From assembly GCA_017551925.1 (NCBI GenBank), contig JAFZKA010000031.1:1-64000 (forward strand): a DNA stretch of 64,000 nucleotides. The letters are read 5' to 3'. This document shows, one piece after another, positions 1 through 64,000 of this stretch. Within the stretch, counting starts at the first letter, position 1; the number at the start of each line of letters is the position of its first letter. The notes beneath the pieces are model-generated. The model did no database searches. It worked only from the letters and a program-made list of their open reading frames with translations, and had not been told where the DNA came from. Both the position numbers and the translations under genes were made by a program. The DNA comes from Bacteroidaceae bacterium (lineage in GTDB: Bacteria > Bacteroidota > Bacteroidia > Bacteroidales > Bacteroidaceae).

Positions 1-84
1 ACCATTCAGGGTATTAAGTTGAACGGTATGCCCACAGAGAAGGGTCTTTACATTCACAATGGCAGTAAAGTTTCAATAAAGTAA
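1..84 (+). CDS. C-terminal end of a secreted/surface protein (partial)
   Basis: Only the last 27 codons are in the window; the reading frame is open from base 1 and stops at TAA 82-84. The tail reads GLYIHNGSKVSIK, which resembles the short 'GIYI.NG+K..IK' ending of C-terminal sorting or anchoring modules on secreted Bacteroidetes proteins. The LRR protein ending at 39961 has a similar tail (NGIYIINGRTIII). The main domain lies outside the window, so no function can be given. The gene is followed 13 bases later by a small ORF on the same strand. Confidence 0.6.
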   Translation, partial: TIQGIKLNGMPTEKGLYIHNGSKVSIK

Positions 85-97
85 GGAGTGCAGCAAT

Positions 98-232
98 ATG
101 AAAAAGATATATTCCAAGCCATCAACAGAGATTATAATCCTTAAGAGTCAGTCTCCGCTGCTTATAGCCAGCCCCCTGGACTTGAAAGGAGAGAACCCGT
201 TCACCATGGGATTCCCTGATATTGATCTGTAA
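98..232 (+). CDS. Small hypothetical protein, 44 aa
   Basis: ATG at 98, 13 nt after the preceding stop, and TAA at 230-232. The product begins MKKIYSKPSTEIIILK and is about 44 residues long. Short proteins starting MKK.Y.KP..E...L often follow surface-protein genes in Bacteroidales and have no assigned function. There is no signal peptide or membrane segment. The close spacing suggests cotranscription with the upstream surface-protein gene, and the hairpin at 264-310 would end that transcript. It could be a chance ORF, but position, start and composition favour a real gene. Confidence 0.55.
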   Translation: MKKIYSKPSTEIIILKSQSPLLIASPLDLKGENPFTMGFPDIDL

Positions 233-263
233 TCGCTCGTCAGGGTTGAAACAGATTTTGATG

Positions 264-310
264 CAAAAAAACGGTTCAGCGCCACAAGAGACTGAACCGT
301 TTTTCTTTTT
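264..310. terminator. Hairpin terminator, copy A of a dispersed ACGGTTCAG repeat
   Basis: A perfect stem (AAAAACGGTTCAG paired with CTGAACCGTTTTT) encloses the loop CGCCACAAGAGA and is followed by a T-rich tract. Symmetrical A and T runs make it potentially bidirectional. The same stem with a nearly identical loop recurs at 3908-3943, and in decayed form at 986-1020, so it is also a repeat family. Confidence 0.8.
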
Positions 311-394
311 GGGGGCTCAAAAATCAGAATACGGCTGCATTGATTTATCAGAACAAGCATTATCTTTGCAATAAATCAATTAATCAAACACATT

Positions 395-562
395 ATGGAA
401 ACTAAAACCACAAGAAACACCTCAAAAAAGAGGAAGAAAAAGATGACCCCAGAGGAAAAAAGGGCCATCATGGCTACTATTGTACCACAGAACAAGATGA
501 TGAAAGCTTTTTTTGAACACCAAGACGAATTTTGGGTTAAGGATCCGATGTTGTTGTTATGA
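395..562 (+). CDS. Putative antitoxin of a PIN-toxin pair, 55 aa
   Basis: Short ORF with ATG at 395 and TGA at 560-562. Its stop overlaps the ATG of the PIN-domain gene (ATGA, 559-562), the classic arrangement of toxin-antitoxin pairs with translational coupling. The product is very basic at the N-terminus (K/R cluster around residues 11-16), then predicted helical (TPEEKRAIMATIV), and ends in an acidic/aromatic stretch (FFEHQDEFWVKDP). I do not recognise a named antitoxin family; the call rests on size, charge pattern and overlap. The C-terminal aromatic/acidic stretch would be the natural toxin-neutralising part, by analogy with VapB proteins. Confidence 0.6.
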   Translation: METKTTRNTSKKRKKKMTPEEKRAIMATIVPQNKMMKAFFEHQDEFWVKDPMLLL

Positions 563-981
563 GGTATTTGATAGATACCAATATCTTCATATACCTGAGC
601 ACAGACCGTGAAAAACTATCTCTTGATGTAGTAGAATTGTTGAATGAGCCAGGAACTCTTGCCTACATAAGTGCAGAGAGTGTCCGTGAACTCATTATAG
701 CATATAACAACAAGGGATGGGGAAACAAGAAATGGAAATCTGCCGAAGATTTGGTAAAATCCGTTGAGGAGACTTTTTTCATTGAGATTCTGCCCATTCA
801 AAAGAATGTAATGCAGACGTACTCAAGGCCACGTATCAACCAGAACATGAATCATAAGGATCCATCAGATCATGTGATTATATCACACGCTATGACATTA
901 GGGATACCTCTCATATCAAGTGATACGCGCTTTCCTTACTATACTCGTCAGGGACTGCAATTGATCTTTAACGAGAAATAG
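559..981 (+). CDS. PIN-domain ribonuclease toxin (VapC-like)
   Basis: 140-residue protein with the PIN fold acidic constellation: D6 in MRYLIDTN, E44 in SVREL, D101/D104 in KDPSDHVIISHA and D122 in SSDTRF. PIN toxins are Mg-dependent ribonucleases that cleave tRNA or rRNA. Length and motif spacing are normal for the family, so the protein looks intact. It overlaps the upstream 55-aa ORF by 4 bases, forming a type II toxin-antitoxin module. The module is bracketed by copies A (264-310) and B (986-1020) of the same hairpin repeat. The RNA target cannot be inferred. Confidence 0.85.
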   Translation: MRYLIDTNIFIYLSTDREKLSLDVVELLNEPGTLAYISAESVRELIIAYNNKGWGNKKWKSAEDLVKSVEETFFIEILPIQKNVMQTYSRPRINQNMNHKDPSDHVIISHAMTLGIPLISSDTRFPYYTRQGLQLIFNEK

Positions 982-985
982 TTGA

Positions 986-1020
986 TAAAAACGGTTCAGC
1001 ACTACAAGGGATTGAATAAG
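986..1020. repeat. Decayed copy B of the ACGGTTCAG hairpin repeat
   Basis: Starts AAAAACGGTTCAGCACTACAAG, matching copy A, but the 3' arm has become GATTGAATAAG, so the stem is broken. It lies 5 bases after the PIN toxin stop, where a terminator would be expected. Confidence 0.6.
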
Positions 1021-1137
1021 GTGTCAAAATGTTGTTAATTTGATTGTTGCTCTTTCTATTTGACAGTGAAAAAGAGAAAATTCTGATATTTTTCAAAAAT
1101 AATTGTGATTTTTGGAACAACGTATCAAAATAGTGCA

Positions 1138-1145
1138 TACCTTTG
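1138..1145 (+). promoter_or_regulatory. Promoter -7 box for the glnK-amtB leader transcript
   Basis: TACCTTTG fits the Bacteroidetes TAnnTTTG box. A TTTG lies about 23 nt upstream (1111-1114), slightly farther than the usual 19-21. The leader ORF begins 30 nt downstream. Confidence 0.6.
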
Positions 1146-1175
1146 CGCCAGAAATCAAGAACAAAACAACATTTC

Positions 1176-1298
1176 ATGTTTATCGGTTTTAAAAATATAA
1201 CCACTGTTCAGTTGAATAATAATCAGCAGCAGAATAATCAGAACCAGAATAATAATCAGGTTCCGATGGTTATACCTTTTGACCGGTCAGGTATGTAA
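1176..1298 (+). CDS. Asn/Gln-rich leader peptide of glnK-amtB, 40 aa
   Basis: ATG at 1176, TAA at 1296-1298. Residues 12-28 contain 16 Asn or Gln out of 17 (9 Asn, 7 Gln), followed by VPMVIPFDRSGM. The ORF lies between a promoter-like box and an intrinsic terminator placed just before glnK. Ten codons (1233-1262) are identical base for base to part of the asnB leader at 5473-5502. The last codons contain GACCGGTC (1281-1288), which can pair with the terminator's 5' arm. Known leader peptides of this design (his, thr, leu, trp) sense the charged tRNA of the amino acid they are rich in. By analogy this one would sense Asn/Gln-tRNA. That role is inference; the composition and layout are directly visible. 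Confidence 0.75.
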   Translation: MFIGFKNITTVQLNNNQQQNNQNQNNNQVPMVIPFDRSGM

Positions 1299-1359
1299 CT
1301 GTTCGTATTATAATTTCAAAAATATAAAGGCTGGTCTTTTTGAGACCGGCCTTTTTTTT
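1281..1359 (+). promoter_or_regulatory. Candidate transcription attenuator before glnK
   Basis: The terminator at 1326-1359 has the stem AAAGGCTGGTCT / AGACCGGCCTTT (one G-U pair) and a run of eight T. A competing antiterminator is possible: GACCGGTC (1281-1288, inside the leader ORF) with GGCTGGTC (1329-1336), 8 pairs including two G-U. A ribosome stalled in the Asn/Gln run would leave 1281-1288 free and favour antitermination. A ribosome reaching the stop at 1296 would cover it and allow termination. Confidence 0.7.
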
Positions 1360-1415
1360 GTTTCATGATGGATCCAACAAACAAATAATTGTCAAACCCT
1401 TTAAAACAAACAGAT

Positions 1416-1763
1416 ATGAAGAAAATTGAAGCAATCATCCGGAAAACTAAGTTTGAGGATGTAAAGGAGGCTCTTTTTGAGGCCGACATCAACTGGTTCT
1501 CTTACGCTGAAGTCCATGCCATTGGTCAGGACCGTCAGGACCGTATCTATCGTGGTGTGATGTACAGTACAGACATCATTTCACGAATTGAGATCACAAT
1601 CATTTGCAGAGACCAGTTTGTAGAGCCTGCAATCAACGCCATTATGGGCGCTGCAAGGACAGGCGAAGTTGGTGACGGCCGCATATTTGTCAGCCCGGTC
1701 GATGATACCTGGTCAATCCGTACAGGAGAGCATGGTGATATAGTTTTGGCTGACAGAAAGTAA
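1416..1763 (+). CDS. glnK: PII nitrogen regulatory protein GlnK/GlnB
   Basis: 115-residue PII protein, the trimeric sensor of 2-oxoglutarate, ATP/ADP and nitrogen status. It begins MKKIEAIIRKTKFEDVKEAL. The T-loop region has QDRIYRGVMY, keeping both tyrosines of the usual YRGAEY motif, and the GDGRIFV...IRTGEHGD segment forms the nucleotide-binding B/C loops. The frame is open further upstream from a TTG, but the ATG at 1416 gives the canonical N-terminus and is preferred. amtB follows after 25 nt, the near-universal glnK-amtB pairing, so this PII probably gates the ammonium channel. Expression is predicted to be controlled by the leader peptide and attenuator upstream. Confidence 0.93.
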   Translation: MKKIEAIIRKTKFEDVKEALFEADINWFSYAEVHAIGQDRQDRIYRGVMYSTDIISRIEITIICRDQFVEPAINAIMGAARTGEVGDGRIFVSPVDDTWSIRTGEHGDIVLADRK

Positions 1764-1788
1764 TCTTACAAAGCAAAAAAGTATTATT

Positions 1789-3021
1789 ATGGAAGAGATT
1801 ATGACAAGTAGCATCAGTGGACTGGATACAGTCTGGGTGTTGATAGCAGCAATGTTGGTATTCTTTATGCAACCTGGTTTTGCACTCGTTGAGGCGGGCT
1901 TTACCCGTTCCAAGAACACTGCAAACATTCTGATGAAGAACTTTGTTGACTTTATGGTAGGCTCGTTCCTGTTCTGGATGATCGGTTTTGGCCTGATGCA
2001 CGGAACAAACTGTGGATTCATTGGTGGACTCCACCTTTTTGACTGGTCATTCATTGGTGACTCAAACGTTCCTGCTGAATGTACACTGATATTCCAAACC
2101 GTATTCTGCGCCACAGCCGCTACAATAGTATCAGGCGGTATGGCTGAGAGAACCAAGTTCTCAATGTACATTCTTATTTCAATCATTATTTCTGTAATCA
2201 TCTATCCTATTGAGGGTCACTGGACCTGGGGTGGTGGCTGGTTGAGCGAACTTGGTTTCCATGATTTTGCAGGTTCAACAGTTGTTCACTCTTGCGGTGG
2301 TGTGATTGCTCTTGCCGGTGCTATGGTTCTTGGCCCCCGTATCGGTAAGTATTCCAAGACAGGTGAGTCCCGCGCTATTCCCGGTCACAACCTGACATTC
2401 GGTGCTCTGGGTGTGTTCATCCTGTGGTTCGGATGGTTCGGTTTCAACCCCGGTTCACAATTGGCTGCTGAGGGTGCCGAAAACGCAATTGCAATATCAC
2501 ACGTAATGTGTACAACCAACATGGCTGCCGCAACAGGCGGACTTGCAACTCTTTTCCTTACATGGTTGGTATTTGGCAAACCTTCACTCTCACTGGTATG
2601 CAACGGCATCCTGGCAGGTCTGGTAGGTATCACAGCAGGTTGCGATCTTGTTTCAATAGGCGGTTCCGCTATCATCGGTGCTATTTGCGGTTGCGCAATG
2701 GTCGGTTCAGTTGCTCTTATTGATAAGGTCTGCAAGATTGATGATCCTGTTGGTGCTGTTTCAGTACACGGAGTTTGCGGTATTCTTGGTACTCTTATGA
2801 CCGGTATGTTTGCAATGGACGGTGGCCTGTTCTACGGTGGCGGTTGGCATTTCCTGGGCGTTGAGGCTCTTGGTTCACTGGTAACCTGCACTTGGTCATT
2901 CGGACTTGGTCTGCTTACATTCGTTATTCTCAAGAAAGTTCACGGTATCCGCGTTGCTCCGCGTGTTGAGGAGGAGGGCCTGGATATCTACGAACACGGA
3001 GAAACTGCTTACAACATTTAA
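1789..3021 (+). CDS. amtB: Ammonium transporter AmtB
   Basis: 410-residue Amt/Mep/Rh channel that conducts ammonia/ammonium across the inner membrane. The chain is hydrophobic throughout with the expected 11 or so membrane segments. Hallmarks include AMLVFFMQPGFALVEAGF at the N-terminus, DFAGSTVVHSCGG and VHGVCGILGT with the two pore histidines, and GWFGFNPGS. The ATG at 1789 is used; an alternative in-frame ATG lies at 1801. It is cotranscribed with glnK, which would block the channel when nitrogen is plentiful. The cytoplasmic tail is short and soluble, as usual for the GlnK docking surface. Confidence 0.95.
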   Translation: MEEIMTSSISGLDTVWVLIAAMLVFFMQPGFALVEAGFTRSKNTANILMKNFVDFMVGSFLFWMIGFGLMHGTNCGFIGGLHLFDWSFIGDSNVPAECTLIFQTVFCATAATIVSGGMAERTKFSMYILISIIISVIIYPIEGHWTWGGGWLSELGFHDFAGSTVVHSCGGVIALAGAMVLGPRIGKYSKTGESRAIPGHNLTFGALGVFILWFGWFGFNPGSQLAAEGAENAIAISHVMCTTNMAAATGGLATLFLTWLVFGKPSLSLVCNGILAGLVGITAGCDLVSIGGSAIIGAICGCAMVGSVALIDKVCKIDDPVGAVSVHGVCGILGTLMTGMFAMDGGLFYGGGWHFLGVEALGSLVTCTWSFGLGLLTFVILKKVHGIRVAPRVEEEGLDIYEHGETAYNI

Positions 3022-3180
3022 TTTCACACAGAGATATTAATTTCACACAGAGATCACAGAAAACACTGAAATTAAATCTCTCGCAGAACCAACGGTCGAC
3101 GGCCCGAAGGGGAAAGTCAAAGCGCTGAAAACGCTGAAAATAATATCTGCGATATCTGCGGGTTCTGCGAGAAATAAAAC
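3022..3180. repeat. Mosaic palindromic repeat (CACAGA and CTCGCAGAA types)
   Basis: Contains tandem TTTCACACAGAGAT units followed by an imperfect palindrome whose ends read ATCTCTCGCAGAAC and GTTCTGCGAGAAATA. The interior holds GCGCTGAAAACGCTGAAA and TATCTGCGATATCTGCG. Related elements occur at 25852-25985, 28811-28963 and 63478-63604. No coding potential. Confidence 0.7.
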
Positions 3181-3188
3181 AAACGATT

Positions 3189-3887
3189 ATGAAAAAGATA
3201 GGATTTATAGTATGTGCATTGGTAGCAACAGTTGCACCATTGCACGCAGAGATTGAAACAAGTATTAGTGCTGATGTCGTTAGTGAATACATTTTCAGAG
3301 GTAACAAATGCGGCGGCGCAGCCATACAACCCACATTGGGATTAAGCGCCGGAGGTTTTGAGGCTTCACTCTGGGGCACAGTTGGTATTGCAAATCCTGC
3401 AGATACCAAGGAGTTTGACCTGACCCTTAGTTATTCTATTGGTGGAGCAAGTGTAGGTGTTACGGACTACTGGTTCAGTGCTATAGACGGAGGTGATCCT
3501 TACGGACGCTATTTCAAATATGATGAGAAAGCAACCAACCATATCTTTGAGGCATTCCTTGGTTATGACTTTGGTTTTGCGTCAATAAACTGGTACACGA
3601 ACTTTGCCGGCAATGACTTTAAGGCCGATGGTGACAGGGCATACAGTTCATACTGCGAGTTGGCTGCTCCCTTCAGTCTGGGCGGATTGGATTGGACTGC
3701 AACCTTGGGGTTTGTTCCCATGGAGTCACCTCTGTACTTTGCTGACGGCTTTGCAGTGACAAATATATCACTGGCCGCTGAAAAGTCACTTGAGATATCA
3801 AGCAGTTTCAGTCTTCCGGTATCGGCAGGCTTTACATTCAACCCCTGCTCAGATGCAGCCTTCTTCGTACTCGGTCTATCATTCTGA
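3189..3887 (+). CDS. TorF-like putative outer-membrane porin
   Basis: 232-residue protein with a signal peptide (MKKIGFIVCALVATVAPLHA, cleavage probably after residue 20). The mature start, EIETSISADVVSEYIFRG, is typical of the TorF / Gcw_chp family of putative porins. The remainder alternates hydrophobic and polar residues with many aromatics, and the chain ends in Phe (VLGLSF), as outer-membrane barrels usually do. The substrate is unknown. It sits 168 bases behind amtB, separated by a repeat element, so it may or may not be part of the nitrogen operon. The hairpin at 3908-3943 probably terminates it. Confidence 0.75.
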   Translation: MKKIGFIVCALVATVAPLHAEIETSISADVVSEYIFRGNKCGGAAIQPTLGLSAGGFEASLWGTVGIANPADTKEFDLTLSYSIGGASVGVTDYWFSAIDGGDPYGRYFKYDEKATNHIFEAFLGYDFGFASINWYTNFAGNDFKADGDRAYSSYCELAAPFSLGGLDWTATLGFVPMESPLYFADGFAVTNISLAAEKSLEISSSFSLPVSAGFTFNPCSDAAFFVLGLSF

Positions 3888-3907
3888 CAGAGTAAATAGC
3901 ACAAAAG

Positions 3908-3943
3908 AAAACGGTTCGGCGCCACAAGGCGTTGAACCGTTTT
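3908..3943. terminator. Hairpin terminator, copy C of the ACGGTTCAG repeat
   Basis: Stem AAAACGGTTC / GAACCGTTTT around the loop GGCGCCACAAGGCGTT, followed by TTTTCATTTT. The GCGCCACAAG loop is shared with copy A at 264-310. Confidence 0.8.
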
Positions 3944-3995
3944 CATTTTGTGTCATTTTTATTACCTTTGACCCAACTAAATTACTTAATCAAAT

Positions 3996-5225
3996 ATGAG
4001 AAATCTTACAGGAGTGCTGCTCATGGCAGCGATGCTGGTTCCGGGTTGGAGCGCAGCACAGAAATGGGAGGGGCTGGCCGATACCCCGCAGATGGGTTGG
4101 AACAGTTGGAACAAGTTCGGACAGAACATCAGTGAGAAACTTATCCGTGAGCAGGCCGATGCCATGGTGGCCGAAGGCCTTGTTGATGCCGGTTACATCT
4201 ATCTCAATATGGATGACTGCTGGCACGGCGAGCGTGATGCTGACGGCTTTGTACAGCCTGATCCCAAGACTTTTCCTAATGGTATTGAGGCTTTGGCTGA
4301 TTATGTTCACTCCAAGGGAATGAAACTTGGAATATATTCTGATGCAGGCCGCAAGACCTGTGCCGGTCGTACAGGAAGTTTCGGCCATGAGTATCAGGAT
4401 GCTATCCAATATGCCCGTTGGGGTATTGACTACCTTAAATATGACTGGTGTTCAAGTGAGAACATCAATCCGCGTGGCGCCTATGCATTGATGCGTGACG
4501 CTTTGCGTGCTGCGGGGCGCCCTATATTCTTCAGTATGTGCGAGTGGGGTACCAACAAACCTTGGGAATGGGCAGAGAACGTAGGGCACTCATGGCGTAC
4601 CACCGGTGACATTACCGCCCGTTTTGCCGGCAATCCGCGTCAGCGCGGGTGGGGGCAGACAGTCTTGAGTATCATTGACCAGAATGCTCCTCTGCGCAAG
4701 TATGCCGGCCCCGGACACTGGAATGACCCCGATATGCTTGAGGTTGGCAACGGCATGAGCGTGAATGAGGACCGCGCACATTTCAGCATGTGGTGTATGA
4801 TGGCCGCTCCGCTCATTCTTGGCAATGACCTGTCAAAGATGACCGATGAGACCCGCGCCATAATCCTGAACAAGAAGGTTATTGCAATTGACCAGGATAA
4901 ACTGGGCGTTCAGGGATTGCGCTACAAGACTGAGAATGAGATAGAATATTGGTTCAAACCGCTTGAGGATGGTGATTGGGCTTTCTGCCTGCTGAACCGT
5001 TCAACAGAGCCTGTTGAGTGCAATATCAACTGGCAGGACTATAACCTGACTGATGATGAGGTAAGCCATCTGTCAACTTCATTTGACACCAAAGTCTATA
5101 ACATTGAGGATTTGTGGCAGACCAATGCCAAGAAAGCCAAGGTAGGCAATACCAAAAAAACTCTAAAAGTTACGGTTCCCGGTCATGATGTAGCAATGTA
5201 CAGGCTTACACCTAACAAAAAGTAA
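3996..5225 (+). CDS. Alpha-galactosidase, GH27 family, secreted
   Basis: 409-residue glycoside hydrolase family 27 enzyme that removes terminal alpha-linked galactose from plant oligosaccharides and galactomannans. A signal peptide covers about residues 1-21 (ends GWSAAQ). Family motifs are TPQMGWNSWNKFG, the LNMDDCW strand, the nucleophile Asp in YLKYDWCSS and the acid/base Asp in WNDPDMLEVGN, followed by a C-terminal beta-sandwich. Length is normal. It stands alone, with no sugar transporter or SusCD pair beside it. A 30-codon ORF starts 1 nt after its stop (5227-5319) but looks like chance. Location is probably periplasmic. Confidence 0.93.
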   Translation: MRNLTGVLLMAAMLVPGWSAAQKWEGLADTPQMGWNSWNKFGQNISEKLIREQADAMVAEGLVDAGYIYLNMDDCWHGERDADGFVQPDPKTFPNGIEALADYVHSKGMKLGIYSDAGRKTCAGRTGSFGHEYQDAIQYARWGIDYLKYDWCSSENINPRGAYALMRDALRAAGRPIFFSMCEWGTNKPWEWAENVGHSWRTTGDITARFAGNPRQRGWGQTVLSIIDQNAPLRKYAGPGHWNDPDMLEVGNGMSVNEDRAHFSMWCMMAAPLILGNDLSKMTDETRAIILNKKVIAIDQDKLGVQGLRYKTENEIEYWFKPLEDGDWAFCLLNRSTEPVECNINWQDYNLTDDEVSHLSTSFDTKVYNIEDLWQTNAKKAKVGNTKKTLKVTVPGHDVAMYRLTPNKK

Positions 5226-5375
5226 TATGAAAAAGTACTGGTTGAATGGAACACCATTAAGTAAAGATTCAGATCTTTTTCAGAATGACAAAATGATACC
5301 TAATATTATATATGGGTAGCAAATTGCTGTTTGGAGAAAAAATTTCATGATAAAGTGATATTTTTCTGTGATTTC

Positions 5376-5408
5376 TTTTGGTGGATAAAAAACAAGTGGT
5401 TACATTTG
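5376..5408 (+). promoter_or_regulatory. Promoter for the asnB leader transcript
   Basis: TTTTG (5376-5380), 20 nt spacer, TACATTTG (5401-5408): an excellent match to the Bacteroidetes -33/-7 consensus. The leader ORF starts 22 nt downstream. Confidence 0.8.
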
Positions 5409-5430
5409 CACCGTAATTAGCAAAAAAGAT

Positions 5431-5538
5431 ATGGCAAAAGGTTTGGTTTACATAACCAATAATAATTTCAATAATAATCAGAACCAGAATAATAATCAGG
5501 TTTTGATGATTACTCCTTTTGACCAGCGGGAAAGCTAA
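5431..5538 (+). CDS. Asn-rich leader peptide of asnB, 35 aa
   Basis: ATG at 5431, TAA at 5536-5538. Residues 10-23 are Asn or Gln at 13 of 14 positions (10 Asn, 3 Gln), followed by VLMITPFDQRES. Thirty bases (5473-5502) are identical to the glnK leader, and the PFD codons (CCTTTTGAC) are shared too. The peptide sits between a strong promoter match and an intrinsic terminator, immediately upstream of asparagine synthetase. A leader this rich in Asn codons is exactly what Asn-tRNA-sensing attenuation of asnB would require. Translation has not been shown; the conclusion is inference from layout and codon content. Confidence 0.78.
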   Translation: MAKGLVYITNNNFNNNQNQNNNQVLMITPFDQRES

Positions 5539-5599
5539 TCATTATAGAAAATTCAGGAAATAACATAAAAGACTGGTCAGATTTGATCAGTCTTTTTTT
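5520..5599 (+). promoter_or_regulatory. Candidate transcription attenuator before asnB
   Basis: The terminator (5568-5599) has a 12-bp stem AAAGACTGGTCA / TGATCAGTCTTT, loop GATT and a run of T. TGACCAG (5520-5526), in the last leader codons, pairs perfectly with CTGGTCA (5573-5579) in the terminator's 5' arm, extendable by a U-G and a U-A pair. The two structures are mutually exclusive, as in the glnK leader. Confidence 0.75.
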
Positions 5600-5652
5600 G
5601 TTGGTTCCGGTTGGCAGGATAGAAATAATAAACAAATAAAACTTTAAGCATT

Positions 5653-7347
5653 ATGTGTGGAATAGTTTCAATCTTCAGGATTAAGAAGCAGACAGAACAG
5701 TTACGACAGCAGGCGTTGGAGATGAGCCGCAGGATACGTCATCGTGGTCCTGATTGGAGCGGAATATGGTGTGGCGGCTCAGCCATACTGGCTCATGAGA
5801 GATTGAGTATTGTGGATCCCCAGTCAGGCGGTCAGCCTCTGTTCAGCATGGACAACCTTCAGGTTCTGGCTGTTAACGGTGAGATTTACAACCACCAGGC
5901 TATTCGCCGTGAGTATGAAGGGCGCTATACTTTCCGTACCGGCAGTGACTGTGAGGTTATTCTGGCCCTTTACCGCGATGCTGTTGCTGCAGGCGGCAGC
6001 CAGGAGGATTTTATCCGTATGCTTGAAAGATTGAACGGCATTTTTGCTTTTGCACTGTATGATGCTGAGCGTGACGAATATCTGATTGCCCGTGATCCGA
6101 TAGGTGTTATACCTCTTTATATAGGAAAGGATGCCAAAGGTCATATCTGTGTTGCCAGTGAACTCAAGGCTCTTGAAGGTATCTGCACAGAGTATGAGCC
6201 GTTCCTGCCGGGCCATTTCCTGAGCAGCCGCGCCGGACATGTAGAGCGTTGGTACACCCGTGACTGGTTCAAGTATGATGCAGTCAAGGATAACAAGGCC
6301 GATGTTGCTGAACTGCGTAAGGCTCTTGAGGCTGCCGTTAAGCGCCAGTTGATGAGTGACGTTCCTTACGGCGTGCTGCTGAGCGGTGGTCTTGACAGTT
6401 CTGTCATATCGGCAATAGCAAAGAAAAACGCTGCCCGCCGTATTGAGACCGATGACCAGCAGGAGGCATGGTGGCCGCGTCTGCACTCATTCGCAGTAGG
6501 TCTTAAGGGTGCTCCTGACCTGGCCAAAGCCCGTGAGGTTGCCGAACATATAGGTACCGTGCATCATGAGATCAACTACACTGTCCAGGAGGGTCTGGAT
6601 GCCATACGTGACGTGATATATTTCATAGAGACGTATGATGTCACTACTGTACGCGCCAGCACACCTATGTATCTTCTTGCCCGCGTAATACGCAGCATGG
6701 GTATCAAAATGGTACTTAGCGGTGAGGGTGCCGATGAGGTGTTTGGAGGTTATCTCTATTTCCATAAGGCTCCCGATGCACAGGCATTCCATGAGGAGAC
6801 TGTACGTAAACTCTCCAAACTGCATCTGTATGACTGCCTGCGTGCCAACAAGTCACTTGCCGCATGGGGCGTTGAGGGTAGGGTGCCTTTCCTGGACAAG
6901 GAGTTCCTTGATGTGGCAATGCGTCTGAACCCTGAGGCCAAGATGTGTCCGGGCAAGGAGATTGAGAAACGTGTGGTACGTGAGGCTTTTGCCGATATGC
7001 TGCCTGAGAGCGTTGCATGGCGACAGAAAGAGCAGTTCAGTGACGGAGTAGGTTACAGTTGGATTGATTCACTTAAGGAGATTACCGCTGCTGCAGTATC
7101 AGACGAGCAGATGGCTCATGCTGCCGAAAGGTTCCCGATAAACACTCCCATGAACAAGGAGGAGTATTACTACCGCAGCATATTTGAGGAGCATTTCCCA
7201 AGTGAGAGCGCAGCGCGTTGTGTACCCAGTGTTCCCAGTGTAGCCTGCTCAACAGCCGAGGCCCTTAAATGGGATGCAAGTTTCAGCAAACTGAATGATC
7301 CAAGCGGCCGTGCAGTAAAGGATGTTCATGAAAACGCTTACAAATAA
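5653..7347 (+). CDS. asnB: Asparagine synthetase B (glutamine-hydrolysing)
   Basis: 564-residue enzyme converting aspartate, ATP and glutamine to asparagine and glutamate. The N-terminal class II glutaminase domain begins MCGIVSIF with Cys2 as nucleophile, and has HRGPDWSGIW and LAVNGEIYNH. The C-terminal synthetase domain has the PP-loop SGGLDSS at residues 244-250 and SGEGADEVFGGY further on. Length is slightly above the usual 525-555 residues, the extra being at the C-terminus. The start is fixed by the catalytic Cys2. It lies 54 nt after the attenuator terminator and is monocistronic, with the glnA leader following. Confidence 0.95.
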   Translation: MCGIVSIFRIKKQTEQLRQQALEMSRRIRHRGPDWSGIWCGGSAILAHERLSIVDPQSGGQPLFSMDNLQVLAVNGEIYNHQAIRREYEGRYTFRTGSDCEVILALYRDAVAAGGSQEDFIRMLERLNGIFAFALYDAERDEYLIARDPIGVIPLYIGKDAKGHICVASELKALEGICTEYEPFLPGHFLSSRAGHVERWYTRDWFKYDAVKDNKADVAELRKALEAAVKRQLMSDVPYGVLLSGGLDSSVISAIAKKNAARRIETDDQQEAWWPRLHSFAVGLKGAPDLAKAREVAEHIGTVHHEINYTVQEGLDAIRDVIYFIETYDVTTVRASTPMYLLARVIRSMGIKMVLSGEGADEVFGGYLYFHKAPDAQAFHEETVRKLSKLHLYDCLRANKSLAAWGVEGRVPFLDKEFLDVAMRLNPEAKMCPGKEIEKRVVREAFADMLPESVAWRQKEQFSDGVGYSWIDSLKEITAAAVSDEQMAHAAERFPINTPMNKEEYYYRSIFEEHFPSESAARCVPSVPSVACSTAEALKWDASFSKLNDPSGRAVKDVHENAYK

Positions 7348-7443
7348 GCCTTTTAAATATCGGTTTGCTGCCTTAAACATTTTTTTAATGTCATTTTGAG
7401 AAAAAATTATGAGAAATAGTTTTCAAATTGCAACATTTATTAC

Positions 7444-7451
7444 TACTTTTG
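7444..7451 (+). promoter_or_regulatory. Promoter -7 box for the glnA leader transcript
   Basis: TACTTTTG matches TAnnTTTG. A T-rich TTTT at 7420-7423 lies 20 nt upstream as a weak -33 candidate. The leader ORF begins 39 nt downstream. Confidence 0.6.
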
Positions 7452-7490
7452 CATCGTTTTTGAAACATAAAGACGAACAAGTCAGTGAAA

Positions 7491-7625
7491 ATGTTGAAAG
7501 AATATGGTTTTATATATGCTCTGGAGGTTGGTTTCAACCCTAAGCGTAATGCCGGGAATAATAATTCCGGCAAATGGAACCGTTTTATCAGAAGCATGGC
7601 TGTTCTCTCTCCAGCCGGGGAGTAA
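7491..7625 (+). CDS. Asn-containing leader peptide of glnA(III), 44 aa
   Basis: ATG at 7491, TAA at 7623-7625. The product has six Asn and no Gln, clustered in residues 16-30 (N16, N20, N23-N25, N30). It is less extreme than the other two leaders and has its own sequence, but sits in the same position: promoter, ORF, terminator, nitrogen gene. CCAGCC in its final codons (7611-7616) is complementary to GGCTGG in the terminator. If it is a regulatory leader, it would read asparaginyl-tRNA rather than glutaminyl-tRNA, although the gene it controls makes glutamine. Confidence is lower than for the glnK and asnB leaders because the run is short. Confidence 0.6.
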   Translation: MLKEYGFIYALEVGFNPKRNAGNNNSGKWNRFIRSMAVLSPAGE

Positions 7626-7691
7626 GCCCAACGGTAAAACTTAAAAAATTTCAAAACAAACATAAAGGCTGGCCCGCTTGGACTGGCCTTT
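7611..7691 (+). promoter_or_regulatory. Candidate transcription attenuator before glnA(III)
   Basis: The terminator (7664-7691) pairs AAAGGCTGG with CTGGCCTTT (two G-U), then CC/GG after a mismatch, loop GCTT; its T-tract (TTTCGTCTTT) is weaker than in the other two. The leader's CCAGCC (7611-7616) can pair with GGCTGG (7667-7672), six Watson-Crick pairs, which would disrupt the terminator. Confidence 0.6.
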
Positions 7692-7736
7692 CGTCTTTAA
7701 TAAGAAACAAGAACAAAAACCAAAAACAATACAATT

Positions 7737-9923
7737 ATGAGTGAACTTAGATTTGATGTGATACAGGATGCTTTCAAGAAGAAGGCTGCTGTAGTGGAGA
7801 CACCCGCCGTAAAGACATCGGAATATTTCGGTGAGTTGGTGTTCAACCGTGACAAGATGCGCAAGTATCTTGATGACAAGACCTTCAAAGCTATTGTGAA
7901 CTGCATTGACAATGGCGAGCCTCTGGATCGCAAGACTGCCGATGGCGTTGCTGCCGGTATGAAGACATGGGCAATGGAGCATGGCGTAACACACGTAACA
8001 CACTGGTTCCAGCCGCTTACTGACGGTACTGCTGAGAAGCATGACTCTTTCATGGAGTATGACGGCAAGGGCGGTATGATTGAGACCTTTGACGGAAAAG
8101 CCCTGGCACAGCAGGAACCTGACGCATCATCATTCCCGAGCGGCGGTATCCGCGCCACATTTGAGGCACGCGGTTACACAGCATGGGATCCAACATCACC
8201 TGTGTTCATACAGGATGACACTCTCTGCATACCTACCGTATTCATTTCATATACCGGTGAGGCTCTTGACTACAAGACCCCGCTCAAGAAGGCTCTTAAG
8301 GCTGTCAGCGATGCTGCAGTACCTATCTGCAAGATGTTTGATCCCAAGGTTAAGAAGGTTTATTCATACCTGGGCTGGGAGCAGGAGTATTTCCTGGTTG
8401 ATGAGGACCTGTACGCTGCCCGTCCTGACCTGATGCTTACAGGCCGTACACTGATGGGTCATGCATCGTCAAAGAACCAGCAGTTGGATGACCACTACTT
8501 TGGTGCTATTCCTTCACGTGTTGCCGCATTCATGCGCGACATTGAGATTGCCGGTTATAAATTAGGTATTCCACTTAAGACACGTCATAACGAGGTTGCT
8601 CCTAACCAGTTTGAGCTTGCTCCAATCTACGGTGAGACCAACCTTTCAAATGATCAGAACCAGTTGATGATGAACGTGATGAACAGCATAGCCCGCAAGC
8701 ACGGATTCGTTGTTCTGTTCCACGAGAAGCCGTTTGACGGAATCAACGGTTCAGGTAAGCACAACAACTGGTCACTGGGTACCGATACCGGCACACTGCT
8801 GCTGGCTCCGGGCAAGGATGCTATGGGCAACCTGCAGTTCGTTACATTCTTTGTAAACGTTCTGGCTGCCGTACAGAAGCACAATGACCTGCTCAAGGCC
8901 TCTATCGCTACTGCTACCAACGCTCACCGTCTGGGCGCCAACGAGGCACCTCCCGCAATAGTATCTGCATTCTTGGGCCGCACCATGACTGCCGTACTCA
9001 AGAAACTGCTTGAGGTTCCGTCAGATACTCCTATTGAGATTGCCGGAAAGAAGGGTAAGTCAGTCGGCCTGGTTGAGATACCTGAGATCTTTGTCGATAA
9101 CACTGACCGTAACCGTACATCACCGTTCGCATTCACCGGTAACCGTTTTGAGTTCCGTGCCGTTGGTTCAAGCGCAAACTGCGCAGGTGCCATGACAACC
9201 CTGAACGCCGCCGTTGCTGAGCAGCTGATTGCCTTCAAGGCAGCCGTTGACAAGGAGATGGCAGCAGGCAAGTCCATGAACATTGCCATCATGGATACCT
9301 TGAAGCCCATCATCAAGAGTATTATTGATGTGGTTTGCTTTGACGGTAACGGTTATACCGATGAGTGGAAGGCTGAGGCTAAGCGCCGTGGTCTGGATGT
9401 AAGCACCAACGTTCCTGAGATGTTCAAGGCATTCACCACTCCCAAGGCTGTCAAGATGTTTACGGAGATGGGTGTTTACACTGAGAAGGAACTTGAGGCC
9501 CGCAATGAGGTTAAGTGGGAGATTTATACCAAGAAGGTACAGATTGAGGCTCGCGTAACAGGCCGTATGGCTCTGAACCACATCATTCCCGCCGCTCTTG
9601 CATATCAGACCAAACTGCTCAAGAACATTGACCTGATGAAGGATGTTTACGGTGACAGTTACAAGGAGATGGCAAGCGTAAGCATGGGCTTTGCAGCCAA
9701 GATTTCTGAACTGGTTAACCTGCTCAAGAAACAGGTTGATGATATGGTTGAGGCCCGCAAGGTTGCCAACAAGATTGAGGGCGAGTATGAAAAGGCCAAG
9801 GCTTATCATGAGATTGCCGAGAGCCTGTTCCCGCTGCGCAAGACCATTGACAAACTTGAAGAGGTGGTTGACAACGATATGTGGCCGCTGCCGAAATATC
9901 GTGAACTTCTCTTTATCAACTGA
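7737..9923 (+). CDS. glnN: Glutamine synthetase type III
   Basis: 728 residues, the size of GSIII (about 700-730), well above GSI (about 470). It begins MSELRFDVIQDAFKKKA and contains the GSIII N-terminal region (NRDKMRKYL, MKTWAMEHGVTHVTHWFQPL), then catalytic segments such as GWEQEYFLVD, RHNEVAPNQFELAP and GSGKHNNWSLGTD. The enzyme makes glutamine from glutamate, ammonia and ATP as a homododecamer in the cytoplasm. GSIII is the main form in Bacteroides and Prevotella. It stands directly before gltB-gltD, giving the GS-GOGAT pair, but a terminator (9952-9985) separates them. The start is 46 nt after the attenuator terminator. Confidence 0.95.
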   Translation: MSELRFDVIQDAFKKKAAVVETPAVKTSEYFGELVFNRDKMRKYLDDKTFKAIVNCIDNGEPLDRKTADGVAAGMKTWAMEHGVTHVTHWFQPLTDGTAEKHDSFMEYDGKGGMIETFDGKALAQQEPDASSFPSGGIRATFEARGYTAWDPTSPVFIQDDTLCIPTVFISYTGEALDYKTPLKKALKAVSDAAVPICKMFDPKVKKVYSYLGWEQEYFLVDEDLYAARPDLMLTGRTLMGHASSKNQQLDDHYFGAIPSRVAAFMRDIEIAGYKLGIPLKTRHNEVAPNQFELAPIYGETNLSNDQNQLMMNVMNSIARKHGFVVLFHEKPFDGINGSGKHNNWSLGTDTGTLLLAPGKDAMGNLQFVTFFVNVLAAVQKHNDLLKASIATATNAHRLGANEAPPAIVSAFLGRTMTAVLKKLLEVPSDTPIEIAGKKGKSVGLVEIPEIFVDNTDRNRTSPFAFTGNRFEFRAVGSSANCAGAMTTLNAAVAEQLIAFKAAVDKEMAAGKSMNIAIMDTLKPIIKSIIDVVCFDGNGYTDEWKAEAKRRGLDVSTNVPEMFKAFTTPKAVKMFTEMGVYTEKELEARNEVKWEIYTKKVQIEARVTGRMALNHIIPAALAYQTKLLKNIDLMKDVYGDSYKEMASVSMGFAAKISELVNLLKKQVDDMVEARKVANKIEGEYEKAKAYHEIAESLFPLRKTIDKLEEVVDNDMWPLPKYRELLFIN

Positions 9924-9951
9924 TAAAAGCGAGTTGATAATTCTCAATTAT

Positions 9952-9985
9952 AAAAGGGTTGCCGCTTGATCGCGGCACCCTTTAC
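9952..9985 (+). terminator. Terminator between glnA(III) and gltB
   Basis: AAAGGGTTGCCGC pairs with GCGGCACCCTTT around TTGATC, with one bulged T. The tail is only TTT, so read-through into gltB is likely. Confidence 0.7.
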
Positions 9986-10033
9986 CAAAATAACAGGAGT
10001 GTAGATAGTTTTACCATTGCAGTTAATATTTCT

Positions 10034-13000
10034 ATGATTAAGACACGTGGATTATATGATCCCCAGAACGAGCATGATGCCTGCGGTATAGGTATGATGG
10101 TTGACCTGAAGGGAAACAAGACGCATGAACTTGTTGACAGTTCTCTGACTATTCTTGAGAATATGAAGCACCGTGGTGCCGAGGCTGCAGACAACAAGTC
10201 AGGCGATGGCGCCGGAATCCTTCTGCAGATACCTCATGAGTTCATTCTCTTGCAGGGTATCCCGGTACCCGAAAGACTTAAATACGGTACAGGACTTGTG
10301 TTCCTGCCCAAGGACAAGGAACTCAGAGAGAAATATCTTGATATTATCCGTGAGGAAGTAGCCAAGGCAGGACTCCAACTTACGCATGTTCGTGAGGTTC
10401 CGGTAAACAGCGGCATTCTGGGTGATGCGGCACGTGCTACCGAGCCTTTCACTGTACAGATCTTTGTAACCGGCTCATCAGAGCAGGAGGGTCTTGAAAC
10501 CCTGCTTTACAAGATCCGCAAGCATGTGGAACAGAGGATAAATGACGGCGATTTTTATATAGTTTCACTGTCAAGCCGAATAATGGTATATAAGGGAATG
10601 CTTACCTCTACACAACTCAGGGAGTATTATCCTGATCTGAGCAGTCCTTTCTTTACCAGTGCCATAGCAATGGTACACTCCCGTTTCAGTACCAACACAT
10701 TCCCCACCTGGTCACTTGCCCAGCCGTTCAGAATGCTGGCTCACAATGGTGAGATCAACACCATTCGCGGAAACCGCGGCTGGATGGAAGCCCGTGAGAG
10801 CGTGCTCACATCAAAGGCTCTGGGTGAGGTAAGTGATATTCATCCTATTGTACAGCCCGGTATGAGTGACTCGGCATCATTTGACAATGTGCTGGAGTTC
10901 TTTGTACGTTCAGGCATGTCACTGCCTCATGCAATGGCTATGATGATTCCTGAATCATTCAATGAAAAAAACCCCATAAGCGAGAAACTCAAGGCTTTCT
11001 ACGAGTACCATTCAATTCTTATGGAACCGTGGGACGGTCCTGCAGCAATGCTCTTTACCGATGGCCGCTATGCCGGTGGCATGCTTGACCGTAACGGTCT
11101 GCGTCCTGCACGCTATCTTATTACCGATGACGGTAAACTGATAATGGCTTCAGAGACCGGCACCATTCAGGTTGACGCTACCAAGGTTATAGAAAAAGGT
11201 AAGTTGCAGCCCGGTAAGATACTGCTGGTTGATACCGATAACGGTACAATTATACGCAATGATGAGATTAAGAACGCGCTGGCCAGCGAGTGCCCTTACA
11301 GAGACTGGCTCTCAGAGGGCAGGGTGGAACTGGCCAAACTCAAGAGCGGACGCAAGGCCGAGGATTCAGTTCCTGACTTTACACGTCGCCTGAGAGCATT
11401 TGATTATACACGTGAAGATATAGACCGTGTGATTGTTCCCATGTGCCAGACGGCTCAGGAGCCGCTCTCATCAATGGGTAACGATACACAGTTGGCGGTA
11501 CTTTCAGACCGTCCGCAACTGCTGTTCAACTATTTCCGTCAGCAGTTTGCCCAGGTTACGAACCCGCCTATTGACCCGATACGTGAGGAACTTGTAATGT
11601 CACTGACCGAGTACATCGGCGCCGTAGGCATGAACATTCTTACCCCGAGCGAGGGTCACTGCAAGATGGTACGTCTGCCGCAGCCTGTCCTGACAAACAC
11701 TGAACTTGACACGCTGCGCAACATTCGTTATAAGGGATTCAACACTGAGATTCTTCCAATCCTTTTTGAAAAGTCCCAGGGCGCCAAGGGTATGGCCGAT
11801 GCCATTGATGATCTGTGCCACAAGGCAGAGAAATCAGTTGAAGCAGGTATCAACTACATAATCCTGAGTGACCGCGGCATTGATGATACACATGCTGCTA
11901 TTCCTTCACTGCTTGCCGTAAGTGCAATTCACCACTATCTGGTATCAGTCCAGAAGCGTGTTCAGACTGCTTTGATTGTTGAAAGCGGTGAGATACGTGA
12001 GGTGATGCATGCAGCCCTGCTGCTCGGTTACGGTGCAAGCGCAGTGAACCCGTATATGGCATTTGCCGTAATTGATGACCTGGTAAAAAAGGGAGAGATT
12101 CAACTTGATGTTGAGACCGCACGTCACAACTACATCAAGGCTATTGACAAGGGCCTTAAGAAGATACTCAGTAAGATGGGTATCAGCACCATCCGCTCTT
12201 ACCGCGGTGCCAAGATATTTGAGGCTATCGGTCTGAGCCAGGAACTTCTTTCAAAGTATTTTGGTACAGCATCATCGACCATCGGCGGTGTTACGCTTGA
12301 GGGTATTGCAAAAGATGCCGAGCGTATGCACGCCCAGGGATTCAGTGCAGATGAGCCGGCCGATGTGCTGCCGTTCATCGGTCAGTATGCATTCCGCAAG
12401 GACGGAATACGTCACGCATGGACACCTGAGGCTATCTCAACACTGCAACTTGCCACACGTCTGGGCAGTTACAAGAAGTTCCAGGAGTTCTGCTCTATAA
12501 TTGATAACAAGAAGGATCCGCTGTTCCTGCGTGATTTCTTCAAGTTCAAGACTAACCCGATATCAATTGATGAGGTTGAACCTGCATCAAATATCGTGAA
12601 GCGTTTCATAGGTGCCGCAATGTCATTCGGTGCCATAAGCAAGGAGGCTCATGAGGCTATAGCAATAGCACTTAACACTCTTGAATCACGCAGCAACACC
12701 GGTGAGGGCGGTGAGGACAGCGAGCGTTTCCACAACACTGTTGACGGCGTTTCACTGAGCAGCAAGATCAAGCAGGTGGCATCGGGCCGATTCGGCGTAA
12801 CAGCCGAGTATCTGGTAAATGCCAAGGAGATACAGATCAAGATTGCACAGGGCGCAAAGCCAGGTGAGGGCGGTCAGTTGCCCGGCTTCAAGGTGAACGA
12901 GATTATTGCCCGTACACGTAACTCAATTGCCGGTATTTCACTGATTTCACCTCCGCCACATCACGATATCTACTCAATTGAGGATCTGGCACAACTTATA

Positions 13001-14500
13001 TTTGACCTTAAGAACGTCAACCCCGAGGCCAAGATCAGCGTCAAACTGGTGGCTGAGAGCGGCGTAGGTACCATTGCAGCCGGTGTGGCCAAGGCCAAGG
13101 CTGACCTGGTGGTTATATCAGGTTCTGAGGGCGGCACAGGCGCATCACCCGCATCATCAATACGTTATGCAGGCGTTTCACCTGAGATTGGCTTGTCAGA
13201 GACACAGCAGACACTTGTCCTGAATGACCTGCGCAAGGAGATTGAGGTTCAGGTTGACGGTCAGTTAAAGACCCCGCGTGATGTCATATCAATGGCTCTG
13301 CTGGGTGCCGGTGAATTCGGATTCGGAACTGCACAACTTATCGTACTGGGCTGCCTACTCATGCGTAAGTGCCACACCAATGCATGCCCTGTAGGCGTTG
13401 CCACACAGGATCCCGCACTGAGGGCCAAGTTCCGCGGTCACAGCCAGTACCTTATCAATTACTATACTTTCCTGGCACAGGGCGTAAGGGAACTGCTTGC
13501 ACAACTCGGTTTCAAGCGCTTTGAGGATATCATCGGTCGTACAGATCTCATAGAGATAGACAGCACCAAGTTTACAGAAAAGACCTCTCATCTTGATTTC
13601 AGCAAACTGCTGACCAAGATTGACGGTGAACTCTTCAAGACCAAGGAGCAGCATCACCTTATTGACGATGTACTTGACCGCAAGATTATTGCTGACAGCA
13701 AGAGCGTTCTTGACAATGGCGGTAAGGTATATCTCAAGTATGACATAATCAACACCAACCGTTCAGCAGGCGCAATGCTCTCAGGTGAGGTTGCCAAGCG
13801 TTACGGTCATGACGGACTTGAGGACGGCTCAATCAATGTTGAATTCAAGGGTTCTGCAGGTCAGAGTTTCGGCGCATTCCTTATGAAGGGTGTGAACTTT
13901 AAACTTGAGGGAGAGGCCAATGACTATGTCGGCAAGGGCCTGTCAGGCGGTCGCATAGCAATACAGCCTTTTGCAGGAACAAAGTATGAGGCATCAGAAA
14001 ACATCATAGCAGGTAACACAATACTGTATGGTGCTACCAGCGGTGAGATTTTCATCAACGGCCGTGTAGGTGAGCGTTTTGCAGTACGTAACTCAGGTGC
14101 CACTGCAGTCGTTGAAGGAACAGGTGATCACTGCTGCGAGTATATGACCGGTGGTCGCGTGGTTGTGCTTGGCACTACAGGAAGGAACTTTGCAGCCGGT
14201 ATGTCAGGTGGTCTGGCCTACGTCTGGGACAAGAACCATGACTTTGACTACTACTGTAATATGGATATGATTGAACTTGACCTCATTGAGGACAAGGCCG
14301 GTCGTGATGAACTGCGCGGTCTCATTGAGAAACACTATAAATATACCGGTTCAGCACTTGCCAAGAAGATGCTTGACAACTGGGAACAGTATGTTGGTGA
14401 GTTCATTCAGGTTACTCCTATTGAGTACCGCCGCATACTGCAGGAGGAGAGGATGAAGGCGCTGCAGCAGAAGATTGACAATGTTCAGCGTGATTATTGA
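10034..14500 (+). CDS. gltB: Glutamate synthase large subunit (GOGAT alpha)
   Basis: 1488-residue large subunit that transfers the glutamine amide to 2-oxoglutarate, giving two glutamates. The frame is open from 9959, but that start lies inside the terminator. ATG 10034 gives MIKTRGLYDPQNEHDACGIG, with the nucleophile Cys17 exposed after a 16-residue propeptide, as in the family. Other marks are HNGEINTIRGNRGW, the FMN region EGGTGASPASSIRYAGV, the 3Fe-4S cysteines in KCHTNACPVGVATQDP and the C-terminal glycine-rich GXGXG helix (TGGRVVVLGTTGRNFAAGMSGG). gltD follows after 19 nt. Together with GSIII it forms the ammonium-assimilation cycle. Confidence 0.96.
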   Translation: MIKTRGLYDPQNEHDACGIGMMVDLKGNKTHELVDSSLTILENMKHRGAEAADNKSGDGAGILLQIPHEFILLQGIPVPERLKYGTGLVFLPKDKELREKYLDIIREEVAKAGLQLTHVREVPVNSGILGDAARATEPFTVQIFVTGSSEQEGLETLLYKIRKHVEQRINDGDFYIVSLSSRIMVYKGMLTSTQLREYYPDLSSPFFTSAIAMVHSRFSTNTFPTWSLAQPFRMLAHNGEINTIRGNRGWMEARESVLTSKALGEVSDIHPIVQPGMSDSASFDNVLEFFVRSGMSLPHAMAMMIPESFNEKNPISEKLKAFYEYHSILMEPWDGPAAMLFTDGRYAGGMLDRNGLRPARYLITDDGKLIMASETGTIQVDATKVIEKGKLQPGKILLVDTDNGTIIRNDEIKNALASECPYRDWLSEGRVELAKLKSGRKAEDSVPDFTRRLRAFDYTREDIDRVIVPMCQTAQEPLSSMGNDTQLAVLSDRPQLLFNYFRQQFAQVTNPPIDPIREELVMSLTEYIGAVGMNILTPSEGHCKMVRLPQPVLTNTELDTLRNIRYKGFNTEILPILFEKSQGAKGMADAIDDLCHKAEKSVEAGINYIILSDRGIDDTHAAIPSLLAVSAIHHYLVSVQKRVQTALIVESGEIREVMHAALLLGYGASAVNPYMAFAVIDDLVKKGEIQLDVETARHNYIKAIDKGLKKILSKMGISTIRSYRGAKIFEAIGLSQELLSKYFGTASSTIGGVTLEGIAKDAERMHAQGFSADEPADVLPFIGQYAFRKDGIRHAWTPEAISTLQLATRLGSYKKFQEFCSIIDNKKDPLFLRDFFKFKTNPISIDEVEPASNIVKRFIGAAMSFGAISKEAHEAIAIALNTLESRSNTGEGGEDSERFHNTVDGVSLSSKIKQVASGRFGVTAEYLVNAKEIQIKIAQGAKPGEGGQLPGFKVNEIIARTRNSIAGISLISPPPHHDIYSIEDLAQLIFDLKNVNPEAKISVKLVAESGVGTIAAGVAKAKADLVVISGSEGGTGASPASSIRYAGVSPEIGLSETQQTLVLNDLRKEIEVQVDGQLKTPRDVISMALLGAGEFGFGTAQLIVLGCLLMRKCHTNACPVGVATQDPALRAKFRGHSQYLINYYTFLAQGVRELLAQLGFKRFEDIIGRTDLIEIDSTKFTEKTSHLDFSKLLTKIDGELFKTKEQHHLIDDVLDRKIIADSKSVLDNGGKVYLKYDIINTNRSAGAMLSGEVAKRYGHDGLEDGSINVEFKGSAGQSFGAFLMKGVNFKLEGEANDYVGKGLSGGRIAIQPFAGTKYEASENIIAGNTILYGATSGEIFINGRVGERFAVRNSGATAVVEGTGDHCCEYMTGGRVVVLGTTGRNFAAGMSGGLAYVWDKNHDFDYYCNMDMIELDLIEDKAGRDELRGLIEKHYKYTGSALAKKMLDNWEQYVGEFIQVTPIEYRRILQEERMKALQQKIDNVQRDY

Positions 14501-14519
14501 TTTTAAGTAAGATTCTACT

Positions 14520-15866
14520 ATGGGAAATCCAAGAGCTTTCTTGACCGTACCAAGACAGGACGCCGGTCATAGACCAATACATGAGAGAATCGCTGATTTC
14601 AGTGAGGTTGAGCAGACCCTGAATGACAGCAGCCGTCAGTTGCAGGCATCACGCTGCATGGATTGCGGTGTTCCGTTCTGCCACTGGGCATGCCCGCTGG
14701 GCAACAAACAGCCGGAATGGCAGGATGCTGTCTATAAAGGCAAGTGGGAACTGGCATACAAACTGCTCTCCGCAACCAATGACTTTCCGGAGTTTACCGG
14801 CCGTATCTGCCCGGCACTCTGCGAGAAGAGTTGCGCTCTGAATCTGTGCATTGATGCTCCTGTAACAATCCGTGAGAACGAGTGCTCAATAATTGAACAT
14901 GCATACCGTGAGGGTTATGTCAAGCCCAAGACATATGCACGCAACGGCAAAAAGGTGGCTATCATTGGTGCAGGTCCTGCCGGACTCTCTGCATCAGTGC
15001 GCCTTAACTGCCTGGGTTATGACGTAACGCTGTTTGACAAGATGCCGTCGGCCGGTGGTCTGGTACGTTACGGAATACCAAACTTCAAACTTGACAAGTA
15101 CGTGATTGACCGCCGTATGGCTATCATGGAGCAGGAGGGTATCAAGTTCAAGTTCAACACCATGGTTGACCTGAACAAACTGCCCGAGGGCTTTGACGCA
15201 TATATCATATCAAACGGTACACCTACCGCACGTGACCTTAAGATTCCCGGACGTGAACTCAAGGGCGTATATTTTGCCCTTCAGATGCTTACACAGCAGA
15301 ACCTGCGTCTGGCAGGTAAGGAATTCAGCCCTGAAGAGACCGTATCGGCCAAGGGCAAGAAGGTGCTGGTGATTGGTGGCGGTGATACCGGTAGCGACTG
15401 CATAGGTACATGTCATCGTCAGGGTGCCGTAAGCGTTACTCAGATTGAGATCATGCCCAAGCCGCCGGTAGGATACAACCCCGCAACACCCTGGCCGCAG
15501 TGGCCTAACATTCTCAAGACCACAACAAGTCATGAGGAGGGTTGCGAGCGTCGCTGGTGCCTTACTTCAAACAAGTTCCTTGATGACGGCAAGGGTAACC
15601 TTAAGGGTGTTGAGGTTGAGACTGTAGAGTGGGTACCGGATCCTAACGGTGGCCGCCCGCAGATGAAACTGACCGGCAACAAGGAGATAATAGAGTGTGA
15701 TATGGTGCTGCTGGCAATGGGATTCCTTAAGCCTGAGCATCCGCAGTACGCTGAGAACGTGTTCCTGGCTGGTGATGCCAAGAACGGTGCCAGCCTTGTG
15801 GTCCGCGCTCTTGCCAGTGGCCGTGAAGTTGCCGCCCAGGTTGATGCATATCTCAAGACCAAATGA
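14520..15866 (+). CDS. gltD: Glutamate synthase small subunit (GOGAT beta)
   Basis: 448-residue FAD protein that takes electrons from NAD(P)H and passes them through 4Fe-4S clusters to GltB. The N-terminal cysteine clusters are [18 protein letters not shown] and [14 protein letters not shown]. The FAD Rossmann motif is [13 protein letters not shown] and the NAD(P) motif [16 protein letters not shown]. Length is slightly below the usual 470-490 residues, without any missing motif. dapF starts 1 nt after the stop, so gltD and dapF are probably translated from one message. Confidence 0.95.
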
Positions 15867-15867
15867 T

Positions 15868-16704
15868 ATGGGTGTTATAAGATTTACAAAGATGCAGGGA
15901 CTTGGCAATGACTATATCTATGTCAATGTCATGGAATACCACATCAGCAATCCTGAAAAGTTCTCCATACGCTGGAGTGACCGCCGTAAAGGAATAGGCT
16001 CTGACGGACTTATCATGATAGGTAAGTCTGCCATTGCTGATTTCAGCATGAGGATATTCAATGCCGACGGCTCTGAGGCCCGCATGTGCGGCAACGGAGC
16101 ACGTTGTGTTGGCAAATACCTCTATGAGAAGGGGCTCACATCAAAAACAGAGATAAAACTGGATACACTCTCAGGCATCAAGATACTGAAACTGAATCTT
16201 GGTCCTGACGGCAAGGTTGATACGGTGACCGTCAATATGGGCAAGGGGCTGCCTTTAAAGGTGAATCATGGTGAAGGAACACTTGTGGGTGAGAAACTCA
16301 ACGTAGGTGAAGGTCCCACCATCTGCACAGCCATTGATATGGGCAACCCGCATCTTGTCATGTTTGTCAAGGATGCTGAAAAAGCCCGTGTAGCCGAAGT
16401 AGGTTCACTTATGGAGCATCATAAGATGTTTCCGGACCGCGCCAACATAGAATTTGCACAGGTTCTTGACCGCAAGCACATACGTATGCGCGTATGGGAA
16501 CGCGGCAGTGGCATAACTTTTGCATGTGGAACAGGTGCATGCGCTACGGCGGTTGCATCGGCCATGCAGGGATACACAGACCCTGAAGGTTGTGATGTGA
16601 TAATGGATGGCGGTACGCTTACGGTTTCATGGAACCCTGATACCAAAGAAGTCCTGATGACCGGCGCTGCTGAATTTGTATTTGAAGGTACTGTAACTGA
16701 ATAA
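15868..16704 (+). CDS. dapF: Diaminopimelate epimerase
   Basis: 278 residues; converts LL- to meso-diaminopimelate for lysine and peptidoglycan. The ATG at 15868, 1 nt after gltD, gives [16 protein letters not shown], the canonical N-terminus; the frame is open farther upstream inside gltD but that part is not family-like. The two catalytic cysteines are in [10 protein letters not shown] and FACGTGACA. Its place right behind GOGAT couples glutamate supply to the DAP branch. dapL follows after 5 nt. Confidence 0.95.
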
Positions 16705-16709
16705 GATAC

Positions 16710-17906
16710 ATGATAAAAGCAAATCTGAATTTTTCAAAATTGCCACAGCGATACCTGTTTCTGGATATTGCCAAGAGGGTAGCGGCATTCAGTGAGAAAC
16801 ACCCCGATGCAGATATCATCCGCATGGGCATAGGTGATGTAACCAAACCGCTGGCTCCTGCCGTAATAGAGGCCATGCATAAGGCTGTCGATGACTGCGC
16901 AGAATCGGCCACCTTTCACGGTTACGGCCCGGAACGCGGTTATAAGTGGCTCAGAGAGGCAATTGTAAAAGGTGATTACGCTCCGCTTGGAGTTCAAATG
17001 GATCCCGATGATATTTTTATAAATGACGGCGCCAAGAGTGATACCGGCAACATAGGTGACATACTTGCACCCGGTACAGTGGTAGGCATTACAGACCCTG
17101 TTTATCCCGTATATGTTGACACCAACCTTATGCGCGGCAATGTAATAAAGTACATTACCTGCAGTGCAGAGAACGGTTTTACGGGCGATATTCCAACAGA
17201 AAAGTTGGATGTAATCTACCTTTGCTACCCGAATAACCCCACAGGTGCCGTGATAACCCGCAGCAAGTTGAAACAATGGGTTGACTACGCTCTTGAGGCC
17301 GGTGCTCTCATCATGTATGATTCAGCATATGAAGCATTCATCCGCAATACCGATATCCCGCATTCCATCTATGAAATAGAGGGTGCCAGACAGTGCGCCA
17401 TAGAGTTCCGCAGTTTCTCCAAGACAGCAGGATTTACAGGAGTAAGATGCGGTTATACCGTTATCCCTCAGGAACTTATGGTAAAAGATGAAAGCGGCCA
17501 AAAGGTAAATCTGAACGCCCTCTGGGAACGCCGCCAAAGTTGCAAGTTCAACGGCGCCTCATACATCTCCCAGTGCGGAGCCCTTGCCGTATATTCCGAC
17601 CAAGGCCGAGCCCAAACCCGAGCCACCATTGACTACTACCTTGAGACTGCCCGTATCGTACGTGAGAGCATGCAGGAGATAGGATTGAATCCACAAGGAG
17701 GCGAGAATGCACCATATATTTGGGCTCAGACACCTGGTGGCATGGATTCATGGGAATTCTTTGACATGCTGTTGGAAAAAGCCCAGGTAGTTGTAACCCC
17801 CGGCAGCGGTTTCGGTCCCGCCGGCCAAGGTTATTTCCGAATAACCTCCTTCGCCGACCGCCAGAGAACAATAGAAGCAATGGAAAGATTTAAAAACATG
17901 ATATAG
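16710..17906 (+). CDS. dapL: LL-diaminopimelate aminotransferase
   Basis: 398-residue class I/II PLP aminotransferase. It begins MIKANLNFSKLPQRYLF and contains the DapL-type segments RMGIGDVTKPL and FHGYGPERGYKWLREAI, and the PLP lysine in FRSFSKTAGFTGVRCGYTV. DapL converts tetrahydrodipicolinate directly to LL-DAP using glutamate as amino donor, bypassing DapD/DapC/DapE. It is adjacent to dapF, which uses its product. Length is normal. The last part of the gene is followed by a large palindromic element (17911-18045) that may end the gltB-gltD-dapF-dapL transcript. Confidence 0.93.
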   Translation: MIKANLNFSKLPQRYLFLDIAKRVAAFSEKHPDADIIRMGIGDVTKPLAPAVIEAMHKAVDDCAESATFHGYGPERGYKWLREAIVKGDYAPLGVQMDPDDIFINDGAKSDTGNIGDILAPGTVVGITDPVYPVYVDTNLMRGNVIKYITCSAENGFTGDIPTEKLDVIYLCYPNNPTGAVITRSKLKQWVDYALEAGALIMYDSAYEAFIRNTDIPHSIYEIEGARQCAIEFRSFSKTAGFTGVRCGYTVIPQELMVKDESGQKVNLNALWERRQSCKFNGASYISQCGALAVYSDQGRAQTRATIDYYLETARIVRESMQEIGLNPQGGENAPYIWAQTPGGMDSWEFFDMLLEKAQVVVTPGSGFGPAGQGYFRITSFADRQRTIEAMERFKNMI

Positions 17907-17910
17907 TATG

Positions 17911-18045
17911 CATAAAAACTATTATATGGTCTCCAAACCCGTCGCCACCCTCGGCGCGTCAGAGGGAGGGGCCCGCTCCGAAGGAGTGGGAGGGATAGGC
18001 CCCTTTGGGGCCGTAGGTTGGGAGATCATATAATAGTTTTTATAT
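17911..18045. repeat. Large imperfect palindrome, MITE-like, between dapL and carA
   Basis: Outer arms of about 29 bp: CATAAAAACTATTATATGG at 17911 with its near-exact complement ending at 18045, continuing into TCTCC.AACC / GGTTGGGAGA. The roughly 75-nt interior is G+C-rich and holds the smaller palindromes CTCCGAAGGAG and GGCCCCTTTGGGGCC. The overall form is that of a folded RNA or a non-autonomous mobile repeat. No ORF inside. Confidence 0.75.
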
Positions 18046-18057
18046 GATAAAATAATA

Positions 18058-19137
18058 ATGGAAAGAGAAGCAGTACTTATCCTAGAAGACGGAACAAGTT
18101 ATAAAGGCCGCTCGTTCGGATATGAAAAATCCGTATCGGGCGAACTTGTGTTCTATACAGCCATGACGGGCTATCCGGAGAGCCTAAGCGACCCGTCATA
18201 CAAAGGCCAGATCCTTGTGCCTACATTCCCCCTGATAGGCAACTACGGAGTGCCCGGTGACGAGACAGTCAATGGAATTTCAAAGTTTTACGAGTCGGAC
18301 AGAATCCAGTGTTCGGCTCTTGTCATAGCCCAGTATTCGGCCGAGTACAGCCACTGGGATTCAGCCAAGAGCCTGGGCGAATGGCTCAAAAAATGGCAGG
18401 TACCAGGTATATACGGCATTGATACAAGGGCACTTACCAAGCGTCTTAGAGAGAAAGGCGCCATGCTTGGCAAGATAGTGTTCGGCGATGAGGACATTCC
18501 GTTCTATGATCCCAACAAGGACAATCTGGTAGCACAGGTATCATGCCCCGAGATCAGGCACTACGGAAACGGCAAGTACAAGGTGCTCATGGTTGACTGC
18601 GGAATGAAGAACAACATTCTGCGCTGCCTGCTTGACTACGATGTTCAGATTAAGCGCGTTCCATGGGATTATGATTTCAGTAATGAGGATTATGACGGCC
18701 TGTTCATTTCAAACGGCCCCGGTGATCCCGCCATGTGCACTAAAACAGTGGAGCATATACGTGAGGCCCTTAAGCAGGACCGCCCAATTATGGGTATCTG
18801 CCTTGGCAATCAGTTGCTTGCTTTGGCAGCCGGTGCCAAGACCTACAAACTCAAGTACGGTCACCGCGGACACAACCAGACAGTACGCATACCCGGTACC
18901 CACAAGTGCTTTGTGACATCACAGAACCACGGTTTTGCCATTGATGACAACACTCTGCCTGCTGACTGGGAGCGTATGTTCGAGAATCTGAATGACGGTA
19001 CCAATGAGGGAATTAAGCACAAGACCAAGCCTTTCTTCTCAACCCAGTTCCATCCTGAGGCATCAAGCGGTCCTACCGATACAGGTAACCTGTTCGGCGT
19101 GTTCGTTGAAAACATGAAACAATACTCAAAGAAATGA
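18058..19137 (+). CDS. carA: Carbamoyl-phosphate synthase small subunit (glutaminase)
   Basis: 359 residues; hydrolyses glutamine and channels ammonia to CarB. The N-terminal CarA domain begins MEREAVLILEDGTSYKGRSFG and the C-terminal class I glutaminase has ISNGPGDPA, the nucleophile Cys in GICLGNQLLALAAG and the catalytic His in TQFHPEAS. Asn replaces the usual His in GICLGHQ, which should not affect the triad. carB begins 4 nt after the stop. The gene starts just behind the palindromic element at 17911-18045, which may hold or disrupt its promoter. Confidence 0.96.
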   Translation: MEREAVLILEDGTSYKGRSFGYEKSVSGELVFYTAMTGYPESLSDPSYKGQILVPTFPLIGNYGVPGDETVNGISKFYESDRIQCSALVIAQYSAEYSHWDSAKSLGEWLKKWQVPGIYGIDTRALTKRLREKGAMLGKIVFGDEDIPFYDPNKDNLVAQVSCPEIRHYGNGKYKVLMVDCGMKNNILRCLLDYDVQIKRVPWDYDFSNEDYDGLFISNGPGDPAMCTKTVEHIREALKQDRPIMGICLGNQLLALAAGAKTYKLKYGHRGHNQTVRIPGTHKCFVTSQNHGFAIDDNTLPADWERMFENLNDGTNEGIKHKTKPFFSTQFHPEASSGPTDTGNLFGVFVENMKQYSKK

Positions 19138-19141
19138 TGCT

Positions 19142-22100
19142 ATGGAAGATGTAAAGAGAGTACTTGTGCTCGGTTCAGGAGCACTCAAGATAGGTCAGTC
19201 AGGTGAGTTTGACTATTCAGGATCACAGGCCCTGAAGGCTCTGCGTGAGGACGGCAAGTTCACAATCCTAATAAATCCCAATGTGGCTACGGTCCAGACA
19301 TCAGAGGGTGTGGCAGATGCCATATATTACCTGCCCATCACTCCCGCATTTGTGGAGAAGGTTATCCAGAAGGAGCATCCTGACGGCATAATGCTTGCAT
19401 TCGGCGGTCAGACCGCCCTTAACTGCGGCGTGGAACTCTACAAGAGCGGTATTCTGGAGAAATACGGTATCAAGGTGCTTGGAACTCCGGTTCAGGCCAT
19501 CATAAACACTGAGGACCGTGAACTCTTTGCCGATATGATGCGCTCCATCGGCGTCAAGACACCTCGCAGTGAGGCCGTGAACAACATGGAGGAGGCACTG
19601 AAGGTCGTAAAGGAGATAGGTTATCCCGTTATCGTACGTGCCGCCTATACACTTGGCGGTCTTGGATCAGGTTTCTGCTCCAATGATGAGGAACTCAAGA
19701 AAGTTGCAGCAAGTGCATTCTCATATTCACCCCAGATACTTGTTGAGGAGTCACTAAAGGGCTGGAAGGAGATTGAGTACGAGGTTGTGCGTGACCGTTA
19801 TGACAACTGCATCACAGTCTGCAACATGGAGAACTTTGACCCGCTGGGCATACATACAGGTGAGAGCGTGGTGGTGGCTCCGTCACAGACACTCAGTGAC
19901 CATGAGTATCATAAACTGCGCCGTATAGCAATTGATATAATCCGTCACGTGGGCATAGTGGGAGAGTGCAACGTTCAGTATGCGCTGGACCCCAACTCTG
20001 ATGATTACCGTGTGATTGAGGTGAATGCCCGTCTGAGCCGTTCATCGGCCCTGGCATCAAAGGCTACCGGTTATCCTTTGGCATTCGTTGCTGCAAAACT
20101 GGGCTTAGGCTACGGTCTGGATGAAATTCCCAATTCCGTGACCAAGGTTACATCGGCCTGCTTTGAACCCGCCCTGGACTATGTAGTCTGCAAGATACCG
20201 CGCTGGGATCTGGGTAAGTTTGAGGGCGTGTCACGTCTGATAGGTTCCAGCATGAAGTCTGTGGGTGAGATCATGTCTATAGGCCGTACCTTTGAGGAGG
20301 CTATCCAGAAGGGTATGCGTATGATAGGTCAGGGCCTGCACGGATTTGTATGCAACAACGTGCATGTGCCAGATATTGAGGCTGAACTGTGCAATCCTAC
20401 AGACCGCCGTCTGCCGGCCATTGAGCAGGCTTTTGCACAGGGCTATACCGTTGATAAACTGCATGAACTGACCAAGATTGACAAGTGGTTCCTGTGCCGC
20501 TTGGCAAACATTCACAATATCAAGGAGCAACTGGCTGCTGCCGGCAGTCTTGACAAGGTTTCTGAAGACCTGTTGCGTGAAGCCAAATGCATGGGATTCA
20601 GTGATTATCAGATAGGTAAACTTACCATAAAAGGTGATGAGTTGAATCCTCATGAGAAACAGGCTGCCGTACGTAAGTTCCGTAAGGGCCTTGGCATTCT
20701 GCCGGTTGTAAAGCAGATTGATACGCTTGCCGGTGAGTATCCCGCCTTTACCAATTACCTCTATCTGACATATAACGGCTCAGAGAATGATGTTGAGTTT
20801 GAGCAGGACGGCAAGTCTGTGGTTGTGCTGGGTAGCGGTGCGTACCGTATAGGATCAAGCGTTGAGTTTGACTGGTGCGGTGTGGCTGCAGTGCGCAAGA
20901 TCCAGGAGATGGGTTATCGCGCTGTAATGATTAACTACAACCCTGAGACCGTAAGTACTGATTACGATACATGTGACCGTCTGTTCTTTGATGAACTGAC
21001 TCTGGAGCGTGTTCTTGATATATGTGACCTGGAGACTCCCAAGGGCGTTATAGTATCAACAGGCGGACAGATTCCAAACAACCTGGCTCTGCTGCTTGAC
21101 CATGAGGGCGTGAACATTCTTGGTACATCGGCCAAGTCAATTGATATGGCAGAGGACCGTCAGAAATTCTCTGAGATGTGTGACTCTCTGGGTATTGACC
21201 AACCGCGCTGGAAAGAGCTTACCAGCATGGATGATATCTGGAGTTTTGTCGATGAGGTGGGGCTGCCCGTGCTTATCCGTCCTTCATACGTGCTCTCAGG
21301 TGCTGCAATGCGTGTGGTTACTGACCGCAAGGAACTTGAGACCGCACTCAACAATGCGGCTGTGGTAAGCCAGGAACATCCGGTTGTGGTGACTGAGTTC
21401 CTGCAGCGTGCCAAGGAGGTTGAGATAGATGCTGTGGCTCAGAACGGCGTAATCAAGTGCTACGCCATAAGTGAGCATATTGAGTTTGCCGGAGTGCACT
21501 CAGGTGATGCTACGGTGGTGTTCCCGGCACAGAAACTGTACTATGAGACCATACGTCAGATCAAGAAGATATCCAAGAAGATTGCCGGTGCCCTGAACAT
21601 ATCAGGACCCTTCAATATCCAGTTCCTGGCCAAGGAGAACAGCATCAAGGTTATCGAATGCAATCTTCGCGCATCACGTTCGTTCCCGTTCGTATCAAAG
21701 ATTACCAAGTTCAACTTTATCGGTATGGCCACAGAGATAATGCTGGGCAAGGAGGTTGAGCCTTTCGGCAAGACATTTGCCGATATTGACTATGTTGGTG
21801 TAAAGTGCTCACAGTTCTCATTTGCACGTCTGCTCAAGGCTGATCCGATACTGGGCGTGGACATGGCATCGACCGGTGAGGTTGCCTGTGTAGGTGACAA
21901 CTACCATGAGGCTCTGCTCAAGAGTATGATTTCTGTGGGAACACGTGTTCCGTCAAAGGATAAGGGCATTCTGCTGTCATCGGGCCCAACCAAGTCAAAG
22001 ATTGACCTGCTGGATGCCGCCCATATCCTGCATGACTACGGCTATAAGATTTATGCTACCAGCGGTACCGCCAAGTTCCTTGAGGAGAACGGAATAACCG

Positions 22101-22366
22101 TGCAGGAGGTGTTGCACTGGCCTGATTCTGAGGAGAAACCTAATGTGATAGACTATATGCGCGGCGGTAAGATTGACCTGGTGATCAACATTCCCAAGAA
22201 CAATACCCAGCGTGAGTTGCAGAACGGCTACCAGATAAGGCGTACTGCTGTTGACTTCAATATTCCGCTTATCACAAACGCCCGTCAGGCAAGTGCATTC
22301 ATTTATGCGTTCTGCAAGATTGGTGTTGACGGATTGGCTATTAAGCGCATTGACGAATATATTTAA
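19142..22366 (+). CDS. carB: Carbamoyl-phosphate synthase large subunit
   Basis: 1074 residues with the duplicated ATP-grasp architecture: first half VLVLGSGALKIGQSGEFDYSG, second half VVVLGSGAYRIGSSVEFDWCG, and the C-terminal MGS-like allosteric domain (SSGPTKSKIDLLDAAHILHDYGYKI, split here only for description). It makes carbamoyl phosphate for pyrimidine and arginine synthesis. Length equals the family norm. It forms an operon with carA and purF (13-nt gap), so two glutamine-dependent nucleotide pathways are transcribed together. Confidence 0.96.
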   Translation: MEDVKRVLVLGSGALKIGQSGEFDYSGSQALKALREDGKFTILINPNVATVQTSEGVADAIYYLPITPAFVEKVIQKEHPDGIMLAFGGQTALNCGVELYKSGILEKYGIKVLGTPVQAIINTEDRELFADMMRSIGVKTPRSEAVNNMEEALKVVKEIGYPVIVRAAYTLGGLGSGFCSNDEELKKVAASAFSYSPQILVEESLKGWKEIEYEVVRDRYDNCITVCNMENFDPLGIHTGESVVVAPSQTLSDHEYHKLRRIAIDIIRHVGIVGECNVQYALDPNSDDYRVIEVNARLSRSSALASKATGYPLAFVAAKLGLGYGLDEIPNSVTKVTSACFEPALDYVVCKIPRWDLGKFEGVSRLIGSSMKSVGEIMSIGRTFEEAIQKGMRMIGQGLHGFVCNNVHVPDIEAELCNPTDRRLPAIEQAFAQGYTVDKLHELTKIDKWFLCRLANIHNIKEQLAAAGSLDKVSEDLLREAKCMGFSDYQIGKLTIKGDELNPHEKQAAVRKFRKGLGILPVVKQIDTLAGEYPAFTNYLYLTYNGSENDVEFEQDGKSVVVLGSGAYRIGSSVEFDWCGVAAVRKIQEMGYRAVMINYNPETVSTDYDTCDRLFFDELTLERVLDICDLETPKGVIVSTGGQIPNNLALLLDHEGVNILGTSAKSIDMAEDRQKFSEMCDSLGIDQPRWKELTSMDDIWSFVDEVGLPVLIRPSYVLSGAAMRVVTDRKELETALNNAAVVSQEHPVVVTEFLQRAKEVEIDAVAQNGVIKCYAISEHIEFAGVHSGDATVVFPAQKLYYETIRQIKKISKKIAGALNISGPFNIQFLAKENSIKVIECNLRASRSFPFVSKITKFNFIGMATEIMLGKEVEPFGKTFADIDYVGVKCSQFSFARLLKADPILGVDMASTGEVACVGDNYHEALLKSMISVGTRVPSKDKGILLSSGPTKSKIDLLDAAHILHDYGYKIYATSGTAKFLEENGITVQEVLHWPDSEEKPNVIDYMRGGKIDLVINIPKNNTQRELQNGYQIRRTAVDFNIPLITNARQASAFIYAFCKIGVDGLAIKRIDEYI

Positions 22367-22378
22367 TCTTATATAGAT

Positions 22379-23770
22379 ATGGAAGAGCTGCATCATGAGT
22401 GTGGAGTATTTGGTATTTACGGGGTGGAAAACGCCGCGCAGTATGCCTATTATGCGTTGCACAGTTTGCAGCATCGCGGTCAGCAGGGTTGCGGAATAGT
22501 TTCGGCCGATGCTGACGGTCAGTTCCATCTGCACAAGGGGGCCGGCCTGGTGATAGAGATATTCGGTGAGAAGCATCTGGATGAACTTACCGGTAACATT
22601 GCCATAGGTCATGTGCGTTATCCCACTACCAATGTGGGCGGTCTGGAGAATATTCAACCTTTTACATTCCATCATTATACGGGCAATTTTGCCATTGCTC
22701 ATAATGGTAACATAATCAACTCCAAGGAGTTGCGTATGTATCTGGAGCGCCGTGGCAGCCTGCTTCAGACTACATCGGACAGTGAGTTGTTTGCCCATCT
22801 CATCAAGAAAGACCCCACTGAGGAGGATCGTATAACCAACCTGATCAACGCCCTGAATATGATTGAAGGCGCTTTCTCATTGGTTATTATGACTCCCAAC
22901 CGCATCTATGCCTGCCGTGACAAATACGGATTTCATCCGCTTTCAATAGCAAAACTGGGTGAAGGCTATGTGGTGGCCAGTGAGACCTGTGCTTTTGATG
23001 CCATAGGCGCTGAGTTTATACGTGATGTCAACCCCGGTGAGATTATTTCAATTGACCATCACGGCATACGCTCAAATGATTACTCCAAACTCAAGAGCAA
23101 CCGTATGTGCGTAATGGAGTACATCTATTTTGCACGTCCTGACAGCGATATAGAGGGCTGCAATGTCCACTCGTTCCGCAAACTTTCAGGCCGTCTGCTA
23201 TATGAGGAGTGCCCGATTGATGCCGATATCGTGGTGGGTGTGCCTGATTCAAGCCTCAGTGCCGCCATGGGTTACGCTGAGGCCAGTGGCATTCCGTATG
23301 AGATGGGCCTGCTCAAGAGCAAATATGTGGGCCGCACGTTCATTCAGCCTAAGCAGGAACTGCGTGACAAGGGCGTCAAAATGAAACTTTCACCTGTGCG
23401 CAGCATTGTGAACGGCAAGCGGGTGATACTTATTGATGACTCCATTGTGCGCGGCACTACATCACGTCAGATTGTGCGTATGCTGCGTGAGGCAGGTGCC
23501 ACTGAGGTGCACGTCTGCATTGCCAGCCCCAAGTACGCGTATCCCTGCTACTACGGTGTTGATACCGGCACCTACGATGAACTTATCGGTGCGAGCCATA
23601 CTGTTGAGGAGATTCGTGAGTACATAGGTGCAGACTCACTGTACTATCTGTCACTTGAGGCACTCTACAAATCATCGGGACGCTCCATGGATAAGTGTGC
23701 TCTTTGCACCGCCTGCTTTAATGGTGATTATCCCACCAACCTCTACGCTCACACTGACGACCGCAAGTAA
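22379..23770 (+). CDS. purF: Amidophosphoribosyltransferase
   Basis: 463 residues; first committed step of purine synthesis, PRPP plus glutamine to phosphoribosylamine. The chain begins MEELHHECGVFGIYG, so a 7-residue propeptide would be removed to expose the Cys nucleophile, as in the Bacillus-type enzyme. HRGQQGCGIV and the PRPP loop VILIDDSIVRGTT are present. The late cysteines (CALCTACFNGDYPT) fit the 4Fe-4S-containing subfamily. A second, aberrant PurF-like protein is encoded at 28981-30417. It is the last gene of the carA-carB-purF run. Confidence 0.94.
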   Translation: MEELHHECGVFGIYGVENAAQYAYYALHSLQHRGQQGCGIVSADADGQFHLHKGAGLVIEIFGEKHLDELTGNIAIGHVRYPTTNVGGLENIQPFTFHHYTGNFAIAHNGNIINSKELRMYLERRGSLLQTTSDSELFAHLIKKDPTEEDRITNLINALNMIEGAFSLVIMTPNRIYACRDKYGFHPLSIAKLGEGYVVASETCAFDAIGAEFIRDVNPGEIISIDHHGIRSNDYSKLKSNRMCVMEYIYFARPDSDIEGCNVHSFRKLSGRLLYEECPIDADIVVGVPDSSLSAAMGYAEASGIPYEMGLLKSKYVGRTFIQPKQELRDKGVKMKLSPVRSIVNGKRVILIDDSIVRGTTSRQIVRMLREAGATEVHVCIASPKYAYPCYYGVDTGTYDELIGASHTVEEIREYIGADSLYYLSLEALYKSSGRSMDKCALCTACFNGDYPTNLYAHTDDRK

Positions 23771-23783
23771 TCTCTCGCAGATA

Positions 23784-23874
23784 ATGCAATTGGGGACAGT
23801 CCCCTTTTGCACTGTTTTAAGTTGTTGATAACTAAATGCAAAATGATGCAAAAGGGGACTGTCCCCAATTGCAT
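23784..23874. repeat. REPIN-like element: two inverted GGGGACTGTCCCC palindromes
   Basis: The 28-bp arm 23784-23811 is the exact reverse complement of 23847-23874, and each arm itself contains the palindrome GGGGAC(A/T)GTCCCC. A 35-nt A+T-rich spacer separates them. Two inverted REP units form a REPIN, the kind of element mobilised by REP-associated tyrosine transposases. No such transposase gene is in this window. It lies between purF and the FNT gene. Confidence 0.8.
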
Positions 23875-23882
23875 CATTTTGT

Positions 23883-23890
23883 TACCTTTG
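23883..23890 (+). promoter_or_regulatory. Promoter -7 box directly before the FNT gene
   Basis: TACCTTTG only 4 nt before the ATG at 23895. Transcription normally starts 5-7 nt after this box, which would give a leaderless or near-leaderless mRNA. Confidence 0.55.
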
Positions 23891-23894
23891 CACT

Positions 23895-24503
23895 ATGGGA
23901 AAGTTCAGTATTATAATTAAGTCTTCGATTTTAGCAGGTATCTGCATTGGTATAGCAGGATTCGGGTTTCTGGCTCTTGGCGGTGTAGTGGGAGCGGTAA
24001 TGTTCGCTTTCGGACTGATTACAGTAGTTTGTTACAAACTAAAATTGTACACCGGTACTGCCGGGTTTATTGAGAAGGGACAGGTTGGTGATTTGCTGCT
24101 GATCCTGATTGGCAATATAATAGGTTGCCTGCTTGTGGCTTTGCTTGCCAGAGTATCGCCGATGCCGCTGCAGGAGGCTGCCCAGAAAATTCTGGCCGGC
24201 CGTCTGGCTATAGGTCCTGTACGTGCAGGTCTGCTCGCCATAGGTTGCGGATTCCTCATGACCACGGCTGTAACGTTTGCCCGCCGTAACCAATGGCTGC
24301 CGCTGCTTTTTGCAGTACCTATGTTTATCTTATGCGGATTCCCGCACTGTATAGCCGATGCGTTTTACTATCTGACTGTTCCTTTCAGTTTCATTAAAGA
24401 GAATCTGGGGAGTGTGCTGATACTGTACGTTTGTCTGGTCATTGGCAATTTCATAGGTTGCAACCTCTACCGGTTGATCATGATAGGTGAGGAGAAGGTA
24501 TAA
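23895..24503 (+). CDS. Formate/nitrite transporter (FNT) family-like membrane protein
   Basis: 202 residues with about six hydrophobic segments and internal symmetry. YTGTAGFIEKG corresponds to the first half-repeat FTGN-type motif, and CGFPHCIADAFYY to the second-half SG.EH.(I/V)AN motif with the central pore His. FNT channels carry formate, nitrite, lactate or hydrosulfide. It is shorter than typical FNTs (about 250-285 aa), mostly through short termini and loops, so the substrate is uncertain. It is monocistronic; a hairpin follows at 24507-24534. The ATG at 23895 is the only sensible start, because the next Met falls inside the second membrane region. Confidence 0.7.
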   Translation: MGKFSIIIKSSILAGICIGIAGFGFLALGGVVGAVMFAFGLITVVCYKLKLYTGTAGFIEKGQVGDLLLILIGNIIGCLLVALLARVSPMPLQEAAQKILAGRLAIGPVRAGLLAIGCGFLMTTAVTFARRNQWLPLLFAVPMFILCGFPHCIADAFYYLTVPFSFIKENLGSVLILYVCLVIGNFIGCNLYRLIMIGEEKV

Positions 24504-24506
24504 CCA

Positions 24507-24534
24507 AACAGCCCGACCTCCCGGTCAGGCTGTT
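24507..24534 (+). terminator. Hairpin after the FNT gene
   Basis: AACAGCCCGACC pairs with GGTCAGGCTGTT around TCCC (one C-A mismatch). There is no long T-tract, so termination efficiency is uncertain. Confidence 0.6.
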
Positions 24535-24811
24535 CGAACTATTAACCCTAAACTTATGAAAATCAAATATCTTTGTGTATTTACATTGCTTTTCTTACGT
24601 CGTTCGTAATTTAGATTCCAAAAATACAAAAAGGTTAAGTGATTAAGTTAATCAATTATACTCAATTAACATAACGATTAACATTATTATGCGCGTAAAA
24701 ATAGCCATAATAAAAAGTAAATCAGCAATATAAATAAATTATTGCTGATTTTTACTTTTAACTATAGATTGTCAATTTGTAAACTATAATAGTTCCTTTT
24801 GTGCTATTGTA
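24535..24811. other. Intergenic region between FNT and the esterase
   Basis: A+T-rich, with no supported gene. It contains a 17-codon ORF (24556-24609) whose product begins MKIKYLCVFTLLFL, resembling an isolated signal-peptide start. A convergent terminator hairpin (24712-24758) pairs AAAAGTAAATCAGCAATA with TATTGCTGATTTTTACTTTT and would end transcription from either side. Confidence 0.6.
24712..24758. terminator. Bidirectional terminator downstream of the esterase
   Basis: An 18-bp stem with a two-base bulge, flanked by A and T runs. It lies between two convergent genes. Confidence 0.75.
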
Positions 24812-25816
24812 CTAGTAAATCTGTGACGGCGTGTTTGCGGTTTTTGACTCCGCTTTTAAATAGAGGTCAAATATGTTTTTGCCTGTCCAGCGGTTGGTGG
24901 GGATATCGGCTTCATTCAGTGTGGCGTCAAGTATTGACGGGCGATTCTCAAAAGCCATTTCAACAAATGAACAGAAAATATCGGTTGATCCCGGTAGCCA
25001 GCATGAAACTTCATGATAGTTGCCTTCACAGCGAATAGTCCAGTGATTGAAATTCTGTTTGTCCATAACCTTATCAATCTTGCTTGCACCGCGCATCTTG
25101 GGCTGGAACGGCATTCCGAATGACTTATATGATACAATCCTGTCTTTTGTTCCGTGAAACATCAGAGTAGGTGCCGGAGGTGTCTTGTACTTGAGATCCT
25201 TTTTTTTGCATAACAGGCCGCCTGCATATGGCACCACGGCGGCAGGTTTCCATCCTTGCGGCAGCGAACTTGCAGTGGGTTGCGAGTTTGCTCTGGCGTG
25301 ATCAAGTTCCAGTACGGTTACTGCTCCTGCAGAGTTGCCGGTAAGCACAACACGTTCAGTGTTTATGTCAAGCATATCGGCATTGTTGCATATCCATTCT
25401 ATTGCATCGGAGCAGTCTTCAATAGCCAGGTCTATGCACTTTCTGAACATGGCCGTGTATTTAAAGAGACTGTTGTGCTCTGATACAAGTTGCTGGTCAC
25501 GCAACCCCAGTCGGTAATCTATGGATATGACGGTAAAACCGCGCTCTAAAAGCGGTTCGGCAGACTGCCTGATATAAAGGTTGTCACGGGTACCCAGATA
25601 GAAACCTCCTCCGAACAGGACCACTACACAGGCTTTGTCTGCACGCGGATTGGCAGGTTTATATACATCCAGATACAGTACAGAGTCACGCGTGGAATAC
25701 ATGTATGTCTTGGGGGCGGGCAGATTGCTGCTCTGTGCTGAGACTGTACTTGCTGTCATGCTACAGAACAGCAAAGCCAGGATTGAATGCTTTATTATTG
25801 TGCTTACTTTTCTCAT
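24812..25816 (-). CDS. Secreted alpha/beta-hydrolase (esterase/lipase-like)
   Basis: 334 residues with a signal peptide (MRKVSTIIKHSILALLF... cleaved around VSAQ, residue 28). The alpha/beta-hydrolase fold is shown by the oxyanion-hole strand VVLFGGGFYLG, the nucleophile elbow GNSAGA, an acid residue in FHGTKDRIV and a His in EGNYHEVS. This arrangement resembles the feruloyl/acetyl esterase (BD-FAE/carboxylesterase) branch that deacylates polysaccharide side chains, but the substrate cannot be read from sequence. It stands alone, with a TATATTTG -7 box at 25843-25836 on the minus strand. Confidence 0.8.
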   Translation of the reverse strand: MRKVSTIIKHSILALLFCSMTASTVSAQSSNLPAPKTYMYSTRDSVLYLDVYKPANPRADKACVVVLFGGGFYLGTRDNLYIRQSAEPLLERGFTVISIDYRLGLRDQQLVSEHNSLFKYTAMFRKCIDLAIEDCSDAIEWICNNADMLDINTERVVLTGNSAGAVTVLELDHARANSQPTASSLPQGWKPAAVVPYAGGLLCKKKDLKYKTPPAPTLMFHGTKDRIVSYKSFGMPFQPKMRGASKIDKVMDKQNFNHWTIRCEGNYHEVSCWLPGSTDIFCSFVEMAFENRPSILDATLNEADIPTNRWTGKNIFDLYLKAESKTANTPSQIY

Positions 25817-25835
25817 ACTTGCAACATTGATATCA

Positions 25836-25843
25836 CAAATATA
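25836..25843 (-). promoter_or_regulatory. Promoter -7 box of the esterase gene
   Basis: TATATTTG on the minus strand, 20 nt before the ATG at 25816. Confidence 0.6.
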
Positions 25844-25851
25844 ATTAAATC

Positions 25852-25985
25852 ACACAGAAATCACAGAACCAGAGAAATATTTTTAGACCACGATTTTTCA
25901 TCCCACAAGATATATTCGTGGCAATTCGTGTAATTCGTGGTCAATTCTTCTTATTTCTGTGATTTCCGTGTTTTCTGTGTGAATT
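25852..25985. repeat. Mosaic palindromic repeat (CACAGAAA and TTCGTGG types)
   Basis: Outer arms CACACAGAAATCACAG and CTGTGATTTCCGTGTTTTCTGTGTG enclose a second palindrome, GACCACGA ... TCGTGGTC, with internal ATTCGTG units. It lies in the divergent gap between the esterase and the S46 peptidase. Confidence 0.7.
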
Positions 25986-26026
25986 TTAAAATAAATGTTT
26001 TCTGTGTGATATGTGCGGGAATATAT

Positions 26027-26034
26027 TATTTTTG
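26027..26034 (+). promoter_or_regulatory. Promoter -7 box of the S46 peptidase gene
   Basis: TATTTTTG, 15 nt before the ATG at 26050. Confidence 0.55.
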
Positions 26035-26049
26035 CAGTATTAATATACA

Positions 26050-28038
26050 ATGATTATGAAACGAAATCTACTTGTAGCGATATTGCTGATGGCAGTAACA
26101 TGCGTATGGGCCGATGAGGGAATGTGGATGCTGCCCACACTCAAGAAAATGAACCGTACCGACATGAAGAAACTGGGTCTTAACATCAGTGTATCAGATA
26201 TTTATAATGAGAAAAAAGCGTCAATCAAGGATGCCGTAGTTCATTTTGGCAGTGGCTGTACAGCCGAGATAATATCCGAGCGCGGATTGTTGGTAACCAA
26301 TCATCACTGCGGCTATTCAAGCATTCAGGGGTTGTCAACGCCTGAGCACAACTATCTTGAGGATGGATTCTGGGCTATGAGCCAGAATGAGGAGATACCT
26401 GTTCCCGGCTTGACAGTGACTTTCTTGCAGAGTATGACCGATGTTACCGGAATGGATCAGAAGAAGGTTGATGCCTTGATTGAGAAAATAAAGAATGAGA
26501 ATCCGGACTGTCAGGTTCAGGTGACCGGTTTTTACAATGATAATCAGCGTTATATCATAGTCAATAAGACATATCGTGACGTGCGTTTTGTTGGTGCGCC
26601 GCCTGCATCGGCCGGAAAATTCGGAGGTGAGACCGACAACTGGATGTGGCCGCGCCATACCTGTGATTTCTCTATGTTCCGCGTTTATACTGACCGTGAC
26701 GGCAATCCGGCAGATTACAGTGAGGATAATGTTCCGTTGCGTCCCAAGCGTTTCCTGAGCATTTCACTCAAGGGTATGGATGAGGGTGATTTTGCCATGA
26801 TTATGGGCTATCCCGGTCGTACTCAGCGATTCCAGACAGCAGCCCAGTTGGAGCAGATGATTGAGGTGCAGGATGTGCGCATTGCCGCCCGTACTGTGCG
26901 TCAGGATGTAATGTGGAAGGGCATGCGTTCAAATGACACCATCAGCCTGAAATATGCCAACAAGTATGCGTCATCATCAAACGGATGGAAAAAATGGCGT
27001 GGCATGCGTCAGTCTTTCGCTGACCTTGACGTAATAAACCGTCAGCGCCAGAAAGAGGCCGATTTTATGGAGTGGGTGAGTGCCAAGCCCAAACGTGCCG
27101 CCAAATATACCGGAGTGTTGGATGATATTGAAAGGTCAGTTAAGGCAAACACCGAGTATAATCTTAGGAACTCACTTTATAGTGAAAGCCTGGGCAATAT
27201 TGAACTGCTTAAAATTTCACAACTGAGAGGCACTGAAAGGGAATCATTCTACCGCAACTACAGTCCGTCACTTGACCTTGACATAACAAAGGCTATGATA
27301 GACTTTTATATGAAGAATGCCAACCCAGGTGATTCACTTGACCTGTCAGACCTGAACGTTGATACGCTGTTTACCTACAGCGTTTATGCTGATTCGGCAA
27401 AACTGAACTCCATGGCCGGTCAGAATCTCTCTGATGACCCGGCTGCACAACTGAATGCCAAACTCCGTAAAGCCCGCAGCCGTATCAATGCATCATACTC
27501 ATATGATGCCGCAAGTGTGCGTGATTCGGCATCAAAAGTGTTCACGGCCGGTCTGATGGAGTGGAACAAGGGTGCCAAATCTTATCCCGATGCAAACTCC
27601 ACCTGCCGCCTTACATACGGAACCGTAAAGGGTTATACCACTAAGGAGGGCAAGAAATATGACTTTTACACCTCAATGCAGGGCGTAATAGACAAGGAGG
27701 ACCCCAATAATTATGAGTTCCGCGTGCCTGCCCGACAAAAAGAACTGTTTGAGAAACGTGATTTTGGGCAGTATGCCGGCCCAGACGGTGACGTTCCGGT
27801 ATGTTTCCTGACAAATCTTGATATTACCGGCGGAAACTCAGGCAGCCCTGTTATGGATGCCGACGGCAACCTGATAGGCTTGGCCTTTGACGGCAACTGG
27901 GAGTCAATGAGCAGTGATGTGATATACGAGCCGGAACTGACCCGTTGCATCTGTGTTGATATACGCTATGTGCTGTGGATGATGGATAAGTTCGGTGGTG
28001 CGGGATATCTGCTCGATGAAATGAATATTGTGAAATAA
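26050..28038 (+). CDS. S46 family dipeptidyl-peptidase, DPP7-like
   Basis: 662 residues with a signal peptide (about residues 1-21, ending VWA). The trypsin-like catalytic centre is split around a helical domain: His in TNHHCGYSS (residues 85-86) and Ser597 in TGGNSGSPV. Family S46 removes dipeptides from the N-terminus of peptides in the periplasm, feeding amino-acid fermenting Bacteroidetes. The specificity position 18 residues after the nucleophile is Gly615; DPP11 (Asp/Glu-specific) has Arg there, so DPP7-type preference for hydrophobic residues is inferred. The protein is about 50 residues shorter than the Porphyromonas DPP7. A sirtuin gene follows 48 nt later. Confidence 0.92.
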   Translation: MIMKRNLLVAILLMAVTCVWADEGMWMLPTLKKMNRTDMKKLGLNISVSDIYNEKKASIKDAVVHFGSGCTAEIISERGLLVTNHHCGYSSIQGLSTPEHNYLEDGFWAMSQNEEIPVPGLTVTFLQSMTDVTGMDQKKVDALIEKIKNENPDCQVQVTGFYNDNQRYIIVNKTYRDVRFVGAPPASAGKFGGETDNWMWPRHTCDFSMFRVYTDRDGNPADYSEDNVPLRPKRFLSISLKGMDEGDFAMIMGYPGRTQRFQTAAQLEQMIEVQDVRIAARTVRQDVMWKGMRSNDTISLKYANKYASSSNGWKKWRGMRQSFADLDVINRQRQKEADFMEWVSAKPKRAAKYTGVLDDIERSVKANTEYNLRNSLYSESLGNIELLKISQLRGTERESFYRNYSPSLDLDITKAMIDFYMKNANPGDSLDLSDLNVDTLFTYSVYADSAKLNSMAGQNLSDDPAAQLNAKLRKARSRINASYSYDAASVRDSASKVFTAGLMEWNKGAKSYPDANSTCRLTYGTVKGYTTKEGKKYDFYTSMQGVIDKEDPNNYEFRVPARQKELFEKRDFGQYAGPDGDVPVCFLTNLDITGGNSGSPVMDADGNLIGLAFDGNWESMSSDVIYEPELTRCICVDIRYVLWMMDKFGGAGYLLDEMNIVK

Positions 28039-28056
28039 ATCATTGATTATCAGTAA

Positions 28057-28064
28057 TATATTTG
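28057..28064 (+). promoter_or_regulatory. Promoter -7 box of the sirtuin gene
   Basis: TATATTTG, 22 nt before the ATG at 28087, suggesting transcription independent of the peptidase gene. Confidence 0.5.
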
Positions 28065-28086
28065 TTGGTTTTTAAAGTTTGGTATT

Positions 28087-28803
28087 ATGGAAAAGAAGAG
28101 AATTGTTGTGCTTAGCGGATCCGGTATAAGCGCTGAGAGCGGGATAGCCACGTTCCGCGGTGGAAACGGCCTTTGGGATAATGAACCTGTTGAGGCTGTA
28201 GCAACTGTTGACGGCTGGTACCGTGATCCGGCAAGAGTGTTGCGTTTCTACAATGAACGGCGTGCGCAATTGGCAACAGTTGAGCCCAATGAGGCGCATA
28301 GGATTGTTGCTGAACTTGAAAAGGATTTTGACGTATGTGTTGTTACCCAGAATGTGGATAATCTGCATGAGCGTGCAGGTAGTACCAATATAATACATCT
28401 TCATGGCGAGTTGACAAAAGTCCGTCCTGAGGATACCTATACCGATGTTGACTATTGGAGCGAACGTTATGTGCAGGACATCGGCTATAAAGCAATCAAT
28501 ATGGGAGACAAGGGCGGCCCGCATAACACTCAGTTGCGTCCGCATATAGTATGGTTCGGTGAGCAGGTGCCCAACTTGCAGAAGGCCGCCGAGGCGGTGA
28601 GTAGGGCAGATATTCTGCTTATTGTGGGTACATCAATGCAGGTTTATCCCGCCGCAGGGCTCTATCAGTATGCTCCGTCAGAGTGCAAAATCTATATGAT
28701 AGACCCGGATCCCGCTGCAGCCGCACACGTAAGCGGCGTAGTGCACATCAAAGACATTGCCACTGCTGGCATGCGCAAGTTCCGAGAATTAATTGAAGTG
28801 TGA
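28087..28803 (+). CDS. cobB: SIR2-family NAD-dependent protein deacylase, class III type
   Basis: 238 residues. Sirtuin motifs are LSGSGISAESGIATFRG (NAD site), TQNVDNLHERAG and the catalytic His106 in IIHLHGE, with VGTSMQVYPAAG near the end. Tyr55 and Arg58 form the Y-x-x-R signature of class III sirtuins that remove succinyl or malonyl groups. The four zinc cysteines of the small domain are absent: the stretch between the catalytic His and PHIVWFGE contains no Cys. Removal of lysine acyl marks in the cytoplasm is the family role; the preferred acyl group is inference. It converges on the minus-strand PurF-like gene. Confidence 0.9.
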   Translation: MEKKRIVVLSGSGISAESGIATFRGGNGLWDNEPVEAVATVDGWYRDPARVLRFYNERRAQLATVEPNEAHRIVAELEKDFDVCVVTQNVDNLHERAGSTNIIHLHGELTKVRPEDTYTDVDYWSERYVQDIGYKAINMGDKGGPHNTQLRPHIVWFGEQVPNLQKAAEAVSRADILLIVGTSMQVYPAAGLYQYAPSECKIYMIDPDPAAAAHVSGVVHIKDIATAGMRKFRELIEV

Positions 28804-28810
28804 ACAGATA

Positions 28811-28963
28811 ATTTCTCGCAGAAAACGCTGAAAGCGCTGAAAATTCCATCCGGTGCGTTATTAATGTCACACGGAAAACACAGAAAGCACAGATATATTT
28901 CCGTGCTTTCTGTGTTTTCTGTGTGATTTTTTATCTGCGATATCTGCGCTTTCTGCGAGAGAT
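28811..28963. repeat. Nested palindromic repeats in a convergent gap
   Basis: An outer palindrome of the CTCGCAGAAA type (ATTTCTCGCAGAAAACGCTG at the left, CGCTTTCTGCGAGAGAT at the right) contains a complete inner palindrome of the CACACGGAAAACACAGAAAG type (28866-28927). One repeat family appears inserted in the other. Confidence 0.75.
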
Positions 28964-28980
28964 AAATTTCTGCGGGAGAA

Positions 28981-30417
28981 TTACTGTTCGTTCTGCTCTT
29001 CAAGAGTATAGAAGGAGCTGCCGTCAAAGCAGTGTGTGCAGATGCTCTCCTTGGGCAGGCCGATTGCTTTAACCAGAGCCTCTATTGAGGTGAATTTCAA
29101 TGTGGTAAGCTGCAGACGCTTGGCAATTTCGGCAACCATTCTGTTGTATTCAGGTGTGCCTGTAGTGGCATACTTGCGGAGTACCTCATCGCTGGGATTC
29201 TCACCCTCAAAGTCCTGAATGATACGGCGTGTTATAAGTTCCAGGTCATTCTTGCTGGCAGAGAAGTTTACGAAAGGACAGCTGTAGATAAGCGGCGGGC
29301 ATGAAATACGCATATGGGCTGCTTTTACACCAGACTCATAGAAATCATGTGAATTGTCCTTTAGCTGTGTTCCGCGTACAATACTGTCATCGCAGAATAC
29401 CAGACGCTTGCCGTTCAGAATCTCCTTGTTTGAGATAAGTTTCATCTTGGCTACAAGATTACGTCTTTCCTGGTCGGTAGGCATGAACGAGCGTGGCCAG
29501 GTGGGGGTATATTTGGCAACAGCCCTCACGTAGGGGCATTTGTGACCCTCGGCATAACCTACAGCCATACCTAAGCCGCTGTCAGGAATACCGCAGGCGC
29601 CATCAACCTCAACATCATCCTCACGGCCCATTACGCGTCCCAGTTCGTTACGGACATCCTCGGCATTGCGGCCCTCGTAGCAACTGGTGGGGAATCCGTA
29701 ATAAACCCAAAGAAATGAGCAGATCTGGTTCTTCTTGTTGGGCTTGCGCAACTCCTCATATCCATTCTCTGTAATCCTGATTATCTGACCAGGGCCCAGA
29801 TACAGTTTTGTTTCATATCCTAAGTTAGGGAATGCCGTAGTCTCAGTTGTAACGGCTGTCGCTCCGTCTTTCTGGCCCAAGGCTATAGGAGTACGTCCCC
29901 ATGAGTCACGGGCGGCAATGATACCCTGTTCGGTAAGAAGCAGCATTGAGCAAGAACCCTTGATTGTCTTAAATACATTCTCTATGCCGTCAACATAGTC
30001 CTTACCTTTTATGATGAGCAGGGCTATCAGTTCAGTGATATTTATCTTGCCGCTGCTGAACTCGCTCAGATGCATGTTCTCAGCCAGCAGCTTGTCACAG
30101 ATATCCTCCTTGTTGTTGATTTTAGCCACCGTTACCAAGGCAAATCTGCCCAGGTGGCTGTTCATGAGCATGGGCTGTGCATCGGTATCACTTATCACAC
30201 CAATACCGCTGCCTCCGCAGAAACGGTCAAGTTCACATTCAAACTTACTCCTGAAGTAATCGTTTTCAAGGTTGTGTATGCTGCGCTTGAAACCCAGATC
30301 AGGGTGATAAGTCACCATGCCGGCGCGGCTTGTTCCAAGATGTGACTGATAATCAGTTCCGTAAAAAAGATCATTGATGCATCTCTCCTTAGAGACGACT
30401 CCAAAAAATCCGCCCAT
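28981..30417 (-). CDS. PurF-like phosphoribosyltransferase lacking the glutaminase Cys
   Basis: 478 residues, aligned end to end with amidophosphoribosyltransferases: N-terminal glutaminase-like domain, then a PRTase domain with the PRPP loop VFCDDSIVRGTQ, and a late Cys pair (CTHCFDG). The N-terminus reads MGGFFGVVSK where active enzymes have (M)CGIFG, so the N-terminal Cys nucleophile is replaced by Gly. The protein may use free ammonia, have another substrate, or act as a regulator of the true PurF at 22379-23770. Similar Gly-type paralogues are, to my knowledge, found elsewhere in Bacteroidetes. The start is well supported, with a TAATTTTG box 46 nt upstream (30470-30463). Confidence 0.8.
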   Translation of the reverse strand: MGGFFGVVSKERCINDLFYGTDYQSHLGTSRAGMVTYHPDLGFKRSIHNLENDYFRSKFECELDRFCGGSGIGVISDTDAQPMLMNSHLGRFALVTVAKINNKEDICDKLLAENMHLSEFSSGKINITELIALLIIKGKDYVDGIENVFKTIKGSCSMLLLTEQGIIAARDSWGRTPIALGQKDGATAVTTETTAFPNLGYETKLYLGPGQIIRITENGYEELRKPNKKNQICSFLWVYYGFPTSCYEGRNAEDVRNELGRVMGREDDVEVDGACGIPDSGLGMAVGYAEGHKCPYVRAVAKYTPTWPRSFMPTDQERRNLVAKMKLISNKEILNGKRLVFCDDSIVRGTQLKDNSHDFYESGVKAAHMRISCPPLIYSCPFVNFSASKNDLELITRRIIQDFEGENPSDEVLRKYATTGTPEYNRMVAEIAKRLQLTTLKFTSIEALVKAIGLPKESICTHCFDGSSFYTLEEQNEQ

Positions 30418-30462
30418 TTGCTTTAAGTAAATGTATTATTAGATAGGATTTAAATTCGTGCG

Positions 30463-30470
30463 CAAAATTA
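30463..30470 (-). promoter_or_regulatory. Promoter -7 box of the PurF-like gene
   Basis: TAATTTTG on the minus strand, 46 nt before the ATG at 30417. Confidence 0.55.
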
Positions 30471-30591
30471 CAACATCTATCTGATTTTTTCTATTTGCAA
30501 TCCTTACACTTATCCACAATTTTAAAGATTATTATATACCAAATTAGAGTTATGATATGCTTTATTAACTTTCAATAATTTCATAACACGT

Positions 30592-31035
30592 TCATAGTTT
30601 TATACTGAATGTTTTGAAAGACAAACTGTCACCAGGCAAAAATCCGGTTTCATACTCTATCACCGGGCCATAGATTGCACGGCTTATAGAGTCAAGCGAT
30701 ATAGTAGTCCCTTTTACGGAACATACAGCGGCCCGAACTCCTTAATTATCCACATGGGCCTGGTAAAAGGCATTGCCGCCATGAAACGGGTGCGCTACAA
30801 TACACTGTCAGGCGTATTCTGAATCATCAACTGATTCTCCATCACACCTACCGTCTCATCTCAGTTATTGTTCCAGTTTATGTCACTGCTTATCCCCACC
30901 GTATCGCCCGGCGTACCCAACACCCGTTTGCAGTACACATATTTTATCTTGAACACAATCTTAGTTCACTCATCATAGCCAATCGGATAGTTAAAGCAGA
31001 TAACATAGCCCGCCACCAGTTCAGGTGCACCCCTA
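30592..31035 (-). pseudogene. Decayed signal peptidase I (S26 family)
   Basis: Conceptual translation on the minus strand gives VAGYVICFNYPIGYDE*TKIVF, then KIKYVYCKRVLGTPGDTVGI, IKEFGPLYVP and, after a frameshift, KGTTISLDSI followed by YGPVIEYETG. These are consecutive conserved blocks of a Bacteroidetes-type signal peptidase I, including the KR...PGD box with the catalytic Lys. At least three in-frame stops (one TGA where Trp would be expected) and one frameshift interrupt it, and the N-terminal part with the catalytic Ser is missing. It ends at 30592 and abuts the DUF3987-type fragment on the opposite strand. Confidence 0.75.
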
Positions 31036-31217
31036 CGGAATCACTGAACAGCGTACAGAAATCGGTCTATTCAGAGCTTCCGATTCAGTTCACCACAGCC
31101 GAGGGCCTGATTATTGCCGCGGAACTGGGCATGAAGGAACGGACATTCAAGGATTGGATTAAGACCGATCTGTTCAAGCACGTATCGCACGGTATGTACG
31201 AAAAAACCTATAGATAG
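31026..31217 (+). pseudogene. C-terminal remnant of a DUF3987-type protein
   Basis: An open frame without its own start ends at TAG 31215-31217. It reads SVYSELPIQFTTAEGLIIAA, then ELGMKERTFKDWIKTDLFKH and VSHGMYEK. This resembles the winged-helix-like C-terminal tail of DUF3987 (primase/VirE-like) proteins found on Bacteroidales mobile elements. Everything upstream of about 31030 is lost, and the fragment abuts the signal peptidase relic. It probably marks the scar of a degraded integrated element. The identification is from memory of the family tail, so moderate. Confidence 0.5.
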
Positions 31218-31704
31218 GAACATATCTTTTTCAATTGATTAAATATGCAAATATTTCTTTTGCAGCCCACTCGTTGTGATAACGGGCGGGCTGTGTCTTT
31301 AGTGCGGCTGGAGTATGGCTCCAGTTGGAGGATGCTGGATTGATGAGGGTGACTCAGTTGGTTTGTGGCGGCATCGGGCAAATTATGAGATGTTCCCTAC
31401 AGGCATCTTAGGTCAATTCTGCGACTAAGACAATCTTGAGAAACATATAGGAACTTTTGGATAACGTTTGTTCGATAAAAGTTTGTTCCAGTCACTTGTT
31501 GGCTGGAAAGTTCTGGTGCGATTACAACTAGAAGCGTGGGCTTTGGGGGATGGAAACGGTGTGTCTTGGGACAATGGCGGGTGGATATTTTAAACATCAT
31601 TAGTTTTATGTTGCAATATGATAGTATTTTTGAAGGAGTCACTTAACACATAATACAATTCATTTACTTACTTTTGCATCTTATACAGCATAACACTGGA
31701 TACA
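31218..31704. other. Non-coding gap before the A+T-rich cassette
   Basis: No supported gene. A strong hairpin at 31260-31293 pairs GCAGCCCACTCGTT with AACGGGCGGGCTG around GTGAT and could be a relic terminator. A TACTTTTG -7 box at 31669-31676 lies 28 nt before the CHASE2 gene. An 81-codon minus-strand ORF (31397-31642) has no recognisable features. Confidence 0.5.
31669..31676 (+). promoter_or_regulatory. Promoter -7 box of the CHASE2 cassette
   Basis: TACTTTTG followed by GCATC, 28 nt before the ATG at 31705. It is the only good box before the five-gene run. Confidence 0.55.
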
Positions 31705-32859
31705 ATGAAGTTTCTTGCAAAAATACGTATTATTATAAAGAAGTCTTTTGTATTGAAGTCTTTGGTCATTTCATTATTTGCTTTCCTCTTATCTTATGGA
31801 CTATACCACGGTCTTAATAAGTATCTATATTATTTTGGTATAGACACAAGCAATTTGTCTTATCTTCAACAATACTATGAGAATATAAACTCAACGACCA
31901 CAATAGATAATCGCTCTAATGATATTATCATTTTGAGTGTTAATGATAGTACTAATCGTGATTCAATTGCAGTTGCTCTCGATACGATTTTTAATTATAA
32001 ACCTAAAGTCGTTGGTATTGACTTTTTTTTCAGTTCCAACATCTTAGATAATGATTCTTTATTAAAAGATCGTATTCAAAAACACGCTGATTCTATCGTC
32101 CTAGCTCAAGTTTATGGTGGTGATGGAGACATTGAAAGAGGTATTTTTGATAAAGATTCTCTATTGACTTTTGGGCTCATACACTCATATAATGATATAA
32201 GGTTTCCATATAAAGATAACGGTTATTACAACTTTGCTTATGAAATAGCTAAGAAATACAATCCGACATTATTTGATAATGAAAAATTATTGGATAATTT
32301 TGTTATAAACTATTCAAATATAAATTTTCATCATATAGATATTCTTGGTTATAAAAATGCTTCCAAGGAAGAAAAGGAATATAAGGATGAGATTATTGAC
32401 AATAATGTTAGAAACAAAATCGTCTTGATTGGGCCATATGATGATGTATTTGATATCCATCCTACTCAATTTGTTATTGAAAAGAAAAGAATGCTCTCTG
32501 GAATTAAATTTCATGCATATGCAATAAACTCTTTGATACACCCAGAAATAGCAATGAAAGAATTGTCAATTGAATCTTGCGGAAACATGTTGATATTTTG
32601 GGGGTTCTGTTTTATCTATTCACTTTTCTTTGTTTTGTTTACAGATGAGAATATCAAGCACCGTAAATGGTTTGCTCCATTGACAACCTGGCCCAGTTCT
32701 ATTATTTTGGTGATTATTGCAGCTATCATCTTGGCTTGTGGCTTTTATTTGATGAAATACTTCAAGATTATTCCTGATGTAACACCACTCTTTATTTCGA
32801 TATTTGTAATTAATACGCTCAGTGATTTATTATCTCGATTCTTTATTTTAAAAAAATAG
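31705..32859 (+). CDS. CHASE2-domain membrane sensor protein
   Basis: 384 residues. A membrane segment at about 18-38 is followed by a roughly 250-residue extracytoplasmic CHASE2 domain (NDIIILSVNDSTNRDSIAVA, YKPKVVGIDFFF, RNKIVLIGPYDD, ...SGIKFHAYAINSLI) and three C-terminal membrane segments (about 285-380). This is the CHASE2-plus-3TM sensor unit, but no output domain (kinase, cyclase or CHAT) is fused to it. The signal must therefore pass to separate proteins, plausibly the secreted proteins encoded next. Codon and base use is much more A+T-rich than in the flanking housekeeping genes. The next gene starts 4 nt after the stop. Confidence 0.8.
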   Translation: MKFLAKIRIIIKKSFVLKSLVISLFAFLLSYGLYHGLNKYLYYFGIDTSNLSYLQQYYENINSTTTIDNRSNDIIILSVNDSTNRDSIAVALDTIFNYKPKVVGIDFFFSSNILDNDSLLKDRIQKHADSIVLAQVYGGDGDIERGIFDKDSLLTFGLIHSYNDIRFPYKDNGYYNFAYEIAKKYNPTLFDNEKLLDNFVINYSNINFHHIDILGYKNASKEEKEYKDEIIDNNVRNKIVLIGPYDDVFDIHPTQFVIEKKRMLSGIKFHAYAINSLIHPEIAMKELSIESCGNMLIFWGFCFIYSLFFVLFTDENIKHRKWFAPLTTWPSSIILVIIAAIILACGFYLMKYFKIIPDVTPLFISIFVINTLSDLLSRFFILKK

Positions 32860-32863
32860 ACTT

Positions 32864-33628
32864 ATGAGAAGAATTCGTTTGTTTTTAATATGTGTAGTTT
32901 CAATTAACTGCATAGTAATAAAAGCACAAGCTCAAGAAGATAAGTTCTATATTGAGGCAGGTGATGCTGAAGTGAAAGTAAAGACAGGGAGCTCTTTTAA
33001 TTGGATAAGTCCTGGAATAGCTTCTTCATTTAATGAGAGAGACTCTCTTCATGTAAAAAAAGGAAAAGTTTGGTTGAAAAAAAATAGTGAAAAAAAGATA
33101 GATCCAATCTTTGCTTCGCCAGCAATGTCTTTTAATGATGCATGGATTTTACCTCATAAAAATAACCCTTTGCGTCGTTCTTCTCCATTAGGCACAATAA
33201 AACAGGGAAATCAATCAAAAGACTCCCTTGAGATTCAATTCGCCTTTATTAATCATTTAGGTGATAGCACAATAGTTGTTCATAAAAGTGATACTTTGGA
33301 GGCAATGGTTATAAACCATACATCTGCTGATACACTTTACGCTTATGTGTATTGGGAACTCACGCCAATGGTAAAAAATTTGGTTCCTATGAATGATTAC
33401 ATAGATAATTCAGTTTGTGTTATAACGCCTGGATACAACGTTGTTTTCCCGCTTAATCAAAACATGCCCATAAGATGGGAAGCCAATTCAAAAATAATTA
33501 TCATATATTCAAAAGACAAGGGAAGAATTATACCAGAAAGAAAGGACGGGGACTACTGCATGTCTTTTTATAATGAGGCATCAGAAAAAGGGTTTAAAAT
33601 TAATGAATTAAATATTGAATATCAATGA
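32864..33628 (+). CDS. Secreted protein of unknown function (FecR/DUF4384-like features)
   Basis: 254 residues with a signal peptide (cleavage near KAQAQ, about residue 23). The first part, YIEAGDAEVKVKTGSSFNW, vaguely resembles FecR-type periplasmic domains. The second (LYAYVYWELTPMVKNLVPMN ... GYNVVFPL) resembles the DUF4384 pattern found with caspase-like and CHAT proteins. Both resemblances are weak and should be treated as inference. It is embedded in the CHASE2-caspase cassette with 4-nt and 12-nt gaps, so it is very likely cotranscribed and functionally linked. Confidence 0.55.
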   Translation: MRRIRLFLICVVSINCIVIKAQAQEDKFYIEAGDAEVKVKTGSSFNWISPGIASSFNERDSLHVKKGKVWLKKNSEKKIDPIFASPAMSFNDAWILPHKNNPLRRSSPLGTIKQGNQSKDSLEIQFAFINHLGDSTIVVHKSDTLEAMVINHTSADTLYAYVYWELTPMVKNLVPMNDYIDNSVCVITPGYNVVFPLNQNMPIRWEANSKIIIIYSKDKGRIIPERKDGDYCMSFYNEASEKGFKINELNIEYQ

Positions 33629-33640
33629 AATTGAATATTA

Positions 33641-35068
33641 ATGAATAAATTGGTTTTTGCGACATTAATAATGTTGTTGTATGCGAATCTGGGATTTTCC
33701 CAACCAGCGGAGTATATTAATAAAACTGAATCTCCTAGGAACCGGGTGTTGATTCAAACTATTGGGATAAGATACAAAGAGAATGATTTGCATTCTGCCT
33801 CAAGTTTAAGCCAATATAGAAAAAGTTTAGCGGAGAAATATATATTCCCGGGTTATCCAGATAGCAGCATTGTTTTTTCACTTCACGGGGATACTTTGAG
33901 CGCATCAATAATTGACTCTCACTTGAAAAATCTTGAATATGAGACGAGTTCTACAGATGTTGTCATTATTCATATCATTGGGCATGGAGAATATGACGAG
34001 GCAAATGATATGTATTACTTAATTTGCAGTGATGGTAGTAAACTGAGTGGCGATGATTTATGCAAATATATAACAACAATTTCTGGCAAAGGTGCTCTTG
34101 TTGTTGTATTTCTTGACACTTGTCATTCTGGTGCCTTATTCAAAAAAGGGGAGAATGGAAGTCATTTTGGCAATAATGGGGGCGTTGCCCTTTTTGCCGC
34201 ATCGCAACGTAAACAAGATGCCACAGATTTAGGACAAAGCAAATTTACGAATACTATCTTTGAAGTATTGAAAACAAATAAGAGTTTGACATTAGGCACG
34301 TTAGCAAAAAAAATAGGTGAAAAATATCACAATGATTCTATAGAGAAAGAAATTGATATTTCTACAGGCCAAAATCCATATGCTTTCTTTTTCCCTAAGA
34401 ACAGATTTTTAGATGGATATAAGATAAAAGATTATCCAATAATAAGAGCTGCTGTATCAAAAAAAACGATAGGTAAGGATACGCTCCAATCAACGAATAG
34501 TAGATTCTACGTTGGCATCACCGTAGGATCAAACCATACTTGCACTCCATATGCTAACGTAAATCTAGGTGTTGACATTAACAATAGCCATAAAATTGAA
34601 GCTGGATTTACCCACTCGCTACTAAAAAAATCAGATGAAGTATATATGTATGACAATAATGGAATCATACAGAACGCACTTCAATATAAGGCGATGTCTT
34701 TTTATGCGCGGTATGGATTTAATTGGCTTTCTTTGTGTAAAGACAAGAGACGTTCAGAATTCATAACACTTGCAGGCCTTTCAGGGAATATAGTTAAAGG
34801 TGATAATCTTTCCGGATTCAATAGCAGTATTGGAAAAACTGCAGGTTCATTAATGGGTGATGTCTGTTGTAGATGGGCATTGGATTTATCTAAAGATAAT
34901 AAACGTAATGTCCTTTTACATATGACTGCAGGTTTTGATTTTCCCATAAAAAGAGACGGTAATGTCTGCAACGTTTTAAACAGTGAGAAGTATATAAAGA
35001 ATTGGTGTTCTTTTAGGCCATATATTGAGGCCGGGGTTATCATCAGTCCAAAATTCTTGAATTTTTGA
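33641..35068 (+). CDS. Secreted caspase-like (C14) protease with beta-barrel-like C-terminus
   Basis: 475 residues. A signal peptide (about 1-20) is followed by a caspase-fold domain with the catalytic pair His115 (VIIHIIGHGEYDE) and Cys161 (VVVFLDTCHSG). Residues about 290-475 alternate hydrophobic and polar positions in strand-like stretches and end in a terminal Phe (SPKFLNF), the pattern of outer-membrane beta-barrels. A protease anchored in the outer membrane is therefore plausible. The family cleaves after basic residues (metacaspases) or acidic ones; specificity is not visible. Neighbours are a CHASE2 sensor, a small secreted protein and a BACON protein, all in one tight A+T-rich run. 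Confidence 0.75.
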   Translation: MNKLVFATLIMLLYANLGFSQPAEYINKTESPRNRVLIQTIGIRYKENDLHSASSLSQYRKSLAEKYIFPGYPDSSIVFSLHGDTLSASIIDSHLKNLEYETSSTDVVIIHIIGHGEYDEANDMYYLICSDGSKLSGDDLCKYITTISGKGALVVVFLDTCHSGALFKKGENGSHFGNNGGVALFAASQRKQDATDLGQSKFTNTIFEVLKTNKSLTLGTLAKKIGEKYHNDSIEKEIDISTGQNPYAFFFPKNRFLDGYKIKDYPIIRAAVSKKTIGKDTLQSTNSRFYVGITVGSNHTCTPYANVNLGVDINNSHKIEAGFTHSLLKKSDEVYMYDNNGIIQNALQYKAMSFYARYGFNWLSLCKDKRRSEFITLAGLSGNIVKGDNLSGFNSSIGKTAGSLMGDVCCRWALDLSKDNKRNVLLHMTAGFDFPIKRDGNVCNVLNSEKYIKNWCSFRPYIEAGVIISPKFLNF

Positions 35069-35071
35069 GTT

Positions 35072-36841
35072 ATGAAATACATAAGAGTCATAAAAACAAT
35101 CTTGTTGGTCCTACTAATTCTCTTTGCTGATTGTAGTGAAGACTTGGAAGGATACATGGTAAACGGGAATTACCTCAAAATAGAAAACACAGAGAATGGA
35201 ATCCTGAACTTTTCTGATGAAGTAACCAGTCGTTTTGTGACTATCAACTCAAAAGGAATATGGAACATAACTTCAAAACCTAATTGGCTCAATGTTACGC
35301 CAATTTCTGGGGAAGGTAGAACAACGGTATCTTTTAAAGTTACGGATAATCCATCAAGCGAAGATAGCAGAAGTGATACTGTAAAGATAGCATTGGGCGA
35401 TTTGGTGAGTAATATTATTGCTAATCAGGCTGCTTCTGCATACAGGCCATTTACGTTATCAACAACATCCTTGGAATTTGGTGCAAATGATACAGATGAA
35501 AAAATAATCAACTTGTATTCAAATTCAAGTTGGTCTATAGTCAATAAAAAAGGATGGTGTCATATTACTCCGACTGAAGGAAAAGGAAATGGAGAATTGA
35601 CAATTAGTTGTGAAGAGAATACGACAGGTAAGGATCGTAAAAATGTTATTGAAATTAAAACTTCTAGAGAAACTATATCTGTTTCAATTGAACAAAGTGA
35701 GAATAAGTTTTATCTCAAGGCATTTCCGGAGAATCTAGCTATTTTCGCAGGAAAGGGCGGTTCGCAAGACATTCTGATTTTAAGCAATACTGATTGGATG
35801 ATTGGATATAGCGATGAATGGTGCAAACCTTCCGAGTTTCGCGGAAATGGTGATAAAATAATTTCCATTACTGCCAGTCAGAACACATTGACTATTCCAA
35901 GAAATGCTACGATAATGATCTCTTGGGCAGATGAAGAGAAGGTTATTAATGTAACGCAGGAAAAAGGTGAAGACCCCAGATTGTCAGTCACCCCCCAGAC
36001 AATTGGACAAGTCTCTAGTGATGGTGGTAGCTATAAGTTTACCATATCTAGCAATGTTGAGTGGACTGTTGAAAATACCAAGGAATGGTGCCATGTGTTC
36101 ATAGAAGATGATGACTTTAAGATTACAGTTGATAAGAATCCTATTGGGAGTGTCGAACGTTATGATACCTTAACTATAAAATCAACAGCTGGTGATAAGA
36201 CAATATTCGTACACCAAGCAGCTGGGCCAACTCCTGTGTTGAATATAGTCCCTTCAACATTAGAGACTTTACAGTATGATAATAATGGCGGAACTAAACC
36301 GTTCACCATTCAAAGCAACATAGAATGGAGCTTAACGTGTAGTGATGAATCTTGGTGTCATATTGAAACACAAACAAGCACTGTTACCGGCAATGGAGAA
36401 GTAGAAGTAAAGGTTAAGGTTGATGCAAATCCACCAGAAGAACCAGAAAGGACATGTAATCTCATTATTCAATCTACATGGTTTGATGATAGGATTATTA
36501 TGGTTCGCCAAGAGAAAGGGGATGATGGTTATGTCCACGTTTCAGATAGTGTTTTGAATACGAATCCTCAGGGAGATAATAATTCATTTAGCATAGAAAG
36601 CAATCTTTCTAATTGGTCTGTATCAAGTAACGTGAGTTGGTGTGAGGTTAAAACCTCACAGGGTTCTTTCAATGGAACAGTAGAATTGACGGTTGGTATG
36701 AATTCTGACACAGAGGCCCGCGATGCCATTATCACCATTAAATCTGCGATTAATGATATTATGGTAAAAGTACACCAGGAGCCTAAGGCTATACCCGGCG
36801 ACGACGATAACCCTAATCCAAGTTATTCAAATAAACGCTAA
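35072..36841 (+). CDS. BACON-domain repeat protein, probable lipoprotein
   Basis: 589 residues. The N-terminus has a hydrophobic segment ending LFADCSEDLE; the Cys followed by acidic residues resembles a Bacteroidetes lipoprotein with surface-export signal, although Asp at -1 is unusual. About six BACON-type beta-sandwich repeats follow (roughly residues 42-115, 119-209, 212-297, 301-383, 387-478 and 484-570), each with WxI.....W and a closing VxQ motif (for example VNVTQEKG, VHQAAG, VRQEKGD). BACON domains bind glycans or mucin, or act as spacers. The C-terminus is short and rich in Asp/Asn/Pro. The gene starts 3 nt after the caspase-like gene. Confidence 0.82.
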   Translation: MKYIRVIKTILLVLLILFADCSEDLEGYMVNGNYLKIENTENGILNFSDEVTSRFVTINSKGIWNITSKPNWLNVTPISGEGRTTVSFKVTDNPSSEDSRSDTVKIALGDLVSNIIANQAASAYRPFTLSTTSLEFGANDTDEKIINLYSNSSWSIVNKKGWCHITPTEGKGNGELTISCEENTTGKDRKNVIEIKTSRETISVSIEQSENKFYLKAFPENLAIFAGKGGSQDILILSNTDWMIGYSDEWCKPSEFRGNGDKIISITASQNTLTIPRNATIMISWADEEKVINVTQEKGEDPRLSVTPQTIGQVSSDGGSYKFTISSNVEWTVENTKEWCHVFIEDDDFKITVDKNPIGSVERYDTLTIKSTAGDKTIFVHQAAGPTPVLNIVPSTLETLQYDNNGGTKPFTIQSNIEWSLTCSDESWCHIETQTSTVTGNGEVEVKVKVDANPPEEPERTCNLIIQSTWFDDRIIMVRQEKGDDGYVHVSDSVLNTNPQGDNNSFSIESNLSNWSVSSNVSWCEVKTSQGSFNGTVELTVGMNSDTEARDAIITIKSAINDIMVKVHQEPKAIPGDDDNPNPSYSNKR

Positions 36842-36847
36842 ATAACT

Positions 36848-39800
36848 ATGAAACAGCTTTTTCTAAAATATATTGCAGCAATAGCTATCAGTTTTTGTCC
36901 TGCCACTTTATTAGCTGAGAGTTTCACAGTAGGTGATGTTACGTATGAAACAGACCCTAATGATAGTGAGGCTGTTATTTTAACCAATGGAAAAAGTAAA
37001 AGTGGGGAATTTGAAATACCTCAAAAAATCACAATGGGTTCAAAAACATATTATGTTAGAACAATTGGTAAAAGTGCATTTTACTTTTCAAACCTCAAAT
37101 CAATTATTATCCCTGAAGGAGTAACAACCATACAAGAAAGTGCTTTTTCCTACAGCAAACTTGAATCTGTACAACTGCCGACTACTCTTAACTCTATTGG
37201 TAATAATGCTTTCTATTCCACTCTTATCACAGAAATAGCCATACCAAAAAATGTTTCATCTATAGGAAATCAATTTTTATGTGATTGTGATTCGCTCACT
37301 ACTATTTTGGTTAACGGAGAAAATGAACATTTTGACTCAAGAAACAATTGCAATGCTGTGATAAGAAAAACAGACAATGTACTTATACAGGGGTGTAAGA
37401 GCTCAACTATACCCGAAGGAATAGCAGTTATTGGTGCATATGCTTTCCATGAAATTCCCATTGAAACAATATCATTGCCAACTACTATTAGAACAATTGG
37501 TAAAAGTGCATTTTACTTTTCAAACCTCAAATCAATTATTATCCCTGAAGGAGTAACAACCATACAAGAAAGTGCTTTTTCCTACAGCAAACTTGAATCT
37601 GTACAACTGCCGACTACTCTTAACTCTATTGGTAATAATGCTTTCTATAGTATTGCTAAAAATGCAACACTACTAATACCATATGGATTGACTTCATTTT
37701 TTGAAGAGAAGGGTGTGAATCAGTATTTTAGTACTATTGAAGAATATAATATTAGTCGTTTCACTTACGAAGGTATTGATTATTTAGCAGACGAGAATAA
37801 TCCTAGAAATCTATGGGTAATAGCAACTAATCCAAAGTATGCAGAGCCGACCTATACTATACCTTCGTCATTCTCTAAGTATGGAATTACTTATACAGTT
37901 ATAGGCATTGGTGAAACTGCATTTATGGATTGTGAAAACCTGGAATCTATTATATTACCTCAAACCATAACTACTATTGAACATGAGGCTTTTAAAAATT
38001 GTAGCAATCTAACAAGTATTGATTTATCGACCACCCTTACTACAATTGGTTATGCTGCATTCTACAGTTGCAGGAAACTAAGTTCCATACAGTTTCCTAC
38101 CAGTCTAATCAAAATTGGCAGTAATGCTTTTCAATATTCTGGAATAAAAACTGTATTTATTCCCCAAAACCTTGCTGAAATAGGAAATAGAGCTTTTGCC
38201 GGATGCGACAGCCTTACAGCTATTATTGTTGATGACAATAATCTTATTTACAATTCTAAGGATAATTGTAATGCTGTCCTAAAAGGAACAGAATTAGTGG
38301 CTGGCTGTAAAAACACAATAATTCCAGAGGGTACTACAACGATTGGAGATGCAGCGTTTTATGATCATAAATTATTAATTGATATAACACTCCCACAGTC
38401 TATAAAAAATATAGAAGATAATGCATTTAGTGGTTGTAGTAACCTTAAATCAATTAATGTACCAATGAGTGTTACAAACATTGGTGATTTAGCCTTTTAT
38501 GCATGCCGCAATTTAGAATCAATTCAAATACCGGAAAACACCCTATCTATAGGTGAATATGCCTTTGCTTTCTGTTCAGAACTAAAGGAGATAGAATCAT
38601 ATATAAAGAATCCATTTGATTTAGAGGAAGGAGTATTTGACTTTAATAAAAACAATACTACTCTCTTTGTGCCTGTTGGAACAATTAATGATTATAAGCA
38701 AAAATCAGGATGGAAGGATTTTTCTAATATACAGGAAATAGGTTTGCCTGTTGTTTTTGAAAATAGTGATTTTACTTTCTATGGACTCAAAAAGAAAAAG
38801 ACAGCAACCATCACATCCTTTAAAGGATCAGATTCAATTGTTGTTCTGCCTACAAATGTAAGCAACGATAACATTGAATATTCAATTATTGGTATCAAAG
38901 ACTCCGCATTTGCTAACAGTAAGATTGTAAGTCTTGAAATACCTGTTGAGATAGGAACAATAGGACAAGGTATACTCCATAACTGCTATGAATTAGCTGC
39001 CATTATTTGGAAGTTGAATACTAAGCCTACACAAGAGTTCATTAAGAACATTAAAAATCCTAATCTTTTATTCTATGTGAAATCAGCAAACCAAGTACCC
39101 AATAATATACAAAACGTTGTTATTGGCAGCGAAGCTGACAACATCATTCTTTGCGATGCAACTAATAGTCGTTTCTATTGCCCTATTCCATTTGTTGCCA
39201 AGAACATCTCATATACACGCTCCTTTAGTATGAAAACGGAAAAAGAAAATGCGCAAGGATGGGAATCAATAGCATTACCTTTTGACGTCCAGTCTTATAA
39301 AACCAGCAAAGGAGAGATTCTAAAACCTTATCTCTTAGCTAATGCAGGTGAAAAAAGATTCTGGTTAAGAGAGTTTGGTCTTAATGGATTTACTGAGACA
39401 TCTGTTATTAGGGCAAACACACCATATATTATCTCAATGCCCAACTGGGATGGATATCAGGATTATTATAATATAACTGGAGATGTCATTTTTTCCGCTG
39501 AAGATGTGACTGTTCCCGCGACTAAAACAGAGCCGATAACTCTTGGTAGCTATCAATTCTGGCCATCATTCCGACAAATTGAAACCGGGAATGAACTATA
39601 TTCTTTGAATAAAACCGAATACGGGAATAACGCGCCCGGTAGTACTTTTGTAAAGGATATTAGAACCATTACACCTTTTGAGGCATATTTTACCAGAACC
39701 GGAAGCAATGCCCCAACAAGAAGTATTTCTATAAAAGATCTTACATCTGGTACCACCGACTTGACATATAGACATTTCATTACAAAGATTACTGTTGAAA

Positions 39801-39961
39801 ACGGAGTAGTTTATATAGATGCATTATCAGATGGGGTATGCAATATTTACACACTTAACGGACAATTATTTAGGGTTATAATACTCAAAACTGGAAAGAA
39901 TGTCATCAATGACATTCCAAATGGAATATATATCATTAACGGAAGAACTATCATTATCTAA
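36848..39961 (+). CDS. BspA-type leucine-rich repeat surface protein
   Basis: 1037 residues with a signal peptide (ends LLAES, about residue 24). Two large blocks of LRR_5-type repeats (SIGNNAFYS, TIGDAAFYD, IEDNAFSGCSNLKSI and the like) cover about residues 70-300 and 350-620. A mixed C-terminal region ends with a sorting-domain-like tail (VENGVVYIDALSDGVCNIYT ... NGIYIINGRTIII). BspA-like proteins bind fibronectin, other cells or host surfaces. Part of the first block is an exact 161-bp duplication (37056-37216 and 37488-37648), indicating recent internal recombination. It is the last gene of the A+T-rich cassette. Confidence 0.88.
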   Translation: MKQLFLKYIAAIAISFCPATLLAESFTVGDVTYETDPNDSEAVILTNGKSKSGEFEIPQKITMGSKTYYVRTIGKSAFYFSNLKSIIIPEGVTTIQESAFSYSKLESVQLPTTLNSIGNNAFYSTLITEIAIPKNVSSIGNQFLCDCDSLTTILVNGENEHFDSRNNCNAVIRKTDNVLIQGCKSSTIPEGIAVIGAYAFHEIPIETISLPTTIRTIGKSAFYFSNLKSIIIPEGVTTIQESAFSYSKLESVQLPTTLNSIGNNAFYSIAKNATLLIPYGLTSFFEEKGVNQYFSTIEEYNISRFTYEGIDYLADENNPRNLWVIATNPKYAEPTYTIPSSFSKYGITYTVIGIGETAFMDCENLESIILPQTITTIEHEAFKNCSNLTSIDLSTTLTTIGYAAFYSCRKLSSIQFPTSLIKIGSNAFQYSGIKTVFIPQNLAEIGNRAFAGCDSLTAIIVDDNNLIYNSKDNCNAVLKGTELVAGCKNTIIPEGTTTIGDAAFYDHKLLIDITLPQSIKNIEDNAFSGCSNLKSINVPMSVTNIGDLAFYACRNLESIQIPENTLSIGEYAFAFCSELKEIESYIKNPFDLEEGVFDFNKNNTTLFVPVGTINDYKQKSGWKDFSNIQEIGLPVVFENSDFTFYGLKKKKTATITSFKGSDSIVVLPTNVSNDNIEYSIIGIKDSAFANSKIVSLEIPVEIGTIGQGILHNCYELAAIIWKLNTKPTQEFIKNIKNPNLLFYVKSANQVPNNIQNVVIGSEADNIILCDATNSRFYCPIPFVAKNISYTRSFSMKTEKENAQGWESIALPFDVQSYKTSKGEILKPYLLANAGEKRFWLREFGLNGFTETSVIRANTPYIISMPNWDGYQDYYNITGDVIFSAEDVTVPATKTEPITLGSYQFWPSFRQIETGNELYSLNKTEYGNNAPGSTFVKDIRTITPFEAYFTRTGSNAPTRSISIKDLTSGTTDLTYRHFITKITVENGVVYIDALSDGVCNIYTLNGQLFRVIILKTGKNVINDIPNGIYIINGRTIII
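37056..37216 (+). repeat. Exact 161-bp direct repeat, first copy
   Basis: Identical to 37488-37648, offset 432 bp (144 codons), so the reading frame is kept. It encodes two leucine-rich repeat units within the LRR protein. Confidence 0.9.
37488..37648 (+). repeat. Exact 161-bp direct repeat, second copy
   Basis: Second copy of 37056-37216. Recombination between the two would delete or add exactly 144 residues. Confidence 0.9.
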
Positions 39962-39972
39962 TTGTAGTTATT

Positions 39973-40830
39973 ATGACAGCACAAGAGTTCACCCACCCTG
40001 ATGATGCGGCGGCACTAAAGAAACTGGAGAGTATTCCGCTACTGCCCACTCTGACCAAGACCTTCATGGATGTTGGTGCTGAGCAGATGATGTATGGGAC
40101 CAATATGGCTACTAAGGTCAAGCTATCTCCAACACAACTGCCAAAACTATACAATATTTTGCCACCACTCTGTGCCAGGCTTGGGATTAAGGAACCAGAA
40201 TTCTTTTTAGAGATGACTCCTGTGCCTAATGCATATGCTTTTGGCGATACATATACAGCAATTACCATAACATCAGGTATTGTTGACCTTTTGACAGAAG
40301 AGGAATTGATAGCTTGTGTTGCACATGAATGTGGACACATCCTATGCAGGCATATGCTGTACCACACTATGGCCTCAATGCTTGTCAATGGAGCTATGCA
40401 ATCAGATATTCTGGGGGCTATAGCAGCACCGCTTAAATTCGCTCTTCTTTATTGGAACCGTAAGAGTGAACTGAGTTGTGACCGTGTGGCCACCTTCTGC
40501 TGTGGGCCTGAGACTACTATCAGGCTTATGACCAGGCTTGCCGGAGGTCCAAAGAACATTACTGATGAAATTAATCTTGTAGAGTTTGCTGAGCAGGCAG
40601 ACCAGTATGATGCCATATGTAAGGATGGAATGTGGAACAAGACACTCCAGACTTTTGCCGTATTAAATCAGGATCATCCGTTTGCATCAGTTAGAGTGCG
40701 TGAAACATTGCGTTGGGTTGTGGATGATAAGTATAAGAAACTGAGGGAGAAATATCCATCATGCCCGCATTGCTATAGAGAAATAAAGCCAGGAGCACGT
40801 TTCTGCACTAATTGTGGTAAAGGACTATAA
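39973..40830 (+). CDS. M48-type metallopeptidase with C-terminal zinc ribbon
   Basis: 285 residues. The zinc-protease motif HECGH lies at 118-122 within ELIACVAHECGHILCRHML. The third zinc ligand is probably the Glu in RKSELSCDRVA, the M48 pattern ExxxD. The C-terminus carries a zinc ribbon, CPHC ... CTNCGK (about residues 264-285), like the double-cysteine tail of the next protein. No signal peptide is evident, so it is probably cytoplasmic. It is the first gene of a seven-gene, closely spaced run ending at 44548. The substrate is unknown; M48 peptidases often act in protein quality control. Confidence 0.85.
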   Translation: MTAQEFTHPDDAAALKKLESIPLLPTLTKTFMDVGAEQMMYGTNMATKVKLSPTQLPKLYNILPPLCARLGIKEPEFFLEMTPVPNAYAFGDTYTAITITSGIVDLLTEEELIACVAHECGHILCRHMLYHTMASMLVNGAMQSDILGAIAAPLKFALLYWNRKSELSCDRVATFCCGPETTIRLMTRLAGGPKNITDEINLVEFAEQADQYDAICKDGMWNKTLQTFAVLNQDHPFASVRVRETLRWVVDDKYKKLREKYPSCPHCYREIKPGARFCTNCGKGL

Positions 40831-40842
40831 TAACTAACCGGT

Positions 40843-41550
40843 ATGAACATTACACCATTTCTTGCCAAAGCATTCCAGGAACTGGATAATAAAATGCAAG
40901 GCATATTGAACGGGACTAAGATTGAGAGTATTAAAGAGACTATCAGCTACTATGCTATAGCTGCAGCAATTGCCAGCATGATTGCCGCTGTAGTTCCAGG
41001 TGGCGGTGGACTGATTGCAGCTGCAGCCCAAGTAGGTTTTCTGTGGGCTACGTACGTAAAAATAAACAAGACAATCGGACTATCGATGACCGATGAGACA
41101 TCAAAGTTTCTTGCTAACGCCATTCTTACTAATCTTATCACTTACTATGGCGCATTGCTTGCCGGTCATATTGTTGCAAGCGTGGTTGCGTTTATACCCA
41201 TTGCTGGAAGTGCCCTGGCAGCTGCGGCAGAGGGCCTGATTGGTTACACTGCAATTTATGTTTCGGCATACATATACATTAAACTTATAACACGTGTAGT
41301 CAAGCCTGACGGGAGTATTGAAATTGCAGATAAGGACAAAACCAGTGATATAATCAAGCAGATTATGGCACGCGAAGATATGAAGGGGCTTGTAAAAGAG
41401 AGTACCAAGCAGTTTAAGGATGCCCAGAAGAGCGGTGCCATTGATGCCGTTAAGGCATTAAAGAGATGCCCCGAGTGCGGTACTCCGTACAGTGAAGGAG
41501 ATCATTTCTGTTCTGTCTGCGGACATGACCTGACAAAATCTAACAAATAA
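40843..41550 (+). CDS. Helical membrane-associated protein with C-terminal zinc ribbon
   Basis: 235 residues. The central part (about 30-160) has alternating Ala/Gly-rich hydrophobic helices (AAAIASMIAAVVPGGGGLIA, AGHIVASVVAFIPIAGSALA), reminiscent of DUF697-type membrane-interacting domains. The last 30 residues form a zinc ribbon, CPECGTPYSEGDHFCSVCGH, similar to that of the M48 peptidase encoded just before. The shared zinc-ribbon tails suggest the two proteins meet the same partner or each other. Twelve nt separate the genes. The function is otherwise unknown. Confidence 0.6.
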   Translation: MNITPFLAKAFQELDNKMQGILNGTKIESIKETISYYAIAAAIASMIAAVVPGGGGLIAAAAQVGFLWATYVKINKTIGLSMTDETSKFLANAILTNLITYYGALLAGHIVASVVAFIPIAGSALAAAAEGLIGYTAIYVSAYIYIKLITRVVKPDGSIEIADKDKTSDIIKQIMAREDMKGLVKESTKQFKDAQKSGAIDAVKALKRCPECGTPYSEGDHFCSVCGHDLTKSNK

Positions 41551-41563
41551 AACAGCAAACATT

Positions 41564-41842
41564 ATGAATACCTTTTTTGAAGATGAAGATACTCTAAACA
41601 TAGAGGACCTGATTATGGAACAGCCCTCATTCCAAAAGATTATGGAGGATGGGATTGTTACAAAGGAAGAGTTGGAGGAGCAGGCACAGAGGGTTATTGC
41701 CAGCCTGAAAGCTTTTGAAAAGGATGCCACTCCCGCACAGATAGACAAAGTTAGAGAGATACTTGCTGAAATATCAGTGCTGGTAGCAGTTAGGAACCAG
41801 TATGAGAAGCAGATAGCAAACAATAATACTACCTTACTTTGA
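41564..41842 (+). CDS. Small acidic helical protein, unknown function
   Basis: 92 residues, mostly predicted helix, with an acidic N-terminus (MNTFFEDEDTLNIEDLIMEQ) and a coiled-coil-like middle (EELEEQAQRVIASLKAFEKD). There is no signal peptide or membrane segment. Its stop codon overlaps the TTG start of the sigma factor (TTGA, 41839-41842), implying translational coupling, so a role linked to the sigma factor is plausible. Not recognised as any named family. Confidence 0.6.
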   Translation: MNTFFEDEDTLNIEDLIMEQPSFQKIMEDGIVTKEELEEQAQRVIASLKAFEKDATPAQIDKVREILAEISVLVAVRNQYEKQIANNNTTLL

Positions 41843-42393
41843 CCGACATAGAAATCATACAGGGCTTAATCGCGCGCGAAAATCGAATAACGCAGACATT
41901 CTTCTTTGAGGAGTGTCGGCCGTTGTTTTGTAAGATTATCAGCCAGGTTTTCAGTTATGAGGTGGATTATGATGAATTTGTCAATGAACTGTATGTTTAC
42001 CTTATGGAGAATGATGCTCAGAAGTTGCGTGATTTTGAGTATCGCAGTTCTGTGTATATGTGGCTCAAGGTAATAGCTATCAGATATTTTATCAAGAAGA
42101 GAGATAGAATGATAGATGTCACTCCGGAAAGTACTCCTTATGATAGGCCGGAATTGATTGAAGACGATGATGATAACGGAATTGCTATTAGTGATTTAAA
42201 TACACTGTTCAGCCGGATGCCTACAGAACGTTATGTCTATGTGTTAAGGAATTTGCTGATAGAAGACTGTGATCCTGATAAATTGGCACAAGAGATGGGT
42301 GTGACTAAAGCTAATCTGTATAATATTAAACGGCGTGCAATGGCGCAACTGACACGCATAGCACTTAAAGATATCAATAAGTATGGCAAATAA
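41839..42393 (+). CDS. RNA polymerase sigma factor, ECF-like
   Basis: 184 residues. Region 2 is seen in YDEFVNELYVYLMENDAQKL ... YRSSVYMWLKVIAIRYFIKK, and region 4 with its helix-turn-helix in DPDKLAQEMGVTKANLYNIK. The start is a TTG overlapping the previous stop; no in-frame ATG lies before region 2, so TTG is likely real. The downstream gene overlaps its end by 11 bases. The sigma factor probably directs its own operon or the WG-repeat and peptidase genes around it, with the next protein as antagonist. The target promoter is not identifiable here. Confidence 0.82.
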   Translation: MTDIEIIQGLIARENRITQTFFFEECRPLFCKIISQVFSYEVDYDEFVNELYVYLMENDAQKLRDFEYRSSVYMWLKVIAIRYFIKKRDRMIDVTPESTPYDRPELIEDDDDNGIAISDLNTLFSRMPTERYVYVLRNLLIEDCDPDKLAQEMGVTKANLYNIKRRAMAQLTRIALKDINKYGK

Positions 42394-43042
42394 TCACATA
42401 TCTGATGAACTGCTCGCTGCTTTCATGGAAGGCAATGTTAATGAGCAGGAGTTGGCTCAGGTGTTAAGGGCCGCTAGGACTGATGCGGAACTTCAAGAGG
42501 TGCTAAATATAGCGTTAGAAGTAAATGATGAATCTCATCCTATGCTGCAAATGGCGGCTGAAGGCAGACGAAATCTTTGTGATGTGCAGTGTGAGACATT
42601 TATACTGAACGAAATGGGTGATGAAACAACTGTTGATGAACTGTTTGAGATTGCTAAGGATAAACACTGGTTGCGCAGAACTGGTACGCCGCTGTATTGT
42701 ATAGGAAATATTCTTGAGTACAAGGGGCTTGAGGTAAAAAGGATGTATGATGCTACCTTGGATGATATAAAAACTCTACTGAATGAAGGTTGGGGCGTAA
42801 TTGTGGCTGTTGATAGTGATAAACTATACCCTGAACGCATTGATGAAGAGGATGAAACGAATCACGCTGTTGTGGTAACAGGTATTGATGCTGATTCTGA
42901 CCAAATAAGCATTTATGATCCAAGCAACACAACTAAGGTTGATATTAAACAGCCGTTGTTTATGTCAGCATGGAATGAATCCCATAACTATCTGGTTAGT
43001 GCCTGTAATAAGAAAAAAACAAGTAAGGTGATAGATTCTTGA
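42383..43042 (+). CDS. C39-like cysteine peptidase with anti-sigma-like N-terminus
   Basis: 219 residues. Residues 1-45 (HISDELLAAFMEGNVNEQEL) look like the N-terminal helix pair of anti-sigma factors, without zinc ligands. Residues 60-210 match the papain-like C39_2 pattern: NLCDVQCETFILNEMG with Cys66 (or Cys70) as nucleophile, RRTGTPLYCIGNILEYKG, GWGVIVAVD and NHAVVVTGI ... ISIYDPSN with the catalytic His and a structural Asp. It overlaps the sigma factor gene by 11 nt. A cysteine peptidase fused to a sigma-binding segment would be an unusual way to control an ECF sigma factor. No signal peptide. Confidence 0.6.
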   Translation: MANNHISDELLAAFMEGNVNEQELAQVLRAARTDAELQEVLNIALEVNDESHPMLQMAAEGRRNLCDVQCETFILNEMGDETTVDELFEIAKDKHWLRRTGTPLYCIGNILEYKGLEVKRMYDATLDDIKTLLNEGWGVIVAVDSDKLYPERIDEEDETNHAVVVTGIDADSDQISIYDPSNTTKVDIKQPLFMSAWNESHNYLVSACNKKKTSKVIDS

Positions 43043-43085
43043 ATGGATTGTACTCTATAAGGCATAACATTATTAGAGTACAGTT

Positions 43086-44183
43086 ATGAAAAAGTTTTTA
43101 AAACAAGTATTGAACGCAGCCTGGAAGGTAAGCGTTGTTTTGATTGGTGTGTTTGCAATATTGCTGGCCTTAAGGATAGGACAGTTGTTGTACAGGGACT
43201 ATTTTGGACGTGAAAAATGGAATGACAAGACTTTGTCATGCGACGTGGTTGTAAAGGCATATAGCAGAGACCGCTATCGTGTTTACAACAAGAAGACCAA
43301 GCGTTATACCACACCAAAGTTGCGGTTTGTGTCTGGTGCACCGAAACGGGACAGCCTTACTGTTTTTTGTGATATGGACGGCTATCGTGGGTTCCTGAAT
43401 GTTAATACCGGTGATATTGTCATTCATGCCCAATATGGCAAGGCATGGCAGTTCTCTGATGGCTTGGCTGCAGTTATCTATGGAGATAAGAACCGTTTGG
43501 GATTTATTGACCACAACAATGAACTTGTTATAAAAGACATACCTCATGATCCAGGTTATTATGACTATATGTTCAAGGATGGTTTTTGTGTGATTGATAC
43601 ATGGGATGATATCAATGATGAGGATATTCACTCTGTCTATAGCAGCAAGAAACTTGGAAAGATTGGTGAGTATAAGAAATTAACCAAGATTGACGATAAT
43701 AATCACATTATAGCAAAGGATAATGATGGTTATTGGCTGCTTGACAGAGAGTACAATAAAGTTTTTGACTCTCCTTATGAAAGGATGGAAGAGGCTTACG
43801 GAATAGACGGAGTCTTTGTGACCAGGAACTGGGTAAAACAACTTGTGGATTATGACGGAAACGTTCTGGAACCGTTCGTAATAGATGGTACATACAGACT
43901 ATCATACGTTTCAGGCATAACAGATCCATATTACGAACTGGACGGCGAATATTATAATCAGGCAAACATAAAAGATTTTGAACCCGATATAATGGTCTAT
44001 TTTGTAAATGACAATCAGGGCCTGATGAACCCTAATACCGGTAAGATTGTAACCTTGGCCAAGTATGGTGACATATCAATGATATCAAAGAATTTAATAC
44101 GCGCTGAGGTCAATGAACTGAATGTCGAAAGTGTACTCCTGGACAGACATGGTAATGAAATAAAAATAATCACTAAAGAGTAA
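43086..44183 (+). CDS. Membrane-anchored WG-repeat protein
   Basis: 365 residues. A single N-terminal membrane anchor (about 12-35, VSVVLIGVFAILLALRIGQL) is followed by a beta-rich outer part with degenerate WG repeats (GFLNVNTGDIVIHAQYGKAW, LGFIDHNNELVI, WLLDREYNKVFDSPYE, GLMNPNTGKIVTLAKYGDIS). WG repeats form beta-propeller-like or elongated structures of unknown function, often near signalling genes in Bacteroidetes. The gene follows the sigma/peptidase pair by 43 nt and precedes a small gene by 5 nt. Confidence 0.7.
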   Translation: MKKFLKQVLNAAWKVSVVLIGVFAILLALRIGQLLYRDYFGREKWNDKTLSCDVVVKAYSRDRYRVYNKKTKRYTTPKLRFVSGAPKRDSLTVFCDMDGYRGFLNVNTGDIVIHAQYGKAWQFSDGLAAVIYGDKNRLGFIDHNNELVIKDIPHDPGYYDYMFKDGFCVIDTWDDINDEDIHSVYSSKKLGKIGEYKKLTKIDDNNHIIAKDNDGYWLLDREYNKVFDSPYERMEEAYGIDGVFVTRNWVKQLVDYDGNVLEPFVIDGTYRLSYVSGITDPYYELDGEYYNQANIKDFEPDIMVYFVNDNQGLMNPNTGKIVTLAKYGDISMISKNLIRAEVNELNVESVLLDRHGNEIKIITKE

Positions 44184-44188
44184 CAACA

Positions 44189-44548
44189 ATGGATGTCTGG
44201 AAAAGTGAAATGGAATCATGCTGCAGCATGAATGTTGATTCACTGTATAAGCGGTTGATGGAAAATAAGGAGAAAGCCGGAGAGCCCGGTTTTCTCCTAA
44301 GTTCAGGTATTGCTGCGGCACCACATGATGAAATGCTGTTTGATAGTGTTACTTTTTATGTCAAGACTGTTGAGGATAGTAAACTAGAACTGACAGCCAA
44401 AGTTCATTACTGGCATGCAACGGATGGTGCATGGGATAAAGTTGCCGTAATAGACAAGTTTTCAGACATTGATGAATGTCTGTTATGGCTGAATGATAAT
44501 AGGAATGCTAGCAAACAGAGCGCTGATATTCTGGCAAAAAAGTGTTAA
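44189..44548 (+). CDS. Small protein of unknown function, 119 aa
   Basis: 119 residues, starting MDVWKSEMESCCSMNVDSLY. There is no signal peptide or membrane segment. The C-terminal half looks like an alpha/beta fold (MLFDSVTFYVKTVEDSKLEL, AVIDKFSDIDECLLWLND). Not recognised. It is the last gene of the 40-44.5 kb operon, and its end overlaps by 4 bases the convergent minus-strand gene, so no terminator separates them. Confidence 0.55.
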   Translation: MDVWKSEMESCCSMNVDSLYKRLMENKEKAGEPGFLLSSGIAAAPHDEMLFDSVTFYVKTVEDSKLELTAKVHYWHATDGAWDKVAVIDKFSDIDECLLWLNDNRNASKQSADILAKKC

Positions 44549-45423
44549 GAAACTGATATCATCTGATGTATTACGGGGCGGATTCTTTCCACCTTGAAAC
44601 CTATAAGGCGTTCAGTGATCAGTATTCTCAGAAAAGCATAAGGCCGAACCATGGCTTCAACCTCCTGAATAGGAACATCGGGACCATAGTATGCATGAAC
44701 AAAAGCCTCCCAGAAAGCCTTTGATGTATCCAGGCCGATGTGGTACAGTTCGCGTTCCATCTCATCGGGTATTAGGCAGGTCTGCAGCATGATTACGCCC
44801 AGATCAAACAATGGCGTCCCTGTACAGAAATCACTCAGGTCAATGAAATAATGATGTCCGTCATCAGTAATGATAACATTCCCGTGGTGCAGGTCTCCGT
44901 GTACAGCGGTGTCGGCATCGGGTAGGGTGTCTATAAAATGAAAGACACCATTCTTTTCCTGGTCAGAGAGGTATGGATTGAGATTAATCTCACTCTTATA
45001 CTGCTCTTTAGCCGTATTGAACAATCCCGGCGCAGGCTTAATGGAGTGAAGTTCCTTGCAGTCCTTTGCAAACATCGCTGCATATTCCTGCAGCCGTTCC
45101 GGATTGTGGCTAAGCGCTCTTGCATATGATTTCTTTCCAATAATACGCGTGTATGTTATACCCAAGCGCCCGTCAGTAGTACATACCATTTTACCCGGTG
45201 CCGGACAAGGTACGCCTATGCTGTACACCTTGCATGCCCGTTTGTACTCCTCCAGTCCGTTCTGTTCCAACTTTTTGGAATAAAGTTTGAGCAGTTCATC
45301 AGGATTACTCTTGTTGGTATAACTCTCTCCCAATTTCCCGCCTCCAGACAACACATAGTCATTCAAATCAATAATTCTGATCTGCTCCTCTGCTGCCAGG
45401 TCCTTGTTAATAGAATCATTCAT
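44545..45423 (-). CDS. Aminoglycoside-phosphotransferase-fold kinase (TIGR02172-like)
   Basis: 292 residues. APH/choline-kinase fold: the catalytic loop is VHGDLHHGNVI and the metal-binding Asp follows in HYFIDLSDFC. The nucleotide-binding N-lobe contains LGESYTNKSNPDELLKLY. This combination, with IRIIDLNDYVLSGGGKLGES, matches the TIGR02172 family of putative small-molecule kinases. The substrate is unknown and no antibiotic resistance should be assumed. An upstream in-frame GTG (45441) exists, but the ATG at 45423 gives the better start. It stands alone on the minus strand. Confidence 0.75.
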   Translation of the reverse strand: MNDSINKDLAAEEQIRIIDLNDYVLSGGGKLGESYTNKSNPDELLKLYSKKLEQNGLEEYKRACKVYSIGVPCPAPGKMVCTTDGRLGITYTRIIGKKSYARALSHNPERLQEYAAMFAKDCKELHSIKPAPGLFNTAKEQYKSEINLNPYLSDQEKNGVFHFIDTLPDADTAVHGDLHHGNVIITDDGHHYFIDLSDFCTGTPLFDLGVIMLQTCLIPDEMERELYHIGLDTSKAFWEAFVHAYYGPDVPIQEVEAMVRPYAFLRILITERLIGFKVERIRPVIHQMISVS

Positions 45424-45609
45424 ATGATTGAGAATAAACACGAATTACCAGTCCTCTTTTTTTGTTTGGAACAAATATAGTGGATTTCCGGGAATAGTTC
45501 AAAAAATGAGGCGGATGTTGGGTATAAGCCACTACTATCAAGATGTTTTAATCCTGGTGGTGGCAGTTATTATTGCCCCATGAAGTAGAGGACGAACCGT
45601 TATGTTTTA

Positions 45610-45753
45610 TCAAAGTTTGGCAATCTCGGTGGAGGCCAATCCTGTAATGTCAGTTATATCATCAATAGAATAGCCTTCTATTAGCATGGTTACATTTTTA
45701 GCATGTTCAATGATATCAAGAAGCCTTCCTTTATCTCTTACTCTTTCTCTCAT
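45610..45753 (-). pseudogene. Truncated HEPN (HepT-like) toxin partner, 47 aa
   Basis: The ORF begins MRERVRDKGRLLDIIEHAKN, the characteristic N-terminus of HepT/DUF86 HEPN proteins, but stops after 47 codons instead of about 110-120 and lacks the RxxxxxH/Y active-site motif. The tail (SIDDITDITGLASTEIAKL) looks like the short C-terminal helix-turn-helix-like ending found on unrelated small proteins, suggesting a deletion that joined two sequences. It overlaps the MNT gene by 23 nt, the normal MntA-HepT arrangement. It is probably a non-functional remnant, or a short product that no longer acts as a ribonuclease. Confidence 0.6.
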
Positions 45754-46039
45754 AAATCAGTTTTTTGTCACGGTTGGCACTTTCTGCAGCATATGGACGT
45801 AGCGTTCCATCAACTACAAGATCAACTTCACGTCCCAGTAACTCTTGCAAGTCCATAAGCATTCCGCCATGGGTAAACAAAGTGAAAGGTTTACCTGAAT
45901 AATCAGGTACAAACAATATATCCACATCGCTTGTGGGTGTCTCTTCACCTCGAGCGAATGATCCGAATAACCATGCCTTAAGAACTGGTTGGGTCTTGAA
46001 ATATTCGGCTATTGCTTCTTGCATAGCTTGAGTGCTCAT
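45731..46039 (-). CDS. MNT-type nucleotidyltransferase (MntA-like)
   Basis: 102 residues from the ATG at 46039 (the frame is open 10 codons further). Nucleotidyltransferase core: WLFGSFARGEETPTSDVDIL carries the GSxxRG and DxD motifs, with a third acidic residue in REVDLVVDG. In MntA-HepT systems this protein AMPylates the HEPN toxin and so neutralises it. Here the partner (45610-45753) is truncated, so the module appears to have lost its toxin while keeping an intact MNT protein. Confidence 0.8.
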   Translation of the reverse strand: MSTQAMQEAIAEYFKTQPVLKAWLFGSFARGEETPTSDVDILFVPDYSGKPFTLFTHGGMLMDLQELLGREVDLVVDGTLRPYAAESANRDKKLIYERKSKR

Positions 46040-46245
46040 AATCGCGCGTTTAATTGTTTGCAATTGCAAGGTTACAATTTTTTTTTTGAACCCCCAAATA
46101 ATGTATTGATTTGCGATGAATAAAATATATTCGCACGTAAAACGTATTGGGGCGAAGTGAGTATGCGAACGAGAACGGCCGGGTAGGCCGCCAAGCGAAC
46201 GTTTCCGATAGGAAACTAAAAGGAGGAGGGATTGATTGAATGCTG

Positions 46246-46297
46246 CTCTTTCCGCAAATAAAGGCCGCCCGATGGGTGGCCTTATTTGCGGAAAGAG
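46246..46297 (-). terminator. Terminator hairpin reaching into tRNA-Ser
   Basis: Arms CTCTTTCCGCAAATAAAGGCC (46246-46266) and GGCCTTATTTGCGGAAAGAG (46278-46297) are complementary apart from one extra A. On the minus strand the stem starts inside the tRNA 3' acceptor strand and continues through the trailer. The inner part, GGCCACCC/GGGCGGCC with a T-rich flank, works as the terminator. Confidence 0.7.
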
Positions 46298-46376
46298 TGG
46301 GATTCAAACCCACGGTACGGCTAGGCCGTACGCCGGATTTCGAGTCCGGTCCATTCGATCACTCTGGCATCTTTCC
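46289..46376 (-). tRNA. tRNA-Ser (anticodon CGA)
   Basis: 88 nt on the minus strand. Acceptor GGAAAGA pairs with TCTTTCC, discriminator G, CCA not encoded. The anticodon stem CCGGA / TCCGG encloses CTCGAAA (anticodon CGA, reading UCG). The long variable arm TACGGC..GCCGTA is typical of a class II serine tRNA, and the T arm GTGGG-TTTGAAT-CCCAC is intact. A TATCTTTG -7 box (46396-46389) lies 12 nt upstream. Confidence 0.95.
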
Positions 46377-46388
46377 GATTAGTGGCTG

Positions 46389-46396
46389 CAAAGATA
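46389..46396 (-). promoter_or_regulatory. Promoter -7 box of tRNA-Ser
   Basis: TATCTTTG on the minus strand, 12 nt before the 5' end of the tRNA. Confidence 0.65.
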
Positions 46397-46437
46397 ATGC
46401 AAGTCAGTCAATGTCCGGAAAGAAATTCAGATGTTTT

Positions 46438-46836
46438 TTATAACTCCTGGATAATCTGGTTTGCCAACTCAGTGTTATCAGGACGTATGATTACGCGTGA
46501 AAACTCTGATGATGAGTCTGCAAATGCGTACATGTACTCAACTGAAATGCCTGCAGCGGAGAGACGCTCCATGGCATCAGCCATTGCACCGGGTTTGTGA
46601 GCGCACTCCAGATAAACCACCTGGGTCATTGTCACTGCGTAAGAGTTTGACTTGATCAGATTGAAAGCGCGCTCAATCTGGTCGCGCTCCACAATTATAC
46701 GTGCAATACCGAAATCCTGGGTCTCAGATACGGTAAAGGCCTTCATGTTAATGCCGTTGTTGCCAAGCAGCCTTGCTATCTCGGCAAACTTTCCCTTTTC
46801 ATTCTCAAGGAATACAGATATTTGTCTGATAAGCAT
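46438..46836 (-). CDS. ACT-domain protein (amino-acid-binding regulator)
   Basis: 132 residues from ATG 46836. It contains two tandem ACT domains: MLIRQISVFLENEKGKFAEI with GINMKAFTVSET, then VVYLECAHKPGAMADAMERL with GISVEYMYAF. ACT domains bind amino acids; this stand-alone form is commonly found next to phenylacetate-CoA ligase in Bacteroidetes, as here (gap 22 nt). It probably senses an aromatic amino acid related to the arylacetate pathway; the ligand is inference. The frame is open upstream, but that part overlaps paaK and is not ACT-like. Confidence 0.85.
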   Translation of the reverse strand: MLIRQISVFLENEKGKFAEIARLLGNNGINMKAFTVSETQDFGIARIIVERDQIERAFNLIKSNSYAVTMTQVVYLECAHKPGAMADAMERLSAAGISVEYMYAFADSSSEFSRVIIRPDNTELANQIIQEL

Positions 46837-46858
46837 AGTATATCTATTTATAAGGTTA

Positions 46859-48160
46859 TTACTCAAATTTACGATGGTCAATGGCGCGCTTTGCCTTACC
46901 GGTAGAACGCTCAATGGTACCGGGCTGTACAATCTTGATGTTTGGCTGGATACCTATAACGCTCTGGATACGAGCGGTGAGACGCTGACGCAGACGTACA
47001 ACCTCATTAACCTGGTCTGTGTAGAACTCGGGCTTAACCTCAACCTGGATATCAAATGTATCGGTATTGTTTATACGGTCAACCTCAATAAGGAAGTAAG
47101 GTTCGTACTCGGGGAACTCAAGCAGGATAGACTCAACCTGTGACGGGAATACGTTGACACCACGGATAATCATCATGTCATCGCTACGGCCCAGAATCTT
47201 GCCCATGCGGACTGCGGTACGACCGCATTCACATTTCTCATAGTTGAGGTAGGTGAGGTCACGTGTACGGTAGCGTATCATCGGCATGCCCCACTTGTCA
47301 AGGGTGGTGAATACCAACTCGCCCTTCTGGCCGGGCTCAACAGGCTGCAGGGTTACGGGGTCGATAATCTCAGGATAGTAGAGGTCTTCCCACAGGTGGG
47401 TGCCGTTCTGGCACTCGCATTCGCCACCCACACCGGGACCGCTGATTTCAGTGAGTCCGTAGATATCAAATGCCTTGATGTGGAGTTTCTCCTCAAGTTC
47501 CTTGCGCATGGCCTCTGTCCAAGGCTCAGCACCGAAAATACCTACTTTAAGTTTGAAATTGTTTATGTCAAGACCCTGCTTGCGAATCTCCTCGGCCATA
47601 TAGAGGGCATATGACGGCGTGCAGGCAACTGCGGTAGCGCCAAAGTCCTGCATCAACTGGAGTTGTTTCTGGGTGTTTCCGCTGCTGGTGGGGATTACGG
47701 TTCCGCCTATCTTGGTAACGCCGTCATGGGCGCCCAGACCGCCGGTGAAAAGGCCGTAGCCATAGGCAATCTGTACCATATCGTCGTTTCCAAGTCCGTA
47801 TGCGGTCAGGCAGCGTGCTACAGCCTCTGACCAGTTGTCGAGGTCTTTTTCAGTGTAACCTACAACGATGGGCTTGCCTGTTGTGCCCGATGAGGCATGA
47901 AGTCTGAGGATGTTGGTCATAGGCACGCACATCATGCCGAACGGATAGTTGTCACGCAAATCCTGCTTTACGGTAAAAGGTAATTTTACGATGTCGTCAA
48001 TACTCTTGATGTCTTCGGGACGAACGCCGTGTTCATCAAATCTTTTCTTGTAGAAGGATGAGTTGTTGTATGCGTGAGATACAATCTTTCTCAGTTTTTC
48101 GCTCTGTAATTCGCGCATCTCGTCACGCGACATGCACTCGATCTTTTTGTTCCAGATCAT
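46859..48160 (-). CDS. paaK: Phenylacetate-CoA ligase
   Basis: 433-residue adenylate-forming enzyme; activates phenylacetate or a related aryl acid with ATP and CoA. The P-loop-like motif is LHASSGTTGKPIVVGYTEKD. IYGLTEISGPGVGGEC and YRTRDLT are conserved signature segments, and the C-terminal domain has GRSDDMMIIRGVNVFPSQVE. The ATG at 48160 is used: a longer frame from 48202 would start inside the TAATTTTG promoter box at 48207-48200. It is cotranscribed with the ACT protein. In anaerobic Bacteroidales this pair usually accompanies indolepyruvate oxidoreductase genes, which are not in the window. Confidence 0.92.
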   Translation of the reverse strand: MIWNKKIECMSRDEMRELQSEKLRKIVSHAYNNSSFYKKRFDEHGVRPEDIKSIDDIVKLPFTVKQDLRDNYPFGMMCVPMTNILRLHASSGTTGKPIVVGYTEKDLDNWSEAVARCLTAYGLGNDDMVQIAYGYGLFTGGLGAHDGVTKIGGTVIPTSSGNTQKQLQLMQDFGATAVACTPSYALYMAEEIRKQGLDINNFKLKVGIFGAEPWTEAMRKELEEKLHIKAFDIYGLTEISGPGVGGECECQNGTHLWEDLYYPEIIDPVTLQPVEPGQKGELVFTTLDKWGMPMIRYRTRDLTYLNYEKCECGRTAVRMGKILGRSDDMMIIRGVNVFPSQVESILLEFPEYEPYFLIEVDRINNTDTFDIQVEVKPEFYTDQVNEVVRLRQRLTARIQSVIGIQPNIKIVQPGTIERSTGKAKRAIDHRKFE

Positions 48161-48199
48161 GGGTGTTGAAATATTAATTGGTTTCTTGTTTGTCGGACG

Positions 48200-48207
48200 C
48201 AAAATTA
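48200..48207 (-). promoter_or_regulatory. Promoter -7 box of paaK-ACT
   Basis: TAATTTTG on the minus strand, 40 nt before the paaK ATG. It rules out the longer in-frame start. Confidence 0.7.
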
Positions 48208-48271
48208 ATCAAACTGCATTCAGCCAAAGCATGTTTACCCCTTTTTTTACTCGTGCAATTCTTATTTTTAA

Positions 48272-48279
48272 TACTTTTG
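48272..48279 (+). promoter_or_regulatory. Promoter -7 box of tsaD
   Basis: TACTTTTG, 29 nt before the ATG at 48308. It is divergent from the paaK promoter. Confidence 0.65.
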
Positions 48280-48307
48280 CCTCCGTTTTTAAGGGTATGA
48301 TTTGAAA

Positions 48308-49333
48308 ATGGACAAGCCGGTTTATATATTAGGAATAGAATCATCATGTGATGACACGTCGGCTGCTGTTATATGTAACGGTGAACTGCTGTCAAACGTT
48401 GTGGCCAGCCAAAAGGTTCATGAGGAGTATGGCGGGGTGGTGCCGGAGTTGGCTTCAAGGGCACATCAGCAGAATATTGTTCCCGTGGTGGATACTGCGT
48501 TGAAAAGGGCCGGAATTGATGCGGGACAGCTTAGTGCTGTGGCTTTTACGCGCGGTCCCGGACTGATGGGTTCGCTTCTTGTAGGTGTATCATTTGCCAA
48601 GGGTTTTGCCCGGTCGCTGAATATTCCCATGATAGAGGTCAATCATCTGCAAGGACATATTTTAGCCCATTTTATCAAGAAACCCGGTGAGGAGTTGAAT
48701 GCTCCTGAATTCCCGTTCCTGTGTTTGCTGGTTTCAGGTGGTAATTCACAGATAGTCAAGGTGGTATCATATAACAAAATGGAGATATTGGGCCAGACTA
48801 TCGATGATGCTGCGGGTGAGGCTATGGACAAATGTTCCAAGGTGATGGGATTCGGGTATCCCGGTGGTCCGATAATTGACCGTCTGGCACGTCAGGGTAA
48901 TCCTAAGGCTTACACGTTCAGCAAACCCAATATTCCCGGTTACAACTACAGTTTCAGCGGACTCAAGACATCATTCCTGTACAATCTGCGTGACTGGGTC
49001 AAGGAGGATCCTGATTTCATTGAGCATCACAAGGAGGATCTGTGCGCATCACTGGAGCGTACTATCGTTGAGATTCTGATGAAGAAACTGCGTCAGGCTG
49101 CAAAGGATACCGGTATAAACCGCATTGCAGTGGCGGGTGGGGTATCGGCAAACACCGGCCTGCGTGAGGCTTTTCAGGACCATGCGCGCCGCTATCGCTG
49201 GAAAGTCTATATCCCGCCGTTCTCATACACCACTGATAACGCCGCCATGATAGCGTGCACCGGCTATTTCAAATACTTAGACAAGGATTTTTGCGGTATC
49301 GACGTACCCATTTACTCCAACACCCGTCTTTAA
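48308..49333 (+). CDS. tsaD: tRNA N6-threonylcarbamoyladenosine transferase TsaD
   Basis: 341 residues; the ASKHA-fold subunit that transfers threonylcarbamoyl to A37 of ANN-decoding tRNAs, working with TsaB/TsaE. Signatures are YILGIESSCDDTSAAV, the metal ligands in NHLQGHILAH, GGNSQIV and VAGGVSANTGLR. The frame opens 6 nt earlier with TTG, but ATG 48308 gives the expected N-terminus. Length is normal. It is single, followed by the ribosomal protein genes with their own promoter. Confidence 0.95.
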   Translation: MDKPVYILGIESSCDDTSAAVICNGELLSNVVASQKVHEEYGGVVPELASRAHQQNIVPVVDTALKRAGIDAGQLSAVAFTRGPGLMGSLLVGVSFAKGFARSLNIPMIEVNHLQGHILAHFIKKPGEELNAPEFPFLCLLVSGGNSQIVKVVSYNKMEILGQTIDDAAGEAMDKCSKVMGFGYPGGPIIDRLARQGNPKAYTFSKPNIPGYNYSFSGLKTSFLYNLRDWVKEDPDFIEHHKEDLCASLERTIVEILMKKLRQAAKDTGINRIAVAGGVSANTGLREAFQDHARRYRWKVYIPPFSYTTDNAAMIACTGYFKYLDKDFCGIDVPIYSNTRL

Positions 49334-49353
49334 CATAAAAAAAGGTTGTTTTG

Positions 49354-49385
49354 TTTGGAAGAATGAAAACAATCGTGTAAATTTG
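49354..49385 (+). promoter_or_regulatory. Promoter of rpmB-rpmG-DUF4295
   Basis: TTTG (49354-49357), 20 nt spacer, TAAATTTG (49378-49385): consensus Bacteroidetes promoter, 47 nt before rpmB. Confidence 0.8.
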
Positions 49386-49432
49386 CACCCTGTTTTGAGA
49401 ATACAGCAAAAAACGAATAAAAACAGATAGAT

Positions 49433-49693
49433 ATGTCAAGAATTTGTCAGATCACCGGAAAGAAGGCAATGGTTGGCAACAATGTTTCTCACTCAAAGCG
49501 CAGAACCAAGAGAACATTTGATGTTAACCTGTTCACTAAGAAGTTCTTCTATGTTGAGGAGAACTGCTGGATCAGCCTCAAACTCAGTGCTGCCGGCCTG
49601 AGAATCATCAACAAGAAAGGTCTTGATGCCGCCCTCAAGGAGGCAGTCGCTAACGGTTATTGCGATTGGAAAGACATCAGAATCATTGCGTAA
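49433..49693 (+). CDS. rpmB: 50S ribosomal protein L28
   Basis: 86 residues, beginning [20 protein letters not shown] with [13 protein letters not shown] next, the L28 hallmark. The N-terminal region contains only one Cys, so it is the zinc-free form. First gene of the rpmB-rpmG-DUF4295 operon, 21 nt before rpmG. Confidence 0.97.
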
Positions 49694-49714
49694 TAACAGA
49701 AAGGAGTTTATACT

Positions 49715-49903
49715 ATGGCAAAGAAAGTAAAAGGCAACAGGGTTCAGGTTATCCTGGAATGCACTGAGCACAAAGACAGCGGTATGCCGGGTACTTCCCG
49801 TTACATTACCACCAAGAACAGGAAGAACACTCCTGAGAGACTGGAACTTAAGAAGTATAACCCCATTCTCAAGAGGATGACAATCCATCGTGAGATCAAG
49901 TAA
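49715..49903 (+). CDS. rpmG: 50S ribosomal protein L33
   Basis: 62 residues. It begins [20 protein letters not shown] and carries [20 protein letters not shown], the L33 signature. The paired zinc cysteines of the C+ form are missing (only one Cys), so it is the C-minus type. Cotranscribed with rpmB. Confidence 0.96.
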
Positions 49904-49916
49904 TACCTATTAAACC

Positions 49917-50063
49917 ATGGCAAAGAAAGTAGTTGCTACCCTGCGTCAGGGTAAGGTCTCAATGGCCAAGGTCATTAAGATGGTTAAGTCACCCAAGACC
50001 GGTGCTTATATGTTCACTGAGCAGATCGTTACTGACGAGCAGCTTAAGGACGCACTCAAGTAA
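49917..50063 (+). CDS. DUF4295 small protein, 48 aa
   Basis: 48 residues, beginning MAKKVVATLRQGKVSMAKVI and continuing with MVKSPKTGAY. This basic peptide regularly follows rpmG in Bacteroidetes and is classified as DUF4295; it may be a lineage-specific ribosome-associated protein. It starts 13 nt after rpmG and is followed by the operon terminator. Confidence 0.88.
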   Translation: MAKKVVATLRQGKVSMAKVIKMVKSPKTGAYMFTEQIVTDEQLKDALK

Positions 50064-50086
50064 ACAATAAACTTGAACAGAATATT

Positions 50087-50121
50087 GAAGAGTGACCGCT
50101 TAAGGCCACTCTTCTTTTTTT
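50087..50121 (+). terminator. Terminator of the rpmB operon
   Basis: GAAGAGTG pairs with CACTCTTC around a 12-nt loop, followed by seven T. Confidence 0.9.
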
Positions 50122-50125
50122 ATCT

Positions 50126-50157
50126 ATTGCATTTTCCACCTTATTTATATATTTTTG
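50126..50157 (+). promoter_or_regulatory. Promoter of ftsY-rimO
   Basis: ATTG (50126-50129), 20 nt spacer, TATTTTTG (50150-50157), 45 nt before the ftsY ATG. Confidence 0.7.
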
Positions 50158-50202
50158 CACTGAATACGGGGGTAGTTTTTGCCGTATTCACCAATGTTTT
50201 TT

Positions 50203-51162
50203 ATGGGTCTGTTTTCATTCTTTTCAAAAGATAAGAAAGAGGTGCTGGATAAAGGTCTTGAAAAGACCAAATCCAGCGTATTCTCCAAGATAGCCCGCGC
50301 AGTGGCTGGTAAATCAACTGTTGATGATGAGGTCCTTGATAATCTTGAGGAGGTTCTCATCACATCGGATGTCGGTGTGGAGACCACTCTTAAGATTGTA
50401 AAGCGGATACAGGAGCGTGTGGCGCGTGACAAATACATGGGCACGGCAGAACTGAATGACATTCTGCGTGATGAAATAGCCGCTCTGCTCGTAGAGAACA
50501 ATCCTGATGATAATTCTGAACCGTTCAGCGTTCCCGCAGGCCGCAAGCCGTATGTGGTGCTTGTGGTGGGAGTGAACGGCGTAGGCAAGACAACCACAAT
50601 AGGAAAACTTGCGTATCAGTTCAAAAAACACGGCCTCAAGGTTATGTTGGGCGCAGCCGATACTTTCCGTGCTGCTGCCATTGAACAACTCCAGGAGTGG
50701 GGGCGTAGGGTTGACGTTCCGGTCATAAAGCAGGAAATGGGCTCTGATCCGGCATCGGTAGCATATGATACGCTCAGTTCGGCTGTGGCAAATGATGTTG
50801 ATGTGGTGCTGATAGATACGGCAGGGCGTCTGCACAACAAGGTAGGCCTGATGAATGAACTTACCAAGATCCGTAATGTGATGAACAAGGTTGTTGAGGG
50901 TGCACCTGATGATGTTCTGCTGGTTCTTGACGGCTCTACCGGTCAGAATGCCTTTGAGCAGGCCAAGCAGTTTACATTGGCAACTAAAGTTACTCAACTG
51001 GCAATCACCAAACTTGACGGAACGGCCAAAGGAGGTGTTGTGATTGGTATATCAGACCAGTTCAAAGTGCCTGTAAAATACGTCGGGCTGGGTGAAGGAA
51101 TAGATAATCTGCAGGTCTTCAACAAGACTGAATTTGTGGATTCACTTTTCAAGATGGATTGA
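50203..51162 (+). CDS. ftsY: Signal recognition particle receptor FtsY
   Basis: 319-residue SRP GTPase that docks SRP-ribosome complexes at the membrane. The NG domain is complete: GVNGVGKTTTIGKLA (G1), DTFRAAAIEQL, DTAGRLHNK (G3), TKLDGTAKGG (G4) and the closing GLGEGIDNLQVF. The acidic A domain of some bacteria is absent, as usual in Bacteroidetes. ATG 50203 gives MGLFSFFSKDKKE, the amphipathic membrane-targeting start; an ATG at 50194 and a TTG farther up are less likely. rimO follows after 1 nt. Confidence 0.95.
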   Translation: MGLFSFFSKDKKEVLDKGLEKTKSSVFSKIARAVAGKSTVDDEVLDNLEEVLITSDVGVETTLKIVKRIQERVARDKYMGTAELNDILRDEIAALLVENNPDDNSEPFSVPAGRKPYVVLVVGVNGVGKTTTIGKLAYQFKKHGLKVMLGAADTFRAAAIEQLQEWGRRVDVPVIKQEMGSDPASVAYDTLSSAVANDVDVVLIDTAGRLHNKVGLMNELTKIRNVMNKVVEGAPDDVLLVLDGSTGQNAFEQAKQFTLATKVTQLAITKLDGTAKGGVVIGISDQFKVPVKYVGLGEGIDNLQVFNKTEFVDSLFKMD

Positions 51163-51163
51163 A

Positions 51164-52465
51164 ATGAGGCATAACAGCGTTGATATAATCACTTTAGGTT
51201 GTTCCAAGAATCTTGTTGATTCTGAGAGACTTATAGCACAATTGAGAGCCTCGGGACTTAAGGTGAAACATGACCCTGACAAGGTAAGCGCTGAAACTGT
51301 CGTAATCAATACATGCGGTTTTATCGGTGATGCACAAGAGGAATCAATCAACATGATCCTGGAGTGTGCAGAACTTAAAAAGGCCGGTAAAATTGGTAAG
51401 ATATATGTTATGGGATGCCTGTCACAAAAGTTCCATAAGGAGTTGATGGCAGAGATTCCAGAGGTTGACGGATGGTACGGCAAGTTTGACTGGAACGGCA
51501 TTCTTAAGGAACTTGGGCATGAATGGCATGGAGAGATTGAGAATGACCGCGTCATTACGACTCCGCCTCACTATGCATATCTTAAGATTGCAGAGGGCTG
51601 TAACCGGGGCTGCGCCTACTGTGCAATACCGCTTATGACCGGCAAATACCGTTCACGCAGTCAGGAGGATATACTTGATGAGGCACGTAAACTGGTTGCT
51701 AAAGGTGTTAAGGAGATACAACTTATAGCCCAGGACCTGACATACTACGGCACGGATATTGCGCATAAGCCTACTCTTGCTGAACTGGTTGAGCGTCTGT
51801 CTGATATTCCCGGTCTGGAGTGGCTCAGGCTTCACTATGGCTATCCTAACAACTTTCCGATGGATCTGCTGCCCGTGATGCGCGAGCGTGACAATGTGTG
51901 CAAGTATATGGATATTGCCTTGCAGCATATCAGTGATCCCGTACTTAAACGTATGCATCGGAATATCACGGCTCAGGAGACGCGTGATTTTCTGGCTCGC
52001 ATACGTCAGGAGGTTCCCGGCATACACCTGCGTACAACCCTTATGGTAGGATTCCCGGGTGAAACCGATGATGATTATGCACGGTTGCTTGATTTTGTCC
52101 GTGAACAGCGTTTTGAGCGTATGGGAGCATTCGCATACTGTGAGGTTGACGGAACATATTCGGCGCTTCATTACAAGGATGATATAACCGATGAGGTGAA
52201 ACAGTCACGTCTGTCACGCCTGATGCGTGTGCAGCAGGATATATCGGCCTCAATAAGCGAATCAAAGGTAGGCAAGACTTTCAAGACTATGATTGACAGC
52301 CTTGAGGGTGATTATTACATAGGACGGACCGAGTTTGATTCACCTGAGGTTGACCCTGAGGTGCTCATCAAAGCGGACAGTCAGTTGCCTGTCGGAGAGT
52401 TCGTTAATGTAAGGGTGACAGAGGCTGATGCCTTTGATTTATATGGAGAAATAGAGACTAACTAA
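51164..52465 (+). CDS. rimO: Ribosomal protein S12 methylthiotransferase RimO
   Basis: 433-residue radical-SAM enzyme that adds a methylthio group to an Asp of ribosomal protein S12. The N-terminal MTTase domain has its cluster cysteines (LGCSKNLVDSE, NTCGFIGDA, VMGCLSQ). The radical SAM motif is EGCNRGCAYCAIPLMTGKYR and the chain ends in a TRAM domain. The start at ATG 51164 lies 1 nt after ftsY, giving MRHNSVDIITLGCSKN. Length normal. Confidence 0.95.
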   Translation: MRHNSVDIITLGCSKNLVDSERLIAQLRASGLKVKHDPDKVSAETVVINTCGFIGDAQEESINMILECAELKKAGKIGKIYVMGCLSQKFHKELMAEIPEVDGWYGKFDWNGILKELGHEWHGEIENDRVITTPPHYAYLKIAEGCNRGCAYCAIPLMTGKYRSRSQEDILDEARKLVAKGVKEIQLIAQDLTYYGTDIAHKPTLAELVERLSDIPGLEWLRLHYGYPNNFPMDLLPVMRERDNVCKYMDIALQHISDPVLKRMHRNITAQETRDFLARIRQEVPGIHLRTTLMVGFPGETDDDYARLLDFVREQRFERMGAFAYCEVDGTYSALHYKDDITDEVKQSRLSRLMRVQQDISASISESKVGKTFKTMIDSLEGDYYIGRTEFDSPEVDPEVLIKADSQLPVGEFVNVRVTEADAFDLYGEIETN

Positions 52466-52475
52466 ACTAACCTAT

Positions 52476-52748
52476 ATGAATAACAAGCAGTTTTTGACAG
52501 AATTGTCCGGCAAATGCCAGATGTCGGCAGAATCAACTGCGCAGCAGGTCCAGACATTAATTGGAGTCATGGAGGATTTATGGAGTAAAGGTGACTCCGT
52601 GAGTTTGTCAGGATTCGGTGTTCTTGAAGTGAAAAAGAAGAATGAACGTGTTTCAGTGAATCCTACAACCGGAATACGTATGCTTGTACCGCCAAAACTG
52701 GTGCTTACATACAAACCCAGTTCTCTTTTAAAGGATAAACTCAAATAA
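52476..52748 (+). CDS. HU/IHF-family DNA-binding protein
   Basis: 90 residues with the HU fold. The helical N-terminus is MNNKQFLTELSGKCQMS and the beta-arm region reads LSGFGVLEVKKKNERVSVNP, then TTGIRMLVPPKLVLTYKPS. It bends DNA and compacts the nucleoid. It is separated from rimO by 10 nt and from the HU-LysM fusion gene by 8 nt, so the two HU-type proteins are cotranscribed and may form heterodimers. Confidence 0.9.
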   Translation: MNNKQFLTELSGKCQMSAESTAQQVQTLIGVMEDLWSKGDSVSLSGFGVLEVKKKNERVSVNPTTGIRMLVPPKLVLTYKPSSLLKDKLK

Positions 52749-52756
52749 GGTGCGGT

Positions 52757-53797
52757 ATGAACAACAAGATCAATCTTTCACAACTGGCTGAAATGCTGGC
52801 TCAAGTTGGTGGAATGTCAAAAACCGCATCAGAGCAGTTCGTAAAGACATTCTTTGACATCATATCGCAGGGTGTTCTGTCTGAGGGCCTGGTTAAGGTC
52901 AAGGGGCTTGGCACATTCAAACTGCTACAGATGGAGGATCGTGAGAGCATCAACGTAAACACAGGTGAGCGCTTTACCATAGAGGGGCATCAGAAAATCT
53001 CATTTACTCCCGATGCCGAACTCAAGGAACGGATAAACAAGCCATTTTCGGCATTTGAAACGGTTGTAATCTCAGAGGAGCAGGCTGAACAACTAGGTGA
53101 TGATATAGAGACCAGTTATTCTGAAGATCCTACGGCCGATGATGTTGAACCCAAGGTTGAGCCTCAGGTAAAGGATGTTACCCAGAAACGTATTACCCGC
53201 GTATTCCTTAAGTTTATTGTATGGATACTTTCAATCATACTCTTATTGGGAATAGCAGGATACCTGTTCTGGCCTGTCATCGGTTCACAGGTTATGGACA
53301 TTCTCAATCTGAAACGCTTTGAAAAGGCTGATGTTACGGTTACAACCAGACAGAATCCTGTAGTGACTGTTAAGGATATCGAGTCAGAAAATCGTGTTGC
53401 GGAGGAGCCTGTCAAACCGGTTGAAGAGGCCGTACAACAGCCTGAGGCAACGGTGCAGACTGTTGCGCCCGAATCTGAGCCGGCAGTAAAGCCTGAACCT
53501 GCTGTTAAAGAAAACGTGAAACAAACCAAGGAGAACGTGCAGTTCGTTGCTCTTACAAAAGAGGATCAGGCCAAGAGCCTGGCATCATTCACTGAGGCTG
53601 ATACGGTCAATTACAAGGTGACAGGACTGCTTGCCGTACATACTGTACAAGAGGGTGAGACACTTACAAAACTTGCTCTTAAGTATTATGGCACCAAGAA
53701 ACTGTGGCCTTATCTGGCTCTGTACAACGATATGAAATCAATTAACAATATGAACACCGGTTGTGAAATAAAAATACCAAAATTAGCAGCCAAGTGA
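52757..53797 (+). CDS. HU-like domain - transmembrane - LysM fusion protein
   Basis: 346 residues. Residues 1-95 are HU-like (MNNKINLSQLAEMLAQVGGM, GLVKVKGLGTFKLLQMEDRE, FTPDAELKERINKPF). An acidic linker leads to one membrane helix (about 150-175, VFLKFIVWILSIILLLGIAG). A Pro/Glu/Val-rich periplasmic linker (about 200-275) ends in a C-terminal LysM (HTVQEGETLTKLALKYYGTK, LYNDMKSINNMNTGCEIKIP). The topology links a DNA-binding-type domain in the cytoplasm to a peptidoglycan-binding domain outside. Similar proteins are known in Bacteroidetes without clear function. It shares an operon with the HU gene. Confidence 0.82.
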   Translation: MNNKINLSQLAEMLAQVGGMSKTASEQFVKTFFDIISQGVLSEGLVKVKGLGTFKLLQMEDRESINVNTGERFTIEGHQKISFTPDAELKERINKPFSAFETVVISEEQAEQLGDDIETSYSEDPTADDVEPKVEPQVKDVTQKRITRVFLKFIVWILSIILLLGIAGYLFWPVIGSQVMDILNLKRFEKADVTVTTRQNPVVTVKDIESENRVAEEPVKPVEEAVQQPEATVQTVAPESEPAVKPEPAVKENVKQTKENVQFVALTKEDQAKSLASFTEADTVNYKVTGLLAVHTVQEGETLTKLALKYYGTKKLWPYLALYNDMKSINNMNTGCEIKIPKLAAK

Positions 53798-53870
53798 TAA
53801 ATATTTATAATGCTAACTGATAACAACTCAATTTAAAACTTTTTAGTTCATACCCTTTTTCAAATAGTAA

Positions 53871-53878
53871 TATATTTG
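53871..53878 (+). promoter_or_regulatory. Promoter -7 box of the Bat operon
   Basis: TATATTTG, 52 nt before moxR, in a 133-nt gap after the HU-LysM gene. Confidence 0.55.
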
Positions 53879-53930
53879 ACACCGTAATCCCCGTAGGGAT
53901 AGTGTTAAAGGACAATTTAAAATTAATGTT

Positions 53931-54926
53931 ATGAGTGAAAATATTGACATTAGGGAACTGAATGAACGCATTGAAAAACAGAGCGCATTCGTTACCAACC
54001 TGATGGCCGGAATGGATCAGGTGATCGTGGGACAGAAACATCTTGTAGAATCACTGCTGATAGGTTTACTTTCTGACGGACATATACTCCTTGAGGGTGT
54101 TCCCGGTCTGGCCAAGACACTTGCCATCAAGACTCTTGCTTCACTTATCGATGCAAGTTTCAACCGCATACAGTTTACTCCTGACCTGCTGCCTGCCGAT
54201 GTTGTGGGAACCATGATCTACAGCCAGAAAGATGAGACATTCCTGCCCAAGCAGGGTCCTGTTTTTGCCAACTTCATACTGGCCGATGAGATAAACCGTG
54301 CACCCGCCAAGGTACAGAGCGCATTGCTTGAGGCCATGCAGGAGCGTCAGGTAACTCTTGGAGGTGAGACATTCAAACTGCCCAAGCCTTTCCTGGTAAT
54401 GGCTACACAGAACCCGATAGAGCAGGAGGGTACATATCCTCTGCCCGAGGCTCAGGTGGACCGTTTCATGCTCAAGGCCGTAATTGACTATCCCAAGATT
54501 GATGAGGAAAAGAAAATCATTCACCAGCAGATACACCATGAGATTGGTACCGTTAAGCCTGTAATGACTACAAATGACATTATTGAGGCCCGCAAGGTGG
54601 TTGATATGGTATATCTTGATGAAAAGATTGAACAGTATATTGCCGATATCGTATTTGCAACACGTTATCCTGAGAAATACGGACTTAAGGAGATAAAGGA
54701 ACTCATTTCATTCGGAGGTTCACCCCGTGCATCCATAAATCTGGCTCTTGCAGCCCGTTCATACGCATTTATCAAACGCCGTGGTTATGTGGTTCCTGAG
54801 GATGTACGTGCCATTGCACATGATGTTCTGCGTCACCGTATTGGCCTGACATATGAGGCCGAGGCTACCAACGTAACTCAGGACGAACTTGTGAGCCGCA
54901 TTCTGAACAAGGTTGAAGTACCTTAA
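53931..54926 (+). CDS. moxR: MoxR-family AAA+ ATPase
   Basis: 331 residues. Walker A GVPGLAKT, Walker B ILADEINRAPAKVQ, sensor and arginine-finger segments (ATQNPIEQEGTYPLPEAQVD), and a C-terminal helical lid (FGGSPRASINLALAARSYAF). MoxR ATPases act as chaperones for von Willebrand-factor-A partner proteins, here DUF58, BatA and BatB. First gene of the Bat (Bacteroides aerotolerance) operon, 26 nt before the DUF58 gene. Confidence 0.95.
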   Translation: MSENIDIRELNERIEKQSAFVTNLMAGMDQVIVGQKHLVESLLIGLLSDGHILLEGVPGLAKTLAIKTLASLIDASFNRIQFTPDLLPADVVGTMIYSQKDETFLPKQGPVFANFILADEINRAPAKVQSALLEAMQERQVTLGGETFKLPKPFLVMATQNPIEQEGTYPLPEAQVDRFMLKAVIDYPKIDEEKKIIHQQIHHEIGTVKPVMTTNDIIEARKVVDMVYLDEKIEQYIADIVFATRYPEKYGLKEIKELISFGGSPRASINLALAARSYAFIKRRGYVVPEDVRAIAHDVLRHRIGLTYEAEATNVTQDELVSRILNKVEVP

Positions 54927-54952
54927 TCCAATTACCTTATAATCAGTTTAGT

Positions 54953-55822
54953 ATGGAAACGAGTGAACTGATAAAAAAGGTCCGTAAGATTGAGATCAAG
55001 ACCCGCGGTCTGTCCAGTAACATTTTTGCCGGCCAGTACCATACCGCCTTTAAAGGGCGTGGTATGGCATTCAGTGAGGTGCGTGAATATCAGTACGGTG
55101 ACGAGCCCCGCGACATTGACTGGAACGTTACCGCCCGTATGAACAAACCTTATTCAAAGGTGTTTGAGGAGGAGCGTGAACTTACGGTTATGCTTATGGT
55201 TGATGTCTCCAACAGTCTTAATTTCGGTACCCAGGTCATGATGAAACGTGAAATGGTTACTGAGATTGCCGCTACGTTGGCATTTGCTGCCATTGAGAAC
55301 AATGATAAGGTGGGGCTGCTGTTCTTCAGTGACAGGATAGAAAAGTTCATACCGCCTCAGAAAGGACGCAAGCATATACTTTATCTTATCCGTGAACTGC
55401 TTGATTTTCAGCCAGAGAGCAATGCAACTGACATAACCGTTCCGCTGGAATTCCTTACAGGTGCAGTAAAAAAGCGTTGTACGGCGTTCCTGTTGAGTGA
55501 TTTCATTGATGCGCATGATTATAAGAACGCACTTACCATTGCAAACCGCAAGCATGATATAGTGGCTATACGTGTATATGACAGGCGTATGGAGGAATTG
55601 CCCGATGTAGGACTGATGAAACTCTATGATTCCGAAACCGGTCAGGAGATGTATATTGACACATCGTCGGCATCGGTCAGAAACGCACATCATAAGTGGT
55701 TTGAGGAGAATACGTTGAGATGCAAGGATTATCTGACGCGCAGTCATGTTGATTCAGTATCTGTCAGGACTGATCAGGATTATGTCAAGGGGCTGATGGG
55801 ACTGTTTGCTAAGCGAAATTGA
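54953..55822 (+). CDS. DUF58 protein with vWA-like fold
   Basis: 289 residues. The DUF58 signature YQYGDEPRDIDWNVTARMNK is followed by a vWA-like domain, VMLMVDVSNSLNFG, with the MIDAS DxSxS motif. It sits between moxR and batA, the constant place of this family, and is a likely MoxR client. Cytoplasmic, without membrane segments. A 94-nt gap with no strong promoter separates it from the next gene. Confidence 0.9.
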   Translation: METSELIKKVRKIEIKTRGLSSNIFAGQYHTAFKGRGMAFSEVREYQYGDEPRDIDWNVTARMNKPYSKVFEEERELTVMLMVDVSNSLNFGTQVMMKREMVTEIAATLAFAAIENNDKVGLLFFSDRIEKFIPPQKGRKHILYLIRELLDFQPESNATDITVPLEFLTGAVKKRCTAFLLSDFIDAHDYKNALTIANRKHDIVAIRVYDRRMEELPDVGLMKLYDSETGQEMYIDTSSASVRNAHHKWFEENTLRCKDYLTRSHVDSVSVRTDQDYVKGLMGLFAKRN

Positions 55823-55916
55823 CAATTTTTGGAGCAGTGAGAGGAGAGAAAGTTTACTTTCTATCCCGAATCGCGACAAAAATCATGGCACGAAGTGACA
55901 TAATTGAGAATTGATA

Positions 55917-56993
55917 ATGAAAAGAATACTAATATACATATTATTCGGGGTCTTTCCGGTGGCGTATGCATCGGCCCAGAATGTCGTTGTCAGGGCTGAG
56001 GTGGATTCCATGATGATGTGGATAGGGCAGCAGACCGGGCTTCATATCGAGGTTACATGTGATCCGGGGCAGGATATTGCATTTCCTGTATATCGGGATA
56101 CCATTATTAAGGGACTGGAGATAATTCCGCCGGTAACAACTGATACGCAATACGTGAACAACGGACAGCGTATGACGGTTACACGCAATTATACGGTGAC
56201 CTGTTTTGACTCGGCACTGATGTATATTGCTCCTATTCCGGTATATGTTGACAGCGTTGAGTATCTGTCAAACCGTCTGGCTCTGGCTTTCATGACTTAT
56301 GATATCCCTGAGGGTGAGGAGAAACAGATTTTCGGCCCCAAGGATAACCTCAGAGCACCGGTAATGTTTTATGAGATAAAAGGATTCCTGTTGTTCTGGA
56401 TTCTGGCCATAATTGCCATATCTGTAGCGATTTATCTGTTTAAGAGATACAGTGATGACAAACCTATAATCAGGAGAGTCAAGATAGAACCGAAAGTTCC
56501 CGCCCATATAAGGGCTATTTCAGAAATAGAGGAACTGAGGCAGGCTGGGGGACCTCACAGTGAAGATTCCAAGAGATATTATACTCAATTGACTGATATT
56601 CTGCGTGAATACATCAATGACAGGTTTGGATTCAATGCTACTGAGATGACCTCATATGAGATTCTTGAAAGGCTTGAGGAGAGCCAGGATAAGGATTCTC
56701 TGAATGAATTGAGAGATCTGCTTTCAACTTCAGATATGGTCAAGTTTGCCAAGTTCAAACCGATGCTGAATGAGAATGACCGCAACCTGGTGACTGCAAT
56801 GGAGTTTGTGAACGAGACCAAGATTGAGGTTCCTGAAGAGGAACTGCAACCCAAGGAGCAGGAAACCATTGTTGAGGAGAAACGCAGTAAGGGAGCTCGC
56901 ATGGCGCTTTTCGTGGCCGGTACGGCTGTTGCAGTGGCCGGTACGGCGTTTTTTGTGCTTGCCATTTTGAGATTGTATTACCTGTTCTTTTAA
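55917..56993 (+). CDS. Bat-operon membrane protein (BatD-N/DUF4381-like)
   Basis: 358 residues. Signal peptide (about 1-20, ending ASAQ), a periplasmic beta-sandwich of about 110 residues, one membrane helix around 158-180 (GFLLFWILAIIAISVAIYLF), a cytoplasmic helical region (EIEELRQAGG ... YYTQLTDILREYINDRF) and a final C-terminal membrane helix. The layout matches the DUF4381/BatD-like protein found between DUF58 and batA. The ATG at 55917 is preferred over the in-frame TTG at 55911. It probably helps assemble the Bat complex in the inner membrane. Confidence 0.75.
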   Translation: MKRILIYILFGVFPVAYASAQNVVVRAEVDSMMMWIGQQTGLHIEVTCDPGQDIAFPVYRDTIIKGLEIIPPVTTDTQYVNNGQRMTVTRNYTVTCFDSALMYIAPIPVYVDSVEYLSNRLALAFMTYDIPEGEEKQIFGPKDNLRAPVMFYEIKGFLLFWILAIIAISVAIYLFKRYSDDKPIIRRVKIEPKVPAHIRAISEIEELRQAGGPHSEDSKRYYTQLTDILREYINDRFGFNATEMTSYEILERLEESQDKDSLNELRDLLSTSDMVKFAKFKPMLNENDRNLVTAMEFVNETKIEVPEEELQPKEQETIVEEKRSKGARMALFVAGTAVAVAGTAFFVLAILRLYYLFF

Positions 56994-57005
56994 AAGACAC
57001 GAATC

Positions 57006-58004
57006 ATGACATTTGCAAACAGCGCATATCTGCTTTTGATGCTTCTGATCATACCTTGCGTCATATGGTATGTTCTTAGAGGCAACAGGAGGCGTGCAAC
57101 ACTTTCTGTACCCACCACATCAATGTATGCGGGTATGAGAAAGAGTTGGAAATACTACCTTATACATGTTCCGTTTATTCTGGATATGATTGCGATAGTA
57201 TTGCTGTCGCTCATTCTGGCTCGTCCACAGACAACGGACCGTTGGCAGGATACAGAGATTGAGGGTATTGACATTATGCTTTGTGTTGATGTATCCACCA
57301 GTATGCTGGCTGAGGACCTTAAGCCCAACCGTATTGAGGCAGCCAAGCAGGTGGCATCGGAATTCATAAACGGACGTCCGAATGACAATATAGGTTTGAC
57401 GATATTTGCCGGTGAGGCGTTTACCCAGTGTCCAATGACAGTTGACCATGCCGTTCTGCTGAATATGTTCCAGAACGTAAGCAGTGATATTGCCGCCAAG
57501 GGTATCATTGAGGACGGTACCGCAATAGGAATGGGACTTGCCAATGCAATAAGCCGTCTCAAGGACAGTCAGGCCAAGTCAAAGGTTATCATACTGCTTA
57601 CTGACGGTTCAAATAACCGCGGTGAGATATCGCCGATGACTGCTGCAGAGATGGCCAAGAGTTTCGGCATCAGGGTATATACCATTGGTGTGGGAACGAA
57701 CGGCACAGCACCTTATCCTGTACAGGGCGCATTCGGAAAACAGTATATCAATGTTGCTGTTGAGATTGATGAAAATGTGCTTCGTCAGATTGCCCAGACT
57801 GCAAGCGGACAGTACTATCGCGCCACGAGCAACAGCAAACTGAAAGAGGTTTATGAGGAGATTGACAAACTGGAGCGGACCAAACTGCAGGTTAAGGAGT
57901 TCAGCAAGAATCAGGAGGAGTATCAGCCGCTTGCATTGCTGCTGATTTTGAGCCTGCTGCTTTCAATCCTGCTCAAACAGACCGTTTTACGTACAATACC
58001 TTAG
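57006..58004 (+). CDS. batA: Aerotolerance protein BatA (vWA domain)
   Basis: 332 residues. Two N-terminal membrane helices (about 7-22 and 55-75), a vWA domain with MIDAS motif DVSTSMLAED and TDGSNNRG, and a C-terminal membrane helix (LALLLILSLLLSILL). BatA and BatB are paralogues in the inner membrane that interact with BatC/BatE and were linked to oxygen tolerance in Bacteroides fragilis. 4 nt separate it from batB. Confidence 0.93.
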   Translation: MTFANSAYLLLMLLIIPCVIWYVLRGNRRRATLSVPTTSMYAGMRKSWKYYLIHVPFILDMIAIVLLSLILARPQTTDRWQDTEIEGIDIMLCVDVSTSMLAEDLKPNRIEAAKQVASEFINGRPNDNIGLTIFAGEAFTQCPMTVDHAVLLNMFQNVSSDIAAKGIIEDGTAIGMGLANAISRLKDSQAKSKVIILLTDGSNNRGEISPMTAAEMAKSFGIRVYTIGVGTNGTAPYPVQGAFGKQYINVAVEIDENVLRQIAQTASGQYYRATSNSKLKEVYEEIDKLERTKLQVKEFSKNQEEYQPLALLLILSLLLSILLKQTVLRTIP

Positions 58005-58008
58005 CATT

Positions 58009-59043
58009 ATGTTCAAATTTGCTAATCCTGAATATCTGTATCTGCTGGCACTGGTACCGGTGCTGGTGGTACTGCATATATTTTCAAATATACGCCGTCG
58101 CCGCAAACTGGCCGACTACGGTGACGGGGAACTGTTGGCGCAACTCATGCCCGATGTATCGGCAACCCGTCCGAATATCAAGTTCTGGCTGTTGTTTGCA
58201 GCATATACATTCAGTTGTTTCCTGTTGGCCAGACCGCAGTTCGGTTCCAAGCAGGAGACTGTTACCCGCAAGGGCATAGAGACTGTAATTGCATTGGATA
58301 TATCAAACTCCATGCTTGCCGATGACGTCACTCCAAACCGCTTGGAAAAGTCAAAGCGAATCATCTCAAACCTGGTTGACCAGTTCAAGGATGACAAGGT
58401 GGGTCTGATAGTTTTTGCCGGCGATGCCTTTGTACAGTTGCCTATAACCAGTGATTTCATATCGGCCAAGGTATTTCTGAATACCATATCGCCCGCTCTG
58501 ATAACCCGTCAGGGTACCGATATCAAGACTGCCATTGAACTGGCTACACGCAGTTTTACACCTAATGAAGGTGTCGGTAAGGCAATTATTGTGATAACTG
58601 ACGGCGAGAACCATGAAGGCGGTGCCGTTGAGGCTGCACAGGCTGCTGCCGAAAAAGGTTATATGGTTTATGTAATGGGTGTAGGTCTGCCCTCAGGTTC
58701 ACCCATCCCGGGTGAACGCAGCGGTGAATTCCGCAGGGACAAGGAGGGCAATGTTGTCGTGACCCATCTGAATGAGGAGATGTGCCGTAACATAGCGGCT
58801 GCCGGCAAGGGCGCATATTTCTATGTGGATAACTCAAATGCGGCTGAAAAGGCCCTCCAAAAGGAGATTGACAAACTTGCCAAAGCCGATGTCGAGACCA
58901 CTGTATATACTGAATATGATGAGCAGTTCCAGATAATAGCATGGATCATTCTGATACTTGTTCTGTTTGAACTGTTTATCTGTGAGAGCCGTAATCCAAG
59001 GCTCAGAAAGTTCAGTCTTTTCAAAACTGATGAGGAGAAATAA
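58009..59043 (+). CDS. batB: Aerotolerance protein BatB (vWA domain)
   Basis: 344 residues, same layout as BatA: two N-terminal membrane helices, MIDAS motif DISNSMLADD with ITDGENHEGG, and a C-terminal membrane helix (IIAWIILILVLFELFI). The cytoplasmic tail is short and basic. 1 nt before the batC start. Confidence 0.93.
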   Translation: MFKFANPEYLYLLALVPVLVVLHIFSNIRRRRKLADYGDGELLAQLMPDVSATRPNIKFWLLFAAYTFSCFLLARPQFGSKQETVTRKGIETVIALDISNSMLADDVTPNRLEKSKRIISNLVDQFKDDKVGLIVFAGDAFVQLPITSDFISAKVFLNTISPALITRQGTDIKTAIELATRSFTPNEGVGKAIIVITDGENHEGGAVEAAQAAAEKGYMVYVMGVGLPSGSPIPGERSGEFRRDKEGNVVVTHLNEEMCRNIAAAGKGAYFYVDNSNAAEKALQKEIDKLAKADVETTVYTEYDEQFQIIAWIILILVLFELFICESRNPRLRKFSLFKTDEEK

Positions 59044-59044
59044 T

Positions 59045-59791
59045 ATGAAAAAGATATTGTTGTTCTGCCTGATGACGTTTTCGGTGACCGGTGCTTATGC
59101 ACAAAGGTCTGACCGTTCATTTATACGTAAGGGTAACAGGATGTTTGCGGACAGCCTGTTTATCAAGGCTGAGGAGAACTATCTTAAGGCTGTGGATATG
59201 AATCCTGAGTTGTATGAGGGCAATTATAATTTAGGTAATGCATATACGGCGCAACAGAAACCAAATGAGGCCATTGAACAGTACCGTAAAACCGCTAATG
59301 CCCTTGAGGCCCGCAAGAAAGAACTGATGGATAATCCTGGCTCCAATTCCAAGGATCTGGCACAATGCAAGCAGGATCTGGCCAAGACATATCATAACAC
59401 AGGAGTGGTTTATCATATGTGTGAACAGTATGACAAGGCAGTTGAGTCATATAAACAGGCTTTGAGAAACAATCCGCAGGATGACGAGACACGCTATAAC
59501 CTGATACTGGCACAACGGATGCTTGAGCAACAGCAGCAAGACCAGCAGCAACAGCAGGATCAGCAGCAGGACCAGCAACAGCAGCAAGACCAACAGCAAC
59601 AGGATCAGCAACAGCAGGACCAGCAACAACAGGAGGAACAACAGCAGCAAGAGGAGCAGCAGGATATGTCACAGGAGAATGCCGAGCAGATTCTTGAGGC
59701 AGCCATGCAGGATGAGAAAGATGTTCAGGAGCGTGTCCAGGAACAACTGATGAGGGTTCAACCCAAGAAACCGTTGGAAAAAGATTGGTAA
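59045..59791 (+). CDS. batC: Aerotolerance protein BatC (TPR, Gln-rich)
   Basis: 248 residues with a signal peptide (about 1-20, ending AYAQ). TPR repeats span about 30-155 (NPELYEGNYNLGNAY, KTYHNTGVVYHMCEQYDKAV). A low-complexity Gln/Asp/Glu tract follows at about 160-210, built from repeated QQQDQQ units coded by CAG/CAA, and then a short helical end. The ATG at 59045, 1 nt after batB, is right; the frame is open upstream only inside batB. BatC is a periplasmic scaffold for BatA/BatB. The Gln repeat is prone to length change. Confidence 0.92.
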   Translation: MKKILLFCLMTFSVTGAYAQRSDRSFIRKGNRMFADSLFIKAEENYLKAVDMNPELYEGNYNLGNAYTAQQKPNEAIEQYRKTANALEARKKELMDNPGSNSKDLAQCKQDLAKTYHNTGVVYHMCEQYDKAVESYKQALRNNPQDDETRYNLILAQRMLEQQQQDQQQQQDQQQDQQQQQDQQQQDQQQQDQQQQEEQQQQEEQQDMSQENAEQILEAAMQDEKDVQERVQEQLMRVQPKKPLEKDW

Positions 59792-59792
59792 T

Positions 59793-61655
59793 ATGAATAT
59801 ATCAGACAAGACAAAGAGACTGTTCCTGTCAGTCATGGTTATCATGCTGGCAGGGGTTCAGGCCGTTGCAGAGGATGCCACCTTGACTGCTCAAGCCCCC
59901 CAGGCTGTAGTTGTAGGTGAGCAATTCAGATTGACATACAGGGTGAATACCGGTGACGCCAAGGAGTTCCGTGCTCCGGATATGAAAAACATCAATATCC
60001 TGACAGGACCTGTCACGTCAACGTCATCAAGCACTCAGATAATAAACGGCAAGGTATCAAGCAGCACATCAATCACTTATACATACGTTGCCGTAGCAAC
60101 CCAAGAGGGTGATATTGAGATTGACGGTGCCACAATAAAGGCTAACGGCAAGCAGATTACATCAAACAAACTCACTATCAAGGTGCTGCCTCCTGACCGC
60201 ACATCGCAACGGCAGAGCGGACAAGGGCAGGGTAGTGCGCAGTCCGGACAGCAGAACGTTTCAGGGCAGAGTTCGGCATCGGGTGATGACCTGTTCATGC
60301 TTGCAACTGTTGACAAGACCACGGTATATGAGCAGGAGGCCCTGCTGCTTACATTCAAGATTTACAAATTGCCGTCAGTTGACTTGCGCACCATGAGCAA
60401 CAAGATGCCTGATCTTAAGAATTTCCATGTTCAGGAGGTTGAGTTGCCACAGCAGAAAGAATTCAATCTTGAGCATTACAACGGTCGCAATTACCAGACC
60501 ATGGTCTGGAGCCAGTATGTGCTGTTCCCGCAGCATTCAGGAGATCTTGAGATTCCTGCCACACCGTTTGAAGGTGTCGTGGCTCAGCGTGTGGAAAACC
60601 GCAGCAATGACGTGTTTGACATGTTCTTCAATTCAAACAGATATGTTGAAGTCAAGAAAGACCTTTCCACACGTAATATCAAGATAAAGGTTAAACCGTT
60701 GCCTCAGGGCAAAAGCAGCGCTTTTTACGGCGGAGTAGGTGATTTCAACATCAGTTCCACGATAAGCAGTACTGATGTTACTGCAAATGATGCTGTTACT
60801 GTACGTGTTATACTGTCAGGTACCGGCAATCTGAAACTGATCAAGACTCCTGAGATAAAGTTCCCGCAGGATTTTGACATATATGACCCTAAGGTTGAGA
60901 ACAAATACTCCATCAAGGGCGGCCGCCAGACCGGAAACAAGGTTTATGAATATCTTGTAATTCCGCGTCATGCCGGTCAATATACCATTCCGGCTCTTGA
61001 ATTTCAATATTTTGACACCAAGTCAGGTACATACAAGACTGTCAAGACCGATGAATATACCCTGAACGTTGCCAAAGGACAGGGTGGAGGAGAGTCCCAG
61101 ACATCGGTGGCTTATGTTAACAAGGAGGACCTTAAGTTTGTGGGTCAGGATGTGCGTTTCCACTCAACACCGTTGACTCTCAGATCAACCGGAAGTGAGT
61201 TCTTTGGATCATTCCTGTTCTGGCTATGCCTGGCTATCCCGCCGGTTATTCTGCTGGTACTTGTAATCATATCACGCAAGCGTATTGCAGACAGCGCCAA
61301 TGTGGCCAAGGTCAGAGTAAAGAAAGCCAGTTCTGTAGCCACCAAACGCCTTAAAGTGGCACGCAAACTGATGAAAGAGGGCAAAAAGAACGAGTTCTAT
61401 GATGAGATGATGCGTGCCTTGTCCGGCTATTTCGGTGATAAACTGGCTATTCCGGTGTCTGAGTTGTCAAAAGAGAACATTGAGGCTGAGTTAAAGCGTC
61501 GCAATGTATCAGAAGAGCCTGTTAAACAGGTAATTGGACTGATGGATGACTGTGAGTTTGCCCGATATGCCCCCGGTGATGATACGGGACGTATGGACAG
61601 ACTGTATGATGAGGCCGTTAATGTGATTGGGCAGATTGAAAACACGATAAAATAA
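59793..61655 (+). CDS. batD: Aerotolerance protein BatD
   Basis: 620 residues. Signal peptide (about 1-26), then a long periplasmic region of beta-sandwich domains (EQFRLTYRVNTGDAKEFRAP, DVTANDAVTVRVILSGTGNL), a Gln/Ser/Gly-rich insert around 145-165, one membrane helix near 470-490 (FLFWLCLAIPPVILLVLVII) and a cytoplasmic helical tail (MKEGKKNEFYDEMMRALSGY). It is the typical BatD architecture and length. It starts 1 nt after batC. Confidence 0.92.
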   Translation: MNISDKTKRLFLSVMVIMLAGVQAVAEDATLTAQAPQAVVVGEQFRLTYRVNTGDAKEFRAPDMKNINILTGPVTSTSSSTQIINGKVSSSTSITYTYVAVATQEGDIEIDGATIKANGKQITSNKLTIKVLPPDRTSQRQSGQGQGSAQSGQQNVSGQSSASGDDLFMLATVDKTTVYEQEALLLTFKIYKLPSVDLRTMSNKMPDLKNFHVQEVELPQQKEFNLEHYNGRNYQTMVWSQYVLFPQHSGDLEIPATPFEGVVAQRVENRSNDVFDMFFNSNRYVEVKKDLSTRNIKIKVKPLPQGKSSAFYGGVGDFNISSTISSTDVTANDAVTVRVILSGTGNLKLIKTPEIKFPQDFDIYDPKVENKYSIKGGRQTGNKVYEYLVIPRHAGQYTIPALEFQYFDTKSGTYKTVKTDEYTLNVAKGQGGGESQTSVAYVNKEDLKFVGQDVRFHSTPLTLRSTGSEFFGSFLFWLCLAIPPVILLVLVIISRKRIADSANVAKVRVKKASSVATKRLKVARKLMKEGKKNEFYDEMMRALSGYFGDKLAIPVSELSKENIEAELKRRNVSEEPVKQVIGLMDDCEFARYAPGDDTGRMDRLYDEAVNVIGQIENTIK

Positions 61656-61656
61656 T

Positions 61657-62454
61657 ATGAAAAAGATTATAAGTATATTTTTGGCAGTTATTCCGTTGAT
61701 GTCTGCTGCGCAGGAGGACGGAATGGTGAGCCTGGTTGCAGATTCAGCCAAGACTGCAGCAATTCCCACACTTGCCGAGGCTGACAGCGCATATATACAA
61801 GGTGATTATCTTAAAGCAATCAGCGTTTATGAGTGGATTGTTGATAATCAGGGTTCAAACGCCACACTCTATATGAATCTGGGCAACTGCTGGCTCAAAC
61901 GTGATGAAATAGCCAAGGCTATCCTGTATTATGAGCGTGCTTATCTGATTGACCCTTCTGATCCGGATATCAGATTCAATCTGGAACTGGCCCGTACCAA
62001 GACAGTTGACAAGGTAAATGCTGTCAATCAACTGTTCATTGTTGTGTGGTTCAAGAAACTTCTGGCCGTACTTGATGTAAACGGTTGGGCGGTCATGACG
62101 GTCATTCTGTTTGCATTGTGCATATTAATGGCTGGAGTGCTTTTATTCTCAAAGAAGCGCGGCATACGTAAAATATCTTTTTCTTTTAGCGTAATTTTCT
62201 TGCTTTTGTCCATTTTATCTTTTATCTTCGCTACAACACAGATGGGAAATATCAAAAACCGTGATACGGCAGTCATCATGTCACCGAGCGTAACGGTTAA
62301 GAGTACACCCAGCAGTGGCGGTACAGACCTGTTTATCATTCATGAAGGTCATAAGGTTCAAATACTGGATTCTTCAATGAAAGAGTGGGTTGAGATAAGA
62401 TTAGAGGACGGCAATACGGGTTGGATACCAATTAATGTAATGGAAATCATTTAA
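61657..62454 (+). CDS. batE: Aerotolerance protein BatE (TPR-SH3)
   Basis: 265 residues. Signal peptide (about 1-18), TPR repeats (SAYIQGDYLKAISVYEWIVD, LYMNLGNCWLKRDEIAKAIL), two membrane helices (about 142-162 and 170-192) and a C-terminal SH3-like domain (VTVKSTPSSGGTDLFIIHEG ... GNTGWIPINVMEII). It completes the bat operon, starting 1 nt after batD. A PAP2 phosphatase gene follows 12 nt later and is probably cotranscribed. Confidence 0.92.
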   Translation: MKKIISIFLAVIPLMSAAQEDGMVSLVADSAKTAAIPTLAEADSAYIQGDYLKAISVYEWIVDNQGSNATLYMNLGNCWLKRDEIAKAILYYERAYLIDPSDPDIRFNLELARTKTVDKVNAVNQLFIVVWFKKLLAVLDVNGWAVMTVILFALCILMAGVLLFSKKRGIRKISFSFSVIFLLLSILSFIFATTQMGNIKNRDTAVIMSPSVTVKSTPSSGGTDLFIIHEGHKVQILDSSMKEWVEIRLEDGNTGWIPINVMEII

Positions 62455-62466
62455 CAGCAGTATGGA

Positions 62467-63165
62467 ATGACAGAAGCACAGGGTCTCATAGAGACAGACA
62501 GATTGGCCACGCTGTCAGTTAATGGCAGCGATTCCCTGTTTTGGGATAATGTGGCCGATATATATACCTCTGTCTATGTGTGGATACCTCTTGCTATTGC
62601 TGCTATTTTCCTGATAATCAGAAACGTAAATCCCAAAAGAATTCTCTTTGTACTGTTGATGATTGCTCTCACGGTATTACTGTGTGACCAGTTGTCATCA
62701 TCAGTATTCAAGCCGTTGTTCCACAGGCTCAGGCCGACACATGATCCGTTTATATTAAATATGGTAGATACCGTAAACGGCTATCGTGGAGGACTTTACG
62801 GATTTTTCTCAGGCCATGCCGCCAATTCATTCGGTCTGGCAGCATTGTTCCTGTGGCTGGTAAGAGACAGACTGTTCAGTCTGTCAGTGGGTATTTGGGC
62901 CATAGCCAATTCTGTTATCAGAACTTATCTTGGCGTTCATTTTATAGGTGACATACTTGTAGGCGCCATTGTAGGTAGTCTGATAGGGAGTTTCACATAT
63001 TGGTTGTACCTGTTGGTATCAAGAAAAGACAGAAATTACCTTAATTTGCACAAATCCAGTCTGTTATACACAAAATCAGGGTTTATGCGCAGTGATGTAT
63101 TCGTGTTCTTGTGTGTGTTGTTCGGCACTTATTCATTAATTATGATTGGGGCCTGTATATATTGA
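62467..63165 (+). CDS. PAP2-family phosphatase (membrane lipid phosphatase)
   Basis: 232 residues with about five to six membrane segments. The three PAP2 motifs are present: KPLFHRLRP, FFSGHAANSFG and RTYLGVHFIGD. Such enzymes remove phosphate from lipid substrates (undecaprenyl pyrophosphate, phosphatidate or phosphorylated lipid A) on the periplasmic side. The substrate is not identifiable. Its cotranscription with batE suggests an envelope role. Confidence 0.88.
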   Translation: MTEAQGLIETDRLATLSVNGSDSLFWDNVADIYTSVYVWIPLAIAAIFLIIRNVNPKRILFVLLMIALTVLLCDQLSSSVFKPLFHRLRPTHDPFILNMVDTVNGYRGGLYGFFSGHAANSFGLAALFLWLVRDRLFSLSVGIWAIANSVIRTYLGVHFIGDILVGAIVGSLIGSFTYWLYLLVSRKDRNYLNLHKSSLLYTKSGFMRSDVFVFLCVLFGTYSLIMIGACIY

Positions 63166-63203
63166 TAATTGACTTAACTTAATTTGATAATTACTTAATT
63201 TTA

Positions 63204-63467
63204 ATGCTTATGACCAGATTAATCACATTCAATGAACTGCGCCAGATCAAGGCGCAACTTCCAGAGGGCAGTATTCACAGAATTGCCGATGAGCTGAATC
63301 TTGATGTAGAGACAGTGAGAAATTTCTTTGGAGGTACAGACTACAAGAAAGGTTCAGCTGTAGGATTTCATATAGAGCCGGGACCAAACGGCGGATGCGT
63401 AGTGCTTGATGATACAACAGTTCTTGACAGAGCTCTTGAAATCATTGAGGAAACCAAGAAAAAGTAA
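63204..63467 (+). CDS. Small HTH-like DNA-binding protein, 87 aa
   Basis: 87 residues (85 if the second ATG at 63210 is used). The N-terminal part LPEGSIHRIADELNLDVETV reads as a helix-turn-helix, followed by RNFFGG and a beta-hairpin region (AVGFHIEPGPNGGCVVLDDT), ending in a basic helix (EIIEETKKK). Similar short proteins occur in Bacteroidales near envelope genes and are annotated as DNA-binding proteins; the target is unknown. Confidence 0.65.
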   Translation: MLMTRLITFNELRQIKAQLPEGSIHRIADELNLDVETVRNFFGGTDYKKGSAVGFHIEPGPNGGCVVLDDTTVLDRALEIIEETKKK

Positions 63468-63477
63468 TCTCATATTT

Positions 63478-63604
63478 CTCGCAGAAAAAAGATTCTCGCA
63501 GAATGCGCAGAAAGTGCAGACTAACGTCCGGATTTACTCCGGACGTTGTTTTTTTATGACCACGAATTATATTTCTGCGTTTTCAGCGATTTCTGCGAGA
63601 TTTC
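63478..63604. repeat. Mosaic palindromic repeat (CTCGCAGAA type) with hairpin
   Basis: Left side ATTTCTCGCAGAAAAAAGAT and TTCTCGCAGAATGCGCAG, right side TTTCAGCGATTTCTGCGAGA, with a perfect terminator in between (63523-63555) and a CCACGAATTA piece of the TTCGTGG repeat type. Confidence 0.7.
63523..63555 (+). terminator. Terminator inside the repeat
   Basis: AACGTCCGGA pairs with TCCGGACGTT around TTTAC, followed by a T-rich run. Confidence 0.9.
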
Positions 63605-63662
63605 AAAATTTGCATAATAACTATTATGTTAAATAGGATAAATTGACCGGCACCCTCTTGCA

Positions 63663-63697
63663 CAAAATAAAAGAGCCGGCAGATATCCTACCGGCTC
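63663..63697 (-). terminator. Terminator of the minus-strand TPR-type gene
   Basis: On the minus strand GAGCCGG pairs with CCGGCTC around a loop of about 11 nt, followed by TTTTATTTT. Confidence 0.8.
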
Positions 63698-63718
63698 CAT
63701 ATTAAGATATTTGTAAAA

Positions 63719-64000
63719 TCAAATCATATCATTAGCCTTGAGCAGTTTCTCAAGATCATTGAGTTCCTTATCCATTGCCAGTTTGAAATAGATCTGATAC
63801 AATGGAATTCCCCAAGTCCTGATTCCTGCAGGATCAAGTTCTCTCAGTTTCTCAACGTAAGGCTGTGCCTTCTTGTAGTACTCCTTTTCCTCCTGAAGAA
63901 CTTTCTTGTACTCAGCAGAACGGTAGTTTACGTTTGACTTTGAATCAACGTATGCTGTAGCCTGGTTCATGTAGCAGAGTCCAATGTTGTTAAGTGCCTC
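63719..64000 (-). CDS. TPR-type repeat protein, C-terminal part (partial)
   Basis: The open frame runs in from the window edge (EALNNIGLCY before MNQATAYVDS) to the stop at 63719-63721, 93 codons in view. The sequence is helical with TPR-like spacing (YYKKAQPYVEKLRELDPAGI), typical of the last repeats of a tetratricopeptide protein. The true start lies beyond base 64000. Such TPR proteins in Bacteroidetes are usually secreted or periplasmic, but no signal is visible here. Confidence 0.7.
   Translation of the reverse strand, partial: EALNNIGLCYMNQATAYVDSKSNVNYRSAEYKKVLQEEKEYYKKAQPYVEKLRELDPAGIRTWGIPLYQIYFKLAMDKELNDLEKLLKANDMI

Follow-up and report, generated by a model that had tools for sequence, protein, structure and literature searches.

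The window, the whole 64,000-nt stretch of DNA that was analysed (Bacteroidaceae bacterium, GCA_017551925.1, contig JAFZKA010000031.1, positions 1-64,000 of the forward strand), contains a cassette of five open reading frames that all lie on the + strand at 31705-39961 and are separated by gaps of 4, 12, 3 and 6 nt (Table 1). The genome carrying the cassette is that of a gut Bacteroidales. An earlier note on this DNA had placed five genes here with gaps of 3-12 nt, and the domains that it had named (CHASE2, caspase, six BACON domains and a BspA-like LRR) were recovered with Pfam.

Table 1. Features of the locus; positions refer to the window, and L009 is the corresponding locus of rumen MAG RUG13359 (G046).
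Feature	Position	Strand	Basis
PurF-like gene	28981-30417		
Accessory island, 15.7 kb	about 30525-46200	.	BLAST; PurF-like gene to tRNA-Ser(CGA)
Degraded sequence	30525-31700		
CHASE2 protein, 384 aa	31705-32859	+	PF05226, 57.2 bits (cut-off 26.3); TM scan; orthologue L009:7505-8686, 45% identical
P2, secreted protein, 254 aa	32864-33628	+	orthologue L009:8640-9407, 25% identical
Caspase (Peptidase_C14) with predicted C-terminal OmpA-like barrel	33641-35068	+	PF00656; AF2 barrel model
Six-BACON-domain lipoprotein	35072-36841	+	PF13004, 6 stretches, E 2e-48; lipobox
BspA-type LRR protein with signal peptide	36848-39961	+	PF13306 (LRR_5), E 2e-107
M48 metalloprotease, C-terminal zinc ribbon, no TM	39973-40830	+	PF01435, PF13240
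Zinc-ribbon protein with hydrophobic segments	40843-41550	+	PF13240; TM scan
Small conserved 92-aa protein of the sigma/M48 module	41564-41842	+	relatives in L009 and other module loci
ECF-type sigma factor, TTG start, overlaps preceding gene	41839-42393	+	TIGR02937, 48.3 bits (cut-off 42.9)
C39-like cysteine peptidase, anti-sigma-like N-terminus	42383-43042	+	PF13529, 29.9 bits (cut-off 24)
WG-repeat membrane protein	43086-44183	+	PF14903
119-aa protein, last of run	44189-44548	+	5-nt gap
PaaK-like gene	46859-48202		

According to the TM scan, the CHASE2 protein consists of one N-terminal TM segment, a putatively extracytoplasmic CHASE2 domain and about three C-terminal TM segments; as the earlier note had stated, no output domain was seen in the TM and Pfam scans. 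Of the 301 family genomes, 41 contained CHASE2; within the genus, the cut-off used gave it only in the window genome. P2 matched no Pfam or NCBIfam family above cut-off. When it was compared with FecR and DUF4384, PF04773 and PF14326 gave no match and the hhalign results were weak or at chance level, the C-terminus being non-significantly DUF4384-like. Hydrophobic N-terminal signals were found in P2, the BACON protein and the LRR protein, and in the lipobox of the BACON protein the Cys is followed by SEDLEG. The T9SS tail PF18962, with seven matches in the genome and none in the window, was not detected in the LRR protein.

The five genes have GC3 values of 0.25-0.32, whereas genes of the chromosomal flanks lie at 0.52-0.59. 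The compositional contrast described in the earlier note thus holds towards the chromosome, but the low-GC stretch runs on past 39961, the next seven genes having a GC3 of 0.35-0.45. A neighbourhood check of the predicted co-occurrence of the genes revealed the identical set in the same order in G046, which belongs to another genus. There the block is likewise AT-rich (GC3 0.24-0.32), as are the two genes immediately upstream of it, while surrounding genes mostly show 0.44-0.68. The caspases of the two genomes are 32% identical, and the BACON and LRR orthologues were found with E-values of 2e-122 and 5e-223. Family- and order-wide searches gave the exact five-gene form in these two genomes only. 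Because both gene order and AT-richness recur in another genus, the five genes look like a real unit whose members apparently moved together. Directly upstream of the cassette, no exact match to a Bacteroidales-type promoter pattern was found.

A tRNA-Ser hotspot and the downstream genes

The cassette occupies part of an accessory island that is missing in sister species. The flanking PurF-like and PaaK-like genes are 0.9-2.4 kb apart in many of these, and some hold other islands at the site: TIR, RyR and TPR genes in G021 and G022 (L103, L105), and genes for sigma factor, C39 protein, dynamin/LeoA-like and DO-GTPases, Hsp70 and a WG protein in G007 (L104). No intact integrase was found within the island, where a search for mobile-element genes showed only the degraded sequence preceding the cassette. 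We regard the cassette as horizontally acquired and the island as a mobile accessory element.

The LRR gene is followed after 11 nt by the M48 gene, which opens a run of seven genes on the same strand as the cassette. M48 relatives occur in 19 of 201 genomes of the family. For the C39 protein, relatives of which carry RyR, we infer an anti-sigma role from its N-terminal sequence. The WG protein has a relative in the island that G007 carries at this site (E 1e-111) and another beside sigma/C39 genes in G008 (E 1e-154); the terminal 119-aa protein matched no Pfam family. In G046 the sigma, C39, M48, small-protein and zinc-ribbon genes lie upstream of the five-gene block, whereas in the window they lie downstream. 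Elsewhere the sigma/C39/M48/zinc-ribbon module travels with quite different cargo, including TIR, SIR2-TIR-like, STAND-like and TrkA-RyR-like proteins (labels partly assigned by eye), so it may be only loosely linked to the caspase. The difference in base composition between the cassette block and the sigma/C39/M48 block also counts against their linkage. The frame of the earlier note did not extend to these downstream genes, to the tRNA-Ser hotspot or to the modular relatives described below.

The caspase and its C-terminal barrel

The match of the caspase to PF00656 is weak, with 24.9 bits above a cut-off of 21.4. The catalytic dyad is present as H115-G116 and C161, and both the His and the Cys are invariant in the G046 homologue. 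The TM and signal scans agreed with the earlier view that all five products are exported or membrane-bound; for the caspase, the signal-like N-terminus of the window copy did not reach the scan threshold but that of the homologue was clear, and the protein looks exported.

The C-terminal part of the caspase (residues ca. 280-475, ending in Phe) is homologous to the end of PEGA-barrel proteins. Prediction by AF2 from a 17-row alignment gave an eight-stranded barrel with a pLDDT of 80.7 and a pTM of 0.75, for which the best solved matches were OmpA-type barrels (OprF, Z 17.1, rmsd 2.1 over 131 residues). The beta-barrel-like tail proposed in the earlier note can on this model be assigned with good confidence to the OmpA-like eight-strand outer-membrane barrels. 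OmpA-type barrels have both termini facing the periplasm. Since the caspase domain is N-terminal to such a barrel, it is expected in the periplasm and most likely hangs there from the predicted outer-membrane anchor; the surface-exposed caspase envisaged in the earlier note is not supported by this model. That note had staked its proposal on co-occurrence in other genomes and on the tail and location of the caspase, and neither a lack of co-occurrence nor a cytoplasmic, barrel-less protein was found. A full-length AF2 model of the caspase from a two-row alignment was set aside (pLDDT 41.6). In view of this value and the weak Pfam match, structure gives no backing for activity or for the domain interface.

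A profile search located the barrel family at 20 loci, spread over 15 of the 226 genomes. A BACON-family protein is encoded after the barrel gene at all 20 (18 detected by phmmer, two by Pfam), and 16 of the 20 barrels end in Phe. An order-wide profile search for the caspase-barrel combination produced, besides the window, caspase-domain matches only. A search with the L048 caspase was dominated by Sel1 repeats.

Rearranged relatives and known systems

When a strict active-site motif was applied, 16 of the 254 ORFs neighbouring CHASE2 on the same strand qualified as CHAT/caspase, as compared to 0 of 246 other ORFs, and the motif-positive gene was nearly always located two genes downstream of CHASE2. 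In the commonest form CHASE2 is followed by a small protein and a CHAT-TPR protein, and an OmpA-type protein frequently accompanies them. The small proteins of relatives were labelled FecR by eye, which Pfam did not confirm. A second form comprises CHASE2, a transglutaminase-like protein, DUF4384, a 315-aa protein (a barrel by eye) and an LRR-caspase fusion. G285 has CHASE2, transglutaminase-like, PEGA-barrel and BACON genes in this order. Within the genus of the window genome, G020 encodes a CHASE2-like protein (profile E 2.8e-14), a 759-aa caspase-PEGA-barrel protein and a BACON lipoprotein in genes overlapping by 20 nt and 4 nt, and G008 has LRR, PEGA-barrel, BACON, sigma (E 1e-81), C39-RyR and WG genes.

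The CHASE2/small secreted protein/CHAT-TPR operons of the same family resemble the cassette in having a clan-CD protease two genes after CHASE2 and often an OmpA-type barrel protein nearby, but the protease is a CHAT and not a caspase, the barrel is a separate protein, and BACON and LRR are missing. The PEGA-barrel/BACON(/LRR) modules share the homologous barrel and the adjoining BACON lipoprotein, with PEGA repeats instead of a caspase and mostly without CHASE2. The variable domains of EACC2-caspase systems include CHASE2, and many of their neighbourhoods contain a gene for an ECF sigma factor (Kaur et al., PMC8195603). EACC1/EACC2-caspase systems thus resemble the cassette in linking a caspase to a variable sensor, which can be CHASE2, with an ECF sigma factor nearby. 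The cassette in contrast has no visible EACC domain, its caspase is putatively exported and barrel-fused, and its CHASE2 is a separate protein. The only NCBIfam match of the window caspase, to EACC1-caspase (NF047832), reached 35 bits, below the cut-off of 140. The Burkholderia CHASE2-FecR (BiofilmReg) operon also places a CHASE2 membrane protein beside a secreted accessory protein; it is a two-component system with CHASE2 within the histidine kinase (PMC5192318) and, unlike the cassette, has no protease and no barrel. The literature search revealed no paper joining CHASE2 with CHAT, PEGA with BACON in Bacteroidetes, or Cas13b with CHASE2. Given the missed EACC1 model, the apparent export of the caspase, the two-component nature of the Burkholderia operon and this outcome of the literature search, we regard the cassette as composed of known domains in an arrangement for which we found no description. 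The recurrence of this combination, in rearranged forms, in other genomes points to a cell-envelope proteolytic system that has yet to be characterised.

Possible roles of the cassette

Bacterial caspases are mostly discussed as cytoplasmic immune or cell-death effectors (PMC8195603). We propose that the cassette, as part of a mobile accessory island, may instead encode a caspase relay that spans the envelope, a reading that we consider evenly poised between right and wrong. We infer the topology, catalysis, substrates, signalling direction and physiological role of such a relay as follows. CHASE2 would be an inner-membrane protein whose sensor domain points into the periplasm, where P2 would also be found. 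The caspase domain would reach into the periplasm from its OmpA-like barrel in the outer membrane, and the BACON lipoprotein, the constant partner of the barrel family, would be located with the LRR protein at or close to the cell surface. The caspase would be activated by a stimulus received at the surface or within the envelope and would then cleave CHASE2, P2 or itself in the periplasm, with signalling, remodelling or death as conceivable outcomes, and the ECF sigma/C39 pair would adjust expression as a transcriptional arm. In favour of the relay are the gene order and AT-rich block shared by two genera, the motif-positive neighbours of CHASE2, the recombined relatives including those in G020 and G008, the constant pairing of barrel and BACON and the predicted barrel fold. 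The small number of genomes with the exact form, the weak caspase match, the absence of a family match for P2 and the possibly loose tie to the sigma/C39/M48 genes count against it. The lack of a cytoplasmic output domain in CHASE2 leaves the route to the sigma factor unexplained, which also speaks against the relay. Somewhat short of an even chance, and thus tentative, is the more general idea of a caspase pathway outside the cytoplasm, in which a barrel-tethered caspase, an inner-membrane CHASE2 sensor and exchangeable BACON/LRR surface sensors serve proteolytic signalling or suicide. If true, caspase signalling would take place in the envelope, CHASE2 proteins without output domain would acquire a testable role, and the recurring, recombined domain set would offer several systems for side-by-side comparison.

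The hotspot context makes a role in conflict a strong rival, even if we consider it rather unlikely. In that case phage adsorption or a competitor would set off the caspase, an effector of suicide or of damage to the envelope; the surface BACON and LRR proteins would do the sensing, and the sigma/C39/M48 genes would provide shared control. The TIR, RyR and TPR genes, or sigma/C39 with GTPases and Hsp70, at the same site in sister species fit a defence island, as do the TIR, SIR2-TIR, STAND-like and TrkA-RyR-like cargo of sigma/C39/M48 modules elsewhere and the patchy distribution with one carrier in the genus. Against it, none of the seven window proteins tested matched a PADLOC model, and the caspase looks exported whereas known caspase effectors are cytoplasmic.

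A surface system for adhesion or for interaction with host or glycans, with the protease acting outside the cell, is less probable still. BACON and BspA-type LRR domains are typical of surface and binding proteins, and LRR/PEGA-barrel/BACON modules occur without a caspase. However, the position of the caspase domain before an eight-strand OmpA-like barrel predicts a periplasmic location, and the T9SS-tail matches of the genome do not include the LRR protein. For the host interaction suggested in the earlier note no evidence was found, and it stays a guess. We think it very improbable that a sensor-protease set and a surface-protein set were merely juxtaposed by island traffic and have no joint function. 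Each set does occur separately in many genomes, but the same order in two genera, the gaps of 3-12 nt and the G020 protein, a caspase-barrel fusion whose gene is flanked by those for the CHASE2-like and BACON proteins, argue against such a chance arrangement.

CHASE2 and caspase loci in other genomes

The sister species G020, of the same genus as the window, carries a locus (L156) in which the genes for a CHASE2-like protein, a caspase-PEGA-barrel protein and a 7-BACON-Big2 lipoprotein overlap, at a site that differs from that of the window. In L009, the locus of G046 with the same five genes in the same order, CHASE2 is preceded by two further genes, which do not stand before it in the window; the longer product contains an HEGKH motif and gave no match to a Pfam family.

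Cas13b loci

Cas13b was found in only two of the 300 genomes searched, G339 (L048) and G173 (L157). The L048 gene matched PspCas13b with an E-value of 9e-64, and the locus is possibly a caspase-accessory type VI-B locus. Its CHASE2 and caspase-Sel1 genes overlap by 4 nt, Cas13b starts 18 nt downstream of this pair, and after Cas13b come a 449-aa gene and a CRISPR array with 8 copies. The M48 gene of L157, a relative of the window M48 gene, lies ca. 4 kb from Cas13b.

Flanks of the window cassette

Some sister species (G025, G010 and G011) have the tRNA-Ser(CGA) segment in reversed orientation with respect to its flanks, and others do not; this tRNA gene segment seems able to flip. Within the degraded interval upstream of CHASE2, a fragment resembling the end of a mobile-element-type protein was recognized by eye.

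Coordinates of the features in the window and the compared loci
Feature	Position	Content
PurF-like gene to CHASE2 interval	window 30525-31700	degraded, looks non-coding
L156 (G020:C21)	4848-12938	CHASE2-like, then caspase-PEGA-barrel (759 aa), then 7-BACON-Big2 lipoprotein (1557 aa)
Two AT-rich genes before CHASE2	L009 5542-7345	118 aa; 487 aa
L048 (G339:C9:55000-74500)	6553-17804	CHASE2, caspase-Sel1, Cas13b, 449-aa gene, CRISPR array
L157 (G173:C51)	6775-14632	Cas13b gene and M48 gene
tRNA-Ser(CGA) segment	window 46140-46435	compared with L096, L101, L111
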